Shown: piece by piece, positions 1 through 64,000 of the stretch
Layout: the number at the start of each line of letters is the position of its first letter
Position numbering within the stretch: position 1 is the first letter of the stretch
Assembly (NCBI GenBank): GCA_003223135.1
Contig: QHXX01000029.1
Span: 1-64,000 of the forward strand
Reading direction: 5' to 3'
DNA length: 64,000 nt
Origin: Acidobacteriota bacterium
Lineage (GTDB): Bacteria; Acidobacteriota; Polarisedimenticolia; Gp22-AA2
The notes under the pieces: generated by a model
Database searches by the model: none
Seen by the model: the letters and a program-made list of their open reading frames with translations, nothing else
Told to the model about the DNA's origin: nothing
Position numbers and translations under genes: made by a program

Positions 1-2
1 CC

Positions 3-161
3 GTTGCTCATTATCTCCGGCGCGAGGTGGTCGAGCAGTGGTACCGTAACGTCGGCGCGCGAGATGCCATGATCGTGTGGCATAACCGGAATAGCTGGAG
101 GGGGTACGGCCTGATGCCTGCCGTCGCCGACGCGGAAGCCGCCGGGGGCCGGACGCCATGA
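3..161 (+). CDS. C-terminal tail of a SAM-dependent methyltransferase (partial)
   Basis: Only the last 52 codons are in the window; the gene enters from the left edge. The tail reads as a conserved C-terminal region of class I methyltransferases that sit in polysaccharide clusters, with an REVVEQWYRNVG helix followed by a VWHNRNSWRGYG strand-turn. The catalytic SAM-binding part lies outside, so substrate cannot be told. Its TGA at 159-161 overlaps the ATG of the following glycosyltransferase (ATGA), which implies co-translation. The assignment rests on the short motif only; coding status is firm because the frame is open and coupled to the next gene. Confidence 0.6.
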   Translation, partial: VAHYLRREVVEQWYRNVGARDAMIVWHNRNSWRGYGLMPAVADAEAAGGRTP

Positions 162-1222
162 GTCGGACGCCGGCGTTGTCCATCGTGGTTCCCCTGTTGA
201 ACGAGCAAGAGAACGTCGACGCCCTGCACGCGGAGATCGTCTCCGCGATGTCGGCGGCCGAAGGCGGAGAAGCCTGGGAAGTGATCTACGTCGACGACGG
301 CAGCACCGACGGCACGTACGAGCGGCTCCAGGTGACGCAGGCATCCCACCCGGACCTGGTGTCGGTCGTCCGGCTGCGGCGCAACTTCGGCCAGACGGCG
401 GCCCTCGCGCCGGGGTTCGATCAGGCCCGCGGCGGGGTGATCGTGACGATGGACGGGGACCTTCAGAACGACCCGGCCGACATCCCGCGGCTTCTCGAGG
501 AATTGGGCCGAGGTCTCGACGTCGTCAGCGGCTGGCGGCGTGTCCGGCACGACCCCCTCCTCTCCCGGCGGCTCCCGTCGCTGGCGGGGAACTGGCTCAT
601 CGGCGTCGTGACGGGGGTCGCCCTGCACGACTACGGATGCACGCTCAAGGCCTACCGCCGAGAGGTGCTGGAGCAGATGACACTCTACGGCGAGATGCAC
701 CGGTTTCTTCCGGCCCAGGCCCATTGGGTGGGAGCAAGGATCGGCGAGATACCCGTGAAGCATCACCCGCGCACGAGGGGGAAGTCGAAGTACGGGCTCT
801 GGCGGGCCTACCGGGTTTTGCTCGACCTGGTGACGGTGCGGTTCCTCGGGGTGCATGGCACCAAACCGCTGCACGCCTTCGGGGCGCTGGGATGCATCTT
901 CGGCGCGCTCGGGGTCGCGACGATCGGGATCCTGAGCTACCTCAAGTACACCACGGGCGTCAGCTTCATCCAGTCCCCCCTCCTGCTTCTGTCGGCGCTG
1001 TTCGTCATCCTGGGTGGGCAGAGTTTTCTTCTCGGGCTCCTTGCCGAGATCGCCGTCCGGACCTACTACGAATCGCAGCAGAAGCCGATCTACATCATCA
1101 AGGAAATGCACCGGGCGGGGGAGCCGGGGCCGCCGGAAGACGACCCGCTACGCGAGCCGCGTGTCAGTGGAGCTCCGGTGGGGGGCTCGGGTCGTCACGG
1201 TCGCTGGGGGAGGCGCGACTGA
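158..1222 (+). CDS. Family 2 glycosyltransferase, polyprenyl-phosphate sugar type (DPM1/ArnC/GtrB-like), membrane-anchored
   Basis: A 354-residue GT2 enzyme expected to move a sugar from a nucleotide-sugar donor to a polyprenyl phosphate on the cytoplasmic face of the inner membrane. The N-terminal GT-A domain shows SIVVPLLNEQENV at the start, YVDDGSTDGTYE, and the metal-binding region MDGDLQNDP near residue 110. A PVKHHPRTRGKSKYG basic segment near residue 208 is typical of this subfamily. Two hydrophobic helices follow (about residues 240-270 and 275-305), as in GtrB/ArnC. The start overlaps the upstream methyltransferase by four bases and its stop abuts the carA start (TGATG), so it is in one operon with carAB. 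Sugar specificity is not readable. Confidence 0.88.
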   Translation: MSRTPALSIVVPLLNEQENVDALHAEIVSAMSAAEGGEAWEVIYVDDGSTDGTYERLQVTQASHPDLVSVVRLRRNFGQTAALAPGFDQARGGVIVTMDGDLQNDPADIPRLLEELGRGLDVVSGWRRVRHDPLLSRRLPSLAGNWLIGVVTGVALHDYGCTLKAYRREVLEQMTLYGEMHRFLPAQAHWVGARIGEIPVKHHPRTRGKSKYGLWRAYRVLLDLVTVRFLGVHGTKPLHAFGALGCIFGALGVATIGILSYLKYTTGVSFIQSPLLLLSALFVILGGQSFLLGLLAEIAVRTYYESQQKPIYIIKEMHRAGEPGPPEDDPLREPRVSGAPVGGSGRHGRWGRRD

Positions 1223-2370
1223 TGAAGCTTCCTGTGGAGCACAATTCCATTCCCGTCGTCAAGAACCGGGTCTCAGCCCCGCAACATGAGATCGATGATC
1301 AGATGAGCCATATTGGCCGCCTGGTGCTCGAGGATGGCTCGGAGTTTTCCGGAACCCTGTTCGGCGCCAACCTTCCCGTGGCCGGCGAAGTCGTGTTCAA
1401 CACGGGGATGGTCGGCTACCCGGAATCGTTAACCGACCCGTCCTACGCGGGCCAGATCCTGGTTCTCACCTATCCGCACATCGGCAACTATGGGGTTCCG
1501 CCATGGAGCCGGGACGACCTCGGCCTGCCAGAGTGGTTCGAATCCGATCGGATTCAGGTCAGCGGGCTCGTGATCTCGTCGCTGTCGGCCGACGTCAGCC
1601 ACTGGTCGGCCGAGCGCGCCCTCGAGGACTGGCTCAAGAAAGAGAACGTCCCCGGTCTGTTCGGTGTCGACACCCGGGCGGTGGCCAAACGCCTGCGAGA
1701 CAGTGGCGCGATGCTCGGAAAGATTCTCCCCTCCGGCCTCGACATCGCCTGGCGGGATCCGAACACGAGCAACCTCGTCGCCGAGGTCAGCGTTCGTGAA
1801 CCTGTGTCATACGGCACGGACGGCCCCCGGGTCGTGCTGGTGGACACCGGTGCCAAGGCAAGCATCGTGCGCGGGTTGGTTCGGGCCGGCGCCCGTGTGC
1901 TGCGCGTCCCATGGGACTACGATTTCTTCCAGGAGCCATTCGATGGCCTCTTCCTCTCGAACGGACCTGGCGATCCGAAGATGGCCGACACGACCGTGGA
2001 GAATGTCCGGCGCGCCCTGGAGCAACGCGTCCCGACCTTCGGCATCTGTCTCGGCAGCCAGATCCTTGCGCTGGCCGCCGGAGCCGACACCTACAAGCTG
2101 AAATTCGGGCACCGTTCGCAGAATCAGCCGTGCGTCGAGGTTGGCACGCACAGATGCATGGTGACCTCCCAGAACCACGGTTACGCCGTCAACGGGTCGA
2201 CGCTCCCCGCTGGGTGGCGAGAGTGGTTCGTGAACGCGAACGACGGCACCAACGAGGGGATCCGCCACGAGTGGAAGCCGGCCCGGGGTGTGCAGTTCCA
2301 CCCCGAGGCAAATCCGGGGCCGACCGACACCTCGTTCCTGTTCGAGCGATTCCTGGAGATGCTGCGTTGA
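1222..2370 (+). CDS. carA: Carbamoyl-phosphate synthase small (glutaminase) subunit, CAD-like
   Basis: Supplies ammonia from glutamine for carbamoyl phosphate synthesis, the first step of UMP (and arginine) formation. The N-terminal CPSase small-chain domain has NTGMVGYPESLTDPSY and LVLTYPHIGNYGVP; the class I glutaminase domain has the nucleophile in FGICLGSQ and the His/Glu pair in QFHPEANPGPTDTSF. Wording such as the HWSAERAL and PGLFGVDTR segments resembles the animal CAD protein more than E. coli CarA as I recall them. Start: ATG 1222 has a strong GGGGGAGG at 1206-1213 with 8-nt spacing and overlaps the previous stop; ATG 1303 lies where the conserved domain begins but lacks a Shine-Dalgarno. 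The longer form adds 27 residues of no recognised function. Confidence 0.93.
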   Translation: MKLPVEHNSIPVVKNRVSAPQHEIDDQMSHIGRLVLEDGSEFSGTLFGANLPVAGEVVFNTGMVGYPESLTDPSYAGQILVLTYPHIGNYGVPPWSRDDLGLPEWFESDRIQVSGLVISSLSADVSHWSAERALEDWLKKENVPGLFGVDTRAVAKRLRDSGAMLGKILPSGLDIAWRDPNTSNLVAEVSVREPVSYGTDGPRVVLVDTGAKASIVRGLVRAGARVLRVPWDYDFFQEPFDGLFLSNGPGDPKMADTTVENVRRALEQRVPTFGICLGSQILALAAGADTYKLKFGHRSQNQPCVEVGTHRCMVTSQNHGYAVNGSTLPAGWREWFVNANDGTNEGIRHEWKPARGVQFHPEANPGPTDTSFLFERFLEMLR

Positions 2371-5300
2371 ATCTGCGCGATGGTGGCCATCCCGCCAGGA
2401 AGCGGCCCGGGAAGGTCTTGATCCTTGGGAGCTCGGCTCTCAAGATCGGAGAGGCGGGGGAGTTCGACTACTCGGGCAGTCAGGCGATCAAGGCCCTCAA
2501 GGAGGAGGGCATCAAGACCGTCCTGGTGAACCCCAACATCGCCACGATCCAAACGTCCGAGGGCCTCGCCGACCAGATCTATTTTCTGCCCGTGACCCCG
2601 TATTTCGTCGAACGGGTCATCGAGAAGGAAAAGCCGGACGCCATCCTGCTGGGATTCGGCGGGCAGACTGCGCTCAACTGCGGCGTCGCGCTCGACGACG
2701 CCGGAGTGCTGGCACGTCACGGCGTCGAGGTCTTGGGGACACCTGTCGAGACCATCCGTGACACCGAGGACCGGGGACGCTTTAAAGCCCGCCTGGCCGA
2801 GATTGACGCCAAGGTGCCGCGCAGCGAGGCAGTGACATCCGTGGAAGGGGCGCTGTCCGCCGCCGAGGGCATCGGCTACCCGGTGATGGTTCGGATTGCC
2901 TATGCGCTGGGTGGGCTCGGCTCGGGCGTGTGCCACGACCAGGCGGCGCTGCGCGAGCGCGCCACCGGGGCGCTCTTCCACGCCCCACAGATCCTGATCG
3001 AGGAGTACCTCACGGGCTGGAAGGAGATCGAGTACGAGGTCGCTCGCGACGCCTTCGACAACTGCATCACCGTGTGCAACATGGAGAACCTGGATCCGAT
3101 GGGGATCCATACCGGCGAATCGATCGTCGTCGCGCCCAGCCAGACCCTGACCAACCGCGAATACCACCGTCTGCGCGAGATCGCGATCGCCGTCGTGCGC
3201 CACCTCGGGATCGTGGGCGAGTGCAACATCCAGTATGCCCTCGACCCGGGGTCCCACGACTACCGGATCATCGAGGTCAACGCGCGGCTGTCCCGTAGCT
3301 CCGCGCTGGCGTCGAAGGCCACCGGTTACCCGCTGGCCTTCGTCGCGGCCAAGCTCGCTCTCGGTCATTCGATGACCTCGATTCCGAACAAGGTCAACGA
3401 GGTCACGAAGGCGTGCTTCGAGCCTGCTCTCGACTATGTGGTGGTCAAGGTCCCGCGCTGGGACCTTAAGAAGTTCCGCAGGGTCTCCACACGGCTCGGC
3501 TCCGGGATGAAGTCGGTCGGCGAGGTCATGGGGATCGGCCGGAGCTTCGAGGAGGCGTTCCAGAAGGCGCTGCGGATGCTGGACATCGGTGTCGAGGGTG
3601 TGCTGGCAGACGAAGTCATGCGGTTCAAGGACCTCCGCACCGAGTTGTCCGAGCCGACCGACCGCCGCGCGTTCGCCGTCGCCAGCGCGCTCGCCCGGGG
3701 CATGTCGGTCGACGAGGTGCACAAGCTGACGTCGATCGATCCGTGGTTCCTGACCCGCATTCGAGGAATCACCCGGCTTGCCGACGAGTTGCGTGCCGCC
3801 CACGGCGAATCCTTGCGCTCCGAGCTGCTGCGAGAGGCCAAGAAGGGAGGGTTCTCGGATCGCCAGATCGGTCAGCTGATTGGCAAGAGCGACGAGGAAG
3901 TCCGAATGGCTCGCGATGCCGCCGGGATCCGCCCATGCATCAAGCAAATCGACACCCTCGCCGGTGAGTATCCGGCCCACACCAACTATCTGTATCTGAC
4001 CTATCACGGCCAGGAGGACGACGTTTCGTTCGAGCGGCAACGCTCGGTGCTGGTGCTCGGGTCCGGGGCGTATCGGATCGGAAGCTCGGTCGAATTCGAC
4101 TGGTGCTGCGTCAACACCGTCCAGACCCTGCATGAGCTGGGTTACGGCACCATCATGCTGAACTGCAATCCCGAGACCGTCAGCACCGACTACGATGTCT
4201 GCGATCGGCTGTACTTCGACGAGATCTCGGTGGAGACCATTCGGGAAATTCACGCGAAAGAGGGGGTCCACGGGGTCATCGTGTCCGTCGGTGGCCAGAC
4301 CCCGAACAACCTGGCGCTGAAGTGTGCAGAAGCCGGTCTCCGGATCCTGGGGACCTCGGCCCAGAGCATCGACAACGCCGAGAACCGGCACAAGTTCTCG
4401 GCGCTGTGCGATTCTCTCGAAATCGACCAGCCGCCGTGGGCCGAGGTGACGTCCGTGGAGGCTGCGGAGAAGTTCGCCCGCGACGTCGGCTTTCCCGTGC
4501 TGGTCCGGCCGTCCTATGTCCTCTCCGGCGCCGCCATGGCGGTCGCGGAGAATGACGCCAGTCTTCACGAAGTGCTGGAGCGCGCCTCGGAGGTGTCACC
4601 GGAGTACCCGACCGTCATCACTAAATTCATCGAGAACGCCAAGGAAATCGAAATCGACGCGGTCGCGAAGGACGGCGAGATCGTGGTGTACGCGATCTCG
4701 GAGCACGTCGAGAACGCCGGCGTCCACTCCGGCGATGCCACCCTGGTGCTTCCGCCGCAGCGGACCTACATCGAGACCACCCGACGGGCGCGACGAATCG
4801 CCGCCAAGATCGCGCGGGCATTGACCCTCAATGGTCCGTTCAACATCCAGTTGATGGCGCGGGACAACAACGTCATGGTGATCGAATGCAACGTGCGCGC
4901 GTCCCGCTCTTTCCCGTTCGCCTCCAAGGTCTTCAAGGTCAACTTCATCGATCTCGCGACCCGCGTCATCATGGATCGCCCTATCCCGAAGGTCGACGCC
5001 TCGGTGTTCGAGCTCGACTACGTCGGCGTCAAGGCGCCGCAGTTCTCGTTCACGCGGCTGCAGGGGGCGGACCCGATCCTCGGCGTCGAGATGTCGTCGA
5101 CGGGGGAGGTCGGGTGCATCGGAGAGGATTTCGATGACGCGTTCCTCAAGGCGCTGTTGTCGGTCGGTTATCGCCTGCCGATCCGTGGCGTGCTCCTCAG
5201 CACCGGTCCGGTCGCCTCCAAAGCAGCGTTTCTCGAAAGCACACGGGCCCTGGCTGAAGGCGGCGTCAAACTGTACGGCACCCGCGGGACCGCGGCATTC

Positions 5301-5582
5301 ATGGCGGAGAGTGGCGTCGAAGTAACACCGGTCTACTGGCCGCTGGAGCAGTCGAGTCCAAACGCTCTCGATCTGGTTCGGAGCGGCAAAATCGATCTGG
5401 TAGTGAACATCCCGAAGGATGCCTCGGAGGAGGAACTGACCAACGACTACATGATACGGCGTGCCGCTGTCGACCATGGCGTGCCGTTGATCACCAATAT
5501 CCAGCTCGGGCAGCGGCTCGCCCAGGCCCTGCTCCGTAAATCGATCGAATCTCTCGAGATCCGGAGCTGGTCCGAGTACTGA
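2367..5582 (+). CDS. carB: Carbamoyl-phosphate synthase large subunit, CAD-like
   Basis: A 1071-residue synthetase making carbamoyl phosphate from bicarbonate, ammonia and two ATP. Two homologous ATP-grasp halves are visible: the first opens with KVLILGSSALKIGEAGEFDY, the second near residue 558 with RSVLVLGSGAYRIGSSVEFD. An oligomerisation linker lies between them, and the last ~130 residues form the MGS-like allosteric domain. Signature stretches such as CNMENLDPMGIHTGES, NARLSRSSALASKATGYPLA and SEHVENAGVHSGDATLV follow animal CAD, where E. coli CarB differs (CSIENFDAMGIHTGDS). The best start is TTG 2367, which overlaps the carA stop as TTGA; no ATG or GTG fits in frame before the conserved core. 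It is translationally coupled to carA. Confidence 0.95.
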   Translation: MNLRDGGHPARKRPGKVLILGSSALKIGEAGEFDYSGSQAIKALKEEGIKTVLVNPNIATIQTSEGLADQIYFLPVTPYFVERVIEKEKPDAILLGFGGQTALNCGVALDDAGVLARHGVEVLGTPVETIRDTEDRGRFKARLAEIDAKVPRSEAVTSVEGALSAAEGIGYPVMVRIAYALGGLGSGVCHDQAALRERATGALFHAPQILIEEYLTGWKEIEYEVARDAFDNCITVCNMENLDPMGIHTGESIVVAPSQTLTNREYHRLREIAIAVVRHLGIVGECNIQYALDPGSHDYRIIEVNARLSRSSALASKATGYPLAFVAAKLALGHSMTSIPNKVNEVTKACFEPALDYVVVKVPRWDLKKFRRVSTRLGSGMKSVGEVMGIGRSFEEAFQKALRMLDIGVEGVLADEVMRFKDLRTELSEPTDRRAFAVASALARGMSVDEVHKLTSIDPWFLTRIRGITRLADELRAAHGESLRSELLREAKKGGFSDRQIGQLIGKSDEEVRMARDAAGIRPCIKQIDTLAGEYPAHTNYLYLTYHGQEDDVSFERQRSVLVLGSGAYRIGSSVEFDWCCVNTVQTLHELGYGTIMLNCNPETVSTDYDVCDRLYFDEISVETIREIHAKEGVHGVIVSVGGQTPNNLALKCAEAGLRILGTSAQSIDNAENRHKFSALCDSLEIDQPPWAEVTSVEAAEKFARDVGFPVLVRPSYVLSGAAMAVAENDASLHEVLERASEVSPEYPTVITKFIENAKEIEIDAVAKDGEIVVYAISEHVENAGVHSGDATLVLPPQRTYIETTRRARRIAAKIARALTLNGPFNIQLMARDNNVMVIECNVRASRSFPFASKVFKVNFIDLATRVIMDRPIPKVDASVFELDYVGVKAPQFSFTRLQGADPILGVEMSSTGEVGCIGEDFDDAFLKALLSVGYRLPIRGVLLSTGPVASKAAFLESTRALAEGGVKLYGTRGTAAFMAESGVEVTPVYWPLEQSSPNALDLVRSGKIDLVVNIPKDASEEELTNDYMIRRAAVDHGVPLITNIQLGQRLAQALLRKSIESLEIRSWSEY

Positions 5583-5667
5583 GGCCAGGCCGCCTTCGCT
5601 CCACATCGCCCATCCAGCCGCTTTTGACGCGGATTAGATCGTCGGTGTACGGAGGAAGCTGCGAGCA

Positions 5668-6234
5668 ATGACCGAGTCGACGAAGGCATTCTCCGCTGGC
5701 TCGCTGTCACGGCACGAAGCAGCCCGCTTCGCCCTCACGACAGCGCTCTCCGAGGGTCTCGCGCTGGGCTTTTTTGACGTTTCGCTGAGCCTCAGCCACA
5801 GGCCAGCGGGGGCCCTGCGCCATCTCGGCGGCGCTCTGGCTCCCGTGGCAGCCTCGGGAGGGGCGTTTTTCTTCGTCATCTTAATCACTCTCCTCCCTTT
5901 TGCGCTTCTCCCCGCAAGGACCGCAGGACAAAGGAAGGGGGCCTTGCTCGTGTCGCTGGCGACCGGCATGGGCACCTTCCTGGGACTGGCCGTGTTCTAC
6001 AACCTGACTCGCCTGGAGCTGAGCGCGATCCAGGCGAGAATCCTGGTTCTCGTGGTCTGCCTGTCGCTCGCCATCGGAGCGCGTCAATATGATCGCGCAC
6101 GAGCGGTCTGGACCGATCCGAGAGTGCCGCCGGAGATTTTGGCCGCTTTCCTGTCGCTGCCCCTCCTTCTGGGCTCCGGCTTTCTATTTGTATGGAGCTG
6201 GGCCTATCGGCGGGCCGCCGCTCCTGCGGATTAA
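5668..6234 (+). CDS. Membrane domain, N-terminal half of an interrupted sulfatase-superfamily gene
   Basis: A 188-residue polytopic membrane protein with about four hydrophobic helices and no catalytic motif. ATG 5668 has a GGAGGAA Shine-Dalgarno at about 5656-5662. It ends at TAA 6232-6234, but the same frame stays open beyond the stop: the next codons encode another hydrophobic helix (FWVAGFSITGALLVMAA) and then run into the sulfatase domain at 6280-7752. The intact protein at 13528-15393 has exactly this order, several helices then a sulfatase domain. I infer one ancestral gene of 5668-7752 split by a nonsense codon. If taken alone, it is a membrane protein of unknown function. Confidence 0.7.
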   Translation: MTESTKAFSAGSLSRHEAARFALTTALSEGLALGFFDVSLSLSHRPAGALRHLGGALAPVAASGGAFFFVILITLLPFALLPARTAGQRKGALLVSLATGMGTFLGLAVFYNLTRLELSAIQARILVLVVCLSLAIGARQYDRARAVWTDPRVPPEILAAFLSLPLLLGSGFLFVWSWAYRRAAAPAD

Positions 6235-6279
6235 CCCAAGTTTTGGGTCGCGGGCTTCTCGATCACCGGCGCGCTCCTG

Positions 6280-7752
6280 GTGATGGCTGCGATTCACCTC
6301 GCGCGGCGCGTGCGCGTGGAGCGATGGCTGTGCGGACTGGCATTGCTGGTGGTCGTCGCTCCTGTTGGAATGTGGCTGTTCAACGGAAGCCGGCACCTCT
6401 CCCCACCAGCGACCGCAGGAACCCGTGCCATTCACAAGGTCCTTTTTCTCAGCATCGATACGCTTCGAGCCGACGCGGTCTCCGCGCTGAATCCCGTTGC
6501 GCCTCCGACACCCTCCCTGGACTCCCTGGCGTCTGATTCGTTGGTTTTCACGCGCGCCTACTCCCCGGCGCCCTGGACCCTGCCCTCATTCGTCTCGATG
6601 ATGACGGGGGTCGCCCCTCAGGTTCACGGCGTGAAGACCCCCCGCCAGCGGATCCCCGAATCCCTCATGACGCTTGCGGAGCGGATGCGGGAATCGGGCT
6701 ACATCACTGCCGCCATCGGACACAACCCGTGGCTCCGGCCGGAGCACGGGATGTCGCGGGGTTTCGAGGGCTACGATATTTGCCCGCGCGATGAATACGG
6801 AGGTTCGCTCGGCTCACGCTTGTTGGCGCGGCTGTTCCCTGGCAGGCTCAAACCGACCCTCACGACGCCCGAGATCACGCGATTCGCCGACGATTGGCTC
6901 CACGAACACGCTCACGACGATTTCTTCCTGTGGCTGCACTACTTCAAACCACACGGACCTTATGAGCCTCCGGAGGCTTACCGGCCCCGGGAGAATCCTC
7001 CGGCGGGGATGGGTTACAGGTTCGGCGGAGCACCCGCCATCCGCATGGGATCGGTGGTGATCCCGCCGCCCCAGAGACTGTGGGTGAGGGAACTCTACGA
7101 AGGCGAGGTGCGATTCGTGGATGACAACGTGGGGGAGTTAACGGCGGAGATGAAGCGATTGGGGATTTACGATGAAACGTTGATTGTGTTTGCTTCGGAC
7201 CACGGCGAGGAATTCTGGGAGCACGGTTCATTCGAGCATGGACACACGCTTTATGAGGAGCTGATCCGCGTCCCTTTTTTCATCAAGCTGCCCGGCGAAG
7301 GTCTGAAACTTCGGGATGACAGACGGGTTTCCACCGGCAGCATCTACGCCACGGTCCTCGGACTCTGCGGAATCAAGGACGATCCCAGGTGGCTCTCCTA
7401 TGGACCTCTGACCCCCCGCTTCAGAGGCGGCCTCCTCAACGATGATCCGGTCCTGAGTGCGTCTCCCCTCTATTACGAGGACCGGGAAGCGTGGATCCAG
7501 GGCTCGACGAAATGTATCCACTCCCGCGTTACGGATCGAATGCAGATATTCGATTTGACGCGTGATCCCAATGAGGAGCGTGACCTTTCCATGACGTCGC
7601 CCGAGAAAACGCGCAAGGCGTTCGACGATCTGGCGAGTCTGCGCGAGGCCGACGACGCGCTTCGAGAACATTACCGCATCAGGGGCGAATACCCTGCTGC
7701 GATCGATCCCGAAGTCCTCGAACAGCTTCGTTCCCTTGGCTACGTTCACTGA
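6280..7752 (+). CDS. Sulfatase/alkaline-phosphatase-superfamily enzyme, catalytic half of interrupted gene
   Basis: 490 residues of the sulfatase fold, predicted to act outside the inner membrane as a hydrolase or phospho-group transferase. Visible motifs: the metal-binding start LFLSIDTLRADAV, the active-site region SPAPWTLPSFVSMMTG, HYFKPHGPYEPP, and ASDHGEEFWEHGSFEHGH near residue 305. The active-site segment carries Thr, with no Cys/Ser-x-Pro-x-Arg formylglycine motif, so it resembles LtaS/phosphoethanolamine-transferase-type enzymes more than true sulfatases. The GTG at 6280 lies inside a hydrophobic helix and has no Shine-Dalgarno, so it is probably the 3' part of the gene beginning at 5668. 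The protein ends EQLRSLGYVH, a tail shared with the other two sulfatase-like proteins here. Confidence 0.82.
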   Translation: MMAAIHLARRVRVERWLCGLALLVVVAPVGMWLFNGSRHLSPPATAGTRAIHKVLFLSIDTLRADAVSALNPVAPPTPSLDSLASDSLVFTRAYSPAPWTLPSFVSMMTGVAPQVHGVKTPRQRIPESLMTLAERMRESGYITAAIGHNPWLRPEHGMSRGFEGYDICPRDEYGGSLGSRLLARLFPGRLKPTLTTPEITRFADDWLHEHAHDDFFLWLHYFKPHGPYEPPEAYRPRENPPAGMGYRFGGAPAIRMGSVVIPPPQRLWVRELYEGEVRFVDDNVGELTAEMKRLGIYDETLIVFASDHGEEFWEHGSFEHGHTLYEELIRVPFFIKLPGEGLKLRDDRRVSTGSIYATVLGLCGIKDDPRWLSYGPLTPRFRGGLLNDDPVLSASPLYYEDREAWIQGSTKCIHSRVTDRMQIFDLTRDPNEERDLSMTSPEKTRKAFDDLASLREADDALREHYRIRGEYPAAIDPEVLEQLRSLGYVH

Positions 7753-7753
7753 A

Positions 7754-7930
7754 TGAAAATGCCCTACTTCCGTGGAGGTGGCGTCGTCGAAGTTGTTGGA
7801 ACGGAAGGTGTTCGACCGCCTCTTGCGGCGTGTGACCCTCCCACGACGATCCGCCTTCCGATCTCCTTCGTTTACATGCCTTAGGGCACGTCTCCAGGGA
7901 CCGCACCTCCACTGTTGTAGGCCATTTTCT
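7754..7930 (+). mobile_element. MITE-like element with 27-bp imperfect inverted termini and 9-bp direct repeats
   Basis: TTCACTGAA occurs at 7745-7753 and again at 7931-7939, flanking a 177-bp body. The body's ends are inverted repeats: 7754-7780 pairs with 7904-7930 at about 22 of 27 positions (shared blocks GAAAATG, CCTAC and GTGGAGGTG). Counting the direct repeats, the arms 7745-7780 and 7904-7939 match at 30 of 36 positions. It carries no convincing gene. The 9-bp repeat would be a target-site duplication. It sits between convergent genes, and the left repeat contains the TGA stop of the sulfatase-like gene. An old, degenerate non-autonomous transposon is the best reading; a bidirectional terminator-like structure is an alternative. 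Confidence 0.55.
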
Positions 7931-7968
7931 TTCACTGAAAGTGGCGACGCCCGGCTCCTCTCCGGGAC

Positions 7969-9702
7969 TCAAGGCAGGGAGGGACGGGGCGCCGATTTCA
8001 GCCAGGTTTGAAAGGGCTCACCGTCTTCAGGGCCCTTCCCCACCTCGCGGTCCAGGCGGGCGAAGACGGACTCGATGCCGTTCACCGGTTCGCGGACGGC
8101 TGAGAGCCGGAGATAGGGGCTGCCCTCGACATCGCCCAGCCCTTCGAACTTCCGGCAGAAGGAGACCTTCGACGAGAAGTCCGAAGGGACGCCCAGCAAC
8201 CACGCCGCAAAGGACGACCAGCCTGCGGGGTTGCGGTACCCGTCCATGCCACCCAGTGAATAGTCAGGCCTGACAAGGGCAAGATCCGCCGCGATGCACT
8301 CCTCCGCGTCCAGCCGATAGCGGTCGGGGAGAGTCAGGCCCCGGTAGAAGTAGAACAGGGGCATCGCCGTCTCCATGACTCGCTCCCTTCCGTAGTAGTA
8401 GCGGAGGTTCTGGAGGACGGAGAAATCTCCGATGACCAGGCAGCCGGCCGGAAGCCTTGCCGCCAGCGTCGAGGCCGTAGCGAAGGCCGGTCCGCGGTCG
8501 CGGTGGTACGGCAGGATCGTCTCGGATGCGTTGACAAGACCGATCAGGACCAGGGCACCGCAGCAGAGAGCGCAGAGGGCGGCCCGTCGGCGTCCGTGGC
8601 CCGCCTCTCCCTGCTTCAAGAGGTCATTGACGGCCAGAGCGGCGAGAAGGATCAGAGGAAAGAGGGTCACGATAAAGAATTCCTTCTCGCCCGGGAACCA
8701 CCAAAGAAAGAAGGCGTAGAAGGTCAGAAGCCAGATCAGGAGGAAGCGCCGCTCCGAGGCGAGCTCCGCGCCCCTCCACGACCGGATGGCGTGCCACAAG
8801 ACCAGTCCCGCCACCGCCAATGCGAATCCAGGAATGACGAGGAGGCGCAAGGACCATGGGAAGGTGATGACGTCACGGATCTGGCTGTGGATCAGCCTGC
8901 CCACCCCGAGGACGGAGACATTCCGGGCGGTTCCCCAGCCTGGGTTTGGCAAGAACGCGTAGGCAAGACAGAAGTGCACGAAGCGGCTCAGGGCCGAATC
9001 CGATCCGGTGGAGGAGAGTTGCGCGATGCCTCCCTCCACGTCCGCGTGGAGGAAGGCCAGGAGGTAGGCGAAGAGAACCAGGACACCGGAGAGACCAAGG
9101 ACCCAGAGTCTCTTTCCGTTTCGTCCGTTTCTTTCTCCAACGAGCCAGTACGCCAGCGGAACGCAGATGAAAACATTGGATTGGTGGTAGAGGATGCAGA
9201 GCGCCAGGAGGACCGACACGGCCAGGCTCATGATCGGCGCCGTGGGGCTGCGACCCCGGAGCAAGAGGAACACCGTCAAAAGCGCGAGGCTTCCCGTAGC
9301 CGGCACGTAGGCCTCCATCTGGGTGGAGTACAACCAAAACCCTCGCGCCAGGAGCAGGAAGAGGGCCGCAAGGAGGCCCCCGGCGGTGGAGGACAGCAGA
9401 TGTTGCGCCAGCAGAAACATGGAGAGGACGGCGACCACGGCCCAGAAGACATTGTGCAGCTGACCGGCGACCACCGGATCGGCGGCAAGACCGAGAGAGA
9501 TCATGCCTTCCTGGACGACTCGAACCAGCGGGACGAAGAGGAGATGATGGGGGTGGTAGATCCCCCGCCCGGTCCTGGCCGAGAGGGCATAGTCCAGGCT
9601 GTCCGCCGTCTGCTGCGACGCCTTCAGCGAGAGGAGAAGAACCGCCGCAAAAGCCGGCAGCGCCGCGAGAACGATCGCCTGCCGGAGGCGGATCCCCCGC
9701 AC
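7969..9702 (-). CDS. Polytopic GT-C-type glycosyltransferase-like membrane protein
   Basis: A 577-residue protein with many hydrophobic helices and a C-terminal soluble portion, the general layout of GT-C enzymes that use polyprenyl-linked sugars. The first periplasmic loop after helix 1 contains DSLDYALSARTGRGIYHPHH, where GT-C proteins usually place acidic catalytic residues. Specificity is unknown. The preferred start is GTG 9702, two bases past the stop of the DegT-like gene, with GGGTGGA upstream; the frame is open further upstream but runs antisense-like through that gene. It is the last gene of the four-gene minus-strand polysaccharide operon. Confidence 0.75.
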   Translation of the reverse strand: MRGIRLRQAIVLAALPAFAAVLLLSLKASQQTADSLDYALSARTGRGIYHPHHLLFVPLVRVVQEGMISLGLAADPVVAGQLHNVFWAVVAVLSMFLLAQHLLSSTAGGLLAALFLLLARGFWLYSTQMEAYVPATGSLALLTVFLLLRGRSPTAPIMSLAVSVLLALCILYHQSNVFICVPLAYWLVGERNGRNGKRLWVLGLSGVLVLFAYLLAFLHADVEGGIAQLSSTGSDSALSRFVHFCLAYAFLPNPGWGTARNVSVLGVGRLIHSQIRDVITFPWSLRLLVIPGFALAVAGLVLWHAIRSWRGAELASERRFLLIWLLTFYAFFLWWFPGEKEFFIVTLFPLILLAALAVNDLLKQGEAGHGRRRAALCALCCGALVLIGLVNASETILPYHRDRGPAFATASTLAARLPAGCLVIGDFSVLQNLRYYYGRERVMETAMPLFYFYRGLTLPDRYRLDAEECIAADLALVRPDYSLGGMDGYRNPAGWSSFAAWLLGVPSDFSSKVSFCRKFEGLGDVEGSPYLRLSAVREPVNGIESVFARLDREVGKGPEDGEPFQTWLKSAPRPSLP

Positions 9703-9704
9703 GT

Positions 9705-10892
9705 CTATCCACCCAATTCCATGGAAGGGGAGAGGATTCCAGGAGACGCTTTCATGATGGAGAGGAACTGGTCCGCCCGCAGCGGATCCACGGGAAGGAC
9801 GTCCCGGCTCCACGCCAGCGCCTGGTCGGGTGAGGGGATGCGCGCTGCCAGCGCCGGGGCGGCGTAGAGATCCAGAGGTGGGTCGTAAATGTAGTCCAGG
9901 GGTAGGCCACGGCCGGCGAAATGCGCGAGGACATGTTCCCTCTGCCGCACGAAGAGAGGCACCCGGAACAGGGCGATGTCCGCCGGAACCCGCAGGGACG
10001 AAGGGGTGAAGCCGAGCGAGAGAAGCTTGCGCGCCCCCTCGAGCCGCCGGCGTCGATTGTCTTCGAAACACGTCAATTGGGTCAGCGTCTTGGTGATTTC
10101 CCGGGACAATGGCTCGGTCCTGTAGTTGGGATTGTCCACGCGAACCCAGCGGTTGAAGTGGTCCAGCCCTCCTCCCTCTTCCCGGGCCCGGAGCACCTGG
10201 GCGAGATCGTAAGGCATACGGTGCCCCTCGCGCTCTTGTTCGGCGGGATGGACCTGGTGGCGCAGGGCCGACAGGGCGCCGCGGGTCGCCGTTCGATCGG
10301 CCGCGTCCAGGACGAGCAGGCGGATTTCATCACGGGCCCTCTGGACGACGCCCCGTCGGTGAGTCTCCGACTCCGCTCGCCGTGCCAGGGGGAGTCTCCT
10401 GTCCCCCTCCGAGAAGCACAGAACCCCCCCAACTCCCTGAACGTGCTTCGTGAGGCTGAAGGCGGCCACAGGAGAGAACTGGCCGATGCGGCGATCCCCG
10501 AACCGGCTGTCGAGCGCCTGGCAGGCGTCCTCGATGAGAAGGATGCCGTGCCGCCGGCATTTCTCGTCGAGGACATCCATCCGATCGGGAATCCCGTACA
10601 GGTTCGTGGTCATCACCGCCTTCAGGCTCGACCAGGTGCTCTCATCCACTTTCGAGGGATCCAGGTTGCCCGTTGCGGGGTCGAGAGGACCCATCACCGG
10701 CACCAGGCCTGCCGCCAGGACCGTGAAGAAGACCACGTCGTCGTTGATAGGCGAGACCAGGATGCGATCCCCTGGTCGCAGCCACTCGCGGAAAGCGAGG
10801 TAGAGAGCGAGACGACCCGACGGGACGTACAGCGCCTCCCGGTCATAACGCCGGCGGAAGAACTCCTCGATTCCGCGCGCGGGGCCCGTCAT
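9705..10892 (-). CDS. DegT/DnrJ/EryC1-family PLP-dependent protein (sugar aminotransferase-like)
   Basis: 395 residues of the fold-type I PLP family that installs amino groups on nucleotide-activated keto-sugars. Visible features: YVPSGRLALYLAFR near the N-terminus, LLIEDACQALDSRFG at residues 119-133 (PLP ring contact), and the Schiff-base lysine in AFSLTKHVQGVGG, about residue 149. ATG 10892 overlaps the stop of the upstream CelD-like gene (ATGA). Neighbours are a polysaccharide deacetylase, a GNAT protein and a GT-C protein, so a role in making or modifying an amino sugar of an exported glycan is likely. The mid-region (about 165-250) is more divergent than usual, so catalytic competence is probable but not certain. 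Confidence 0.82.
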   Translation of the reverse strand: MTGPARGIEEFFRRRYDREALYVPSGRLALYLAFREWLRPGDRILVSPINDDVVFFTVLAAGLVPVMGPLDPATGNLDPSKVDESTWSSLKAVMTTNLYGIPDRMDVLDEKCRRHGILLIEDACQALDSRFGDRRIGQFSPVAAFSLTKHVQGVGGVLCFSEGDRRLPLARRAESETHRRGVVQRARDEIRLLVLDAADRTATRGALSALRHQVHPAEQEREGHRMPYDLAQVLRAREEGGGLDHFNRWVRVDNPNYRTEPLSREITKTLTQLTCFEDNRRRRLEGARKLLSLGFTPSSLRVPADIALFRVPLFVRQREHVLAHFAGRGLPLDYIYDPPLDLYAAPALAARIPSPDQALAWSRDVLPVDPLRADQFLSIMKASPGILSPSMELGG

Positions 10893-12094
10893 GGGGCAGT
10901 CTCCTCCGAGCCCGCGGCAAGCTCGCGGGCCTTCCGCGCCTGTCGACGGATTCTCCACCGATCCCGAGCCTCCACGAGCCGCTCCGGGAGATGCTCCCGG
11001 ACCCACAACTTCGCGTCACGTAGCTTCGCGGTGCAGAGGTAAGCAAGGCCCCCGGCGGGGCCCGGGGCCCCGATCCGCGCGTGCCGGACGAAGTGGCTCG
11101 TGGTTCCCCAGCGGGTTTTGTATTCTTCCACGCCTCCCAGGAAGTCGTACGACTCGAGGCCCTCGGCGATGCTCTCCCGGATGGCCATTCCCCGAAGTAC
11201 GACTCCAACACCGCCGACACCCCGCGGCCGGAAATGGAGATCGAACGCCTCCTGGAGGGAATGCAGAACGCCGCGAAACGCGAAGCCGAACTGCGCCGCC
11301 CGGATCACCCCGTCCACCTCGAGATGATAGAAGCGCAGCCAGCCGCGGCGCAGGAATCCGTCCGCGATCTCCCTGTAGAACGCCCGCTTGCGCGGGTTAT
11401 AGAAGGAACCGGGGTGCCCCTCCGCTTCCCATCTTCCCTGGTGCATTTCGAAGAGGCGCTCCAGGTGTCCGTCAAGCTCCTCCTCGCGGCCGGTTCGCAG
11501 CAGCCTCACCTTGAAATTTTTCGTCAATTTATTGGTGCGGTAGCGGACCGTTGTCCTGAACTTGGTGGGCAGGGAGTTCAGGTAGGCTTCATAGTCGCCC
11601 GGGAGCGGGACGGAAGAGCACGGGTGCCGTTCCCGGTGAACCCGATCGGGCGCGCGAGCGCCGAAGAGTCGAATCAGCAGATCTGCGGAAGGATGGTTTT
11701 CCCTGAGTCCCCGGAGGTCGGCCAGGGCCCATTCTCCTTCCATGACGCGCGTCAGCGCGGACAGAAACTCCTCCTCGGCAGCCTTGCGCGCGAGGATTCC
11801 CAGGTATTCCGAGCCGACCCCCTCGTCTCCCAGGAATGAGAGGACCAGGGACCGCGACAGCACGCCCGGCCCCAGGCGCCGGCGATAGAACGGCGCCAGA
11901 CCCACCAGGGTCCCCGACTCATCGCGCGCCGTGATCAGAAGCGCCTCGCGCTCATCACCGTAGTGCCTCATCCAGGCGATGATCCATTCGGGGCTCAAGA
12001 AGATCTCGGACTCCGACGCCTCGTCCAACAGACGGCTCCACTCGGGAAGAAGCCGGTGCGGCCATTCCGCCGGCGGGACCCTCTCGATGTTCAA
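10889..12094 (-). CDS. GNAT-family acyltransferase, CelD/BcsL or FemAB-like
   Basis: 401 residues with the two-lobed GNAT arrangement of CelD/BcsL proteins found in exopolysaccharide clusters, predicted to acylate a sugar or add an amino-acyl group in the cytoplasm. The N-terminal lobe has FLSPEWIIAWMRHYG; the C-terminal lobe has LPTKFRTTVRYRTNKLTKNF, FYHLEVDGVIRAAQFGF and YDFLGGVEEYKTRWG, the last being characteristic of this family. The start is TTG 12094, overlapping the deacetylase stop as TTGA; no better start is in frame. It sits second in the operon, between the deacetylase and the DegT-like protein. Confidence 0.82.
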   Translation of the reverse strand: MNIERVPPAEWPHRLLPEWSRLLDEASESEIFLSPEWIIAWMRHYGDEREALLITARDESGTLVGLAPFYRRRLGPGVLSRSLVLSFLGDEGVGSEYLGILARKAAEEEFLSALTRVMEGEWALADLRGLRENHPSADLLIRLFGARAPDRVHRERHPCSSVPLPGDYEAYLNSLPTKFRTTVRYRTNKLTKNFKVRLLRTGREEELDGHLERLFEMHQGRWEAEGHPGSFYNPRKRAFYREIADGFLRRGWLRFYHLEVDGVIRAAQFGFAFRGVLHSLQEAFDLHFRPRGVGGVGVVLRGMAIRESIAEGLESYDFLGGVEEYKTRWGTTSHFVRHARIGAPGPAGGLAYLCTAKLRDAKLWVREHLPERLVEARDRWRIRRQARKARELAAGSEETAP

Positions 12095-13221
12095 GACTCG
12101 ACCCTCGCCTCGCGGGCGCGCAGGTAGGAGATGCGCCGACCCAGTGGCCAGGCCAGGTCACCCGTACGACGGCGGTCGGCCCAGGCCCGGGCGAGGAGCT
12201 CGAAGGACGCCAGGAACGCGGGTACATTTCCCGGCAGACAGCGACGCAAAGCCAGACGATCATCACCACGGCGCACCGTCCCCGGCTCCGTGGTGACGGC
12301 GCAGCGGTAGCCAGCCTCGGCAACCAGCCTGCAGGTGGTGTCGCTGAGATCGGGAAAACGACCGTTGGGGTAAGCGAAATCAAGGACGGGCTGTTCCAGC
12401 ATTCGTTCGAGGTCTTTGCGGGAGCCATCGATTTCCGCCCTGGCACTCTCGGGTTCCAGCGTCGAAAGGATAGGGTGGGTCCTGGAGTGGGCGCCCACCG
12501 TGAAGGGGCGCTGCGTCATGCGGCGGAGCAGATCGGGTCCAACCACCCGATCCTCCTCAGGGGGGCGGGTGTATCCACCGGCCTCCTCCGCCAGACGGTC
12601 GAGGATCTCCTGGCGCCTTCCGTCCTGGGTCTTGAGGGCCTCTTTGATTCTGAAATAGGCGGCGTAGCGGCTCGCCTCGTCCACCGTTGGCAACAGGGGC
12701 CAGAGGCCGGGGACTCCTGGTATCGTCGCGCCCTGCCAGCGACGAACCAGTTCCCGAAGCGATGAAATCCAGAGGTCGCGGGATGACCCTACCAAAGCGC
12801 TGGGCATGAAGAAAGTGGCTGGAATATTGAACTCCTGGAGCACGGGTATGGCAAAAATCACATTATTGGTGAATCCGTCGTCGAACGTCACCGCGAATGA
12901 AGCGACCGGCGGCGATTCTCCCCGCGTAACCGCGAGGGCGATTTCCTCCAGAGAGACCTGACGGAGATGTCGTGTCAGGTACCGGAGCTGATCGCGGACA
13001 TTGGAGATGGCGTGACCCGGGGAGAAATACCCCGGGGCCGCATCCGTGGTTCCGTGGAATCCGAGGATCAGGCAAGCATGTCCGGTCTCAAGCGTTCGGC
13101 GCAACATCAGGCCGGTCAGACCGGCGGAATAGAGAATCGCGGCCGTGGCATACTTGATCAAACGCTTGATCAGCGCTCCAAAGCGCCTTCCCGGCGAAAC
13201 TTCTTGCAGGTGCGTTCGCAT
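12091..13221 (-). CDS. Polysaccharide deacetylase (NodB homology, CE4)
   Basis: A 376-residue protein with a CE4 domain, expected to remove N- or O-acetyl groups from a glycan. Motif 1 is FAVTFDDGFTNN (catalytic and metal Asp), motif 2 is HSRTHPIL (metal His pair), and motif 3 is DFAYPNGRFPD. The region before the domain has one hydrophobic stretch (YATAAILYSAGLTGLML) that could anchor it in the membrane. I chose ATG 13221, which begins a plausible N-terminus; the frame is open up to 13365 but that extension looks non-coding. First gene of the minus-strand operon; its promoter is probably at 13425-13453. The start is the weakest part of the call. Confidence 0.85.
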   Translation of the reverse strand: MRTHLQEVSPGRRFGALIKRLIKYATAAILYSAGLTGLMLRRTLETGHACLILGFHGTTDAAPGYFSPGHAISNVRDQLRYLTRHLRQVSLEEIALAVTRGESPPVASFAVTFDDGFTNNVIFAIPVLQEFNIPATFFMPSALVGSSRDLWISSLRELVRRWQGATIPGVPGLWPLLPTVDEASRYAAYFRIKEALKTQDGRRQEILDRLAEEAGGYTRPPEEDRVVGPDLLRRMTQRPFTVGAHSRTHPILSTLEPESARAEIDGSRKDLERMLEQPVLDFAYPNGRFPDLSDTTCRLVAEAGYRCAVTTEPGTVRRGDDRLALRRCLPGNVPAFLASFELLARAWADRRRTGDLAWPLGRRISYLRAREARVES

Positions 13222-13527
13222 GTCCTGCCGAAGAGACTGCCATGTCTGTCCCAAGGAACCACGCAAGGGAGACCTTTCCTCTACCCTACACCGGTTCAAT
13301 CCGGTCTTTTCATGGAGTCTGACGCAGTCGTGGAGGCGAAACGCAGAAGCGTCGCGCGAACACATGTGGCCGCGGTTTTCATAGGCGAGAAATCCGATCC
13401 TCGTGCAAATGGCCTCGACTCATCAATATAATTCTGTCGGCCTGGCGAAGCAATGGGTATGGACGTCGCGTCGCAGCCATGTTGACCTAAGTCACCGACT
13501 GCCGGTTGTGCGGAGGAGGATGCGGCG
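13222..13527. other. Divergent intergenic region between the deacetylase and the sulfatase-like gene
   Basis: 306 bases that separate two operons. It holds the TATAAT-like cluster described at 13425-13453 and the strong Shine-Dalgarno GGAGGAGG at 13512-13519 of the rightward gene. I see no RNA gene, clear terminator or repeat. Confidence 0.5.
13425..13453 (-). promoter_or_regulatory. Putative sigma-70-type promoter for the minus-strand polysaccharide operon
   Basis: On the minus strand TTGCTT (13453-13448) is followed after 17 nt by TATATT (13430-13425). The same AT-rich patch reads TATAAT on the plus strand at 13427-13432, but there its -35 partner is poor, so it could serve the sulfatase-like gene only weakly. 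Confidence 0.45.
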
Positions 13528-15393
13528 TTGAGTTCGTCACGGCGTCTCGTCGTGGTCCTTGGGGAGGGAGCCGCGGTCGGGCTGTTCGTCGGGGGTCTCC
13601 TCGGATGGTGGGAGGTCTGGCTGAATTCCGACCTGAGCCACCGGATGTTCTGGCTGGCGACGCAACGCCTGGCGGGACCGACGGTGCGCGGCGCCGGTTG
13701 GGGCATCCTGGCATCCGCAACGCTCGCCCTCGTGATGGGGGAGCTGGCTCGGCGGGGGCGGCGACCCTTATGGATCGCAATCGTCTGCTTTGGGCTCCTG
13801 TGGATCGCGGGGCTGGCCGCGCTTGCATTCCCCTTCCGTGAGACGGCATTCGTCCTACACCGGTTCAGCAGCCACGCTCTCACGCGAACGGTCTTCGGGT
13901 TGATCACCGCCGCGTCTCTTCTCCTCCTGGCCGGGCGCTCCTGGGATGCCTTGAGTCGCGCGGGGGACTCCGGCAACCTCGGGGTCTTGACAAGATTCCG
14001 CTTCGTCATCGCCGTGCTGGCGGCGGCATGGGTGGCGTTGACGCTCATTCCCTGGGTTCTGCTGCCTCGGCTGTCCGCCGCCCGGGCCTCCGGCCGGCCC
14101 TCGGTCATTCTCGTATCGCTCGACACGTTGCGTGCCGACCGCCTTGGCGTTCTGGGCTCGGCACGACCTCTGACTCCCCTTCTTGACGGGATCGCCACCG
14201 AGGGGATGGTCTTCGAGCAGGCGATGTCCGCCGCGCCGTGGACCCTCCCTGCCCACGCGTCGCTGTTCGCGTCGCGCCTTCCATTCGACCAGAGTCGGCA
14301 CTGGGACTACAACCACGAGGTCCCGCTCCCCCAGACGTTACTCGCGGAGCGGCTTCGCGAGGCCGGCTACCGGACCGCGGCATTCACCGGGGGCGGCTAC
14401 GTCTCCGCTCAGTGCGGCTTCAGTCAGGGCTTCGAAATCTACGAAGATCACGACGAAGTGGTCGAAGGTGGCCCCGAGACGATCGCGGCCGCGGCCCTGG
14501 CATGGGTCCGCGCCGTCCGGAGAGTCCCATTCTTTCTCTTCGTCCACACCTACGAGCCGCATTACCCTTACGTGCACGCCGACTTCGCCAATCCCTCCGA
14601 TGCCGGCCGGCTGCCCTCCGTGGTGACCTACAAGGAGATCGATGCGATCCACAGCGGCGCTTTGATCCTGTCCGAGGCCGAGCGCCGCTACCTGACGGAT
14701 CTCTATGACGGGGATGTGGCCCACGCCGATCGGGTGATCGGGAGGTTTCTCCAGACACTGAGACGAGAGGGAATTCTCGACGGTGCGCTTCTGGTGGTGC
14801 TCTCCGATCACGGGGAGGAGCTATGGGACCGGGAGCCCAATTACAGCCCGGATCACGGTCATTCGCTCTATCAGGAACTCATGCACGTGCCGCTGCTGGT
14901 GCGCTGGCCCGGTCGAGTTCCCGCGGGGTCGCGTATCCGCACACCCGTGAGCCTGATCGATCTGGCACCCACCCTTCTCGCGCTGACCGGGCTCCCCGGT
15001 GATCCCGCTCACCAGGGCAGGAGTCTCGCGAGGACAATGCAGACGGCCGAAGAACCACCGCCCCGGCCGATCCTGGCTGAGGCGATCGAATTTGGTCCGG
15101 ACCGCTTCCTGATTCGGGAAGGAAACCTCAAAGTCGTTCTCACCCCCTACCCGGATCGCTTCAGCATCGTCCCGATCCCGGCCCGCACCCTCGAGGTTTT
15201 CGACCTTGACGCCGACCCCCTGGAACGGCACGACCTCTCCGCCCACCTGACGAAGCCGGTCGCCGAGATGGTGGACGTGCTCTGGCGGCGGGCGAGGGGA
15301 GTCTTGAGTGGCCCGACGCGGGACGACGAAGCGGGGCCGCCGCTCCCGGAAGAGCTTCTCCAACAGCTGCGTTCCCTCGGTTACCTGCACTAG
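13528..15393 (+). CDS. Membrane-anchored sulfatase-superfamily enzyme, Thr type
   Basis: 621 residues: about five hydrophobic helices in the first ~185 residues, then a periplasmic sulfatase fold. Motifs: VILVSLDTLRADRLG, active-site segment AAPWTLPAHASLFAS, FLFVHTYEPHYPY, and VLSDHGEELWDREPNYSPDH GH-type metal site. As in the gene at 6280, the active-site segment has Thr instead of a formylglycine Cys/Ser-x-Pro-x-Arg motif, so phospho-group transfer or hydrolysis is as likely as sulfate ester cleavage. TTG 13528 has a near-perfect GGAGGAGG 8 nt upstream. The C-terminus is QQLRSLGYLH; its TAG stop lies in the CTAG that borders a mobile element. Confidence 0.85.
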   Translation: MSSSRRLVVVLGEGAAVGLFVGGLLGWWEVWLNSDLSHRMFWLATQRLAGPTVRGAGWGILASATLALVMGELARRGRRPLWIAIVCFGLLWIAGLAALAFPFRETAFVLHRFSSHALTRTVFGLITAASLLLLAGRSWDALSRAGDSGNLGVLTRFRFVIAVLAAAWVALTLIPWVLLPRLSAARASGRPSVILVSLDTLRADRLGVLGSARPLTPLLDGIATEGMVFEQAMSAAPWTLPAHASLFASRLPFDQSRHWDYNHEVPLPQTLLAERLREAGYRTAAFTGGGYVSAQCGFSQGFEIYEDHDEVVEGGPETIAAAALAWVRAVRRVPFFLFVHTYEPHYPYVHADFANPSDAGRLPSVVTYKEIDAIHSGALILSEAERRYLTDLYDGDVAHADRVIGRFLQTLRREGILDGALLVVLSDHGEELWDREPNYSPDHGHSLYQELMHVPLLVRWPGRVPAGSRIRTPVSLIDLAPTLLALTGLPGDPAHQGRSLARTMQTAEEPPPRPILAEAIEFGPDRFLIREGNLKVVLTPYPDRFSIVPIPARTLEVFDLDADPLERHDLSAHLTKPVAEMVDVLWRRARGVLSGPTRDDEAGPPLPEELLQQLRSLGYLH

Positions 15394-15668
15394 GAGTGTG
15401 TCCGAGTAATAGCATGGGCCGCGCACATGGGGCTTGCGAGTCCCAGGCGAGGCGCGAGGAGGAAACGATGTTGGTCGCATCGTTGACGATGAGCAACGAA
15501 GCATGGGGCCGCAATCCCCATGTGCCCTGCGGGTTCGCGGCGGCGCGGGGCCGTCCGCGTCGTTGCCGCTCCTCCGAGATGACTCACATCGCGGTCGTCG
15601 CGGCGTCTCGCGGCCGACCCCGCGGCGCCGCGAACGCGACCCATGCTATTACTCGGACACACTCCTAG
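15390..15668 (+). mobile_element. MITE-like element (271 bp) with perfect 25-bp inverted termini and CTAG duplications
   Basis: CTAG at 15390-15393 and at 15665-15668 flank a 271-bp body. Its ends, 15394-15418 and 15640-15664, are perfect inverted repeats beginning GAGTGTGTCCGAG. A second inner inverted pair (15424 region GCACATGGGGCTTGC; 15511 region GCAATCCCCATGTGC) would add secondary structure. Both strands have open frames through it that begin and end alike, but these only reflect the symmetric termini. CTAG target duplication is known for IS5-group elements, so an IS5-derived non-autonomous element is plausible. It sits exactly between the stop of the sulfatase-like gene and the start of the SGNH gene, harming neither. 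Confidence 0.8.
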
Positions 15669-15673
15669 GTGAG

Positions 15674-16687
15674 ATGCCCTTGCTCCGTAGGATTGGAATC
15701 CCCCTCCTTCTGATCACCGCTTCCTCTTTCCTGGCGCTGGCGCTATCCGAAGTCGGATTGCGACTCTTCCGGCCGGTCCAGTACCTCAAGCCGCCAACCC
15801 CGATCCGGCCGGAAGAACAGGGAGAGTCGCTCTACCGCCCTTCCCTGATCCCAGGGCTCAGCTACGAGATGGTTCCGGGCCGTAACGGTTCCTTCGAAGG
15901 GATGTCGGTGCGTACCAACAGCCTCGGCATGCGCGGACCAGAGCCGGCGCCTCCCGACCCGTCGCTCCTCCGAGTGGCGGTGGTGGGGGACTCCTTCACC
16001 TTCGGCTTCGGGGTTCCCGAGGAGGAGACCTACCCCAGCGTCCTTGCGAGAATCCTGAACCGATCGCCAGCCGGCCGGAATCAACGCTTCGAGGTGTTGA
16101 ACCTGGGCGTGGTCGGGTACAACACCCAGGACGAGGCGGTGGTCGTGGAGCGGAAGGTCCTTGCTCTCGATCCGCGCCTGGTCATCGTAGGGTATGTCCT
16201 CAACGATCCGGAAATCGATCCCCGCCCGTCGCTCCACAAGTACTTCGATCCCCCCGTCTGGTGGAGACACTCCCATGTCCTGCGGCTTGTCCATCTGGGA
16301 TGGAACTGGCTGGACGTCTGGCGGTACGGGGGAGGGGACTACATCCGCTATCTTTACGCGCCCGACCGCGAGAAGTGGCAAAGCGTGGTCACCGCCTTCG
16401 GGAAAATCGGGGCCCTCACCCGGGAGAGGGGATCGCGGGTCCTGGTGGTCATCTTTCCCCTGGTCCCACCGGACGGGTGGACCAGCTATCCTTACCGCGA
16501 CCTCCACCTGCAGGTGGCGCAGACCGCCCGGAAGGAAGGATTCGAGGTCGTGGATCTCCTGCCGGTCTTCGTTCGCTACCCTCCATCCGATCTCAGAGTG
16601 TCGGTGGAGGACGGTCATCCCAACACGTTCGGGCATGAGCTGGCCGCCCAGGCCATCGCCGACGCAGCCCTCACCCTCATCAAGTGA
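15674..16687 (+). CDS. SGNH/GDSL-family hydrolase, membrane-anchored
   Basis: 337 residues with an N-terminal hydrophobic anchor (IGIPLLLITASSFLALAL) and an extracytoplasmic SGNH domain. Block I is VAVVGDSFTFGFG with the nucleophile Ser; block V is DGHPNTFGH with the Asp-x-x-His pair near the C-terminus. Proteins of this kind act as O-acetylesterases or acetyltransferase partners on surface glycans. ATG 15674 follows the right end of the MITE-like element, whose edge CTAGGTGAG supplies the apparent ribosome binding site. The frame is open upstream into the element but that part is not expected to be coding. It leads the row of GT-C genes, so a role in modifying the same glycan is inferred. 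Confidence 0.83.
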   Translation: MPLLRRIGIPLLLITASSFLALALSEVGLRLFRPVQYLKPPTPIRPEEQGESLYRPSLIPGLSYEMVPGRNGSFEGMSVRTNSLGMRGPEPAPPDPSLLRVAVVGDSFTFGFGVPEEETYPSVLARILNRSPAGRNQRFEVLNLGVVGYNTQDEAVVVERKVLALDPRLVIVGYVLNDPEIDPRPSLHKYFDPPVWWRHSHVLRLVHLGWNWLDVWRYGGGDYIRYLYAPDREKWQSVVTAFGKIGALTRERGSRVLVVIFPLVPPDGWTSYPYRDLHLQVAQTARKEGFEVVDLLPVFVRYPPSDLRVSVEDGHPNTFGHELAAQAIADAALTLIK

Positions 16688-16763
16688 GGAACGATCGCTG
16701 GCTCCGGTCTACAATCACGCCATGGTCTTCGCCACCGTGCTCGTCGCGGTGTTCCTGCAGGGA
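16688..16763 (+). pseudogene. Relic of a GT-C gene related to the one at 23293
   Basis: Two patches match the gene at 23293-24762. AACGATCGCTGGCTC near 16689 equals codons 3-7 of that gene; directly after it, 16707-16762 matches 23662-23717 at about 46 of 56 bases, in a frame that reads VYNHAMVFATVLVAVFLQ against VYSQAIFFAAVLVAAFLQ. So the start and an internal piece of a paralogue are joined with ~370 bp missing. It overlaps no functional gene. I read it as the scar of a deleted tandem copy. Confidence 0.5.
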
Positions 16764-16773
16764 GCAGGATCGG

Positions 16774-18357
16774 ATGCCCTCTAACATGAAGCGAGCGTTC
16801 ATGATGGTGCTGTTGCTCTTCCTGGGCGGAGTCGGCGCAGAAATCTCGGCCATCTTGTTGATCAATTCCGGCCATCTCGTCTACACCCTGGACGACGCCT
16901 ACATCCATCTGTCCCTGGCCGAGAACATTGCCCGGGGTCACTATGGCGTGAACCTCGGAGAATCTTCTTCTCCATCCTCGAGCATTCTCTGGCCGTTCCT
17001 TCTGGCGCCCGTCGCCGGGTCCGCCTTGGGCACGCTGGTGCCTCTCGTGCTGAACGTCCTGGTGTCCGTCGGGACGGTGTTCCTGTTCTGGAGAGTCGTC
17101 GGCGTCGCGATGGGTGACTATCAGACCGACGTCGTCTCATCGACCGCGGTCCCCACCCTCCTCGTGTCGCTGCTGATCGTCGCCACGAACCTGATCGGAC
17201 TCATCTTCACCGGGATGGAGCACTCCCTGCAGGTCTTCCTCGTGACCTTGATCGTGTGGGGACTGATCCAGGAATCGAGAGGGGGCAAGGCGCACTGGTG
17301 GCTGGTCCTGCCCCTGGTCCTCGCCCCCCTGGTTCGATACGAGAGCCTTGCGATCTCGGTGCCGGGGCTGCTCTATCTCTTCCTGCGTCGACACCGAAAA
17401 GAGGCGCTGACCGCGGCGGTGGTCCTTGGCATGGCGCTGTGGGGATTCTCGGCATTTCTCGTCCATCTGGGACTGGATCCTCTTCCCGACTCCACAATGG
17501 TGAAATCGAAGGTCGTCTCCTCGGGCGGAAATCTCCGGCTCATGGTTCGTCACTTCGGGGGCAGCCTGAACAACCCCAGGGGGAGCATTCTGGCGGCGGT
17601 CTGTCTGGCCCTCTGCTGGCTCGCACGCTCCGGGGGACGGAAGCCAGCTGAGAGGCTGTTCGCGTGGTGTATCGCGTCGGGCGTCGCCCTGCACCTGCTC
17701 GCGGGGGAGTACGGATGGTACAGCCGGTACGAGATCTACATCTGGACGGCGTCCATCTTGTCCGTCCTCTATCTCGGCAGGGAGGCTCTGTCCCGGAGGC
17801 TCGCTCGTGACGGTCCCTACGCGGTCGGCTTCCTCGCGGGGCTGACGGTGGTGCTCACCTGCTTACCCTACATCCAGGTTCTCGCCACGACTCCGCTCGC
17901 CTCGAACAACGTCTACCAGCAGCAGCGCCAGATCCGCCGATTTGCCGTTGAGTATTACAAGAGACCCATTGCGGTGAATGACGTCGGTTATCCATCCTAC
18001 GGCAATGACGCCTACGTTCTGGACGTGGCAGGGGTCGCCTCGAGTGAAGCATTGAAGGCCCTGAAGCGAGGCGACACGGCCGCCTGGTTCGAGGAGGCGT
18101 CTAGGGTTCACGATGTTCGTCTCGCGATGATCTACGGCGCTTGGTTCGCTCCGATCGCTGACCGGTGGATTAAGATAGGCGAGCTTCACCTGGGGCGGGA
18201 AAAAATTTCCGTCAACAATGAAGCGGTGGAATTCTACGCCCGCGACGACGAAACTCGGGAAGCGGTGATCCCGCTGCTTCGCAGTTTCGCGGCGACCTTG
18301 CCCGAGGGAGCCAGGTTCACTTTTTCCGATTCGAACCGGGGTGCCCCGGAGAATTGA
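16774..18357 (+). CDS. GT-C-like polytopic membrane protein 1 of 6
   Basis: 527 residues with about ten hydrophobic helices and a C-terminal soluble tail of ~130 residues. The first periplasmic loop carries VYTLDDAYIHLSLAENIARG, an acidic pair placed as in ArnT/PMT-type GT-C transferases. It probably uses a polyprenyl-linked sugar, but acceptor and sugar are unknown. ATG 16774 is preceded by GGAGCAGGA at 16761-16769; the open frame upstream to 16684 covers a gene relic and is not part of it. The stop overlaps the next start (TTGA at 18354). Confidence 0.72.
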   Translation: MPSNMKRAFMMVLLLFLGGVGAEISAILLINSGHLVYTLDDAYIHLSLAENIARGHYGVNLGESSSPSSSILWPFLLAPVAGSALGTLVPLVLNVLVSVGTVFLFWRVVGVAMGDYQTDVVSSTAVPTLLVSLLIVATNLIGLIFTGMEHSLQVFLVTLIVWGLIQESRGGKAHWWLVLPLVLAPLVRYESLAISVPGLLYLFLRRHRKEALTAAVVLGMALWGFSAFLVHLGLDPLPDSTMVKSKVVSSGGNLRLMVRHFGGSLNNPRGSILAAVCLALCWLARSGGRKPAERLFAWCIASGVALHLLAGEYGWYSRYEIYIWTASILSVLYLGREALSRRLARDGPYAVGFLAGLTVVLTCLPYIQVLATTPLASNNVYQQQRQIRRFAVEYYKRPIAVNDVGYPSYGNDAYVLDVAGVASSEALKALKRGDTAAWFEEASRVHDVRLAMIYGAWFAPIADRWIKIGELHLGREKISVNNEAVEFYARDDETREAVIPLLRSFAATLPEGARFTFSDSNRGAPEN

Positions 18358-19904
18358 TTGCACTGGGCCTTTGGCCCGAGGGGACGGGGGGAAGGTTGAC
18401 TTTTTTGAAGCCGCCTCCGGGATCTCCCGCCAAGATTCTCCGCACCCTCCTTCTCGCCGGCGCCGCCTTGTATCCCGTCGTCTACCTGTGCCTGGCGTAT
18501 TACCGGCTTCGGTATCCATTCGAGCTCGAATGGATGGAGGGGGGAGGCCTGGCGCAGGTCGGGAGGATCCTGGGCGGAGAGCCGCTGTACACGCGCCCGA
18601 GCATGGCGTACATTCCTTTCATCTACCCTCCGCTCTACTACTACACAGCCGCCGCGGCCTCGCGCATGATGGGGCAGGAGGGATTCCTGCCCCTGCGCCT
18701 CGTGTCGTTCGTGTCTTCCCTCGCCTGCTTCGTTCTGATCTTTCGAATGGTGCTGAAACAGACGGGCGATCGGACCGCGTCGTTCTTGTCCAGCGCCCTC
18801 TTTGCGGCGACCTTCCGTGCGGGCGGTGCCTGGCTGGATGTGGCGAGGGTGGATTCGATGTTTTTGGCGTTATTCCTGGCGGGGGTGTATGTCATTGCGC
18901 CACGCCTTTCCAATAAACGGTGCCTGGCGGCCGGCGTTCTATTCTCCCTATCCGCATTGACCAAGCAGGCCGCGCTTCTGATGTGCGCTCCTCTGATCCT
19001 CTACCTGCTCTGGAAGAGCTGGCCCCGGGCGGTGGCCATGGCGGCTCCCATGGCTCTCTTCCTGGGAGGGGCCACCGTGCTGCAGGACCGTGCAACCGGT
19101 GGATGGTTCTCCTACTACGTCCTCCTTCTTCCAAGACAGCATGCGTGGTCCCGGGACGTCTGGCTCTCGTTTTGGTTCCGGGATCTACTGTCCACCCTGC
19201 CCATCGTCCTTTTGATTGCGATGTTCGCCTCGCTTCCGCTTCTCGCGCCCCACCGCCGCTTCGCGGGTCCCTTCTGGCTCGCGGTCACCGCCGGGATGCT
19301 CGCGGGGTCCTGGCTGATGCGGACCTTCGAGGGAGGATACGAGAATGTGCTGCTTCCCGCGCTCGCGATCCTCTCCGTGCTGTTCGGCCTCTCCCAGAGC
19401 ACCATCCGGGAATGGGTCGCCGGCTTGCGCCCGGAATGGAGACACAGCGGCGAGGCATTCGTCTCCATGGCATGTCTCGTGCAGTTTGCGTTCCCGGGCC
19501 TTCTCTACGATCCGCGGCTGCAGCTTCCCACTCAATTGGACCTCATGGCGGGCAGGAACCTGGTGCGGATGGTTCGTGACGCGACGGGGGAGGTCCTCAT
19601 CCCCTCGCACCCCTACCTCGTTGCGCTGGCCGGCAAGGAGCCTTCGGCGACGGAGATGGCCCTGCAGGAGGTGCAGAGGTCCCGCACCCCCGAGAAGGAG
19701 GCGGTGGAGCGGGAGATCGCGGAAGCCCTGCGCAGCCGGCGCTTCGCCCTGGTCCTCCTGGACGGGAATTCGGGCTTCCTCCCCGATTTCGACCGCTACT
19801 ACGTGGAGAAGGCGCGGGTCCTTCAGGGGAAGGAGTTCTATCCGGTGACCGGTGCTAAGAGGAGACCGGAAATCCTGTACGTGCCGAGGAGGGAGGGGAT
19901 TTGA
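18354..19904 (+). CDS. GT-C-like polytopic membrane protein 2 of 6 (GT39/PMT-like)
   Basis: 516 residues, multi-helix. The first loop reads FELEWMEGGGLAQVGRILGG with an E-x-x-E pair, followed by IPFIYPPLYYYTAA, a pattern common in dolichyl-phosphate-mannose-type transferases. The C-terminal ~110 residues are soluble and likely periplasmic. TTG 18354 gives a TTGA overlap with the previous gene; TTG 18396, just after GGGGGGAAGG, is an alternative that would drop 14 residues. Function is inferred from topology and context, so the sugar is unknown. Confidence 0.75.
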   Translation: MIALGLWPEGTGGRLTFLKPPPGSPAKILRTLLLAGAALYPVVYLCLAYYRLRYPFELEWMEGGGLAQVGRILGGEPLYTRPSMAYIPFIYPPLYYYTAAAASRMMGQEGFLPLRLVSFVSSLACFVLIFRMVLKQTGDRTASFLSSALFAATFRAGGAWLDVARVDSMFLALFLAGVYVIAPRLSNKRCLAAGVLFSLSALTKQAALLMCAPLILYLLWKSWPRAVAMAAPMALFLGGATVLQDRATGGWFSYYVLLLPRQHAWSRDVWLSFWFRDLLSTLPIVLLIAMFASLPLLAPHRRFAGPFWLAVTAGMLAGSWLMRTFEGGYENVLLPALAILSVLFGLSQSTIREWVAGLRPEWRHSGEAFVSMACLVQFAFPGLLYDPRLQLPTQLDLMAGRNLVRMVRDATGEVLIPSHPYLVALAGKEPSATEMALQEVQRSRTPEKEAVEREIAEALRSRRFALVLLDGNSGFLPDFDRYYVEKARVLQGKEFYPVTGAKRRPEILYVPRREGI

Positions 19905-21655
19905 GCCGACCCTGGCGCCCACAGCTCGCTCCGGTGGACCTGGCCCTCGGCCTCATGGTGGGTCTCGCCGCAGTGGCGAGGTTTGCAGGCATCGGTTTCG
20001 GGCTCCCCCTCGTCAACTGCCGCCCCGACGAGCTGACCCTGATCGCGCACGCCATCGGCTTCTTCTCCGGAGATTTCAACCCGCATTTCTTCAGTTACCC
20101 TTCGCTTCTCATGTACCTCTATTACGGGATGTACAGGATTTATTACTTTCTGGGCCTGGCGTCGGGACGGTTCGGTTCATCTGGCCAGCTCATCGTCGAG
20201 TTTGCAAACGATCCGACGCGGTTCTTCTTGATGGGCCGGGCCGTTTCGGGACTTCTGGGCACCCTCTCGGTGGTTCTGACCTACCGGCTGGCTGCGCGCT
20301 TCTTCGACACGAGCGTCGCGCTGATCTCCGGTTTATTTCTGGCCTTCGCCTACCTGCATGTCCGGGATTCACATTTCGCGACGACCGACGTGCCAGCGAC
20401 CTTTTTCATCCTCTGCTCCTATGTCTGGATTGCGAAGGCGTTTGAGGCACCCTCGGTCCGGGCCTACCTCATGTCGGGAACGTTCGCGGGCATCGCCGCC
20501 TCCACCAAGTACCTGGGAGTGCTGATTTCGGTCCCCATGATGCTGGTTCATCTCAAGGATTGGAAAGAGGCCGGGTTCCGCCCTGGTCTTGCGTTGGATC
20601 GGAAGGTGTTCTGGTTCGGGGGCGCTCTCGTTCTCCTCTTTTTTCTTGGGACTCCCTTTTCGCTCGCGGAGCCGCTCAACGCCTTCAGGGATTTTCGCAG
20701 GGAGGCCCGGGCGGTCCTGGCGACAAGCGATCATGGTCACATTGGCTGGCTGTACCATTTGATCGTCTCGCTGCGCCACGGACTCGGCCTGCCGCTGCTG
20801 CTGGCGTCGTTGGCCGGGTTCGTTCTGGCCTTTCGAGTGGATAAGAGAAAGGCGTGGGTCCTGCTGAGCTTCCCGCTCGTCTACTACGCACTCATGGGCA
20901 GGGGTTACAGGAACTTCACCCGTTACGCCGTCCCACTCGTGCCCTTCCTCTGCATCGCCGCCGGAGTGTTCGTCGGTTCTCTGGGCGCCATGGTGGCACG
21001 CCGATGGACCCCCCGCGCGCGCGCCCCGTTGCTGAGCCTGATGTGCTGTGCGGTCCTCCTGCCGGGGCTGGTCAAGATTGTCGGCTTCGACGCCTTGCTG
21101 CTTAAGACGGATACCCGGGTATTGGCCAGACGCTACGTTGAACGCGCAATCCCGCCAGGGACGTCGGTGTGCGTTGTTCCCCTGACATTCAGCGAGCTTG
21201 ATCTCTACCCGACCTCGGATGCGCTCACCCGTCAGATGCAGGCGGAGCCACCCGGGAGCATACGGCGGTGGATGGCCTCCGCCAGGCTCGAGGCCCTCCA
21301 GGCCAAAGCGCGTCCCGGATACAGGCTGTGGGAGTACGATTCCCAGTCGGGAAGGTTCGTCATGGACGGAAAGGTCATGGACTCCCTTCCCGACGTTCTC
21401 ATCCTGGAGGAGTCCCCGCTGCCCGTGCTCAAGCGAATGGCGCCCGAGGAGGTCAGGAATCTCGCGGCCAGGAAATACACGCTCACGAAGTCGCTGCTCG
21501 CCTACGACGATCTCTCTGGGAGCGTATTCGACGAGCGGGACATCTTCTACATGCCGCTGGAAGGCTTCCGTAATTTTTCCCGGCCCGGCCCCAACATTCA
21601 TATCTACGAGCGGCGTGAAGAGGCGCCGGTCTCCGATGACGGCCCCCGCCAATGA
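19901..21655 (+). CDS. GT-C-like polytopic membrane protein 3 of 6
   Basis: 584 residues with numerous hydrophobic helices. The first extracytoplasmic loop has VNCRPDELTLIAHAIGFFSG and then FNPHFFSYPSLLMYLYYG, the acidic pair and the aromatic stretch expected of a PMT_2-type GT-C. TTG 19901 overlaps the upstream stop as TTGA and has GGAGGGAGGGG directly before it. The ~150-residue C-terminal part is soluble. The stop overlaps the next ATG (ATGA). Confidence 0.75.
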   Translation: MSRPWRPQLAPVDLALGLMVGLAAVARFAGIGFGLPLVNCRPDELTLIAHAIGFFSGDFNPHFFSYPSLLMYLYYGMYRIYYFLGLASGRFGSSGQLIVEFANDPTRFFLMGRAVSGLLGTLSVVLTYRLAARFFDTSVALISGLFLAFAYLHVRDSHFATTDVPATFFILCSYVWIAKAFEAPSVRAYLMSGTFAGIAASTKYLGVLISVPMMLVHLKDWKEAGFRPGLALDRKVFWFGGALVLLFFLGTPFSLAEPLNAFRDFRREARAVLATSDHGHIGWLYHLIVSLRHGLGLPLLLASLAGFVLAFRVDKRKAWVLLSFPLVYYALMGRGYRNFTRYAVPLVPFLCIAAGVFVGSLGAMVARRWTPRARAPLLSLMCCAVLLPGLVKIVGFDALLLKTDTRVLARRYVERAIPPGTSVCVVPLTFSELDLYPTSDALTRQMQAEPPGSIRRWMASARLEALQAKARPGYRLWEYDSQSGRFVMDGKVMDSLPDVLILEESPLPVLKRMAPEEVRNLAARKYTLTKSLLAYDDLSGSVFDERDIFYMPLEGFRNFSRPGPNIHIYERREEAPVSDDGPRQ

Positions 21656-23226
21656 CCGACGCCGCCGCAGGGCGATGGGCGTGGCTCGTGCTGCTGCTCT
21701 GCCTCGCAGTCCTCCTGGTTTCTCAGCAGGGGAGTCTGGGGTTCCAGCCGGGCCACCATGGCTACCTCACTTCCATGGGACTGGCCATGGCGAAAAACCT
21801 GAGCCCGGAAAACAGATTCCTCATGTTCACCCAGGTCGCAATCGACGAAGGGGGCAACAAGGTCTTCAGTCCGCACAATCGCTTCCCCGTCCTTTCCTAC
21901 GTGCTCATCAAGGGGGCCATGTCTCTCTCCGGGGGCGATCTCGATGCGCAAATGCGATGGGCCCACCAACTCATGAACCTGTTCTTCTGGGGGGGACTCG
22001 TCTGCAGCTACCTCCTCATCCGGCAAATGTCCGGAAGACCGCTGCTGGCCATTGCGGTCTGCCTCATCAGCTATTCCTCCTACTACATGCAGTATTACAA
22101 CGACATGATATTCAACGACATTCCGGCTCTCTTCGGGTTTCTGCTGGTCCTCCTCGGGGTTGTCTCGTGGCGGCACACCGGCTCAGGTCAACTTCTTTAC
22201 ATCGGGATCTTCGTGGCGATAGCACTGGGTTGGCAGGCCTACGCGGTTCTGGTCTGCTGGACCACGCTGGAAGCTCTGTGGATTGCGAAACGCTCCTGGC
22301 GGAACCGAGTGGTCGCCGTGACAACGATTGTCCGCCACCCCGCCACGCGCGCGCTGGCGGTTGGTGTCTTGTGGGGTGGTTCGCTTTTGAGCTTCAATCT
22401 CTACAACGAATCCCGGGTGATGCACCAGGACATCGGAGATCTGCCTTCGGCGCGCTCCATCAAGTTCAGGCTGGGCCTGGCAGGAGGTGCGGCGGACTTT
22501 CCGACCTACCAGGATCTGCGATGGCGCCCGTTTTTGGAGATGCAAGTGCGGAGAATCCTCAAGGCAGCCGTCCCGACCCGTCCCCTGCACGGCCTGCTGG
22601 ACAAGTTCAGTGACCGGATGCAAGGACGCGGCGGCCTGAGACTCGTGGGCCTCCTGATTCTGCCGGTGGTGGTCTTCTCCTATTTCTTCTGGCGGCTCTT
22701 CCGTGAGAGCGCGGATCGACTCGCGCTCCTCGCAGTCTTCCTATCGGGGCTCTTCTGGACGATCCCCATGAAGTACTTCACGGCCTTCCACGATTTTCAG
22801 GGTATCTTCTATGTGGGCATGGTCCTTGTCATTTACCTCGCGATGCTGCACAGACTGCCTGAAAATGCTCTCGGTGCGGTCGTGGGTCTGGCCATGGTGG
22901 TGTTCGTCTATTCCAATGCCGACCTGAATCGGCAGAAGGCCGAGGGATCGAAATATTTCGCCTCCTACACCCGCGATTTCGCGAAGATCGACGCTCTGAT
23001 CGGCAACGGAAGGCGAATCCAGGCGGGGACCGATGACAAGGAGTTCGAGCAGGAGAGTAAGCAGCTACGCTTCTACATGGCCGGCGATTACTATTCCGAC
23101 GCGAGCCACGCGGAGTTCATCCTGTCCAAGAACAGGGCGCATAACGACTCCTTGATGACGCCCGACAACGAAGCCGTGTTTCTCTTCCGCAACGCGGCCG
23201 GTCGCCCGCTTCAGCCGGCGGAGTAG
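21652..23226 (+). CDS. GT-C-like polytopic membrane protein 4 of 6
   Basis: 524 residues, about ten hydrophobic helices and a short soluble C-terminus. Its first loop lacks the usual Asp/Glu pair; it has QPGHHGYLTSMGLAMAKN instead, with an IDEGG element about 40 residues later. It may be a divergent transferase or a non-catalytic partner of the neighbouring proteins. ATG 21652 overlaps the previous stop (ATGA). A 66-base gap with no obvious signal separates it from the next gene. Confidence 0.68.
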   Translation: MTDAAAGRWAWLVLLLCLAVLLVSQQGSLGFQPGHHGYLTSMGLAMAKNLSPENRFLMFTQVAIDEGGNKVFSPHNRFPVLSYVLIKGAMSLSGGDLDAQMRWAHQLMNLFFWGGLVCSYLLIRQMSGRPLLAIAVCLISYSSYYMQYYNDMIFNDIPALFGFLLVLLGVVSWRHTGSGQLLYIGIFVAIALGWQAYAVLVCWTTLEALWIAKRSWRNRVVAVTTIVRHPATRALAVGVLWGGSLLSFNLYNESRVMHQDIGDLPSARSIKFRLGLAGGAADFPTYQDLRWRPFLEMQVRRILKAAVPTRPLHGLLDKFSDRMQGRGGLRLVGLLILPVVVFSYFFWRLFRESADRLALLAVFLSGLFWTIPMKYFTAFHDFQGIFYVGMVLVIYLAMLHRLPENALGAVVGLAMVVFVYSNADLNRQKAEGSKYFASYTRDFAKIDALIGNGRRIQAGTDDKEFEQESKQLRFYMAGDYYSDASHAEFILSKNRAHNDSLMTPDNEAVFLFRNAAGRPLQPAE

Positions 23227-23292
23227 CTCGATGGCATGGTCCGAGGCGCCATAGAGTTTCGTATCCTCGCTCCCCTGGCTTAACCGAATCGG

Positions 23293-24762
23293 ATGAAGAA
23301 CGATCGCTGGCTCTGGGCCATCCTCCTTCTGGGAGCGGCCGTTCGCCTGGTCGGTCTCGGAGAGCGCAGCCTTTCCTACGACGAGTGTCAGCAGTTCTGG
23401 GCTTCGCAGGGGAACGTATTAATCTCGAATCGCGTGATCACGCTGGATCCGCCGGGGTTCGCAGGCCTGCTCCACCTCCACGCCGCCGCCGGCCGAAGTG
23501 AGGCCTGGCTGCGTCTCCTGCCCTGTCTCTTCGGCATCCTCGCGATCGCCGCCGTCTACCGTCTTGGCATCGCAGGCACCGCCAACCGATGGACGGCCCG
23601 GGCGGCTGCCTTCTTCATCGCCCTTGCGCCCTACCCCATTCGATATTCCCAGTCCCTTCGCGTCTACAGCCAGGCGATTTTCTTCGCCGCCGTGCTCGTC
23701 GCGGCGTTCTTGCAGGTGAAGGACGGGGGAGACCGGCGGGGATGGAGCGACGTGCTCATCCTGGGATTCTCCACCTTCGCGGCCCTCCTCTCCGTCTATG
23801 GCAGTGTCTGGCTCATCTTGATGATGGCGATCCTCCTGGCCTGGCGCGGCCGCCGGGAAAGAGGGCGGGCGTGGCGGCGGGCCGTGATCGGTCTGGCAGC
23901 GGGAACCATTCTTTGCATTCCCTGGTATCTGCTCTCCCTTCCGGTGCAGCTCACCGAAGGGACGCCGTCTTCCTTCTACGAGGACAAGTTCCTTCCCCTT
24001 TCCTTTCTGCCCGCCGTCGGCTTCCTGATCCGGGGCACCTCGGATCTCTTCGCCTTCCTTTCTTTCATCCACCCGGGGACCGGCTTTCTCTTCGGCGCCC
24101 TGGCGGTCCTCGGGATGGTCCGCCTCCGCCGACAGCGGTGCTGTGCAGACCTGCAGGTCGTCTTCCTGGGGAGTCTCGTGTCAGCGGCCGCCGCCTCCGC
24201 CTTTCGCCTCTATCCGTACGGGGGAACCCGGCAGATGCTGTTCGCCTCACCCGTCTTCTATGTTCTGGGCGCGGCCGGCATCGAGTCGCTGCGCCATCAT
24301 CTTCGAGGAGTGCCGGCCGTCGTCGTCCTGATGGCCATCGCCGGTGGCTCCGGGATTTTCCTCTACCGGTACCACACCGAGCCCGGGGGCCAGGAAATGC
24401 GCCCGGTGATTCGGTCGCTGGAGGTGGCGGCCCGTCCCGAGGACCGGATTCTGGTCAACAAGGACGCGCTGCCCCAGTTCCGGTTCTACTACCGCGGGAG
24501 CCGGGTCCGGGTGGTGGAGGGCAAGGAATCGGTGATTCGAGACTATATCTCCGAGGTGAATCGTATGATGGCCACCGCCCCCCAATCGCGATGGTGGCTT
24601 GTCTTCTCTCACGGCTGGAGCGCCGAGCGGCGTGGGGAGCTGGCAGCAGTCGATTCCCGTTTCCTGGCCGGGGAGCGATTCGAGGCCTACCGTGCCGCCG
24701 CCTACCTTTTCATGCCCCGGACCGGTTCCCCGCCAGCACCCGGGGACGGAGAAGAGCCGTGA
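23293..24762 (+). CDS. GT-C-like polytopic membrane protein 5 of 6
   Basis: 489 residues. The start MKNDRWLWAILLLGAAVRLV leads straight into helix 1; the first loop has SLSYDECQQFWASQGN with the Asp-Glu pair of ArnT-like enzymes. A soluble C-terminal region of ~110 residues follows the helices. No strong Shine-Dalgarno precedes ATG 23293. A fragment of a paralogue of this gene lies at 16688-16763. Its stop overlaps the next start (GTGA at 24759). Confidence 0.75.
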   Translation: MKNDRWLWAILLLGAAVRLVGLGERSLSYDECQQFWASQGNVLISNRVITLDPPGFAGLLHLHAAAGRSEAWLRLLPCLFGILAIAAVYRLGIAGTANRWTARAAAFFIALAPYPIRYSQSLRVYSQAIFFAAVLVAAFLQVKDGGDRRGWSDVLILGFSTFAALLSVYGSVWLILMMAILLAWRGRRERGRAWRRAVIGLAAGTILCIPWYLLSLPVQLTEGTPSSFYEDKFLPLSFLPAVGFLIRGTSDLFAFLSFIHPGTGFLFGALAVLGMVRLRRQRCCADLQVVFLGSLVSAAAASAFRLYPYGGTRQMLFASPVFYVLGAAGIESLRHHLRGVPAVVVLMAIAGGSGIFLYRYHTEPGGQEMRPVIRSLEVAARPEDRILVNKDALPQFRFYYRGSRVRVVEGKESVIRDYISEVNRMMATAPQSRWWLVFSHGWSAERRGELAAVDSRFLAGERFEAYRAAAYLFMPRTGSPPAPGDGEEP

Positions 24763-26768
24763 CGGGGCCCCGGCGTCCATTGCTATGGGGTCTGGTGGTT
24801 CTCGTCGTCGCCCTCGCTCTTTCGCTTCTCCCGGGGGAAATGGCCGGCACGACGGGTGGCGCGCTCCTCGGACTGTTTCTCCCCGGTTACGCCCTCTTGT
24901 TGTGCCTCGGAACCCGTGGCCGACTTGACTGGCCGCCTGATGTCCTCGACTGCGTTGCGGCCTCGCTTGCGATTACCCCGCTTGCTCTCCGCTTGGCCTC
25001 TGTCATCCTTCCATTCGACCGACTTCACGTGCTCGGTGTGTTGGCCGGGGTCACACTAGGGATGCTTGTCCTCGGCGCGCTTCGCCCCAGAGTCGCCCTC
25101 ACGCCCTCCCGCAGAAAGACTCCGCTCGCCGTCCTCGCGATCGTGATCGCGACGCTGCTTTTCCTGGCGCCGACTTTGGCTATCGGCCCGACCCCCGAAG
25201 GCGGGGAGAGCCGGGTCAAAGGGTGGGACCTGAATAACCATTTGGCGATCGCCGAGTCGATCGCGACCCGGGGACTGCCTCCGCTCAACCCGTTCCTGGC
25301 GACTGATTCCCCCTTCTATTACCACACCTTCTTTCATATCCTCCTGGGAGCGGTGCTGGTTGTCGCCGGGAATGGTGCCCATTCCTACCTGCTCATTTCC
25401 TTGCTCACGCTCCTGCTCGCTGCCGTCTTCCTCTCCACCTTCTACCGGGCAGTCTCGGAGTTCACGGGCGACGACCGTGTCGCCCTCTTCTCGCTGCCAC
25501 TGGTCAGTCTGGTCGGCGGTTTCGACATGATTCCGATGGCCGTCAAGGCCTTTTTCGAAAAGGACGGAATCCATTCCCCAGTGGACTTCTTTCTGCGGCA
25601 CTGGAACGTGGATGGCTGGGTTTCCAACCGGGGAATGCTGGTGCCCAGCTTCTTCGCCAGCTTCTACTGGGTGCCCCATGCGGTCGCGGCCGTGGTGGTC
25701 TTCCTGCTGGCTCTGCTCTACCTCAGGAGGACCGAGGCCGACACCGGGGCCGTGGCCGCGGTCTTCCTGGCCTCGATGGCCGGTTACAACGGATACGTGG
25801 CCCTGGCCGGCGCGGCGACCCTGATTCTGCTGCGGGGCATCGATCTCGTGAGGTTCCTCGCCTCCGGTTTCCGGACCGGCCGCGGCATTCTCCTCCGCAG
25901 CGCGCTGGTTGGAGGTTTTGCGATTCTCCTCAGCCTGCCGGTCCTGAACCTTTATGTCGGCCACGAAGGAGACACAGCCAAGTTTCGTTGGGCGCGGCCG
26001 GGGCCGCTCGCTCCCCTACAGATCATCCTGGAATTTGGACCGGCCCTCATCCTGGGCCTGGTGGGGCTGGCTATGTCCCGGCGTCAAGTAACCGAAAAGG
26101 GGGGAACGATCCCCTTTCTCTTGATGGGTGTCGTAAGCCTGCCCCTCATCTGCCTGGTGGCCTCCACGGGCGAAAACAATGACCTGGCGATGCGGATCTC
26201 CATGCTCCTGTGGCTGTGCCTTGCCGTTTTCAGCGGCGTCGCCCTGAATCGCATTCTGGAGGTCTTCCCGGATCCGGCGTCCGCGACTTGGACGGACCGG
26301 ATCGCGTCGCTGGCCGCGCTGGCGCTCGGCTTTCTCTCGGTTGTCTGGTTCGCAATCGGTGCCGCGGTGGCCAAGCCGACCCTTCCCGCCGACGAGGTGG
26401 CGGCTGGCCGATGGGTCAGGACCCATATCGCGTCGGGTCTACTGGTGCAGGGGTCTCCGCTTCGGAGTAGTCCTGAGCTGGTCTACCTGACCGGCCATCC
26501 AGCGGTCCTCTCGGACACCTGGGCCGCCGGACTGTTCTACTCGGAGCCGGAAGACTTTGCGCGCCGGATGACCTCCTTGCGCGAGGCCTTTTCGAACCCC
26601 GATCCCTCAATCACCTGTCCCATCCTGCGGTCGCTGGGCATTGCGGTCCTTGTGGTGGGCCCGCCGGAGGAGCGGGATTTTCCACTCCTCGTCCGCCCCA
26701 ACCCGTGGCCGTGCCTCGCAGAGGCCTATCATCGAGGCACCTATCGGGTCTACCGGCTGTTGCCCTGA
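24759..26768 (+). CDS. GT-C-like polytopic membrane protein 6 of 6
   Basis: 669 residues and at least a dozen hydrophobic helices. The loop after the first helix block contains KGWDLNNHLAIAESIATRG and then DSPFYYHTFFHILLG, an arrangement seen in large uncharacterised GT-C/PMT-like proteins. GTG 24759 overlaps the upstream stop (GTGA); the same frame is open far upstream, but that stretch is antisense-like within gene 5. It ends the plus-strand run, six bases short of the oppositely oriented cohesin gene. Confidence 0.7.
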   Translation: MTGPRRPLLWGLVVLVVALALSLLPGEMAGTTGGALLGLFLPGYALLLCLGTRGRLDWPPDVLDCVAASLAITPLALRLASVILPFDRLHVLGVLAGVTLGMLVLGALRPRVALTPSRRKTPLAVLAIVIATLLFLAPTLAIGPTPEGGESRVKGWDLNNHLAIAESIATRGLPPLNPFLATDSPFYYHTFFHILLGAVLVVAGNGAHSYLLISLLTLLLAAVFLSTFYRAVSEFTGDDRVALFSLPLVSLVGGFDMIPMAVKAFFEKDGIHSPVDFFLRHWNVDGWVSNRGMLVPSFFASFYWVPHAVAAVVVFLLALLYLRRTEADTGAVAAVFLASMAGYNGYVALAGAATLILLRGIDLVRFLASGFRTGRGILLRSALVGGFAILLSLPVLNLYVGHEGDTAKFRWARPGPLAPLQIILEFGPALILGLVGLAMSRRQVTEKGGTIPFLLMGVVSLPLICLVASTGENNDLAMRISMLLWLCLAVFSGVALNRILEVFPDPASATWTDRIASLAALALGFLSVVWFAIGAAVAKPTLPADEVAAGRWVRTHIASGLLVQGSPLRSSPELVYLTGHPAVLSDTWAAGLFYSEPEDFARRMTSLREAFSNPDPSITCPILRSLGIAVLVVGPPEERDFPLLVRPNPWPCLAEAYHRGTYRVYRLLP

Positions 26769-26774
26769 GAGACC

Positions 26775-27663
26775 CTATCGTACTTCGGCAGTGGATCCGA
26801 CGACCTCGGCGGTCAAGGGTTCGCTCGTGGCGCCGCGGACCGTAGCACGATCGAAGTGGAGGTCGGATCTTCCGCGTCCCAGCGCCAGGAAATCGATGAG
26901 AAGGATAGCACCCGATCCGTTGAATGTTCCGGAGGAGCGGACGAACGACAGCCCGACGGCCAGATCTCCGGGCCTGTCGGGATTCACTGAAGCCAGGAAG
27001 ATCGGCTGGAGAGAGCGGCCGTTCAGTGCCGGTCCGGTTCGGGTCCCGACGTACTGAAGAACCCCCGGATCGAATTGGAGGTGAAATGGAACGCTCGTGA
27101 CATCACGCGCCCCGGTCAGGGCGACCGCAACCGAGATCGTCTCGCCTCGGGAGACTGCATGTCGATCGGGGGCCAGGGTCAGGCGCAGGGATTGAGCGTC
27201 CTGGGGCTCCGGAACAGTCGCTTCACTCTCGGATGGTTGGGATTCATCGTTCTGTCCGGGACGGTCGTGATTCGGAGCCGTCGACTGCGGACCCGTTGCA
27301 GGCATCGACGGAGAGCCCGGGAAGCTGCCGCCTGCGATCCAACCGATCGAAGCCACCTGGTTCACAGCGGGCTGCGGGTGCTCCTGCGGCGACGCAGCCG
27401 CCGGCGCGCGCGAAGCCGAGCCCACCCCCTGCTCCATCGGCGATGCTCCGATCCGTGGTTGCGATCGCCGCAAGTTCAGCCGCCGGGTAGAACGAGGGCG
27501 GCACGGGCGCCCCGGTCATCATGGCGAGCGTGGTCGGGGAGGTCGGAAGGCCCCCGGAGGTCGGCTGCCTGTAGTGATAATAGTCCCAGAGAGGGAGGGC
27601 CAGGAGAGTTCCGGCCATGAGCGCGGCCCCCGCCATGATGGACCAGTAGATGATTCGGCTCAT
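26775..27663 (-). pseudogene. Membrane-anchored cohesin-domain protein, frameshifted
   Basis: ATG 27663 opens a frame with a single hydrophobic helix (WSIMAGAALMAGTLLALPLW) and a short linker; it continues to 27244 but turns meaningless after about 27430. A cohesin-like domain lies in the +1 frame: SLRLTLAPDRHAVSRGETIS, VPFHLQFDPGVLQYVGTRTG and GAILLIDFLALGRG. A proline-rich linker joins the two. Skipping one base, for example in the G5 run (plus 27425-27429), fuses them into one ~295-residue protein: anchor, linker, cohesin. Alternatives are a sequencing indel, a real frameshift, or a separate start at TTG 27473 or ATG 27437. It follows the cohesin lipoprotein with a TGATG overlap. Confidence 0.6.
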
Positions 27664-28250
27664 CAGGGCACCTGAACGACCCCGCCGTGTCCGGGGCCGA
27701 AGGAGGCGGCGACGACGCTACCGTTCTCATCGATGATCTGGTTGTTGATCGAGCCGCCCGTGTTGAAGTCGACGGTGCCCACGCCGCTGGCCACCTTGAC
27801 GAAATGGAACGTAATGAGACTCGCGCTGCCTACGGCGGAGACGCTCGAATCGGGCCTGAAGAGCGTTGCGCTGGCCACGATATCCCCCGGCGAAGGATTC
27901 GTGACGAAGAACTGCGGTGGGATCGGCGGGCTACCCTGTTGGAGAAGAGGGCCCGGGCTGAAGCTCTGATACTCGATCACCGAGGACGGATAGTTGATTT
28001 CGAACCCGACCGTGAAGATCCCCGAAAGGTTCGTCACCAAAACGCTGATGTCGACCGAATCGCAGGAACTGATCGGCGACAGGAGATAGACATCCCCCGC
28101 TCCCGGGGAGCCGATCGAGGGGGCGAAGGCGATCGGGGTACACGGCATCACGTCGTCTCCGTTGCCCTTGCCGCCCTTGCATCCCAGTCCGAGCACAAGG
28201 AGCAGCACGCCGAGAGGAGCGACGCCGGTCAGCAGTCTTCTTCTGTTCAT
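27663..28250 (-). CDS. Cohesin-domain lipoprotein (putative)
   Basis: 195 residues. A signal sequence ends at GLGCKGG, giving a probable lipoprotein cysteine at residue 24; the -3 position is not ideal. The rest is one cohesin-like beta-sandwich: DSVDISVLVTNLSGIFTVGF, EINYPSSVIEYQSFSPGP and ASLITFHFVKVASGVGTV. Cohesins bind dockerins, and a dockerin protein is encoded immediately upstream with an ATGA overlap, so the two are probably partners at the outer membrane or cell surface. It lacks any catalytic domain. Cohesin folds also occur in proteins unrelated to cellulosomes, so binding remains an inference. Confidence 0.72.
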   Translation of the reverse strand: MNRRRLLTGVAPLGVLLLVLGLGCKGGKGNGDDVMPCTPIAFAPSIGSPGAGDVYLLSPISSCDSVDISVLVTNLSGIFTVGFEINYPSSVIEYQSFSPGPLLQQGSPPIPPQFFVTNPSPGDIVASATLFRPDSSVSAVGSASLITFHFVKVASGVGTVDFNTGGSINNQIIDENGSVVAASFGPGHGGVVQVP

Positions 28251-29068
28251 GGACAGACCGCCAACCGCTGACCGAGGTAACTCACGAGGATGTCAAGATC
28301 GGCGCCTCCCACGTCACCGTCGCCGTCCAGATCGGCACTCGCGATGTAGGCGGGATCGGAGCTCAGCGTGTTCCAGGCACGGGCGAGAAGATTCAGGTCG
28401 AACAGGTCGATCTTGCAGTCGCGGTTGATGTCCGCGGTCTTCACCACGGTCAGGGTGTTCGGCCTGCTTGCCATACCGCTGTCAGGGTTCGTGACGGACA
28501 GGGTCCTGGGCCCCAGGAGCGCAGAGGAGCTTACGGTGATCGACGCAGTCAAGTGGCCCGAGTCCATCAGTGAGGTTGGGCCGACGCTGATGTCGGCGCC
28601 CAATCCCACAGTAGCACCGCTCTGGAAATTGCTCCCGTTCACCTGGATGGTCTGGCTTCCGGACTGCAGAATGTAAACCGACCCCGTACCAAGCTCGACG
28701 GCTTGACTGATGGTCGGCGTCAGCGTCGTCACCGTCGGCTGGACGGCGACTTCGTTCGAAGGCAAGCTCTCGTTCCCCGCGCGGTCGTAGGCGGTGACCA
28801 CGAAGTAGTAGGTCGTGTTCGCTGCGAGGTTCGGGACCGAATAGCCGTTGACCGGGCCAACATCGATGACGGGAAGGGTGTAACTGCGCGAAGCGGTGCC
28901 GAAGTGGATCCGATAGCCCGCCAGGTCCGATTCGAGGTTGGCGTCCCAAGCGAGACTGACCACCGTACCCGCTTCGAGGATTCCAGTCGGCCATATCAAA
29001 AGGATTAGACCGATCAGGAATCCGGTCGAGCCGACCACCGACTGTAAGAGCCCGCGGTGAGTCGTCAT
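28247..29068 (-). CDS. Secreted FN3-TIG-dockerin protein
   Basis: 273 residues. After a signal-like hydrophobic segment (TGFLIGLILLIWPTGIL), a fibronectin type III domain runs from about 38 to 112 (VSLAWDANLESDLAGYRI, TYYFVVTAYDRAGNES). An IPT/TIG-like domain (about 115-210) includes VNGSNFQSGATVGLG. The C-terminus is a type I dockerin with both calcium loops intact: DINRDCKIDLFD and DLDGDGDVGGAD, each followed by a helix. No enzyme domain is present, unlike cellulosomal proteins. ATG 29068 is preceded by AGGGGGGG. A sigma-54-like promoter lies 59 bases further up. First gene of the operon with two cohesin genes. Confidence 0.82.
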   Translation of the reverse strand: MTTHRGLLQSVVGSTGFLIGLILLIWPTGILEAGTVVSLAWDANLESDLAGYRIHFGTASRSYTLPVIDVGPVNGYSVPNLAANTTYYFVVTAYDRAGNESLPSNEVAVQPTVTTLTPTISQAVELGTGSVYILQSGSQTIQVNGSNFQSGATVGLGADISVGPTSLMDSGHLTASITVSSSALLGPRTLSVTNPDSGMASRPNTLTVVKTADINRDCKIDLFDLNLLARAWNTLSSDPAYIASADLDGDGDVGGADLDILVSYLGQRLAVCP

Positions 29069-29126
29069 CGCCCCCCCTAGGCAGCCGGCAAAACGGCAGG
29101 CCGGAGACTGCGGACATATTGGTCAC

Positions 29127-29142
29127 TGCAAGCGGGCTGCCA
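29127..29142 (-). promoter_or_regulatory. Putative sigma-54 promoter for the dockerin/cohesin operon
   Basis: The minus strand reads TGGCAGCCCGCTTGCA, with the invariant GG and GC separated by exactly 10 bases, as sigma-54 requires. The expected start of transcription would be near 29116, leaving about 48 nt before ATG 29068. Such promoters need an enhancer-binding activator; none is encoded in the window. Confidence 0.55.
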
Positions 29143-29400
29143 CCACCGATAGTGTTATGCCGCGATTCCTCCTTCGCAACCCTCTGATTCCAAATACTTC
29201 AACGCCTGTCGACATTTGGAGCATGGGCTGTCGGAGATGTGGCACCCTGTCAACGTAATCGACACTGACAATTTCGTGTCCTTCGCTGAGGACATCAGCG
29301 TAGATTAATTAGCTCACAGGACCTGGCGCCGCCAGGTGACAGATTGGCTCGGAGGTCGAAGAATTGCCGTGCCGGTGAGCGCGCGATCGCGGGGTCCTGT

Positions 29401-29429
29401 TTGACACCCCCAGCGCGCTTTGGCTACCA
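29401..29429 (+). promoter_or_regulatory. Sigma-70-type promoter upstream of the anti-sigma/STAS genes
   Basis: A perfect TTGACA (29401-29406), a 17-nt spacer, then TACCAT (29424-29429). The -10 context GGCTACCAT closely matches the GTGCTACCAT ahead of the gene at 51086. Confidence 0.6.
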
Positions 29430-29552
29430 TCGCCTCGGCCATTCTCTCCAGGTCCCAGCAAGCGAGGCAGAAGGCCAGGAGCGGCCGCGGCCATCGGGGG
29501 CGCGAAAGATGATCGGCGCCCCGGGCTGGGTCGCCCGGAGCGTCCGTTCGGC

Positions 29553-29846
29553 GTGGGAAGAAACGTCAGGCTGAGGTTGGAAAGCCGCATCGTCTACGTG
29601 GACCTGGTCCACGAGATGACCGAGGGGCTCGCCCGCAGGATCTGGACCCACACCTCCAACCCTCTCGACCGGGAGAACATCTTCCGCACGAGCGGCAGAG
29701 GCATCTTCTTCATGAAACATTTCGTCGACCGGGTCGAGTTCCAGCGCCGCCGGGGGCAGGGAACCGAGGTCGTCCTCGAGAAAAAATTCGAACAGGCCGG
29801 CCGTGCCGGGCGCGGCGGCGAGGTCATCAAGCGGAGGAAGGGATGA
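29553..29846 (+). pseudogene. RsbW-like anti-sigma kinase lacking its ATP-binding core
   Basis: 97 codons. The first ~30 residues (VRLRLESRIVYVDLVHEMTE) match the N-terminus of RsbW/SpoIIAB-type GHKL kinases. The last ~55 (LDRENIFRTSGRGIFFMKHF, then VEFQRRRGQGTEVVLEKKF) match their C-terminus, including the G2 glycine box. The N box and the Asp-x-Gly-x-Gly G1 box that lie between in the family, roughly 60 residues, are absent; the join is near 29640-29660 and keeps the frame. Without them the protein should not bind ATP. GTG 29553 is the likely start. It overlaps the STAS gene by ATGA, so the pair was a normal switch module. Deletion or assembly collapse are both possible. Confidence 0.65.
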
Positions 29847-30178
29847 AGGCCAACGCCAGGCACCACGGGAAAGTCACCGTCGTCGACCTCTCCGGGAAGA
29901 TTACCATCGGGGAGGGGGACATCAAGCTCCGCCAGGCGGTCAACTCGATTCTGGACGAGGGCCGCAAGAACGTCATCCTGAATCTGGGCGGCGTGTCCTA
30001 CATGGACAGCGCCGGGATCGGCGAGCTGGTGGCCTGCTACAAGCGCGCCCGGGAGAAGGGCGCGGCCCTCAAATTGCTGAATCCCAACGGCAAGGTTCAG
30101 GATCTGCTCATCCTGACCAAACTTCAAGAGATCTTCGACATCTACCGCGACGAGCGCGAGGCGCTGGCCAGCTTCTAG
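29843..30178 (+). CDS. STAS-domain anti-anti-sigma factor (RsbV/SpoIIAA-like)
   Basis: 111 residues, one STAS domain: VTVVDLSGKITIGEGDIKLR strand-loop start, VILNLGGVSYMDSAGIGELV with the phosphorylatable Ser in DSAG near residue 57, and a C-terminal helix (DIYRDEREALASF). Proteins of this family are phosphorylated by an RsbW kinase and, when unphosphorylated, release the partner sigma factor or switch target. Its kinase partner should be the gene just upstream, which is missing its ATP-binding core. Start ATG 29843 overlaps the kinase stop. Confidence 0.9.
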   Translation: MKANARHHGKVTVVDLSGKITIGEGDIKLRQAVNSILDEGRKNVILNLGGVSYMDSAGIGELVACYKRAREKGAALKLLNPNGKVQDLLILTKLQEIFDIYRDEREALASF

Positions 30179-30224
30179 CCGGGCCGGCGCCCGGCTCCCC
30201 GCCGGTGCGCGTTCTTTCCCTCTC

Positions 30225-30254
30225 TTGACGGCGCTCCCCCAGGAGGAGTATCTA
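30225..30254 (+). promoter_or_regulatory. Possible promoter upstream of the second STAS-like gene
   Basis: TTGACG (30225-30230), an 18-nt spacer, then TATCTA (30249-30254). A strong AGGAGGAG at 30241-30248 and an ATG at 30254 overlap it, so a short leader frame is an alternative reading of the same bases. Confidence 0.35.
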
Positions 30255-30362
30255 TGGTGTCCGATCGGGGACGCCGCGACACCGCACCCCGTCATCCCGT
30301 GTCCCATTCCTCCCTGTCCTCCAGGTGTCGAGGCACGACCCACGATCTTGGAGGACCACCCT

Positions 30363-30731
30363 ATGACCGGACTGACCTGGTTGCGTCGTCGCGGGCCCTG
30401 GCACATCGAGACCCGCTCCATGGCCGACTGGCAGATCCTGCAGGTGCGAGGGAAATTCGTCTCGGGGGAGCCGCACAAGAGATTCCTTGAGGCGGCCGAC
30501 GGCCTCCTGCAATCCGGAGCCCGGCGGGTCGTCGTCGACCTGACGGAGTCGCTCCTGGCCGACGACAGCGTGGCCAGCGCGGCGACGGAGGTGTACCACA
30601 AGGCACGCGAGAAGGGGGTCGAGATCCGCTTCATCGTGCAGCCGGGCCAGGCGGGCGGCTATTACCACATGGCCGGCCTGGAGATGACCATCCCCACCTT
30701 CTCGAGACTGAACGGCGCCATCGAGATCTGA
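30363..30731 (+). CDS. STAS-like domain protein
   Basis: 122 residues. The STAS-like pattern is seen in DWQILQVRGKFVSGEPHKRF, RRVVVDLTESLLADDSVASA and a C-terminal SRLNGAIEI helix. The phosphorylation loop reads LADDSVAS in place of Asp-Ser-x-Gly, so a Ser is present but the usual glycine is not. ATG 30363 has GGAGGA 7 nt upstream. Separated from the first STAS gene by 184 bases with its own possible promoter. It may be a non-canonical anti-anti-sigma factor; the role is uncertain. It converges with mutS, 13 bases away. Confidence 0.7.
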   Translation: MTGLTWLRRRGPWHIETRSMADWQILQVRGKFVSGEPHKRFLEAADGLLQSGARRVVVDLTESLLADDSVASAATEVYHKAREKGVEIRFIVQPGQAGGYYHMAGLEMTIPTFSRLNGAIEI

Positions 30732-30744
30732 GCGTCATCTGGTC

Positions 30745-33293
30745 TCAGGCGAGCAGGCGCTTTTTCAGGTCGGCCAGGAAATTCAACGCCTGGATCGGCG
30801 TCATCTCCTCGATCCGGGCGCTGCGGATCTCCTCCAGGACCGGATCTTCTTCGGGGGCGAACAGGCCGAGCTGGGAGGGCGCGGGCGGGGTCCCGCCTTC
30901 GGCGGTCTCCGCCGCGCCGGGGGCCGCGCTCCCGGCACGGACCGTCCCCGCCGGCCCCGGAAGGCCGCGCCCGCGCGCCAGCTTCGGCCGGCCGTCGCGC
31001 GACAGCTCCTCGCGCTCCAGGTTCAGGAGCACCTCCCTGGCCCTCTCGATGACTTCGCGCGGCAGCCCGGCCAGCCGCGCCACCTGGATGCCGTAAGAGC
31101 GGTCGGCGGCACCCTCCAGGACGCGGCGCAGGAAGACGATGGTGTCGTTCCACTCACGCACCGCCATCGTCAGGTTGCAGACGCGCGGCTTGAGAAGCGC
31201 CAGCTCGATCATCTCGTGGTAGTGCGTGGCGAACATCGTTCGCGCCGCGACCGAAGGCGTGTCGTGCAGATACTCGGCGACGGACCAGGCGATCGACAGC
31301 CCGTCGAAGGTCGAGGTGCCGCGTCCGACCTCGTCCAGGAGAACGAGCGAGCGGACCGTGGCGTTATTGAGGATGTTGGCGGTCTCGATCATCTCCACGA
31401 GAAAAGTGCTCTGGCCCCGCGCCAGGTTGTCCGATCGACATCCATCAGGCAGTCGTTGGGGACGAAGCGCTCGGTGTCGAGGAGTTGCTCGACCACCGGG
31501 TGGCGCCCCTCCACGATGCGCAGGCCGAGACTGTCGTCCACCTTCGGCCGCCGGTAGCCGTACACGGAGGCCGCTTCGGCAAAGGCCGCCAAGGCGTCGA
31601 TCGTGGCGAGCGCCCGGCTCGTTGCGCCCAGGCGTGGCGCCGCGCGAGTCACCTCGTCGCGCAGGGCCACGAACAGTTCGTACTCCAGCGCTTCGATGCG
31701 CTCCTGGGCCGTCAGGACCTTGGCTTCGTACTCTTTCAGCTCGGGGGTGATGTAACGTTCCGCGCCGACCAGTGTCTGCTTGCGCTCGTAGTCGGCCGGC
31801 ACGGACTTCCGATGCGCGTTGCTGATCTCGATGTAATAGCCGAAGACCTTGTTGTAGCGGACCTTGAGCGATGCGATCCCGGTGCGCTCGCGTTCGCGTG
31901 TCTCGATCGAGGCGAGGTAGGCGCGGCTGTCGCGCCTGATCGAACGAAGTTCGTCGAGCTCCTGCCGGTAGCCGTCGCGCAGCAGACCGCCTTCTCTGAC
32001 GGTCGCGGGCGGATCGTCGGCGATCGATTCCTGAAGCCGCGCATGCAGATCGGCGAGCCCATCGAAGCCGGCCATGATCCGAGCCAGGGGCGGCGACGTC
32101 AGGGCCATGGAGAACGCGGCGATCTCCGGCAAAACCGCGAGCGAATCGCGCAACGCGACGAGGTCCCGTGCCGAGGCGGTGCCGAGAGAGCAGCGCGCCA
32201 GGAGGCGCTCGAGGTCGTGGATGTTCGCCAGGCGGGCGCGCAAGGCCGAGCGCTCGCCCTGCCGATCCAGGAGGAACTCGACCGCGTCCAGGCGCTCCGC
32301 GATCGCCCCGACCGACAGCAGCGGTCGCAAGACCCAGTCGCGCACGAGACGCCCTCCCATCGCCGTCTCGGTGCGATCGAGAATCGAAAGGAGCGTCCCG
32401 TCGCGCCCGCCGTCGCGCGTGTTCTCGGCCACCTCGAGCGTGCGCCGCGTGGTTGCGTCGAGAACCATGGCCTCGCTCGGATGGTGCCAGACGACCCGCG
32501 TCACGTGCCTGAAGTCGGCCTTGTGGGCCTCCTGCAGGTAGTGCAGGAGCGCCCCGGCCGCGCCCACCGCCAGGTTCCGCCCCTCGACGCCGAACCCGGC
32601 GAGCGAGGCCGTCCCCAGGATCTCGTTCAGAAGCCGCGACGCGGCTTCGGTGCCGAGCGTCCAGCCCGGGACGGCATGGGCGAGCACGCCCTCGAGCAGC
32701 TCCACGGGGACGAGATTCTCGAGAGACGTTTCCTCGGGGTGCAGGATCTCGCGCGGCCGGAACAGGGCCAACTGCGCCGCGAGGGAGTCGCCGGCCGAAT
32801 GACCGCGATGCTCCGACAGTCGGAAATCGCCTGTGGACAGATCGAGATAGGCGCACCCGAAGCCGTCGCCCGCGCCGCCGCGTTCGGGGACCCCGGTGGC
32901 CTGGATGGCCGCGATGTAGTTCGGCTCGGAGGCCCGGAGCTGTGCCGGATCGGTGACCGTCCCGGGAGAGACGACGCGCGTCACGGCGCGTCTCACGATC
33001 CCTCTGGCGACGCGCGGGTCCTCCACCTGGTCGCAGATGGCGACCCGGTGCCCCTGACGGATCAGACGCGCCACGTACGAGTCGGCCGCGTGGTAAGGTA
33101 CACCGCACATCGGCGCCTCGTTCTTCGTGCCCCGGCCTCGCGAGGTCAGGGTCAGTGACAGCGCCTTGGAGGCCAGTAGCGCGTCGTCGTAGAACATCTC
33201 GTAGAAATCGCCGAGGCGGAACATGAGGACGGCGTCGGGGTGCTGCGCCTTGATCGATCGGTACTGCCGGAGCATCGGCGTGAGCGTGTCCAT
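30745..33293 (-). pseudogene. mutS: DNA mismatch repair protein MutS with its Walker A region deleted and frame shifted
   Basis: The N-terminal part (33293 to about 31432) is normal MutS: mismatch-reading GDFYEMF, connector, core and lever ([17 protein letters not shown]), up to [13 protein letters not shown]. The C-terminal part (about 31434 to 30745) resumes in another frame at [15 protein letters not shown], with [19 protein letters not shown] (Walker B) and THYHE. The ~50 residues expected between, including the P-loop TGPNMxGKS, are absent. So about 160 nt are missing at about 31431-31437 and the frame is broken. Both remaining parts show no other damage, meaning a very recent deletion or an assembly error. 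ATG 33293 has AAGGAG upstream; ATG 33308 is an alternative. Confidence 0.85.
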
Positions 33294-33322
33294 GGCGCTC
33301 CTTGACATTCGCAGGGCCCGCC

Positions 33323-33328
33323 ATTATA
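33323..33328 (-). promoter_or_regulatory. -10 element of the mutS promoter
   Basis: The minus strand reads TTTATAATGG with a perfect TATAAT at 33328-33323, about 30 bases before ATG 33293. No good -35 is visible at 16-18 nt. Confidence 0.45.
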
Positions 33329-33371
33329 AAACAGCGTCTTCGATGTCCCGCGTCGCAGGAGTTCCTGCCCG

Positions 33372-33752
33372 ATGACCGTCGATCCTCTGACCACAGACGA
33401 GGCCCAGGTATCTCCCGAGGACTTGAACGAGGAGGACAAGGTCATGCTGGTCTTCTCGTACCTCTGGGTCCTGGCCATCGTGCCATTCATGGTCACGCGC
33501 CGCGAGTACGTGCGCTGGCACGCCAAGCAGGGACTCATCCTGTGCGGCGTCGCCTGTCTGGTCTTCCTGGGCGTGATCTTCGTGGGGGCCGTGCTCGCCA
33601 CCATCTCCCGCGTGTTCGCCTGGTTGTTCGCCTTCGGCCTGATCAACCTGGTGCTGCTCTATCTGGCGATCGCCATCGTGTGCGTCATCAAGGCGATGCG
33701 CGGCGAGCGCTGGGCGATCCCCTTCCTGGGCGACCTGGTCGAGAAGATCTGA
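33372..33752 (+). CDS. Small membrane protein, DUF4870/Tic20-like
   Basis: 126 residues with three to four hydrophobic helices. The segment ILAIVPF-type helix, then [16 protein letters not shown], is the hallmark of DUF4870-type proteins (a conserved HAKQ-like motif between helices 1 and 2). Function of the family is not established. ATG 33372 has AGGAG about 10 nt upstream. It lies 7 bases before the DedA gene, so the two are likely co-transcribed. Confidence 0.75.
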
Positions 33753-33759
33753 GCGGGTC

Positions 33760-34371
33760 ATGAGCGAGGCGATCCAGAGCGCCATGGCCGCCCACGCCTG
33801 GGCCGCGCTGCTTCTGGTCTTCCTCCTGGCCTGGCTCGAATACGTCTTCCCGCCCGTGCCGGGCGACTCAACCATGCTGTTCGGCTTTTTCCTGGCGGGC
33901 GCCGGCGCCCTTCCCCTGGCCGCGGTGACGGCGGCCGCCATGTCGGGGAGCGTGCTGGGCGCGCTGACGGCTTACTCCGTCGGGGCGCGCCTGGGGCGGT
34001 CCTATTTCTTCCTGCGGTCCGCGTGGGCGAGGGACGAGCTTGCCAGGGTCGAGGGCTGGTTCGGACGATTCGGGCCGCGACTCCTCACGATCAACCGCTT
34101 CATACCAGGGGTGCGCGGCTTTTTCCTGTACGCCGCGGGGATCGGTCGCGTCAGCCCGCGGCCGGTGCTCCTCTACTCGACGGCGAGCAATGCGCTGTGG
34201 GTGGGGCTCCTCGCCTGGGGAGGAACGAGTCTCGGAACGACCTGGGACGACGTGCGCGTCGTCTTCCGGCGCTATGTCTGGGGGATCGCCATCGTTGTCG
34301 GGGTGTACGCGGCCGTGACGATCGTGCGCGCCCGGCGAAGGCGCCGGGTCCTCCTCACGCCTTCTTCCTAA
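33760..34371 (+). CDS. DedA-family membrane protein
   Basis: 203 residues, about five hydrophobic segments. DedA/SNARE-associated features: FPPVPGDSTMLFGFFLAG near the N-terminus, the re-entrant region with a conserved acidic residue, NRFIPGVRGFFLYAAGIGR with the conserved Arg/Pro-Gly motif, and STASNALWVGLLAWGG. DedA proteins include flippases recycling undecaprenyl phosphate or phospholipids, which would fit the glycan genes here. Its last 17 bases overlap tail-to-tail with the SPFH-TPR gene on the other strand. Confidence 0.88.
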   Translation: MSEAIQSAMAAHAWAALLLVFLLAWLEYVFPPVPGDSTMLFGFFLAGAGALPLAAVTAAAMSGSVLGALTAYSVGARLGRSYFFLRSAWARDELARVEGWFGRFGPRLLTINRFIPGVRGFFLYAAGIGRVSPRPVLLYSTASNALWVGLLAWGGTSLGTTWDDVRVVFRRYVWGIAIVVGVYAAVTIVRARRRRRVLLTPSS

Positions 34372-35629
34372 TCTGCGCTTCGAGTTTCTTCAGCGTCTCC
34401 CGGCGGTCGGGCTGGTCCGGCCGCAACGCCAGAGATCGCCGCAAGTACTCCGCGGCCCGATCGAGCTGTCCCTTCTGCACGTAGGCCTGGGCGAGAGAAT
34501 TGAACAGGGCGTGGTTCGGCGGGCCGGAACGCTCCGCGCGGTGGAAGTACTCCAGGGCCTTGTCCATTTCACCCTTGAGAGCGTAAGCGGTGCCCAGATT
34601 GAACAACGCCAGAGGGTGATCCGGCTTCAGCTCCAGGGCCTTCTGGAAGGCCGCAATCGCATCGTCGACCTTGCCCTGCTTCGCCTCGAGGCCGCCCAGG
34701 TTGATCTGGAACTGGGCCTCCTTTGGCGCCAGACCGACGGCGGTGTGGAAGGCCATCGTCGCCTTGTCGTATTTCCCCTCGCGCAGGTAGACCTGCCCGA
34801 GCCAGTCGTGGTGGATCGCGGAATCCTTCTTCTTCTCCAGACTGGCCTCGAGCAGGCGCTCGAGCTTCATGATCCTGGCCGGGTCCTGCGTCGTCTGGTA
34901 GAACACGTAGAGCCGGCTCATCGGCTCCAGCGCGGTCGGGTCGTAGTAAAGCGCCTCCAGGTATTTCTGCTCGGCCTCGTCCTTCTTTCCCTCCGCCTCC
35001 AGGACCTGGCCCAGGGCGGCATGATAGAGCGCCTCCTTCGGGTCGGCCACGAGCGAGCGCTCGGCCAGAGCGCGCGCCGAGGCGGGAAACCGGCGCCGCA
35101 GGTAGTCGACGACGGCGTTGAACACGACACGGGGCTCCGGGCTGCTCACGATCAGGCCGTCGTCCGCGATACCCCGGGTGATCAGGTCGGCGGACACCAG
35201 CGGGGCCAGCCGGCGGTCGATCTGCGGCGACAGGATCTCGTCGGCGTTGAATCCGCGCGCCGCCGCGATCACGGCCGCCTTGAGGCGTTCCTCGATGTAG
35301 ACCCGGGGTTCGCGCCCGCTGCGGCCACGATGAAAGGTCAGCACGTCGCTCGCGGAGGCGCGGCCGGCGATCCGCACCGGAAGTTTAAAGCCGGCGTGGT
35401 CCTTGGTGACGACGTCGACCGGACCGTCGAGAACCACCGGTGTGCTGTCATACACGTACAGGCGGTGGTACAAGGGGACGCGCAGGTGCAGGCCGGAGCC
35501 GAGCGGCAGGACCGATCCACCCGGCCCCTCGCGCACGGCGAAGTCCCCCGCCGGGACGTGGGCGACGTTGGCCGCCGCCAGCGCCACGAGCGCGACGAGC
35601 ATCCACGACCATCTGCCCTTGAGACGCAT
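34355..35629 (-). CDS. SPFH/prohibitin-like domain fused to TPR repeats
   Basis: 424 residues. One N-terminal hydrophobic anchor (MLVALVALAAANVAHVPAG) precedes an SPFH-like domain (about 25-175: GGSVLPLGSGLHLRVPLYHR, VIAAARGFNADEILS). About five tetratricopeptide repeats fill the rest, for example ALYHAALGQVLEAEGKKDEA and HPLALFNLGTAYALKGEMDK. The domain arrangement suggests a membrane scaffold presenting a protein-binding surface. I chose ATG 35629, just ahead of the anchor; the frame is open to 35722. It is divergent from lolA. Confidence 0.78.
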   Translation of the reverse strand: MRLKGRWSWMLVALVALAAANVAHVPAGDFAVREGPGGSVLPLGSGLHLRVPLYHRLYVYDSTPVVLDGPVDVVTKDHAGFKLPVRIAGRASASDVLTFHRGRSGREPRVYIEERLKAAVIAAARGFNADEILSPQIDRRLAPLVSADLITRGIADDGLIVSSPEPRVVFNAVVDYLRRRFPASARALAERSLVADPKEALYHAALGQVLEAEGKKDEAEQKYLEALYYDPTALEPMSRLYVFYQTTQDPARIMKLERLLEASLEKKKDSAIHHDWLGQVYLREGKYDKATMAFHTAVGLAPKEAQFQINLGGLEAKQGKVDDAIAAFQKALELKPDHPLALFNLGTAYALKGEMDKALEYFHRAERSGPPNHALFNSLAQAYVQKGQLDRAAEYLRRSLALRPDQPDRRETLKKLEAQIRKKA

Positions 35630-35760
35630 GTCCCGAGATGTCCCCGGTGGTTCCCGCAACACCGCGACCGGAGCGGCGCGTGAGCGAGTCGCGAGTCTCA
35701 CCCGCGCCCCGCGCAGAGTCAACGAGCGCGCCGGAAGGCCGTGGGTGTACGATCGGCCCC

Positions 35761-36444
35761 ATGGGATTCGTGTCGCGCATGGCTCTCGTCACCGTGTCGA
35801 CGATCCTCGCCGGGTCGCGCCTCGCGGCGGCACCGCCGGCCGCGGGTTCGCCGGCCGTCCCAGCCGACGCCGTGACCGAAGCGCGCGCCGTCGAGGAGGC
35901 GCTCAACGGCCTGGACGGGCTCGTGGCCTCGTTCACCCAGACGGTCGAGTCCGCCGGGCTCCCAAGACCCCAGGTCGAGAAGGGGAAGGTCTACCTCCTG
36001 AGGCCGGGGCGCATGCGCTGGGACTACGAGGTACCGCGCGGCAAGCTGGCGATTGCCGACGGCCGGAAGAGCTACGTCTACCTGCCGGAGGAACGACAGG
36101 TCCTGGTGGCGCCGCTCGATCCTCAGGGAACGCGTACGGGTATCGGGCTCCTGCTCAATCGGGTCGACCTGGTCGGGTCGTTCGAGATCGGCTGGGGGCC
36201 AGGCGCCGAGACCGGGCCGCGGCCGTTGCTCCTGAGGCCCCGCGCCCCCCGCACCGAGTACGATTCCCTGCTTCTGTTCACTGGACCGGACCACCTGGTG
36301 CGGGCGCTGACGATCGTCGACCCGCTGGGGAGCCGGGTCACCTATCGCTTCGATCACCTCAGGCTCGTCGACACGCTCGACGACGACCTGTTCCGCTTCC
36401 AGCCGCCACCCGGAGTCCAGATCCAGGAAATCCCGCCGCCGTGA
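35761..36444 (+). CDS. lolA: Outer-membrane lipoprotein carrier protein LolA-like
   Basis: 227 residues. Signal peptide (MALVTVSTILAGSRLAAA), then a LolA fold: LDGLVASFTQTVESAGLP, VEKGKVYLLRPGRMRWDYE (the conserved Arg-x-Arg-Trp-x-Tyr strand) and KSYVYLPEERQVLV. It carries lipoproteins across the periplasm to the outer membrane, so its presence supports a diderm cell. ATG 35761 has no clear Shine-Dalgarno; a TACGAT at 35748-35753 would place transcription start within a few bases of the ATG. Followed 84 bases later by yajQ with its own promoter. Confidence 0.85.
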   Translation: MGFVSRMALVTVSTILAGSRLAAAPPAAGSPAVPADAVTEARAVEEALNGLDGLVASFTQTVESAGLPRPQVEKGKVYLLRPGRMRWDYEVPRGKLAIADGRKSYVYLPEERQVLVAPLDPQGTRTGIGLLLNRVDLVGSFEIGWGPGAETGPRPLLLRPRAPRTEYDSLLLFTGPDHLVRALTIVDPLGSRVTYRFDHLRLVDTLDDDLFRFQPPPGVQIQEIPPP

Positions 36445-36470
36445 TGCGCGGGTTGGCCGTCCTCCAAATC

Positions 36471-36500
36471 TTGCAATGGCGCGGATCAGGGTGCTAAGAT
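36471..36500 (+). promoter_or_regulatory. Sigma-70-type promoter for the yajQ operon
   Basis: TTGCAA (36471-36476), an 18-nt spacer, then TAAGAT (36495-36500) in a TGC-TAAGAT context (extended -10). The start of the downstream gene is about 30 bases away with GGAGGA between. Confidence 0.5.
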
Positions 36501-36530
36501 CACCCGCCTTTTCGCCCTCCGGAGGACGTG

Positions 36531-37022
36531 GTGGCGTCCGAAAACACCTTCGACATCGTCTCGAAGATCGATCTGCAGGAGGTCGACAACGCCATCCAGC
36601 AGGCCCTGAAGGAAATTCGACAGCGCTACGATTTCAAGGGAAGCATCTCCGACATCAGGCGTGAAAAGGATATCGTGCACCTCGTGGCGGACGACGAGTA
36701 CAAGTTGCGGGCGGTCACCGAGATCCTGCTGCAGAAACTGGCGGCCCGACGCGTGCCGGCGAAGGGGTTGACGTTCAAGACGCCCGAGCAGGCCACAGGA
36801 GGAAGCCTGAGGCAGGAGGTCGTCCTGCAGCAGGGGATCCCCCAGGAGCAGGCGAAGGAAATCGTGAAAATCCTCAAGTCGAGCGGCCTCAAGGTGCAGG
36901 CGTCGATCCAGGCCGACCAGGTGCGGGTCAAAGCGAAGAGCAAGGACGAGCTTCAGGGGGCGATCAAGGTCCTGCGCGATTGCGCCCTGGACTTCGACAT
37001 GCAGTTCACGAATTACCGCTGA
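36531..37022 (+). CDS. yajQ: YajQ-family nucleotide-binding protein
   Basis: 163 residues matching the YajQ/UPF0234 family at full length: FDIVSKIDLQEVDNAIQQAL, KEIRQRYDFKGSISDI, and QVRVKAKSKDELQGAIKVLR near the C-terminus. Members bind nucleotides, and some bind cyclic di-GMP to modulate transcription. Two tandem GTG codons compete: GTG 36531 lies 5 nt from GGAGG and is favoured; GTG 36528 would be too close. It heads a run of four or five tightly packed genes ending in DUF2752. Confidence 0.9.
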   Translation: MASENTFDIVSKIDLQEVDNAIQQALKEIRQRYDFKGSISDIRREKDIVHLVADDEYKLRAVTEILLQKLAARRVPAKGLTFKTPEQATGGSLRQEVVLQQGIPQEQAKEIVKILKSSGLKVQASIQADQVRVKAKSKDELQGAIKVLRDCALDFDMQFTNYR

Positions 37023-37032
37023 GGAGGCGCCC

Positions 37033-37749
37033 TTGAACGTCCGGGCACGCGAGGCGGTTCGTAGCAATGCGGGACGGATCGCGTCCGCCGCGGCGCTGCT
37101 GCTCGTCCTTCTGGCGCCCGCCGCGGCTCTCGCAGAAGGCGAGGAGGGTCGGGTCGTCCTGCGCGGTCGGATCATCGACGAGACGGGGGCGGGGCTGGCG
37201 GGGCAGACGGTGCGCCTGCTGAAATCACGCACCTACGTCAAGATCGGCGGCCTGCGGTCCCTCGACCAGAGCGTCGAGGAGGCAAGGGCCACGACCGATA
37301 CGCTCGGCTTCTTCGAGTTCGAGGACCGCCCCGATCCCGCCTTCCCTTACTACTACCTGCGCTTCTACGACCCGAAGACGTTCGACGCGGTGAAGTACCG
37401 TCTGCCGGAAGACCGGGACGTCTCGAAACGGCTGCGCGCGGGACGACCGGTGCAGGTCTCGGTCTCCCTGCGTTTCCAGCCCGACTGGCCGAAGGTCAAA
37501 GCGCTCCTCGACACTTACGCGGCGGGTAGCCAGGTCGGGCAGGTCCTGCGTTCGCTCGGGCTGCCGTCCTTCCGAGCGCCCGAAGGGCCTGGGCGCGAGC
37601 TGTGGACCTACGAGAAGGCCGGCGTAGCCTACGTGGTCGAGGGCGCCAAGATCATCGAGACACGCACGCTCCCGGGAGGCGCGAAGAGCGCCGAGGGTGA
37701 ATCCAAGAAGGACGAGCCGATCCCCGCCGTGCGGGTGGACGAGCCGTGA
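37033..37749 (+). CDS. Secreted protein with carboxypeptidase-regulatory-like domain, unknown function
   Basis: 238 residues. A signal peptide (IASAAALLLVLLAPAAALAE) is followed by a beta-rich domain, VVLRGRIIDETGAGLAGQTV, reminiscent of carboxypeptidase-regulatory folds, with FYDPKTFDAVKYRLPEDRDV after it. The second half has no recognisable domain and ends in a charged tail. The best start is TTG 37033 with GAGGAGG upstream; no ATG is in frame. The stop overlaps the polyprenyl synthase start (GTGA), so it is probably co-expressed with it. Role unknown. Confidence 0.65.
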   Translation: MNVRAREAVRSNAGRIASAAALLLVLLAPAAALAEGEEGRVVLRGRIIDETGAGLAGQTVRLLKSRTYVKIGGLRSLDQSVEEARATTDTLGFFEFEDRPDPAFPYYYLRFYDPKTFDAVKYRLPEDRDVSKRLRAGRPVQVSVSLRFQPDWPKVKALLDTYAAGSQVGQVLRSLGLPSFRAPEGPGRELWTYEKAGVAYVVEGAKIIETRTLPGGAKSAEGESKKDEPIPAVRVDEP

Positions 37750-38825
37750 CCGACCTCGCCTCCGAATTGAAGGCGGCGCGGACGCGACCCGCGGCGCCCG
37801 GCAGCGCGCCACCTCGCGCGGCCGCCCCCCGCGGCGTGCGCTCGCTGCCACCCGGTCTTCCCGAAATCATGCTGCTGGTGGGCGACAAGCTGGCGCAGGT
37901 CGAGGCGGAGTGCCGGCGCCACCTGCGCTCGGAAGTCGGCGTCATCGACGAGCTCGGCCGCTACATCGCCGAGGGCGGCGGCAAGCGCGTGCGTCCCATC
38001 CTGCTCCTTTTGTCCGCGCAGCTCTGCGGCTACAAGGGCGATCGCGACGTCATGTTCGCCTCGGTGTTCGAGTTCATCCACACTGCGACGCTGGTGCACG
38101 ACGACGTGATCGACGAGGCGGAGCTGAGGCGCGGCCGCGGGTCGCTCAACGCCCGCTGGGGGAACGGCCTCACCGTGCTTCTCGGCGATTACCTGTACAT
38201 CAAGTCGATGAACATGGCGCTGGCGGCCGACGACCTCGAGATCATCAAGATCCTGGCGGAGATCACTCTGAAGATGATCGAGGGCGAGCTGATCGCCGAT
38301 CGGCGACGATCGGACATCGACATCAGCGAGACGGAGCACCTGGAGATCATCCGCCGCAAGACGGCCTGCCTGTTCTCCGGCTGCGGCCGCGTGGCCGGCG
38401 TCCTCGCGAAGGCGCCGCCGGAACGGGTCATGGCGCTGGCCGAATACGGCATGAACCTGGGCATGGCCTTCCAGATCATCGACGACCTTCTGGACTTTAC
38501 CGCCAGCGAGAGCGTCCTCGGCAAGCCGGTGGCCTCGGACCTGAAAGAAGGGAAGCTGACGCTGCCGCTCATCTACCTGCTGCAGGAAAGCGAGCCGGCT
38601 GCGCGCGTCATGGTGCAGACCGTCCTGGAGGAACGCGACTTCAGGACGGTGCCGCGTCAGGAAATCATCGGCCTGTTGCGGCGCGCCCGCACGCTCGAGC
38701 GGACACGCGAGCTGGCCGTGTCCTATGCCCGCCGGGCGCAGGCGGCCCTGCAGGTGTTCCCCTGCTCTCCGGTGCGCGACGCCCTCATGGCGCTGCCCGA
38801 TTTCGTTCTGTTCCGGGAGTACTGA
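37746..38825 (+). CDS. Polyprenyl diphosphate synthase (IspB-like)
   Basis: 359 residues, a trans-prenyltransferase that elongates isoprenoid chains for quinone side-chains. The first aspartate-rich motif is HDDVIDEAELRRG (Asp 119, 120, 123) and the second is IDDLLDFTASESVLGK; GGGKRVRPILL binds the diphosphate. The first ~45 residues are a Pro/Ala-rich extension not typical of the family. GTG 37746 overlaps the upstream stop. Chain length cannot be predicted confidently by eye; long-chain synthases (C35-C45) are the usual bacterial type with this motif set. Confidence 0.88.
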   Translation: MTDLASELKAARTRPAAPGSAPPRAAAPRGVRSLPPGLPEIMLLVGDKLAQVEAECRRHLRSEVGVIDELGRYIAEGGGKRVRPILLLLSAQLCGYKGDRDVMFASVFEFIHTATLVHDDVIDEAELRRGRGSLNARWGNGLTVLLGDYLYIKSMNMALAADDLEIIKILAEITLKMIEGELIADRRRSDIDISETEHLEIIRRKTACLFSGCGRVAGVLAKAPPERVMALAEYGMNLGMAFQIIDDLLDFTASESVLGKPVASDLKEGKLTLPLIYLLQESEPAARVMVQTVLEERDFRTVPRQEIIGLLRRARTLERTRELAVSYARRAQAALQVFPCSPVRDALMALPDFVLFREY

Positions 38826-38937
38826 GCTCGGGGACACGAGATCCCGGTTGATCCCGCCGCCCCTCAACATTTAGGGTCTCCGGGTCGCGCGACCCCCACA
38901 TCTTGGCCATTTCGGACCTCGGTATCTCTTTTCGCTG

Positions 38938-38946
38938 TGCTAGAAT
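38938..38946 (+). promoter_or_regulatory. Extended -10 element upstream of smc
   Basis: TGC-TAGAAT, with TAGAAT at 38941-38946, about 46 bases before the smc ATG. No -35 at standard spacing. The CTGTGCTA context recurs ahead of the gene at 51086. Confidence 0.4.
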
Positions 38947-38991
38947 CCCTGGCTCGATGGCTCCTTTCTTCCCCGGCCAGACAGGACACTG

Positions 38992-41900
38992 ATGCCCCGC
39001 ATCCTCAGGCTCGACCGGATGGAGATCCTCGGCTTCAAATCGTTCTATGGCCGGACCCGGTTCGACTTCCCGGACGGCATCACGGCGGTGGTCGGCCCGA
39101 ACGGCTGCGGCAAGAGCAACATCGGCGACGCGATCTCCTGGGTGCTCGGCGAACAGAAGGCCAGCTCTCTGCGCAGCGATCGGATGGAAGATGTCATCTT
39201 CAACGGCAGCGAGGGACGGCGGCCGCTGGGGATGGCGGAGGTTTCGCTCCATTTCAAGAACCTCCTGGCGGATGGGAACGGTCACGCGAACGGCAACGGT
39301 CACGGCGCCGGCAATGGCCACGGCGCCGCTCCCGAGGTGACGGTCGCGGCCGATCGCGAGGTGCCCATCCCGGAGGCCGCCGAAAGCGCTCGGCCTGCGG
39401 CCGGCGGCGCGCCGGAGAGCCAGGCGGCGGCGCTCCGGATCACGGAGATTGAAGAGATCCCCGAGGAGGTCGTCGTCACCCGCCGCATTTATCGTTCGGG
39501 AGAGAGCGAGTACGTCCTGAACGGCCAACGCTGCCGGCTCAAAGACATCCAGGATCTCCTGGCGCGCACGGACATCGGCTCGCGCCTGTACTCGACCATC
39601 GAGCAAGGCAAGATCGATCAGGTGCTCGCCGCCCGGCCGAAAGATCGTCGAGCCATGTTCGAGGAGGCCGCCGGAATCCTGGGCTACCGGTCGAAGCGCC
39701 GGCAGGCCGAGCTGAAACTCGAAGCCGCTCAGGCGAACCTGCTGCGCATCAACGACATCGTGATCGAGGTCGAAAAGCAGATCAATGCGCTGCGGCGGCA
39801 GGCGGCCAAGGCCCGCCGCTACCAGAGGCTCGTCGACGACCTGAGCGAGAGACGGCTCGTCCTGGCGCGCCAACGCCTGGCGGCGTCGGACGAGGAGAGG
39901 CACCGGACCGGGGAGGCGATCGAGGCCCTGCGGGCCGAGGAGGTGGCCGCCGCCGCGGCGCTCGTGGCCGACGAAGCCGACCTCGAGCGCCTGAGGCTAC
40001 AGCTCGAAGCGGGAGAGGCGGCCGGGCGCGGCCGGCGCGAGGAGATTCATGCCTTCGACCTCGAGATCGATCGGATCCAGGAACGTCTGCGGGCGGGCCG
40101 GGAGCAGGTGCGGGACTTGGAATCGCGTCTGGCCGAAGGGGAGCGGGAGCTGACGGCGCTGCGGTCGCGGTTCGCGGAACAGGAAACCCGTCTCGCCGAG
40201 GCGATCCGGGAGATCGCGGACGTCGAGGAGCGGCTGCGGTCGGCGGCATCATCGGCAGTGGCGGTCTCGGCAGACGACGGCGAGCGGGCCGCTGCGATCG
40301 AGCTCCTTGATGCGGATCTGGACAAGACGCGCGCGGGGCTCCTGGAGCGGATCGAACGCCACGCCGCGATGATGAGCCACAGCGCTTCTCTCGAGGAGCA
40401 GGCGCGCGCGGCGCGCGCATCGCTCCTCAAGATTGAGCGCGAGATGGAAGAGCTGCGGGCGTCCCGCGGGCGTCTGGGCGCGGAGGTCGAGGGGCTGGAG
40501 CGGGAGGCGGCGGCCGGGCGCGGGCGGGCGGAAGAGACGGCCGTCCGGCACGAGGCGGTCACAGCGGCCGAGCGCGAGGCGGCCGGTCGCATGACCGCCG
40601 TCGAGAGGCGCGCCGAGGAATTGAAAGGGCGCGCGGCGGTCCTGGCGGAGCGCAGGGCGGCGCTGGCGGAGATGGAGCGGCAGCGCGCCGGGTTTTCCGA
40701 GGGCGTGGGCGATCTCCTGAAAGGAACGGCCGGCATCGAACCGCGCGGTGTTGTCGGCGACCGCCTCGATGTGCCGCCCGGCCTCGAGAAGGCGGTGGAG
40801 GCAACCCTCCAGGATCTCCTGGAGGCCGTGGTCGTCGGTGGAGCGGAGGAGGCGGCCCGCGGGGTCGCGTACCTGAGAGCCAGCGGGCGCGGCCGGGTGT
40901 CGTTCGTCGCGGACGAAGGAGCGCCGGCCAGGGACGAGTCGCCGGGGACATCGTCGTGCGATCCCCCGGCCGACGTCCCCGCCGTCCACTGTCGCCTGTC
41001 CGAAAGAATCGGCGGCGCGCCTCTGGGGCCGATCTCCCGGATCCTGGCGCGCACGCTCCTGGTGGACAGCCTCGAACAGGCCCATGGCCTGCACGACGCG
41101 CATCCTGCCTTCGCATGCGTGACACCGCAAGGCGACATCGTCCGTTTCGACGGCTCGGTGACCGGGGGCGACGGGCGGGCCCTTTCACACTGGCTTTTGC
41201 AGCGCCGGGTGGAGAGGGAGGAGATCGATCGGCGCATGTCCGAAGTGGCGGCGGCGCGGGAAGAGGCCGAAGGGACCCTCCTGCGCCTTCGCGAGGAACG
41301 GGTCACGGCGCAGGAGCGGTTGACGAGCGCGGCGACCGAGGTGCAGGTGGAGTCGCGCGTGGCGTTCGAGAGCGCCCTCAGGTTGCAGCAGGGCCGTGAG
41401 GAGCTGGACCGGATCGACCGGGCGCTGCCGCTCCTCGTGGGGGAACAGGCGCGGCTGCAGCGCGACATCGCCTCCTGCGTCGCCGGGATGGCGGGGCGCG
41501 CGATGGATCTCGAGGTGTTGGAGGCCGAGCGCCGCACCTCCGAGGAGTCGATCGCGGCGAGGAGCGCGGAGCTGGCGCGGCTACGGGCGGACCTGGAGCT
41601 CGCGCGCCGCGCGTCGGCGGAGACGCGCGCGGCCCTTGCGGCCGCCGAGCAGCGCCACACCTCCCTTCTGCGCGAGAGGGACGGGCTGGACGAGGCGATC
41701 CGTGACCTGGCCTCGTCGATGGCGCGGCGCACCCGGGAGCGCGACGAATGGACGGCGCGCATCGCGCAGATCGGCGAGCAGGATGGGGGACTCGAGCAGC
41801 AGCGCCAGGCCGCGCTCAACGCACGCGCCGAGGCGGCGGCGCGCGACGAGGCGGCGCATGCAGGCCTCGCCTATGAGCGAAGCCTGCTGCACGCGCGCGA

Positions 41901-42732
41901 GCAGGCCGTGAAGCAGGGGCGCGTCGCGCAGGTCGCGCTGCGCGAGCGTCATCAGCAGCACGAGCTGCACCGGGCGCGCATCGACGCCGATCTCGAGCAC
42001 ATGGGACGCACCTGTCGTGACGAGCTGGCGACGTCGATCGAGGCCCTGCGGGCCTCGCCCCCGCCGCCCGAGGACGGCTCCGGCCTTCAGGAGCGCGAGA
42101 GCGAGGTGCAGCGGATCCGCGCCGACATCGATGCGATCGGGCCCGTGAACCTCATGGCGGTCGAGCAGCAGAAAGACCTGGAGGAGCGCTTCTCCTTCCT
42201 GACCGCGCAGAAGAACGATCTGGAGCAGGCGATCGCCTCCTTGCGCGAGACGATCAGGACCATCAACCGCGAGGCGCGCGAGCGCTTCCGGGGCGCCTTC
42301 GAGGCGATCCAGGAACACTTCCAGGAATCCTTCCGGACGCTGTTCGGCGGTGGCCGGGCCGAGCTGCGCCTTTCGGAGGAGGATGAGGACGTGCTGGAGG
42401 CGGGGATCGAAGTCGCGGCGCAGCCACCCGGCAAGCGGCTGCAGAAGATCGGGCTTCTGTCGGGCGGCGAGAAGGCGCTCACCGCGGTCGCGCTTTTGGT
42501 CTCCCTGTTTCGATACCGGCCGTCCCCCTTCTGCATCCTGGATGAGGTGGACGCGCCGCTCGACGAGGCGAACGTCGAGCGCTTCACGCGCCTTCTTCAA
42601 GAGCTCCGGAGCGACACGCAGCTGATCCTGATCACCCACAACCGCAAGAGCATGGAGGCAGCCGACCTTCTTTACGGGGTCACCATGGAGGAACCCGGAG
42701 TGTCCAAAATCCTGCCGCTGCGTTTCGAATGA
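38992..42732 (+). CDS. smc: Chromosome segregation SMC protein with an unusual head insertion
   Basis: 1246 residues. Walker A VGPNGCGKSNIGDAISWVLG at about 34-53; two long coiled-coil arms; hinge at about 560-730 (GIEPRGVVGDRLDV, GSVTGGDGRAL); and C-terminal LLSGGEKALTAVALLVSLF with ILDEVDAPLDEANV (signature and Walker B). It compacts and aligns newly replicated DNA. Odd: residues ~91-150 between head strands form a low-complexity insertion with GNGH repeats and then an Ala/Pro/Glu-rich stretch, after which normal SMC sequence resumes (TRRIYRSGESEYVLNGQ). ATG 38992 is preceded by ACAGGAC. Its stop overlaps the next gene (ATGA). Confidence 0.95.
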   Translation: MPRILRLDRMEILGFKSFYGRTRFDFPDGITAVVGPNGCGKSNIGDAISWVLGEQKASSLRSDRMEDVIFNGSEGRRPLGMAEVSLHFKNLLADGNGHANGNGHGAGNGHGAAPEVTVAADREVPIPEAAESARPAAGGAPESQAAALRITEIEEIPEEVVVTRRIYRSGESEYVLNGQRCRLKDIQDLLARTDIGSRLYSTIEQGKIDQVLAARPKDRRAMFEEAAGILGYRSKRRQAELKLEAAQANLLRINDIVIEVEKQINALRRQAAKARRYQRLVDDLSERRLVLARQRLAASDEERHRTGEAIEALRAEEVAAAAALVADEADLERLRLQLEAGEAAGRGRREEIHAFDLEIDRIQERLRAGREQVRDLESRLAEGERELTALRSRFAEQETRLAEAIREIADVEERLRSAASSAVAVSADDGERAAAIELLDADLDKTRAGLLERIERHAAMMSHSASLEEQARAARASLLKIEREMEELRASRGRLGAEVEGLEREAAAGRGRAEETAVRHEAVTAAEREAAGRMTAVERRAEELKGRAAVLAERRAALAEMERQRAGFSEGVGDLLKGTAGIEPRGVVGDRLDVPPGLEKAVEATLQDLLEAVVVGGAEEAARGVAYLRASGRGRVSFVADEGAPARDESPGTSSCDPPADVPAVHCRLSERIGGAPLGPISRILARTLLVDSLEQAHGLHDAHPAFACVTPQGDIVRFDGSVTGGDGRALSHWLLQRRVEREEIDRRMSEVAAAREEAEGTLLRLREERVTAQERLTSAATEVQVESRVAFESALRLQQGREELDRIDRALPLLVGEQARLQRDIASCVAGMAGRAMDLEVLEAERRTSEESIAARSAELARLRADLELARRASAETRAALAAAEQRHTSLLRERDGLDEAIRDLASSMARRTRERDEWTARIAQIGEQDGGLEQQRQAALNARAEAAARDEAAHAGLAYERSLLHAREQAVKQGRVAQVALRERHQQHELHRARIDADLEHMGRTCRDELATSIEALRASPPPPEDGSGLQERESEVQRIRADIDAIGPVNLMAVEQQKDLEERFSFLTAQKNDLEQAIASLRETIRTINREARERFRGAFEAIQEHFQESFRTLFGGGRAELRLSEEDEDVLEAGIEVAAQPPGKRLQKIGLLSGGEKALTAVALLVSLFRYRPSPFCILDEVDAPLDEANVERFTRLLQELRSDTQLILITHNRKSMEAADLLYGVTMEEPGVSKILPLRFE

Positions 42733-43691
42733 GCGCCAACGAGCAGTACTTCGTCGTCGCGGCCGACGGGAAGGAATACGGTCCCGCCGACCTGGAGACT
42801 CTCCGCCAGTGGGTGCGCGAGGGACGCGTCGTCCACGGCACGCACATCAAGCAGGCGGGCGGCGGCGTCCAGTACGCCGGGAAGATGGCCGAGCTGGTCG
42901 ATCTCTTCCCGCCGCGCGACCCGCACGCGTCCGCCCCGGGACAGGCGCCGCCCCTGCAGTCCCTCCCGTCGTCCGTGACCCTGCCGTCCGAGTTCCGCGT
43001 CTGGGAGTTCATCGGCCGCGGATGGGACGTCGTGAAGCCGCACTGGCTGATATTCGCGGGGATGTTCTTCATCCTCATGGCCATCGAGGGGGTGCCGTAT
43101 CTCGGACCCCTCGCCTCGTTCATCATCGGCGGCGCCCTGATGGTTGGCGTCTGGCGCGCGATCCTTGGTGCTATCGGAGGGCGCAAGCCGGACATCGGGA
43201 TGATGTTTCAGGGGTTCGACCGCTTCGGCGACGCCTTTCTGGCGCAGCTGATCAGGGGGATCTTGATCTTCCTCGGGTTCCTGTGCCTCATCGTTCCGGT
43301 GATCATCCTCGGGATCATGTTGCACGGATTCGACCGTTTCGGCGACGCCTCCCTGGCGCACCTCATCATGGGGATCCTGATCTTCCTTGGGGTCCTGTGC
43401 CTCAGCGTCCCGGGGATCATCCTGTCGATCATGTGGATGTTCACCTACCCCATCATCGCCGAGACCAACCTGGGATTCTGGGAGGCGATGCGCGAGAGCG
43501 CCAGACTCACGGAGGAGTATCGCTGGCGACTCTTCCTCCTCCTTCTAGCGTCCATCCCGGTTCTGTGTCTGGGCCTCCTGGTCTTCTGCCTGGGCGTGCT
43601 GGTGGCGATCCCGGTCATTTACGCCGCCTTGGGGCTGTCCTATCGCTTCCTGCAGGCGAAGAAGGGGGCGCCAGCGCCGGGCCCTGCGTGA
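42729..43691 (+). CDS. GYF-domain multi-pass membrane protein with an internal duplication
   Basis: 320 residues. The first ~60 form a GYF_2-like domain (YFVVAADGKEYGPADLETLR, the usual Gly-Pro turn), which in other proteins binds partners. The rest is a polytopic membrane region of six or so helices. Residues ~160-235 hold two near-identical 38-residue copies (MFQGFDRFGDAFLAQLIRGI and MLHGFDRFGDASLAHLIMGI), each a hydrophobic hairpin, from a 114-nt tandem duplication. Overlaps smc by ATGA and the next gene by GTGA. Function is unknown. Confidence 0.78.
   Translation: MSANEQYFVVAADGKEYGPADLETLRQWVREGRVVHGTHIKQAGGGVQYAGKMAELVDLFPPRDPHASAPGQAPPLQSLPSSVTLPSEFRVWEFIGRGWDVVKPHWLIFAGMFFILMAIEGVPYLGPLASFIIGGALMVGVWRAILGAIGGRKPDIGMMFQGFDRFGDAFLAQLIRGILIFLGFLCLIVPVIILGIMLHGFDRFGDASLAHLIMGILIFLGVLCLSVPGIILSIMWMFTYPIIAETNLGFWEAMRESARLTEEYRWRLFLLLLASIPVLCLGLLVFCLGVLVAIPVIYAALGLSYRFLQAKKGAPAPGPA
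43203..43430 (+). repeat. 114-nt in-frame tandem duplication within the GYF membrane protein
   Basis: Unit 1 is at about 43203-43316 and unit 2 at about 43317-43430, related without gaps at over 80% identity by eye. Differences are scattered and many are silent, so it is an established duplication, not an assembly stutter. Confidence 0.85.
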
Positions 43692-44086
43692 GCCCGCGCC
43701 GCGCCCGGCGCGCACGCGCGGCCCTCGTCGCGGGCGGCCTCCTGGCGGCGGCTTTTCTCTTGCCCGCCCGACACCCGCTGCCGTTCGACGTCTGTCCTTT
43801 CCATCGGCTCACCGGCCTTCCGTGCCTGACGTGCGGTCTGACGCGTTCCGTGTGTCTGTTCGCGCAGGGAGAATGGGGCGCGAGTCTGCGGATGCATCCG
43901 GCGGGCTGGCTCGCCTTCGGCGCTCTCGCCGTCGTGTGTTCGTGGCTCGCCGGCGAGGCGGCCGCGAATCGTGACCTGGGGGCGGGCGCGAGGACGCGCC
44001 TCCTCGGGCTGGTCCTGTGGCTCGGAGGCGCGCTGTCGCTTTTGGGCTGGGGAGCGCGCCTGGCAGGGGTCTGGCCCGCTCTCTGA
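43688..44086 (+). CDS. DUF2752 membrane protein
   Basis: 132 residues with three hydrophobic helices. The defining motif is present: CPFHRLTGLPCLTCGLTRS followed by FAQGEWGASLRMHP. DUF2752 proteins have four conserved cysteines/acidic turns in this loop, and no established function. GTG 43688 overlaps the stop of the GYF protein (GTGA), and DUF2752 commonly neighbours such GYF or TM2 membrane proteins. Last gene of this plus-strand run. Confidence 0.85.
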   Translation: MSPRRARRARAALVAGGLLAAAFLLPARHPLPFDVCPFHRLTGLPCLTCGLTRSVCLFAQGEWGASLRMHPAGWLAFGALAVVCSWLAGEAAANRDLGAGARTRLLGLVLWLGGALSLLGWGARLAGVWPAL

Positions 44087-44126
44087 GGGACGAGGGCACG
44101 GGCGAGACGGGGCCTTTGCACGGGCT

Positions 44127-45641
44127 TCAGGCGGCGCTGGTGACCGATCGCGCGGGGTCGGAGGCCGCCGGGACGGTGCGCCCCTTCGCCCAGGCGCGCA
44201 GCTCGTCGATGGCCTCGCGGCAGGTACGCGACAGCGGCACGGTCCTTTGCAGCTCGGTCAGGACGTGGGGCGTGGACAGGGGTGTTTTATCTGCGAAGGC
44301 AGAGTAGAGGGCCGCCACGATCGCCGCCTCGATCTCGGCGCCGCTGAAACCTTCCGAGGCGGCGGCGAGAGCGGGCAGATCGAAGCCGGCCGGATCCTGG
44401 CCGCGCTTCGCCAGATGGACCGCCAGAATCGAGCGCCGGGCGGCGTCGTTCGGCAGGTCCACGAAGAAGATCTCATCAAAACGTCCCTTGCGCAGAAGCT
44501 CGGGCGGCATCGCCTGGATGTCGTTGGCCGTCGCCACGACGCACACCGGGCGCTTCTTGTCCTGCAGCCAGGAGAGGAACGCGCCGAAGATCCGGCGCGC
44601 CAGGCCGCCGTCGGCCTCAGCACCTGCGCGGGCCGAGAACCCCTTCTCGATTTCGTCGATCCAGAGCACGCAAGGGGCCATCGACTCCGCGGTGCGCAGC
44701 GCCCCGCGCAACTTCCTTTCGGATTCGCCCACGAACTTGTCGAACATGGCGGACGCATCCAGGCGCAGGAGCGCCAGGCGCCACTCGCTCGCGACCGCCC
44801 TGGCGCACAGGCTCTTGCCGCAGCCCTGGACCCCGAGAATCAGGAGGCCGCGCGGCGGCTCCAGGCCATAGCGGGCGGCGTCCGGGCCGAAGCCGGCGCC
44901 GCGTTTCTTGAGCCAGGCCTTGAGGTTGTCCAGCCCGCCGATCTGCTGCAGCGTAGTGTCCTGGGGTGTGAGCTCCAGAACCCCGTCGTTCGCGATCAGG
45001 TCCTTCTTGCGCTCGAGCACGTGCTTGAAGTCGCTGCGGTCCAGCCTCAGATCATCCAGGGCGGCCGTCGTGAGCACGCGCTGGGCCTCGGCCAGCGTGA
45101 GACCGCGCAGCGATTCGATGAGCTGCCCGAGCTCGGGCACGGACAGATCGATCTTGATGCGCTTCGGCGCGCCCAGATGGCGCAATGTCCGCACGGTCAG
45201 CTCGCGCAGCGCCTCCACGTCCGGCAGCTCGAACTGGATGCGCGCGGTGCAGGGCTTCAAGTCTTCGGGGACATCGATCGTCGGGGCGCACAGGACGAGG
45301 GTGCGGCGGTCCGCGGCGAACGATTCGCCGATGTCGCGCAGCGCCCTCAAGATCGCGGGGTCGTCGAAGTATTTGTGAAGATCGTAGAACAGATAGACCG
45401 CCTCGGTGCGCATTCCGGCCACCGCGCGCAGCGCCCGATCGGGTTTTTCGGTGTCGGGCAGCGGATCGCCGGCGCCGACGCGGGCCAGTCCGGACGTGAC
45501 CTTCCACTCGAAGAGCGGCAGGTCCTGCCGCTCCGCCGCCTCCGCGACCAGCGCGCGGACCCGTTCTTCCTCGGGGCTTTCGATGGCGATGATGGCGTGA
45601 TGCGAGACGATCAGAAGCTCGAGGTCACGGACGTTCTCCAG
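44127..45641 (-). CDS. AAA+ ATPase, Ycf46-like, probable CTG start
   Basis: 504 residues if read from CTG 45641. C-terminal AAA+ module: Walker A LGVQGCGKSLCARAV (about 269-283), Walker B VLWIDEIEKGF, sensor ATANDIQAM and arginine-finger region ELLRKGRFDEIFF. The N-terminal part (ENVRDLELLIVSHHAIIAIE, then LPLFEWKVTSGLARVG) matches the RecA-like N-domain of this family, but contains no ATG, GTG or TTG before GTG 45422. A TAA at 45686-45684 bounds the frame, and GGGAGG sits 6-7 nt before CTG 45641. Using GTG 45422 would remove 73 conserved residues. Last gene of the pyrF operon. Confidence 0.82.
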   Translation of the reverse strand: MENVRDLELLIVSHHAIIAIESPEEERVRALVAEAAERQDLPLFEWKVTSGLARVGAGDPLPDTEKPDRALRAVAGMRTEAVYLFYDLHKYFDDPAILRALRDIGESFAADRRTLVLCAPTIDVPEDLKPCTARIQFELPDVEALRELTVRTLRHLGAPKRIKIDLSVPELGQLIESLRGLTLAEAQRVLTTAALDDLRLDRSDFKHVLERKKDLIANDGVLELTPQDTTLQQIGGLDNLKAWLKKRGAGFGPDAARYGLEPPRGLLILGVQGCGKSLCARAVASEWRLALLRLDASAMFDKFVGESERKLRGALRTAESMAPCVLWIDEIEKGFSARAGAEADGGLARRIFGAFLSWLQDKKRPVCVVATANDIQAMPPELLRKGRFDEIFFVDLPNDAARRSILAVHLAKRGQDPAGFDLPALAAASEGFSGAEIEAAIVAALYSAFADKTPLSTPHVLTELQRTVPLSRTCREAIDELRAWAKGRTVPAASDPARSVTSAA

Positions 45642-45718
45642 GGGTGGCCTCCCGCGCGCCGGATGACGCGATCGCCCGGAAACTTAATGCCGGGGAAGGA
45701 CGCGGGCAACCCCGCGGC

Positions 45719-46939
45719 TCACGCCGCGGTCTCGTTCCGGCCGTCGGCGGCGCTCACGGGGAGGGCCGCCGCCGCTTCGCTCTGGGGCGCCGCGGGCGGG
45801 ACCGCCAGCGTCGGGGACGGCTCCCACGGGTTGTCCTCCTGCAGGCCTTCGAGCGACACGTCGATCCCGTAGGCCGCGAACGCCTGCCGGTACGAGTCGA
45901 AATGGGCGCGCAGGTGCCGGGCCGTGGAGCGGTAGCCGTAGTTCAGCATGGCGACGCGCGAGCCATAGTTCAGAATGTTCTCCATGAACATGAACGAATC
46001 GGTCCAGGGCGGCTCGATCAGAAAAATGCGGGACTCGGGGTGCTGGGCGCGGAAGCGCTCCAGGCCCAGGGTCAGCTTTTCCCGGGCGGAGATCCGCTGG
46101 GTCTGGTCGACGACGAACGTGATCCCCTTTTCCCGGATACGAGCGCAATGTCCCGAGAACGTCGGGATGCAGACCTCCTCCGGATTGTTCCGGAGCGGAA
46201 TGATCGGATTGACCAGGACGAGGAAGCGGGAACCACGCTCGTTCGCGATGTCGAGGTGCGCGACGCTGGCCACGCCGCCGTCCACGAAATCCAGCCCCTT
46301 GATCGTCACCGGCTGGAAGTAGAGCGGCAGCGCGGACGAGGCGGCGATGGCGTCGGAGATTGCCACGTCGCGCCAGCCGGGGGTGCCGAACAGCACGCGG
46401 TCTCCCATGTCGAGATGGATCGCCGGGATGTACAGCTCCCTGCGCAGCTCTTCGAACGAGTTGACGGAGCCGGGCCGGGTCAGCAGCTTGCGGAGGTACG
46501 CCTGGTACTTGTTGAGTGCGTAAATTCCCGGCGGCATGTTCTCCTCCAGCGCGTAGATCGCCCTGGCGACCGAGAACAGCTTCGGGTTTCGTCGATAGAA
46601 GCGGAAGAGCGCCGGGACCACCCTCATGGCCCGCAGCAGTGACGATTTGATCTCCTGCCAGTCGATCTCCAGGATGTCGTCCTGCTTGAAGTTCAGGGGG
46701 CTGTCGGTGTTGTGGATGATGGACCGTCCGACCTCGCCGGGAGGGACGTTGTTGGCCATGAGCGCGGCGACGACCGCGCCGCCGCTGGTGCCGACGAAGA
46801 TGTCGAAGTCGTTGATCCGGAACGAGCCGGTGAAGAAGTGGTCGAGCGCCTGCAGGGCGCCGAACTCGTACATGGCCCCGGTGATGCCGCCGCCGGCGAG
46901 GACCAGGCTGAGGGGGCCGCGCCGGGTCTCGGTGGTCAC
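45719..46939 (-). CDS. Patatin-like phospholipase
   Basis: 406 residues. Oxyanion loop LVLAGGGITGAMYEFGAL at the start, nucleophile elbow FVGTSGGAV with Ser 52, and catalytic Asp in LDFVDGG near residue 235. It should hydrolyse acyl esters of lipids. The remainder is an alpha-rich extension with an Ala/Pro-rich C-terminus. GTG 46939 overlaps the upstream stop (GTGA); the frame is open to 47023 but the extra residues are an Arg/Gly-rich shadow. Its neighbour upstream is a secreted protein of unknown function, downstream the AAA+ ATPase. Confidence 0.86.
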   Translation of the reverse strand: MTTETRRGPLSLVLAGGGITGAMYEFGALQALDHFFTGSFRINDFDIFVGTSGGAVVAALMANNVPPGEVGRSIIHNTDSPLNFKQDDILEIDWQEIKSSLLRAMRVVPALFRFYRRNPKLFSVARAIYALEENMPPGIYALNKYQAYLRKLLTRPGSVNSFEELRRELYIPAIHLDMGDRVLFGTPGWRDVAISDAIAASSALPLYFQPVTIKGLDFVDGGVASVAHLDIANERGSRFLVLVNPIIPLRNNPEEVCIPTFSGHCARIREKGITFVVDQTQRISAREKLTLGLERFRAQHPESRIFLIEPPWTDSFMFMENILNYGSRVAMLNYGYRSTARHLRAHFDSYRQAFAAYGIDVSLEGLQEDNPWEPSPTLAVPPAAPQSEAAAALPVSAADGRNETAA

Positions 46940-47850
46940 GGGCGCGCCTCCACGTCCGGTGTCCCGGTGGCCGCCGCCCCGCTCGCGTCCCCCTCCAGGA
47001 CCTCGACCCCGACGATTTTCCACTCGCTGTCGACGGTGAAACCGACCATCGAGCTGCCCTTCACCTGGCTTCGGGCCAGAAGCTTCAGACGCGTCGTGCG
47101 CCCCGGAAGAATGTTGACCCGGGCGCCGTCCGATTCGAGGAGACGCCAGGTGCCCGGGCCGGCCTGCTTGCCGGCCGCCGCCACGACGATGTTGTGCGGC
47201 CCCTCGGGCACCGGGATCTCGTACGACGGCTGGTGATCGAGATAGAGGACTTCATGGCCTTTGACCTTGTCGGTGGCGCTCTGCGGACGGAACAGCAGGA
47301 GCTCGTGCCGCGGTGCGCCCTCGAGCGGCGAGCGCGTATCCCAGTGATCCGGCACGTGGTCGGACGTAATGCACAGGACCGCCAGCGCCATGTCGGTCAT
47401 CAGACCGACTTCCACTCCGCCTCGTCGCCGCATCCCCTTGGGGAGCGATTTCAGGGCGATGGCGGAATACGCGGACGGCGTCTTGTCCGCGGCTTCGTCC
47501 GTGAATTCCAGGCGGAGCGTCCCCGTGCGCCCGGGGGCCGGCGTGGCGGTGGGGGAGGGCCCTGCGGCCTTCGGCATCGCGGCCTGGCGTCGCCGCATCG
47601 CCTCGATGATCCTGTCATGGACGCCGGCCTGCCGCAGCTCCTCGATCATGTCGGTTGAGAGGTCGAAATCGACGGTGCGCGACTCGATGACCGAAAGGAT
47701 GTCCTTCTCGGCGGTTCCGGTCATCACGAGACGGACCACGTCCTCGTTCGTGAGCGGTCGTGAGCTCGAAGGCGGGGCGCCTGCGGCAGGCCTCGACAGC
47801 GCCGCGAACATCAGGAGCAGGAGGAAGGCGCGCGCCGTCCGCGGCGTCAT
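46936..47850 (-). CDS. Secreted protein of unknown function
   Basis: 304 residues with a signal peptide (AFLLLLMFAALSRPAAGA). Residues ~33-90 form a helical module, LTNEDVVRLVMTGTAEKDIL and IEELRQAGVHDRIIEAMRRR, a motif often seen after signal peptides in high-G+C Gram-negative bacteria. A Pro/Thr linker and a beta-rich domain of about 190 residues follow, with no fold I can name. ATG 47850 overlaps the pyrF stop (ATGA). Confidence 0.68.
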   Translation of the reverse strand: MTPRTARAFLLLLMFAALSRPAAGAPPSSSRPLTNEDVVRLVMTGTAEKDILSVIESRTVDFDLSTDMIEELRQAGVHDRIIEAMRRRQAAMPKAAGPSPTATPAPGRTGTLRLEFTDEAADKTPSAYSAIALKSLPKGMRRRGGVEVGLMTDMALAVLCITSDHVPDHWDTRSPLEGAPRHELLLFRPQSATDKVKGHEVLYLDHQPSYEIPVPEGPHNIVVAAAGKQAGPGTWRLLESDGARVNILPGRTTRLKLLARSQVKGSSMVGFTVDSEWKIVGVEVLEGDASGAAATGTPDVEARP

Positions 47851-48563
47851 GCGCCGTCCATCTGGAGAATGATGTTTTCGGCGGCCTCGAGAGGGTCGGC
47901 GGCCTTGACGATGGGGCGGCCCACCACGATGAAGTCGGCGCCCGCCTCCAGCGCGACTTTGGGGCTCTGCGTGCGCGACTGGTCGTCCGGCTCGCTCCCT
48001 TCGGGGCGGATGCCGGGCGTGACGATCAGCAGGTCACGCCCGCAGGCCTCTCGGATGAGGCGTGCCTCGCGGGGAGAGCAGACGACACCGTCGAGTCCGG
48101 CCGCCTTGCCCACCTCGGCCAGGGCCACCGCTTGATCCTCGATCGATCGTCCGATACCCAGCTGCTCGAAGTCGGCCGGAGACAGGCTGGTCAGGACGGT
48201 CACGCCCAGGATCTTCGGCCGCGGCACGCGGTAGACCTGGCAGTGCGCCTCGAGCTCGTCCGCCGCCCGCCGGGCCATCATCGGGCCGCCCGAAAGGTGG
48301 ATCGTGAACATTCCGACGCCCAGCCGGGCGGCGGCGACCGCGGCGCGCGCCACCGTGTTCGGGATGTCGTGAAACTTCAGATCGAGGAAGATCTGGCCGC
48401 CTTTCTCGAGGATCTCGCGCACCAGGGGCGGTCCGCAGGCGGTAAACAGCTCCACGCCGACCTTGAAGCGTTGCACGCGCGGCCGCAGAGCCTGCACGAG
48501 CGACAACGCTCCTTCCCGCGAGTTGACGTCCAGTGCGACGATGAGTCTTTCCGCTGCGAGCAT
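47847..48563 (-). CDS. pyrF: Orotidine 5'-phosphate decarboxylase
   Basis: 238 residues, the last step of UMP synthesis. The catalytic motif FLDLKFHDIPNTV (Lys-x-x-Asp) is present, with LIVALDVNSREGAL at the start of the barrel, VTPGIRPEGSEPDDQ as the phosphate-binding loop, and DFIVVGRPIVKAADP as the final gripper. ATG 48563 starts just before the first strand; TTG 48599 is possible but adds 12 unconserved residues. It leads an operon with a secreted protein, a patatin and an AAA+ ATPase, an unusual setting. Confidence 0.93.
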   Translation of the reverse strand: MLAAERLIVALDVNSREGALSLVQALRPRVQRFKVGVELFTACGPPLVREILEKGGQIFLDLKFHDIPNTVARAAVAAARLGVGMFTIHLSGGPMMARRAADELEAHCQVYRVPRPKILGVTVLTSLSPADFEQLGIGRSIEDQAVALAEVGKAAGLDGVVCSPREARLIREACGRDLLIVTPGIRPEGSEPDDQSRTQSPKVALEAGADFIVVGRPIVKAADPLEAAENIILQMDGA

Positions 48564-48621
48564 CGGCGAAATGTTTGCAGAACTCGGCCCGCTTTGCAAG
48601 AAGCGGCTTCCGGAGCCGCTC

Positions 48622-48650
48622 TTGACCCGGGGTCGTGGGCGGTCGATAAT
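48622..48650 (+). promoter_or_regulatory. Sigma-70-type promoter for the thioredoxin-like gene
   Basis: TTGACC (48622-48627), a 17-nt spacer, then GATAAT (48645-48650). The ATG at 48659 is only 8 bases after the -10, so the transcript is predicted to be leaderless or nearly so; no Shine-Dalgarno is present. Confidence 0.6.
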
Positions 48651-48658
48651 CGATCTCG

Positions 48659-49132
48659 ATGACCCGAGGCCTGCGCGTTCTGGCTGTGGCCGCCGCCGGT
48701 ATCGTGGGCGCCGCCGCGCTCCTGGGCGCCTACGCCCTCAAACGGGCTCCGCACGGAGAGGCGGACGTCCGCGTCATCACCCACGGCGAGAGAGTGGACA
48801 TCCAGGCGCACGCCGTGCCCGGCAAGTACACGGTGTTCGACTTCTACGCGGTCTGGTGCCCGCCCTGCCGCGCCCTCAGCCCGGCGCTCGAGAGACTCGC
48901 CTCCCGCAACACAGGCAAGCTGGCGATTCGCAAGGTGGACATCGTGGACTGGACCATGCCGGTCGCCGAGCAGTACGGTATCGAGGAGCTGCCGTACCTG
49001 GTTCTGTTCGACGGAAACGGGCGGAAACTGGCGGTCGGCGAAGCGGTGTTCGACGAGCTGGACCGCCTGTTCGGCGCCGACGCGCTCGACGTCAGCCGCG
49101 CCACCGAGAAACCCTCGACCAGCGCGATGTGA
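48659..49132 (+). CDS. Membrane-anchored thioredoxin-like protein
   Basis: 157 residues. An N-terminal signal anchor (VLAVAAAGIVGAAALLGAYA) precedes a thioredoxin fold with FDFYAVWCPPCRALSPAL; the redox pair is Cys 67 and Cys 70, and the cis-Pro is in ELPYLVLFDG. The Cys-Pro-Pro-Cys centre is common in periplasmic disulfide reductases such as those serving cytochrome c maturation. The start ATG 48659 has no ribosome binding site and follows a promoter directly. It stands between the divergent pyrF and convergent pyrD genes. Confidence 0.85.
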   Translation: MTRGLRVLAVAAAGIVGAAALLGAYALKRAPHGEADVRVITHGERVDIQAHAVPGKYTVFDFYAVWCPPCRALSPALERLASRNTGKLAIRKVDIVDWTMPVAEQYGIEELPYLVLFDGNGRKLAVGEAVFDELDRLFGADALDVSRATEKPSTSAM

Positions 49133-49156
49133 GCTGCGGCGAGGGCGTGCCCTCCG

Positions 49157-50182
49157 TCAGCCGGAGCAGGGCGCCGGCGGCCGTCCCGCGGGCAGCCGCA
49201 GCGTCCCGGTGAGATCGCGCACGGCACGCACGCCCGCGCTCCGGCACCACGCCTCGATCTCCCGCACCAGCCGTACCGAGCCCGTGGGGTCGAAGAAGTT
49301 CAGCGTCCCCACCTGGACGGCGGCGCTGCCGGCCAGCATGAACTCGAGGGCGTCCTCGGCGCAACTGATCCCTCCCATGCCCAGGACCGGCAGGCCCACC
49401 TCGCGGTACACGCGGTGGACCATGTAGAGCGCCAGCGGCTTGATCGCCGGGCCGGACAACCCTCCCACGACGTTGTCCAGGACCGGTCGGCGGGTTTCCA
49501 GATCGATCGCCATGCCGAGGAAGGTGTTGACGAGCGACAGGACATCGGCGCCGCCTTCGCGGGCAGCGCTCCCCGCGACGGCCACATCGGTGATGTTCGG
49601 CGTCAGCTTGACGATCAGGGGCAGGTCTGGAGCGGCGCGACGCACGGCGGCGACGACCTGGCGGACGACCGGCGGCGAGACTCCAAACGCCAGACCGCCC
49701 TTCTCGGTGTTCGGGCAGGAGAGGTTGAGCTCGAGGGCGGCGAGCCCCGGCGCGCCGTTGAGGCGCCGCGCGACCGCGACATACTCCTCCTGTGTCTCGC
49801 CGAAGACATTGGCGATGATCGCCGTGCCGCAGTCGCGCAGGGCCGGTAGCTTCTCCGAGAGGAACGCCTCGACCCCGACGTTGGCCAGTCCGATGGCGTT
49901 GAGCATCCCGGACGGTGTCTCGCATGTGCGCGGCGGCGCATTGCCGCGTCGGGGAAGAAGCGATAGCCCCTTCGTGACGAAGCCGCCGAGGTCACGGAGA
50001 TCGAGATAGGGAAGGAAGTCGGTGCCATAACCGAACGTCCCGCTCGCCGCCACGATTGGGTTCTTCAGGCGAAGCGGCCCCAGGTCCACCGACAGGTCGA
50101 CCCCCCTCTTTCGCGGCCTCCCCGCCGCGGCCCGTACGCGTGGCACCGTCCCCCGCGGGGCGCGGTCCGCCCGGCGCCTCAC
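49157..50182 (-). CDS. pyrD: Dihydroorotate dehydrogenase, class 1B catalytic subunit
   Basis: 341 residues, oxidises dihydroorotate to orotate using FMN. Motifs: IVAASGTFGYG, GGFVTKGLSLLPRRGN, ALELNLSCPNTE with the catalytic Cys of class 1 enzymes, LIVKLTPNITD, and VLGMGGISCAEDALEFMLAG (FMN phosphate). The partner gene pyrK lies just upstream, which identifies class 1B. GTG 50182 overlaps the pyrK stop (GTGA) and adds a ~28-residue basic N-terminal extension before the normal start of the family; GTC-coded VDLSVDLGPLRLKNP is the first conserved segment. Confidence 0.93.
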   Translation of the reverse strand: MRRRADRAPRGTVPRVRAAAGRPRKRGVDLSVDLGPLRLKNPIVAASGTFGYGTDFLPYLDLRDLGGFVTKGLSLLPRRGNAPPRTCETPSGMLNAIGLANVGVEAFLSEKLPALRDCGTAIIANVFGETQEEYVAVARRLNGAPGLAALELNLSCPNTEKGGLAFGVSPPVVRQVVAAVRRAAPDLPLIVKLTPNITDVAVAGSAAREGGADVLSLVNTFLGMAIDLETRRPVLDNVVGGLSGPAIKPLALYMVHRVYREVGLPVLGMGGISCAEDALEFMLAGSAAVQVGTLNFFDPTGSVRLVREIEAWCRSAGVRAVRDLTGTLRLPAGRPPAPCSG

Positions 50183-50982
50183 AGGACGACCTCTTCGGCC
50201 CCGAAAACGGGCCCCTCCGCGCAGACGCGCCGGAAGATCGGGCCCCGCTCGTCCGGAGGGCAGCCGACCACGCACCCCAGGCAGACGCCGATGCCGCAGG
50301 GCATCTGCGACTCGAGGGCGAGCTGGCACGGGACACCGGCCCCGAGCGCCCGCTCCCGGACCGCCTTCAGCATCGGCGTGGGGCCGCAGGCGAAGATTTC
50401 CATGCGCGGGCCGCGGTCCTTGCGCGCGAGAAGCGGCTCGAGGATGCGCGTGACGAAACCCTTCGTCCCGCGGCTCCCGTCCTCGGTGGCCAAGCGCATC
50501 GGCACGTCGCGGGCGCGGAAGAAGTCGAGCGCCACCAGATCCCGGTTCGCGCGGGCCCCGTAGATGAGCAGCGGCGTCGCCCGCCGCGCGGCGCGCAGCG
50601 CCTCCACCAGGAAAGGGAAGATGGCGATGCCGATACCTCCCGCCACCAGGATCGGCCGCGTGCCGTCCGGAGCAAGGCGGAAGCCGTTGCCCAGTGGGCC
50701 CAGGGTTGGCACCGTGGCGCCCACCGGCTGCTGCGACAGGCAGCGCGTCCCCTCGCCCACGATCTTGTAGAGAATCTGGATTCGGCCGCGGCGTCCCGGC
50801 AGGACACGGCAGATGCTCATCGGGCGCCGCAGCAGCGGTTGGAACCCCCGTCCCGCCCGCAGCATGACGAATTGTCCCGCGCGGGCCTCACGCGCGATCG
50901 CGGGGCACTCGAGTGTCAGAAGGAAATGGTCCCGGCCGAGGACGTCGTGGCGGATCACCGGGGCCGCAATGTCGGACGGCAT
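50179..50982 (-). CDS. pyrK: Dihydroorotate dehydrogenase electron-transfer subunit
   Basis: 267 residues. FAD-binding domain: RAGQFVMLRAGRGFQPLLRR with the RRPMSI flavin motif; NAD-binding: ILVAGGIGIAIFPFLVEALR; [2Fe-2S] cluster: CGIGVCLGCVVGC plus a downstream Cys (FRRVCAEG). It passes electrons from PyrD to NAD+. ATG 50982 begins eight residues before the first conserved strand. The gene is divergent from the phosphodiesterase-like gene at 51086 and coupled to pyrD by GTGA. Confidence 0.92.
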   Translation of the reverse strand: MPSDIAAPVIRHDVLGRDHFLLTLECPAIAREARAGQFVMLRAGRGFQPLLRRPMSICRVLPGRRGRIQILYKIVGEGTRCLSQQPVGATVPTLGPLGNGFRLAPDGTRPILVAGGIGIAIFPFLVEALRAARRATPLLIYGARANRDLVALDFFRARDVPMRLATEDGSRGTKGFVTRILEPLLARKDRGPRMEIFACGPTPMLKAVRERALGAGVPCQLALESQMPCGIGVCLGCVVGCPPDERGPIFRRVCAEGPVFGAEEVVL

Positions 50983-51068
50983 TCCGGCGGCGGACTCTAT
51001 CACAACAGCCGAGGCCGGACAACGACCGACGAAGGGCCGGTCGGGAGCCCGGCCCGGGGCTTTCGCTG

Positions 51069-51077
51069 TGCTACCAT
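51069..51077 (+). promoter_or_regulatory. Extended -10 element directly upstream of a leaderless gene
   Basis: TGC-TACCAT with TACCAT at 51072-51077. The GTG start at 51086 is 8 bases on, matching the geometry at 48645-48659. No -35 is recognisable. Confidence 0.4.
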
Positions 51078-51085
51078 CCGGCGCC

Positions 51086-52831
51086 GTGACCTTTCCCAAG
51101 CTGGTCGTGCACGCCGCGCTGGCCGGGCTCTACGGCGGTCTCGTCGTGGCGCTGTTCCTCCGCCTGGCCAACCCCGCCGTCGGCGCGGCCGGTGGAGGGC
51201 AGGCTCCCACGCTGCTCCTCGTCGTGCTGGCCTACACCCTGGCAGCGGCCGTCGTCTGGCCCGTTCTCTACGTCGCGCTGCGGTTCTTCGCCAGGCACCG
51301 TTTGCGCCTGACCTGGCTCAGCCTGCGCTACCTGATCGGCTTCCACGCCGTGAACACGTCTCTGATCCTGGGCTCAGGCTGGCTCATCCTGTCGAAGTTT
51401 CGGGCGACCCTGGCTCCGCCGGAAGCGGACCGCCTGGCCGCGGCCTGTGGCTGGTTGACGGTCGCGTGGCTTGCCGCCGCGACGGTCGCGACGGTGCCGC
51501 GACTGAGGCGGCGGGTTCACCTGCAGGCCGCCGCCGGTGGACTGGCCCTGGTCGCCCTCCTCGTCTCCCTCCATGGCGACTCGGCGCGATCGGACGGTGC
51601 TTTCGTGACGGGCGCGCTGTCGGAACACGCCACGGAGACCGCATCACGGCCGGCCGGGGCGCCGCCGACGGGCCCTTCGCCGGCTGAGGCCCGACCTGCA
51701 TTGACCACCGCACCCCCGGCGCGCCGGCTGGTGCTTCTCAATTTCGACGGGGCCGATCTCGACACCATCCTCACGATGCAGGCGCAGGGCAAGCTTCCGG
51801 CCTTCTCGCGATTGGTGCAGGAGGGAACGTATGGCCGCCTGGCATCCATCCTGCCGTGCGTCGCCTCGGTGACGAGGGCCACGCTGGTCACCGGCATGCT
51901 GCCGTACCGGAACGGCGTGCGCAGCGCTCAGGCGCGCAGCGTGCTCGGCGGTGACCCCTGGATTGACGTGGTCCCGCCCGGCATCGGGTTCGATGTCGTC
52001 CTGGCCCCGGTCCTCGAGCGCCGGGCGACGCGCGTCTCGGACCGGCAGGTGCCGACCTTCTGGGAGATCAGCGCGCGACTGGGCGGCTTGGGGGAGGCGG
52101 CAGGCTGGGACGACGATCAGGATGCCGTGCGTCCCGCGGCGGCGAGCCGCGCCGCACCGGCGGCGCCGCAGGACTGGATCGCCGATCTTCTCGACCCGGA
52201 AGTCCAGCGTCAGAAAGAGCCTGCGGCGCGTGCCCTGGTCGCCGAGGTCGCGCGCGCGGCCGCGGCGGATGCCTTGGTTCTGGACGCGCTGCAGCGCCTG
52301 GAGGAGCACGCCGGCCGCGGGGTGACCGCCGCGTCCTTCCCCGGCCTGGATCGGGTGGCGCACATCTTCCTGCGCTACGCGCGTCCCGCCGACTTCGGCA
52401 ACGTCTCCCCGCGGGATGTCGATCTCTACGGAGCGATCCTGGAGCGCTATTACCGCAGGATCGACGGCATCGTCGGGCGCGCCCTCCAGTCTGAGGGAGC
52501 GGGAGCGCTCCTCATGGTCAGCGCGACGCACGGCATCAGGCCGGCGCCTCCGCTGCACCGCCTGAAGGACGAGATCCTGGGTGGTGAGCATCTGTCGGGA
52601 ATCCACGAGGACGCGCCGCCAGGATTCCTGTTCGTCCATGGCCGCGACGCGCTGCGCGGGCGCGTGTTCGGCAAGGGATCGATTGCCGACGTGGCGCCGA
52701 CGGTTCTCTACGCGCTCGGTCTCCCGGTAGCCCGCGACGCGCACGGCGGCATCCTGGCGCGGGTGTTCAGCGAAGCCTTCACGGCCACGCATCCCGTGAC
52801 GGTCATCGGCAGCTACGACACCGACCGCTGA
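51086..52831 (+). CDS. Membrane-anchored type I phosphodiesterase/nucleotide-pyrophosphatase-like protein
   Basis: 581 residues: about five hydrophobic helices in the first 180 residues, a Pro/Ala-rich linker, then an alkaline-phosphatase-superfamily domain. Motifs: RLVLLNFDGADLDTILTM with the first metal Asp, ASVTRATLVTGMLPYRNGV with the Thr nucleophile, FPGLDRVAHIF with Asp/His, and GIHEDAPPGFLF. This is the type I phosphodiesterase branch, distinct from the three sulfatase-like enzymes. Substrate unknown. GTG 51086 is the likely start, near-leaderless behind the -10 at 51072; longer frames upstream overlap pyrK antisense. Confidence 0.8.
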   Translation: MTFPKLVVHAALAGLYGGLVVALFLRLANPAVGAAGGGQAPTLLLVVLAYTLAAAVVWPVLYVALRFFARHRLRLTWLSLRYLIGFHAVNTSLILGSGWLILSKFRATLAPPEADRLAAACGWLTVAWLAAATVATVPRLRRRVHLQAAAGGLALVALLVSLHGDSARSDGAFVTGALSEHATETASRPAGAPPTGPSPAEARPALTTAPPARRLVLLNFDGADLDTILTMQAQGKLPAFSRLVQEGTYGRLASILPCVASVTRATLVTGMLPYRNGVRSAQARSVLGGDPWIDVVPPGIGFDVVLAPVLERRATRVSDRQVPTFWEISARLGGLGEAAGWDDDQDAVRPAAASRAAPAAPQDWIADLLDPEVQRQKEPAARALVAEVARAAAADALVLDALQRLEEHAGRGVTAASFPGLDRVAHIFLRYARPADFGNVSPRDVDLYGAILERYYRRIDGIVGRALQSEGAGALLMVSATHGIRPAPPLHRLKDEILGGEHLSGIHEDAPPGFLFVHGRDALRGRVFGKGSIADVAPTVLYALGLPVARDAHGGILARVFSEAFTATHPVTVIGSYDTDR

Positions 52832-55376
<2,545 letters not shown>

Positions 55377-55387
<11 letters not shown>

Positions 55388-56684
55388 AGGAGGCCGGGTC
55401 ATCGACCCGGCGACGAAGACCGACGCCGTCATGGACCTGCTGATCACCGACGGCCGGATCGCCGAGAGACGGCCGCCCGAGAAGGGACGCGGCGGTGCGC
55501 CCGCGGGCGCGCGGGTCCTGGACGCGGCGGGCCTCTGGGTCTGCCCCGGTCTCGTGGACATGCACGTGCACCTGCGCGAGCCGGGACAGGAGCACAAGGA
55601 GACGATCGAGAGCGGGACGCGCGCCGCGGCGGCGGGCGGCTTCACCTCCATCGCATGCATGCCGAACACCGATCCCTGGAACGACTCCCTGTCGGTCACG
55701 GAGTACATCGTGGCCGAAGCGCGCCGTAAGGGGGTCGTCAACGTCCACCCGATCGGCAGCGTCAGCAAGGGCGGCCGGGGCGAGGAGCTGGCGGAGATCG
55801 GCGACATGGTGCATTCGGGGACGGTGGCGGTGTCGGACGACGGTCGGCCGGTCGGCAACAGCTACCTTCTGCGCATGGCGCTGGAGTACACGAAGATCTT
55901 CGGTATCCCGGTCATCGACCATTGCGAAGACAGGACTCTGAGCGCCACGGGCGTGATGCACGAGGGGTACGTCTCGACGGTCCTCGGTCTCGAGGGGATC
56001 CCGGCGGCGTCGGAGGAGATCGCCGTGGCCAGGGATCTGGCCGTCGCCGCGATGACCAAGGGTCGGCTGCACCTGGCGCACCTGAGCACGAGGGGAAGCC
56101 TCGAGAAGGTGCGGCGCGCGAAGGAGGACGGTGTTGTGGTCACCTGCGAGGCGACGCCGCATCACCTGGTCCTCACCGACCAGGCGGTCGCGGACGCCGA
56201 CTACGACCCGAACACCAAGATGAATCCGCCGCTCCGCGGCGAGGACGACCGGCAGGCCCTCCTCGAGGGGCTCAGGGACGGCACGATCGACGCCATCGCA
56301 TCGGACCACGCTCCGCACCACGCGGACGAGAAGCTGGTGGAGTTCGACGACGCGCCGTTCGGGGTCATCGGGCTGGAGACCACGGTGCCGCTGATCATGG
56401 ATCGCTGTGTGCGTGCGGGCGTTCTCACGCCGGCCCGCTTCGTGGAGCTTTTGTCGCTCGGCCCGGCCCGCATCCTGGGGATCAAGAAAGGGACCCTGGA
56501 GGTCGGGGCCGACGCCGACGTCACGGTCATCGATCCCGGCCTGGTGCGCAAGGTGGACGTGTCGCAGTTCCAGTCGAAGTCGCGCAACTGCCCGTTCCAC
56601 GGCTTCTCACTGAGCGGCTGGCCGGTCGCCACCGTGGTGGGCGGCCGTGTCGTCCACGAGCTGCAGCCCGCCGCGACCCGCTGA
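55377..56684 (+). CDS. pyrC: Dihydroorotase (class I)
   Basis: 435 residues, closes carbamoyl aspartate to dihydroorotate in an amidohydrolase barrel. Metal site [52 protein letters not shown] and IASDHAPHH with the catalytic Asp. The bridging residue is Asp in [10 protein letters not shown], the usual replacement of carbamylated Lys region in class I enzymes. The start is TTG 55377 inside the pyrB end, with AGAGGAGG-like context downstream only, so initiation is probably by coupling. Confidence 0.94.
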
Positions 56685-56688
56685 GTCG

Positions 56689-58509
56689 ATGATCGTCGAG
56701 CGGGTCGCGGCACACCACAGGCGAAAGCCCGGCCCCGGGCCACGCCCCGCCCGTCTCCTCGGCCTGGGTGTTCTGACGGCGCTTGTCCTGGTCATGGGCT
56801 GCGCCGGCCGCTTCGATCCCGCGCACCAAGACGTCATCCTGATCGTCGTGGACACGCTGCGCGCGGACCACCTGGGCGTCTACGGGTACGACCGCGGCAC
56901 GTCACCGCGCGTCGACGGGCTGGCACGGCGGGCGACCGTGTTCGATGCGGCCTGGTCGACCGCGCCCTGGACGCTGCCTTCGGTGACCTCGATGATGACG
57001 TCCCGCTATCCGTCGAGCCACAGGGTCGAGAACGACGGTCTGAAGCTTGGAGCCGAGGTCCCGACTCTCGCCGAGACGCTCGGGCGGGCCGGCTACGCCA
57101 CCGGCGGCTTCGTGTCGCACGTGTACGTCGCCGCACCGTTCGGCCTGGCGCGCGGCTTCGGGACCTTCGAGGACTTCGGCGTGTCGAAACCGGGCTATCG
57201 GCTCGAGGCCGGCATGGAGCCGAGGGCCGACCGCGTCACCGACGCGGCCCTGGCCTGGCTCGGGCGCCAGGCGCGCAGGCCCGTCTTCCTGTTCGTACAC
57301 TACTTCGATCCGCACTGGCCGTACGACCCGCCCGAGAGGTTTCGGGCGCTGTACCCGGACGATTACCGAGGTCCGTTCGACGCGACATACGACTCGATCT
57401 CCAAGTTCCAGGACCCCCGGAGGCCGTTGCCGGACGACTACCGCCGCTTCCTGCTCGACCGGTATGACGGCGAGATCCGCTTCGTGGATGAGCAGATCGG
57501 CCGTCTCCTGGATGGTCTCGTCGCCTTGGGGCGCGGGTCGCGCGCCTGGGTCGTGGTCACGGCCGACCACGGCGAAGAGTTCAAGGACCATGGCTCGATG
57601 GGGCACGGCCGCCGGCTCTACGAGGAGGTGGTCCGCGTCCCCTTGATCGTGGGCCGCGTGTCGCCGACCGGCGCCGCGGCCCCGGACCGCGTGCGCGTGC
57701 CGGTCAGCGGCATCGATCTCCTCCCCACGATCGCCGGGCTCGCCGGCGTCGGGGCGCCGGCGGGCGCGCAGGGAAGGAGCCTGGCGCCGCTCCTTGACGA
57801 GGCGGGCGCCTTGCCTGCCGCCGACCGGCCGCTGGTGTGCGAGACGATCCGGCTGAACGCTCACCTCAAGGCGGTCCGCCGGGGACCTTTGAAGCTGATC
57901 CAGTCGATGGACGAGAATCGCACCGAGATGTACGACCTCGACACCGATCCGCGTGAAGGCGACGACCTGTCGGAGCGGCGGCCGGACGAAAGGCGGGCCC
58001 TGGCGCGGGCCCTGTTCTCGCAGGTCGATTTCCTTTCCGGTGGCTGGAACGTCCGCTGGAGCAGCGACGGAAGCAAGCACCGCTTCCAGGGGCAGATCCG
58101 CACGAAGGGGATCTTCCGCACGGTCGTGCCGCTGTTCCGGGAGCGCGGCAAGTATGTGTTGGAGTCGCCGGGCATCCTGAATTTCTCGGACGTGGACCAG
58201 ACGGGCGCCAGCGGCCTGTCGTTCACGACCGCACCGGAGGACGCCGGCGCGGAGTTCTATCTTCTGATCGACGGCAGGCCGCTGCCGGAACGCGTCTTCC
58301 TGGGCGGCAATGAGCACAACCCGCGTGCCTTGCCGTTCCCGCTGGAGGGACGGCCGACGGTCGACGCCGCTTTCACGAAACCGCCCCGCGCCGACGGCCG
58401 TGACCTCGGATACTTCATCTGGCGTCTACGTCCGGCCGGGCCGGACCAGGGCGTCGTCCTGGACGACGAGATCCGGGAACAACTAAGATCCCTCGGCTAC
58501 GTCAACTGA
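56689..58509 (+). CDS. Sulfatase-superfamily lipoprotein, Thr type
   Basis: 606 residues. Signal with lipobox-like LVLVMGCAGR, then a sulfatase fold: VILIVVDTLRADHLGVYG, active-site STAPWTLPSVTSMMTSR, LFVHYFDPHWPYDPP and VTADHGEEFKDHGSMGHG. As with the other two, Thr stands where formylglycine would be. A C-terminal beta-rich domain (about 450-590) is extra. It ends EQLRSLGYVN. ATG 56689 lies 4 bases after pyrC, so it belongs to the pyr transcript; it has no obvious Shine-Dalgarno. Confidence 0.84.
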   Translation: MIVERVAAHHRRKPGPGPRPARLLGLGVLTALVLVMGCAGRFDPAHQDVILIVVDTLRADHLGVYGYDRGTSPRVDGLARRATVFDAAWSTAPWTLPSVTSMMTSRYPSSHRVENDGLKLGAEVPTLAETLGRAGYATGGFVSHVYVAAPFGLARGFGTFEDFGVSKPGYRLEAGMEPRADRVTDAALAWLGRQARRPVFLFVHYFDPHWPYDPPERFRALYPDDYRGPFDATYDSISKFQDPRRPLPDDYRRFLLDRYDGEIRFVDEQIGRLLDGLVALGRGSRAWVVVTADHGEEFKDHGSMGHGRRLYEEVVRVPLIVGRVSPTGAAAPDRVRVPVSGIDLLPTIAGLAGVGAPAGAQGRSLAPLLDEAGALPAADRPLVCETIRLNAHLKAVRRGPLKLIQSMDENRTEMYDLDTDPREGDDLSERRPDERRALARALFSQVDFLSGGWNVRWSSDGSKHRFQGQIRTKGIFRTVVPLFRERGKYVLESPGILNFSDVDQTGASGLSFTTAPEDAGAEFYLLIDGRPLPERVFLGGNEHNPRALPFPLEGRPTVDAAFTKPPRADGRDLGYFIWRLRPAGPDQGVVLDDEIREQLRSLGYVN

Positions 58510-58518
58510 GGCGGCGGC

Positions 58519-60576
58519 GTGCGGCGGAGGAGCATGCGAGTGGCGGCACAAGGGACAGCCGATCATCCAGGCGGACCGCTCGGCGTCTTTCTGCGGATGG
58601 CCGCGATCCCTCTCGCGGCCGCGCTGGCGCTCATGGGCCAGGTCGTGCTGTCGCGGCCCGGAGGGTACTCCAGGAGCCTGCTGCCGGGAGCGGCGCTCCT
58701 GGCGCTGGCCCTGGCGCTCCTAATCTTTGTCCTGGCGCGCCGGCGTTTCGAGGACGCGGAGGAGCCGAGGGGCGGGAAGCGGACGGCCGCCGGCCTGCGC
58801 GATCTCCCGCCGGGCCTGGAATGGACGCTCATCGCGCTTATCGTCTTCGGCGGGCTCTACCTTCGCCTGTACCGCATCGACCTCGTGCCGTGGGGCCTGA
58901 ACAACGACGAGGCGATCAACGCCCTCGAGATCAAGGACATCATGGACGGCCGCCCGTTCGCGACCCTGACCCAGCGCGGTCTCAACCGCGAGACCATGTT
59001 CCATTATCTCGGGGCGTTCGCGTTCGGGAGCGGGGAGATCGAGATCAATCTCCTGAAGGCCATGCCGGCCGTGTTCGGGCTGACTCGGAAGTTCGTGGAC
59101 GATCCCCTGATGGCCCTGGTCTTTCCCCTGCGCAGCGTGGCGATCGCGGCTGGGACGCTGACGCTTTTGGCGCTGTACCTGTTCGCCCGCGATCGGTTCG
59201 GCTGGCTCGTCGCCCTCCTGGCGACGGCGTTTCTGGCCGTGTCCCCCTGGCACCTGCTGTACAGCCGGGTCGGCGAGCGCGCGATCCTGGCACCGCTGTT
59301 CGCCATCGCGACCATCGGCTTCTTCCTGAGGGCCCTGGAGACGGGACGGATGCCCGATCACGTCGCCTGGGGCGTCTGCCTGGGCCTGGGTCTCTGGAGC
59401 TACACCTCGTTCCGCGCCATCCCCATCGCGATGGTCGGCTTCGTGCTTCTGCGACGGCCGCTTGGATGGGTCGCGGGAACCGCCGCCCAGGCGCGCGCCC
59501 CCCGCGCCCTCCTCATCGCCGCGGGCGTCGCGGCGGCGGTCCTCGGCCTGCTGATGGTGTTCTCCGGTCTCGGTCCGGTCGCGTTCCTGACGCGCGGCGC
59601 GTATGCCTCCTTGATCGTGCCGAAGGCGAACTTCCCTCTGAACATCCTGACATCGGGCCTCATGGCGCATTACGTTCCATGGCGCTACGCCGTCATCCAG
59701 AGCGAGGCGTTCATCAGCGACGGGATGAGCGCCGTCTACGGCCTCATCGGGCTGGCGCCGGAGACCACGGTCGTTGCGGCGCTGTCGGCGCTCGGGATCG
59801 TCTACGCGGCGTGGCGCGCCTTGCGAAGACAGGACGCGGCCTGCGGGCTCCTCGTCCTGTGCTTCCTGGCGCTCGTGCTCACCGTCGGCGTCGCCGGGCC
59901 GAGTCTGACGCGCATGCTCGTGAACGTCCCGTGGCTGTGCCTGTTCGGGGCGCTCATCGCGAGACGCCTGCTCGAGGACGTGGCGGCCCTGCGTCCGCCT
60001 CTCACCGTCTGGCTCGGGGCGCTTCTGGTCGCCCCCCTCGTCGCCTGGAGCGCGGCGCAGGGGTACTCGAATTATTTCCTGCGCGCCGGGAAGTCCGAGC
60101 AGGCGATGCAGCACTTCGGCGCCCCGCAGACGATCATGGGGATGTTCGTTCGCACCCTGCCGTCGGATCGGGTGGTCTATGTCCTGCACACTCTGCGGGT
60201 CGACACCCTGAGGTACCTGATCGGGAACCGTCCCAACGTCTCCCTGGTGAGCGACCCCTCGACGCTCGATCTCGACGGCATCATCAAGATGCCCACGAGC
60301 GCGACGCTCGTCATCGAGTACGCCCGCCCCTTCGCCGAGACGCTGCGCTACCTGATCATGCGCTACCCGCTCGGCGACGCCACCCAGATCGCCGACGCCC
60401 GACTCGATCCCGACAAGATCATCTTCTACACCTACACGCTCTGGAAGGACGAGACCGGACAGCCGATGCCGCCGCCCGACGCCTTCCCGGGCGCGCCGCC
60501 CCGCGGCGCGCCATCTCCCGGCGACGTCCCGCCGCTGGTCCCGCCGGGGGAGGGGCCGCCCCGGGGACGGCCATAA
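58519..60576 (+). CDS. GT-C-like polytopic glycosyltransferase (PMT_2 type)
   Basis: 685 residues with about a dozen hydrophobic helices. The loop after the first long helix block has VPWGLNNDEAINALEIKDIM with the Asp-Glu pair, then RGLNRETMFHYLGAFAFG, typical of GT39-like transferases. The C-terminal tail is Pro/Gly-rich. GTG 58519 and ATG 58534 are both possible; the latter has GGAGGAG directly upstream. It ends the pyrR-pyrB-pyrC-sulfatase transcript. Sugar unknown. Confidence 0.78.
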   Translation: MRRRSMRVAAQGTADHPGGPLGVFLRMAAIPLAAALALMGQVVLSRPGGYSRSLLPGAALLALALALLIFVLARRRFEDAEEPRGGKRTAAGLRDLPPGLEWTLIALIVFGGLYLRLYRIDLVPWGLNNDEAINALEIKDIMDGRPFATLTQRGLNRETMFHYLGAFAFGSGEIEINLLKAMPAVFGLTRKFVDDPLMALVFPLRSVAIAAGTLTLLALYLFARDRFGWLVALLATAFLAVSPWHLLYSRVGERAILAPLFAIATIGFFLRALETGRMPDHVAWGVCLGLGLWSYTSFRAIPIAMVGFVLLRRPLGWVAGTAAQARAPRALLIAAGVAAAVLGLLMVFSGLGPVAFLTRGAYASLIVPKANFPLNILTSGLMAHYVPWRYAVIQSEAFISDGMSAVYGLIGLAPETTVVAALSALGIVYAAWRALRRQDAACGLLVLCFLALVLTVGVAGPSLTRMLVNVPWLCLFGALIARRLLEDVAALRPPLTVWLGALLVAPLVAWSAAQGYSNYFLRAGKSEQAMQHFGAPQTIMGMFVRTLPSDRVVYVLHTLRVDTLRYLIGNRPNVSLVSDPSTLDLDGIIKMPTSATLVIEYARPFAETLRYLIMRYPLGDATQIADARLDPDKIIFYTYTLWKDETGQPMPPPDAFPGAPPRGAPSPGDVPPLVPPGEGPPRGRP

Positions 60577-60588
60577 GCATCGACGGAG

Positions 60589-63500
60589 TCAGTTCCCGAC
60601 GAGGCGCTCGGGAGGGGCTCCCGCCACGACCGTCACGAGATTGTCGTCGGGGTCGCGATCGATCAGCTTGTTGAACGGATCGACGCCGGCCTTCTTCGGC
60701 GCCTGATCCACCACCATCTCGAAGGTCGCGCTGGCGCTGTCGACGTGGCGCTTTTCCATGGCCAGGAGGCGGCCTTCGGAAGGGCCCTTCGGATCGCGCT
60801 CGCCGAACACACCGATATCGATCCAGTCGTCGAGCGCGTCGGGCGTCTCCTTCCCCTTGCCGTCGGCCCGGTACTTCGCCGCTTCGACCTCGATGCGCAC
60901 GATGTACCTGCCATCCTCGCGCTTCGACCAGGTCGCCTTCGTCGTCTTGTTCGCGTACAGCGTGATGTTACGGAACAGGTCGTCGAGGATCGCCTGCCGA
61001 TCGGGCGGCACGGCCTTCTTGACGAAGTCGAGGAATTCCAGCGAGTCGGTGTACGGCGGCTTCTGGAATGCCATCGCGCGGACGTACTCCGAAAGCGCGT
61101 GATTGAGGGCCTCTTCACCGACGTAGTCCTTGAGCGCGTACATCACCAGGCTGCCCTTGCGGTAATGGATGTAGGGCTGGTCCTCGACGAGGTAGATCGG
61201 CAGCTCCTCGATCCGCTCCCCGCCGCGGCCCTGCAGGTAGCGGTCCAGTTCGTACTTCAGGAAGCGCCGCATCTTGTCACGCCCGTACTCGCGCTCCATG
61301 ACCATGAAGGCGGAGTACTGGGAGAGCGTCTCGGACAAAAGCGTCGCCCCCTGCACGTTGCCGCCCACGACTTGATGCCCCCACCACTGGTGCGCCACTT
61401 CGTGCGCCGTGACGTAGGAGACGTAGTCGAGGGCGTCCGGACGGTCGTCGAGCCGGGCGATGAAGCCGATGCTCTCCGAGAACGGGATGGTGTTCGGCAT
61501 CGATGAGGCGAAGCGGGCGTAGCGCGGGAACTCGACGATGCGCACCTGGTGATGCTGGTAGGGACCAAAGTTGGCGGTGAAGTAATCCAGAGATTTCTTC
61601 ACGGCGTCGATCATCCGGTCGACGTTGTAGGCATGATCCGGGTGGTAATCGATCTCGATGTCGACATCCTTCCACCGGTCGCGCTTGACGGCGTATCGCG
61701 CCGACAGGTATCCGAAGAAGTCGAAGATGGGGGAGTCCATCTCATAGCGGAAATAGCGCCGGCCGTTCTCGGTCCACTCGCGCGAAAGATACCCCGGGGC
61801 GATGGCGATCTGGTCGGGGCTGGTGCTGACCGTGGTGGCGAAGCGCAGCCAATCGGCCTCGCTGGAGAGATAGTTGTCGGCGCGCGCGGCGGTGTCGCCG
61901 ATCTTGGGGAAGCGCTGCACCGGCGGAAGGTCGCGGCGCCGGCGCTCGTTCGGATCGCCCAGCTCGGCGCGTTTGACGTAACCCACGTGGGGGAAGAAAA
62001 CGATGTTGTCGAAGAAAGTGCCGTTGGAGACGATCTCGTTGCGGCTTCCATTATTCACGAAGCCGCGGTTCTCGATCGCCAGATCGTAGGTCACCTGCAT
62101 CGCCGCCCCCGGGGGAAGGGGCGGCTCGAGACGGTAGATGCGATAGCCGAGGTCTTCATCCTGCATCTCGAGCGCGCCGCCCGCCGGCCGGAGGGAATGA
62201 ACGGTCACCTCGGGGTTCAAATAAAGATGCAGACGATCGATCGGGCCGCCCGTCTTGTTCTGCAGCGTGTAGCGGCCACGAATCTTGACCAGGCGGGTCT
62301 CGGGATAGATATCGACATCGGCGTCAACATCGGTGATGCGCGGTTGCGGCAGGCCGAGGTATTGCCGGTACTTCTTCTCGTACGCGGCCTGGCGGTCATA
62401 GCGCGCCTTGGTGGGAAGGTACCGGTTGAGGACGTTGGTGTTGTAGTAGATGAAGCCGCCGGCGAGGACGGCTCCGGCCATGGTGGTCAGAAGGGCCGTG
62501 GCCGCCGGCCGGGTCAGACGCCTGCGCGCCAGTCGCGCGCGGAGCGCGAACGAAGTGTGCGCCCCGCGCACCCAGAACAGGTGCGCCACGACCACGAGCG
62601 CCGCGCACACCAGGCCCCAGTAGAGGTAGAACCAGGCGAGCGGCTGCACGAAGTGCCCGTACCCGTTCATGTCGGAATAGGGCGCCTCGGGCGCGGTCCC
62701 GAAGCGGTACAGGTGGTGCTCGAGCCTTAGGGCGGGCAGGACGAACCCTGCGATGTAGAACAGGCTCGACACCAGCCACCCCAGGAATTTGTTGTCGAGC
62801 AGCACCTGCACGAAGAGACAGAGCGCGGCGAAGAACAGGAAGGTGGGCATGTCGACGAGGAACAGGCCCTTCAGATAGAGCGGGATCTCGAAGTGCGTGT
62901 AACCCGACGACGCCTGGATTCCCATGCACGCCAGCATGACCACCACGAGCATCGTCGCGAGAACCGCGACCAGCGCTCCCAGCTTCGAGGCCCAGGCCAC
63001 CCACGTCCGGACCGGCAGGGCGTCGAGCATTTCCGACATGCGCAGAGTGCGCTCGCGCCACACCATCTCGCCGCTGTAGAAGGTGAGGATGAGGAACACG
63101 AACAGCGCGAAGGAGCTGATCACCGCACGCAGCATGAGGTTTGTGACGGGATAGATCTTCGTGCCGTAGAGATCATCCATGGAGTAGGTCGAACCGAAGA
63201 CGTTCACGAGCCCGGCGAACAACATGATCACAAACGGCACGCCGCGCAGGGCATCGGTCGTCTCGATGCGCGTCTGGCGCAGCAGCTGCGTCCAGGTCGT
63301 GGACGCGCCGAATCGCGGGGCGACGGCGGGCCGCGCGCCGGCCGGCGCAGGCGCTGCCGGAGCGTCGGCCGCCGGCTCCCGGCGCCTTCGGCGGCCCGTG
63401 CCGCCGGCGGCGGTCGTGAACTTGAAGCGAACCCACGTGAACAGCATCACCGCCGCGGCCACTCCCAGCCACAGGAGCCGGTTCTCGAGGAGGATCCCCC

Positions 63501-64000
63501 GCAACGGCATCGGCCCGGTGTTCTTCTCGGCCACCGTCCAGTAGCGCGTCACCAGCTCGAACGCCCCAAAGCCGTAGGGATCGACGATGGCGGCGAGGGT
63601 GCGATTCTCCAGGTCGCCCAGGAAGATGCCGGAAATGGCGTAGGCGACGAAGAACACCACGACACCGGCGTAGGTATAGAGAAGACTCCGGGTTAAAGTC
63701 GCCAGCGCGAAGAAGATCGCACCGGTGATGATGACGTTCGGGAGCACGAAGGCCAGCATCGAGAAGACGTAGGGCGCGAACTGGAACGGCCCCACGCGCT
63801 CGGGCTCGAGCCAGGGCATGAGCCCGCCGATCCCAACCGCGAGCAGGACCGCGATGTACACCAGCCACGACACTGCGAGGGAGCCGAACAGGCGTCCGAA
63901 CAGATAATCGCCCTTGCGCAGCGGCAGCGAGAAGAAGATGGCGTCCGCCTGGCTCTCGAAGTCGCGATAGACGCTGTTGGCGGCGAACGCGGTGGTCAGA
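60589..64000 (-). CDS. ABC-2-type permease fused to M1-family metallopeptidase (5' end beyond window)
   Basis: At least 1137 residues in the window; the frame continues past the right edge (…DAIFFSLPLRKGDYLFG), so the start is missing. The N-terminal ~530 residues are two blocks of ABC-2-type membrane helices (for example MVWRERTLRMSEMLDALPVR). The C-terminal ~560 are an M1 peptidase: GSIF-like exopeptidase loop is not obvious, but the zinc site HEVAHQWWGHQV with a downstream Glu in LLSETLSQYSA is clear, and Tyr in YIHYRKGSLVMY. The Glu lies 20 residues after the second His, one more than in LTA4 hydrolase. The ATPase partner should be upstream, outside. Function of such fusions is not known to me. 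Confidence 0.85.
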   Translation of the reverse strand, partial: LTTAFAANSVYRDFESQADAIFFSLPLRKGDYLFGRLFGSLAVSWLVYIAVLLAVGIGGLMPWLEPERVGPFQFAPYVFSMLAFVLPNVIITGAIFFALATLTRSLLYTYAGVVVFFVAYAISGIFLGDLENRTLAAIVDPYGFGAFELVTRYWTVAEKNTGPMPLRGILLENRLLWLGVAAAVMLFTWVRFKFTTAAGGTGRRRRREPAADAPAAPAPAGARPAVAPRFGASTTWTQLLRQTRIETTDALRGVPFVIMLFAGLVNVFGSTYSMDDLYGTKIYPVTNLMLRAVISSFALFVFLILTFYSGEMVWRERTLRMSEMLDALPVRTWVAWASKLGALVAVLATMLVVVMLACMGIQASSGYTHFEIPLYLKGLFLVDMPTFLFFAALCLFVQVLLDNKFLGWLVSSLFYIAGFVLPALRLEHHLYRFGTAPEAPYSDMNGYGHFVQPLAWFYLYWGLVCAALVVVAHLFWVRGAHTSFALRARLARRRLTRPAATALLTTMAGAVLAGGFIYYNTNVLNRYLPTKARYDRQAAYEKKYRQYLGLPQPRITDVDADVDIYPETRLVKIRGRYTLQNKTGGPIDRLHLYLNPEVTVHSLRPAGGALEMQDEDLGYRIYRLEPPLPPGAAMQVTYDLAIENRGFVNNGSRNEIVSNGTFFDNIVFFPHVGYVKRAELGDPNERRRRDLPPVQRFPKIGDTAARADNYLSSEADWLRFATTVSTSPDQIAIAPGYLSREWTENGRRYFRYEMDSPIFDFFGYLSARYAVKRDRWKDVDIEIDYHPDHAYNVDRMIDAVKKSLDYFTANFGPYQHHQVRIVEFPRYARFASSMPNTIPFSESIGFIARLDDRPDALDYVSYVTAHEVAHQWWGHQVVGGNVQGATLLSETLSQYSAFMVMEREYGRDKMRRFLKYELDRYLQGRGGERIEELPIYLVEDQPYIHYRKGSLVMYALKDYVGEEALNHALSEYVRAMAFQKPPYTDSLEFLDFVKKAVPPDRQAILDDLFRNITLYANKTTKATWSKREDGRYIVRIEVEAAKYRADGKGKETPDALDDWIDIGVFGERDPKGPSEGRLLAMEKRHVDSASATFEMVVDQAPKKAGVDPFNKLIDRDPDDNLVTVVAGAPPERLVGN

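Follow-up and report, generated by a model that had tools for sequence, protein, structure and literature searches.

A candidate sigma-54-controlled dockerin–cohesin surface anchor conserved as a two-gene unit in a class of Acidobacteriota

Cohesin–dockerin coupling is among the strongest natural protein–protein couplings, and to our knowledge it is understood almost solely in cellulosomes. What, then, might a dockerin and two cohesins do in an operon that encodes no glycosidase? Three such genes lie on the minus strand of contig QHXX01000029.1 (GCA_003223135.1) of an Acidobacteriota bacterium (genome code G000), and we analysed a window of 64,000 nt of this contig together with 41 genomes of the same class of the phylum Acidobacteriota. 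The initial annotation had described a coupled three-gene operon at 26775-29068. We found the three genes at these positions, with stop and start codons that overlap at both gene borders (ATGA and TGATG), so translation of the genes is probably coupled; the third gene, however, is present in the assembly as two out-of-phase frames. With moderate confidence, we favour the reading that the operon encodes a sigma-54-controlled, one-to-one, calcium-dependent dockerin–cohesin surface anchor for a matrix protein.

Gene 1 (28247..29068, minus strand) encodes a 273-aa protein consisting of a signal peptide followed by FN3, TIG and dockerin domains. The FN3 domain (residues 35-107, 28748..28966, minus strand) scores 30.3 bits against Pfam fn3 (cut-off 25), and the TIG/Ig-like domain (residues about 119-209, 28442..28714, minus strand) is matched over residues 133-208 by NCBIfam CoaZ_rpt_PGGG at 38.2 bits (cut-off 30); 5 of 20 gene 1 family members have a TIG match. 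The type I dockerin (28274..28435, minus strand) scores 38 and 34.6 bits against a Pfam Dockerin_1 cut-off of 22.9. Its two F-hand calcium loops, initially annotated as intact, are indeed both complete (DINRDCKIDLFD and DLDGDGDVGGAD), and a helix follows each of them. An AlphaFold model built from 20 family members (pLDDT 85.9) contains two beta domains and both dockerin helices (residues 222-230 and 255-264). Some gene 1 orthologues (family f6) have an atypical or expanded first calcium loop, which counts against a surface anchor of the kind proposed here.

Gene 2 (27663..28250, minus strand) encodes a 195-aa protein with a lipobox cysteine (Cys24) and a Gly-rich tether. While the dockerin, FN3, TIG-like and gene 3 cohesin domains all exceeded their cut-offs in domain searches, the gene 2 sequence on its own scored 17 bits against Pfam Cohesin, under the cut-off of 24.1. 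A profile of the gene 2 family nonetheless matched ScaB and other solved cohesins in the PDB (2.2e-6), and Pfam Cohesin was matched by 16 of 17 gene 2 orthologues (best 3.3e-13). The AlphaFold model of gene 2 (pLDDT 88.8) has a predicted cohesin fold: all 50 PDB matches listed in a fold search were cohesins or cohesin-containing structures, among them CaCohA2, Acetivibrio ScaB and type II cohesins. Because family profile, orthologues and model fold all agree, gene 2 encodes a cohesin lipoprotein despite its sub-threshold Pfam score, as the initial annotation had thought probable. Across the gene 2 family the residue after the lipid Cys is G, K, S or R and never D; the predicted outer-membrane surface location supposes that Acidobacteriota obey the +2 sorting rule and display lipoproteins on the surface, neither of which may hold.

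The third gene had been described as a cohesin with a transmembrane (TM) anchor. Both parts are encoded in the window, but in different frames. The N-terminal frame (27244..27663, minus strand) comprises a short start, a TM helix (YWSIMAGAALMAGTLLALPLWDYY) and a linker, and is out of frame with the cohesin; the C-terminal frame (26775..27473, open from 27515, minus strand) carries a secretin-class cohesin (domain at 26871-27155) that exceeds the Pfam cut-off within an open frame (29.5 and 28.2 bits). When an intact 345-aa relative was used as a tblastn query, the gene 3 matches were split over two frames, and about 63 linker codons of the closest relative's gene 3 had no match in the window. 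At a distance of 4 kb, mutS (window 30745-33324) has its domains I-IV and the end of its domain V in different frames, with about 50 domain V residues, including the P-loop (ATP-binding loop), unmatched. Since this lesion is similar and close on the same contig, the break in gene 3 is likely an assembly error more than decay, and that in mutS is probably an assembly deletion of the same sort. Intact copies of gene 3 occur in G002 (345 aa), G001 (337 aa) and G007, and a copy split across contig ends in G004; with broken and split copies counted, the gene stands beside the pair in 5 of 5 operon-bearing genomes of the window's family.

We then consider how far this arrangement extends. The gene 2 profile identified 18 strong orthologues (E < 1e-46) in the 41 class genomes, and all 18 lie directly downstream of gene 1. 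No gene 3 was seen in the operon outside the window's family among these 41 genomes, and there the operon has one cohesin. The earlier proposal of two anchors in one operon therefore applies to the window's family, and that of a small non-cellulosomal assembly system is well supported for genes 1 and 2, with their strict pairing and conserved promoter. Class-wide, 36 of 97 dockerins among the matches listed have a same-strand cohesin less than 1.5 kb downstream, most within about 140 bp, and 2 have one upstream; this list combines Pfam matches with added operon dockerins, so that 36/97 is not an unbiased rate and the asymmetry of the order is what counts. The same two-gene design also occurs with unrelated dockerin proteins, including beta-helix (L189), MopE-motif (L190) and other proteins (L197, L202), as well as a GDSL esterase outside the class (L201).

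These pairs bear on a different interpretation, in which the operon cohesins mainly bind other dockerin proteins and gene 1 is one client of a shared receptor network. Several dockerins and cohesins are indeed located on different contigs of the genome. Furthermore, a DUF11-type repeat protein on contig C158 (L005:1471-2685) has a TIG-dockerin end 54% identical to that of gene 1 and no adjoining cohesin gene. The strict 18/18 pairing and the recurring private dockerin–cohesin gene pairs point instead to one-to-one partners, and we consider such a network unlikely.

Other arrangements of these modules were also observed. The window's genome contains a paralogous trio on contig C31 (L010:5246-12571), in which an S8 subtilase of about 1900 aa is followed by a cohesin-like lipoprotein and then by a secretin-class cohesin protein. 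The trio is also seen at L191 and L192. The subtilase ends in a degenerate dockerin-like repeat, and such subtilases also precede a cohesin in G001 and G002. In giant ORFs of G034 (contigs C280, C115, C193, C315 and C318), dockerin and cohesin matches share a frame and are about 20 residues apart. Very large proteins in three further genomes (L194, L195 and L196 in G029, G005 and G030) carry a TSYDAALIARHAVG-type dockerin-like repeat and then a cohesin in the same chain, and these chains are a second, fused architecture. Elsewhere in the Acidobacteriota, families other than these have a gene for a cohesin lipoprotein next to cysS (L199:1468-2028, where def is also present, and L200), with no dockerin gene nearby.

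We found that the sigma-54-like promoter initially assigned to the operon is a conserved feature. The predicted -24/-12 promoter TGGCAGCCCGCTTGCA (29127..29142, minus strand) lies 58 bp ahead of the gene 1 start codon and scores 29/33, and 0 of 500 shuffles were as good. Of 22 loci, 16 have a site scoring at least 27.5 at 28-78 bp ahead of gene 1, compared with a 95th percentile of 26.5/33 among 109 control upstream regions taken from these loci, and the GG-N10-GC core of the putative promoter is conserved close upstream of gene 1. No such site was found upstream of gene 1 in G001, G007, G018, G020, G037 or the second G034 copy, which counts against sigma-54-controlled anchoring in these cases. 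Outside the window's family, most loci have a histidine kinase and a sigma-54 activator of the AtoSC/NtrBC type next to the pair, and this neighbouring regulator may act on the promoter. Two further observations weigh against the proposed anchor: genomes of the window's family lack an adjoining regulator pair (in G000 the closest homologue of the response regulator is encoded on contig C54, with 54% identity), and at four loci (L087, L088, L091 and L092) an FN3-dockerin gene adjoins the regulator pair without a cohesin lipoprotein.

The proximity of a kinase gene to the pair, and the fact that either orientation of the lipoprotein is possible, would be compatible with a lipoprotein that faces the periplasm, as part of a complex that has a structural or sensing role and is tied to the two-component system. 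However, the L084 kinase contains PAS, HisKA and HATPase domains only and has no obvious membrane segment in its sequence, which makes direct contact unlikely, and the FN3/TIG modules, like the polysaccharide neighbours, suit a location outside the cell. A periplasmic complex of this kind is, in our judgement, very improbable.

The neighbours in question are genes of polysaccharide synthesis. Beside the operon, a polysaccharide/glycolipid region (158..26768) contains GT2 and PMT-type glycosyltransferases together with GNAT/FemAB-like and sulfatase genes, and the operon itself encodes no glycosidase, as the initial annotation had stated. In relatives, the pair is found beside a flippase-like polysaccharide gene and an asparagine synthase (G026), an O-antigen-type ABC exporter (G034) or GT4 glycosyltransferases (G028); polysaccharide-synthesis genes thus recur as operon neighbours in these named cases, as a raw recurrence. 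Histone H1-like lysine-rich KKATKKKAAKRK ORFs were also noted near the operon in two genera (L171:1129-1506, L171:5192-5572 and L172:12649-13107).

A sigma-54-linked secreted protein encoded near polysaccharide genes resembles the PEP-CTERM systems, in which PEP-CTERM/exosortase matrix proteins are under PrsK/PrsR and RpoN control (PMC1569441, PMC9850573) and floc formation involves the RpoN-dependent PEP-CTERM protein PepA (PMC9850573). The response regulator here also reaches 407.6 bits with the PEP-CTERM regulator model, which is below the cut-off of 502.6, and the sorting signal would be the dockerin. Exosortase was found in 8 of 41 class genomes, adjacent to the operon in none of them, and G000 has no match. 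A PEP-CTERM/exosortase system is ruled out, given that G000 has no exosortase match and that the gene 1 protein ends in a dockerin.

The locus is likewise distinct from a cellulosome. Common to type I and type II cellulosome pairs and the operon are the dockerin and cohesin module families and the two dockerin calcium loops. The operon, in contrast, lacks a glycoside hydrolase, a carbohydrate-binding module and a multi-cohesin scaffoldin, and it has one cohesin per dockerin, a lipoprotein anchor and a sigma-54 promoter. Cellulosome identity is ruled out, as the operon proteins, when scanned, contained no enzyme or scaffoldin domains; the Pfam cohesins of the genome are single domains on three contigs. 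Cohesins and dockerins outside cellulose degradation have been described before (Peer et al. 2009, as cited in PMC9012536): ANME archaea have non-cellulosomal cohesin/dockerin proteins (PMC9012536), and in syntrophic sulfate reducers cohesins and dockerins occur among putative adhesins with fibronectin and S8 protease domains (PMC10553843). Compared with these non-cellulosomal proteins, the present system is a fixed two-gene unit across the class: its cohesin is a lipoprotein, its sigma-54 promoter is conserved and a regulator pair usually adjoins it. In the open papers that we searched, neither this operon nor its regulation nor a secretin bearing a cohesin is described. Non-cellulosomal cohesin–dockerin pairs are thus already known, and what is new is this wiring.

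Cohesin-bearing secretins are the second place where cohesins recur. On contig C145, G000 encodes a type II-like secretin (L009:1098-3548) with a TPR start, Secretin and Secretin_N domains and a C-terminal cohesin that scores 29.4 bits, over the cut-off. Its secretin domains and the two GspG-like pseudopilin genes downstream resemble those of GspD/PilQ secretins of type II and type IV pilus systems, from which it differs by the C-terminal cohesin, of the class to which gene 3 belongs. Secretins with an in-frame cohesin after the secretin domain occur in 31 of 41 class genomes, and phylum-wide, cohesins recur in frames of roughly 730-1130 aa. In a cohesin tree, the secretin and gene 3 cohesins are separated from the lipoprotein cohesins by a branch with 98/98 support. 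This split indicates that each class contributes one cohesin to the operon in the window's family, and it rules out gene 3 as a plain duplicate of gene 2. The suggestion in the initial annotation that one dockerin partner could choose between membranes becomes, with gene 3 grouping with the secretin cohesin, a possible link with secretion.

Such a link could take the form of a relay, in which the dockerin serves as a docking tag for the type II-like secretion machine: the exported dockerin protein would be held by the membrane-anchored gene 3 cohesin, taken over by the secretin cohesin and, once outside, captured by the lipoprotein cohesin. The in-frame secretin cohesins of the class, the similar-length frames across the phylum and the position of gene 3 and secretin cohesins on one side of the 98/98 branch are in favour of this, as are three genomes (G006, G010 and G020) in which scans found dockerins and, as their sole cohesin, that of the secretin type. 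Gene 3 is nevertheless limited to one family, kinship of domains is not equal to binding, and the secretin C-terminus may face either side of the outer membrane. We are also not aware of a dockerin signal in any other type II system, which argues against a relay, and we hold it to be unlikely.

We return to the surface anchor as the favoured interpretation, for which the evidence is of three kinds. First, the domains and folds, the 18/18 pairing and the never-D context of the lipid Cys argue that genes 1 and 2 form an anchoring unit. Second, the dockerin-then-cohesin order recurs, including with unrelated partners, and the two modules share frames in G034. Third, the sigma-54 sites, the adjoining regulator pairs, the polysaccharide neighbours and the functional parallel of PepA (PMC9850573) are consistent with a regulated matrix protein. 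In the proposed mechanism, a signal would reach sigma-54 via an AtoSC/NtrBC-like two-component system, and the cell would make the FN3-TIG-dockerin protein and, by translational coupling, the cohesin lipoprotein, both of which would be exported. The lipoprotein would sit in the outer membrane on its Gly-rich tether, and the gene 1 dockerin would plug into its cohesin. In this way the FN3-TIG part, which is probably an adhesin for matrix or polysaccharide, would be held at the surface beside polysaccharide made by the neighbouring genes. In the window's family, the third gene would add a membrane-anchored cohesin of the secretin class.

Our data describe a two-gene anchoring unit that is repeated across the class and probably regulated, with a related cohesin on a secretion channel. 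It is conceivable, though we think it unlikely, that Acidobacteriota use the dockerin as a tag for secretion and sorting. The secretin cohesin, in some lineages after a membrane-anchored cohesin, would then pass tagged proteins through the outer membrane, where private lipoprotein cohesins would take them over and hold them at the cell surface; if true, this would amount to a non-covalent equivalent of anchoring by sortase or exosortase. The operon supplies concrete pairs for study, and surface anchoring of this kind could explain how matrix proteins are retained without an exosortase.
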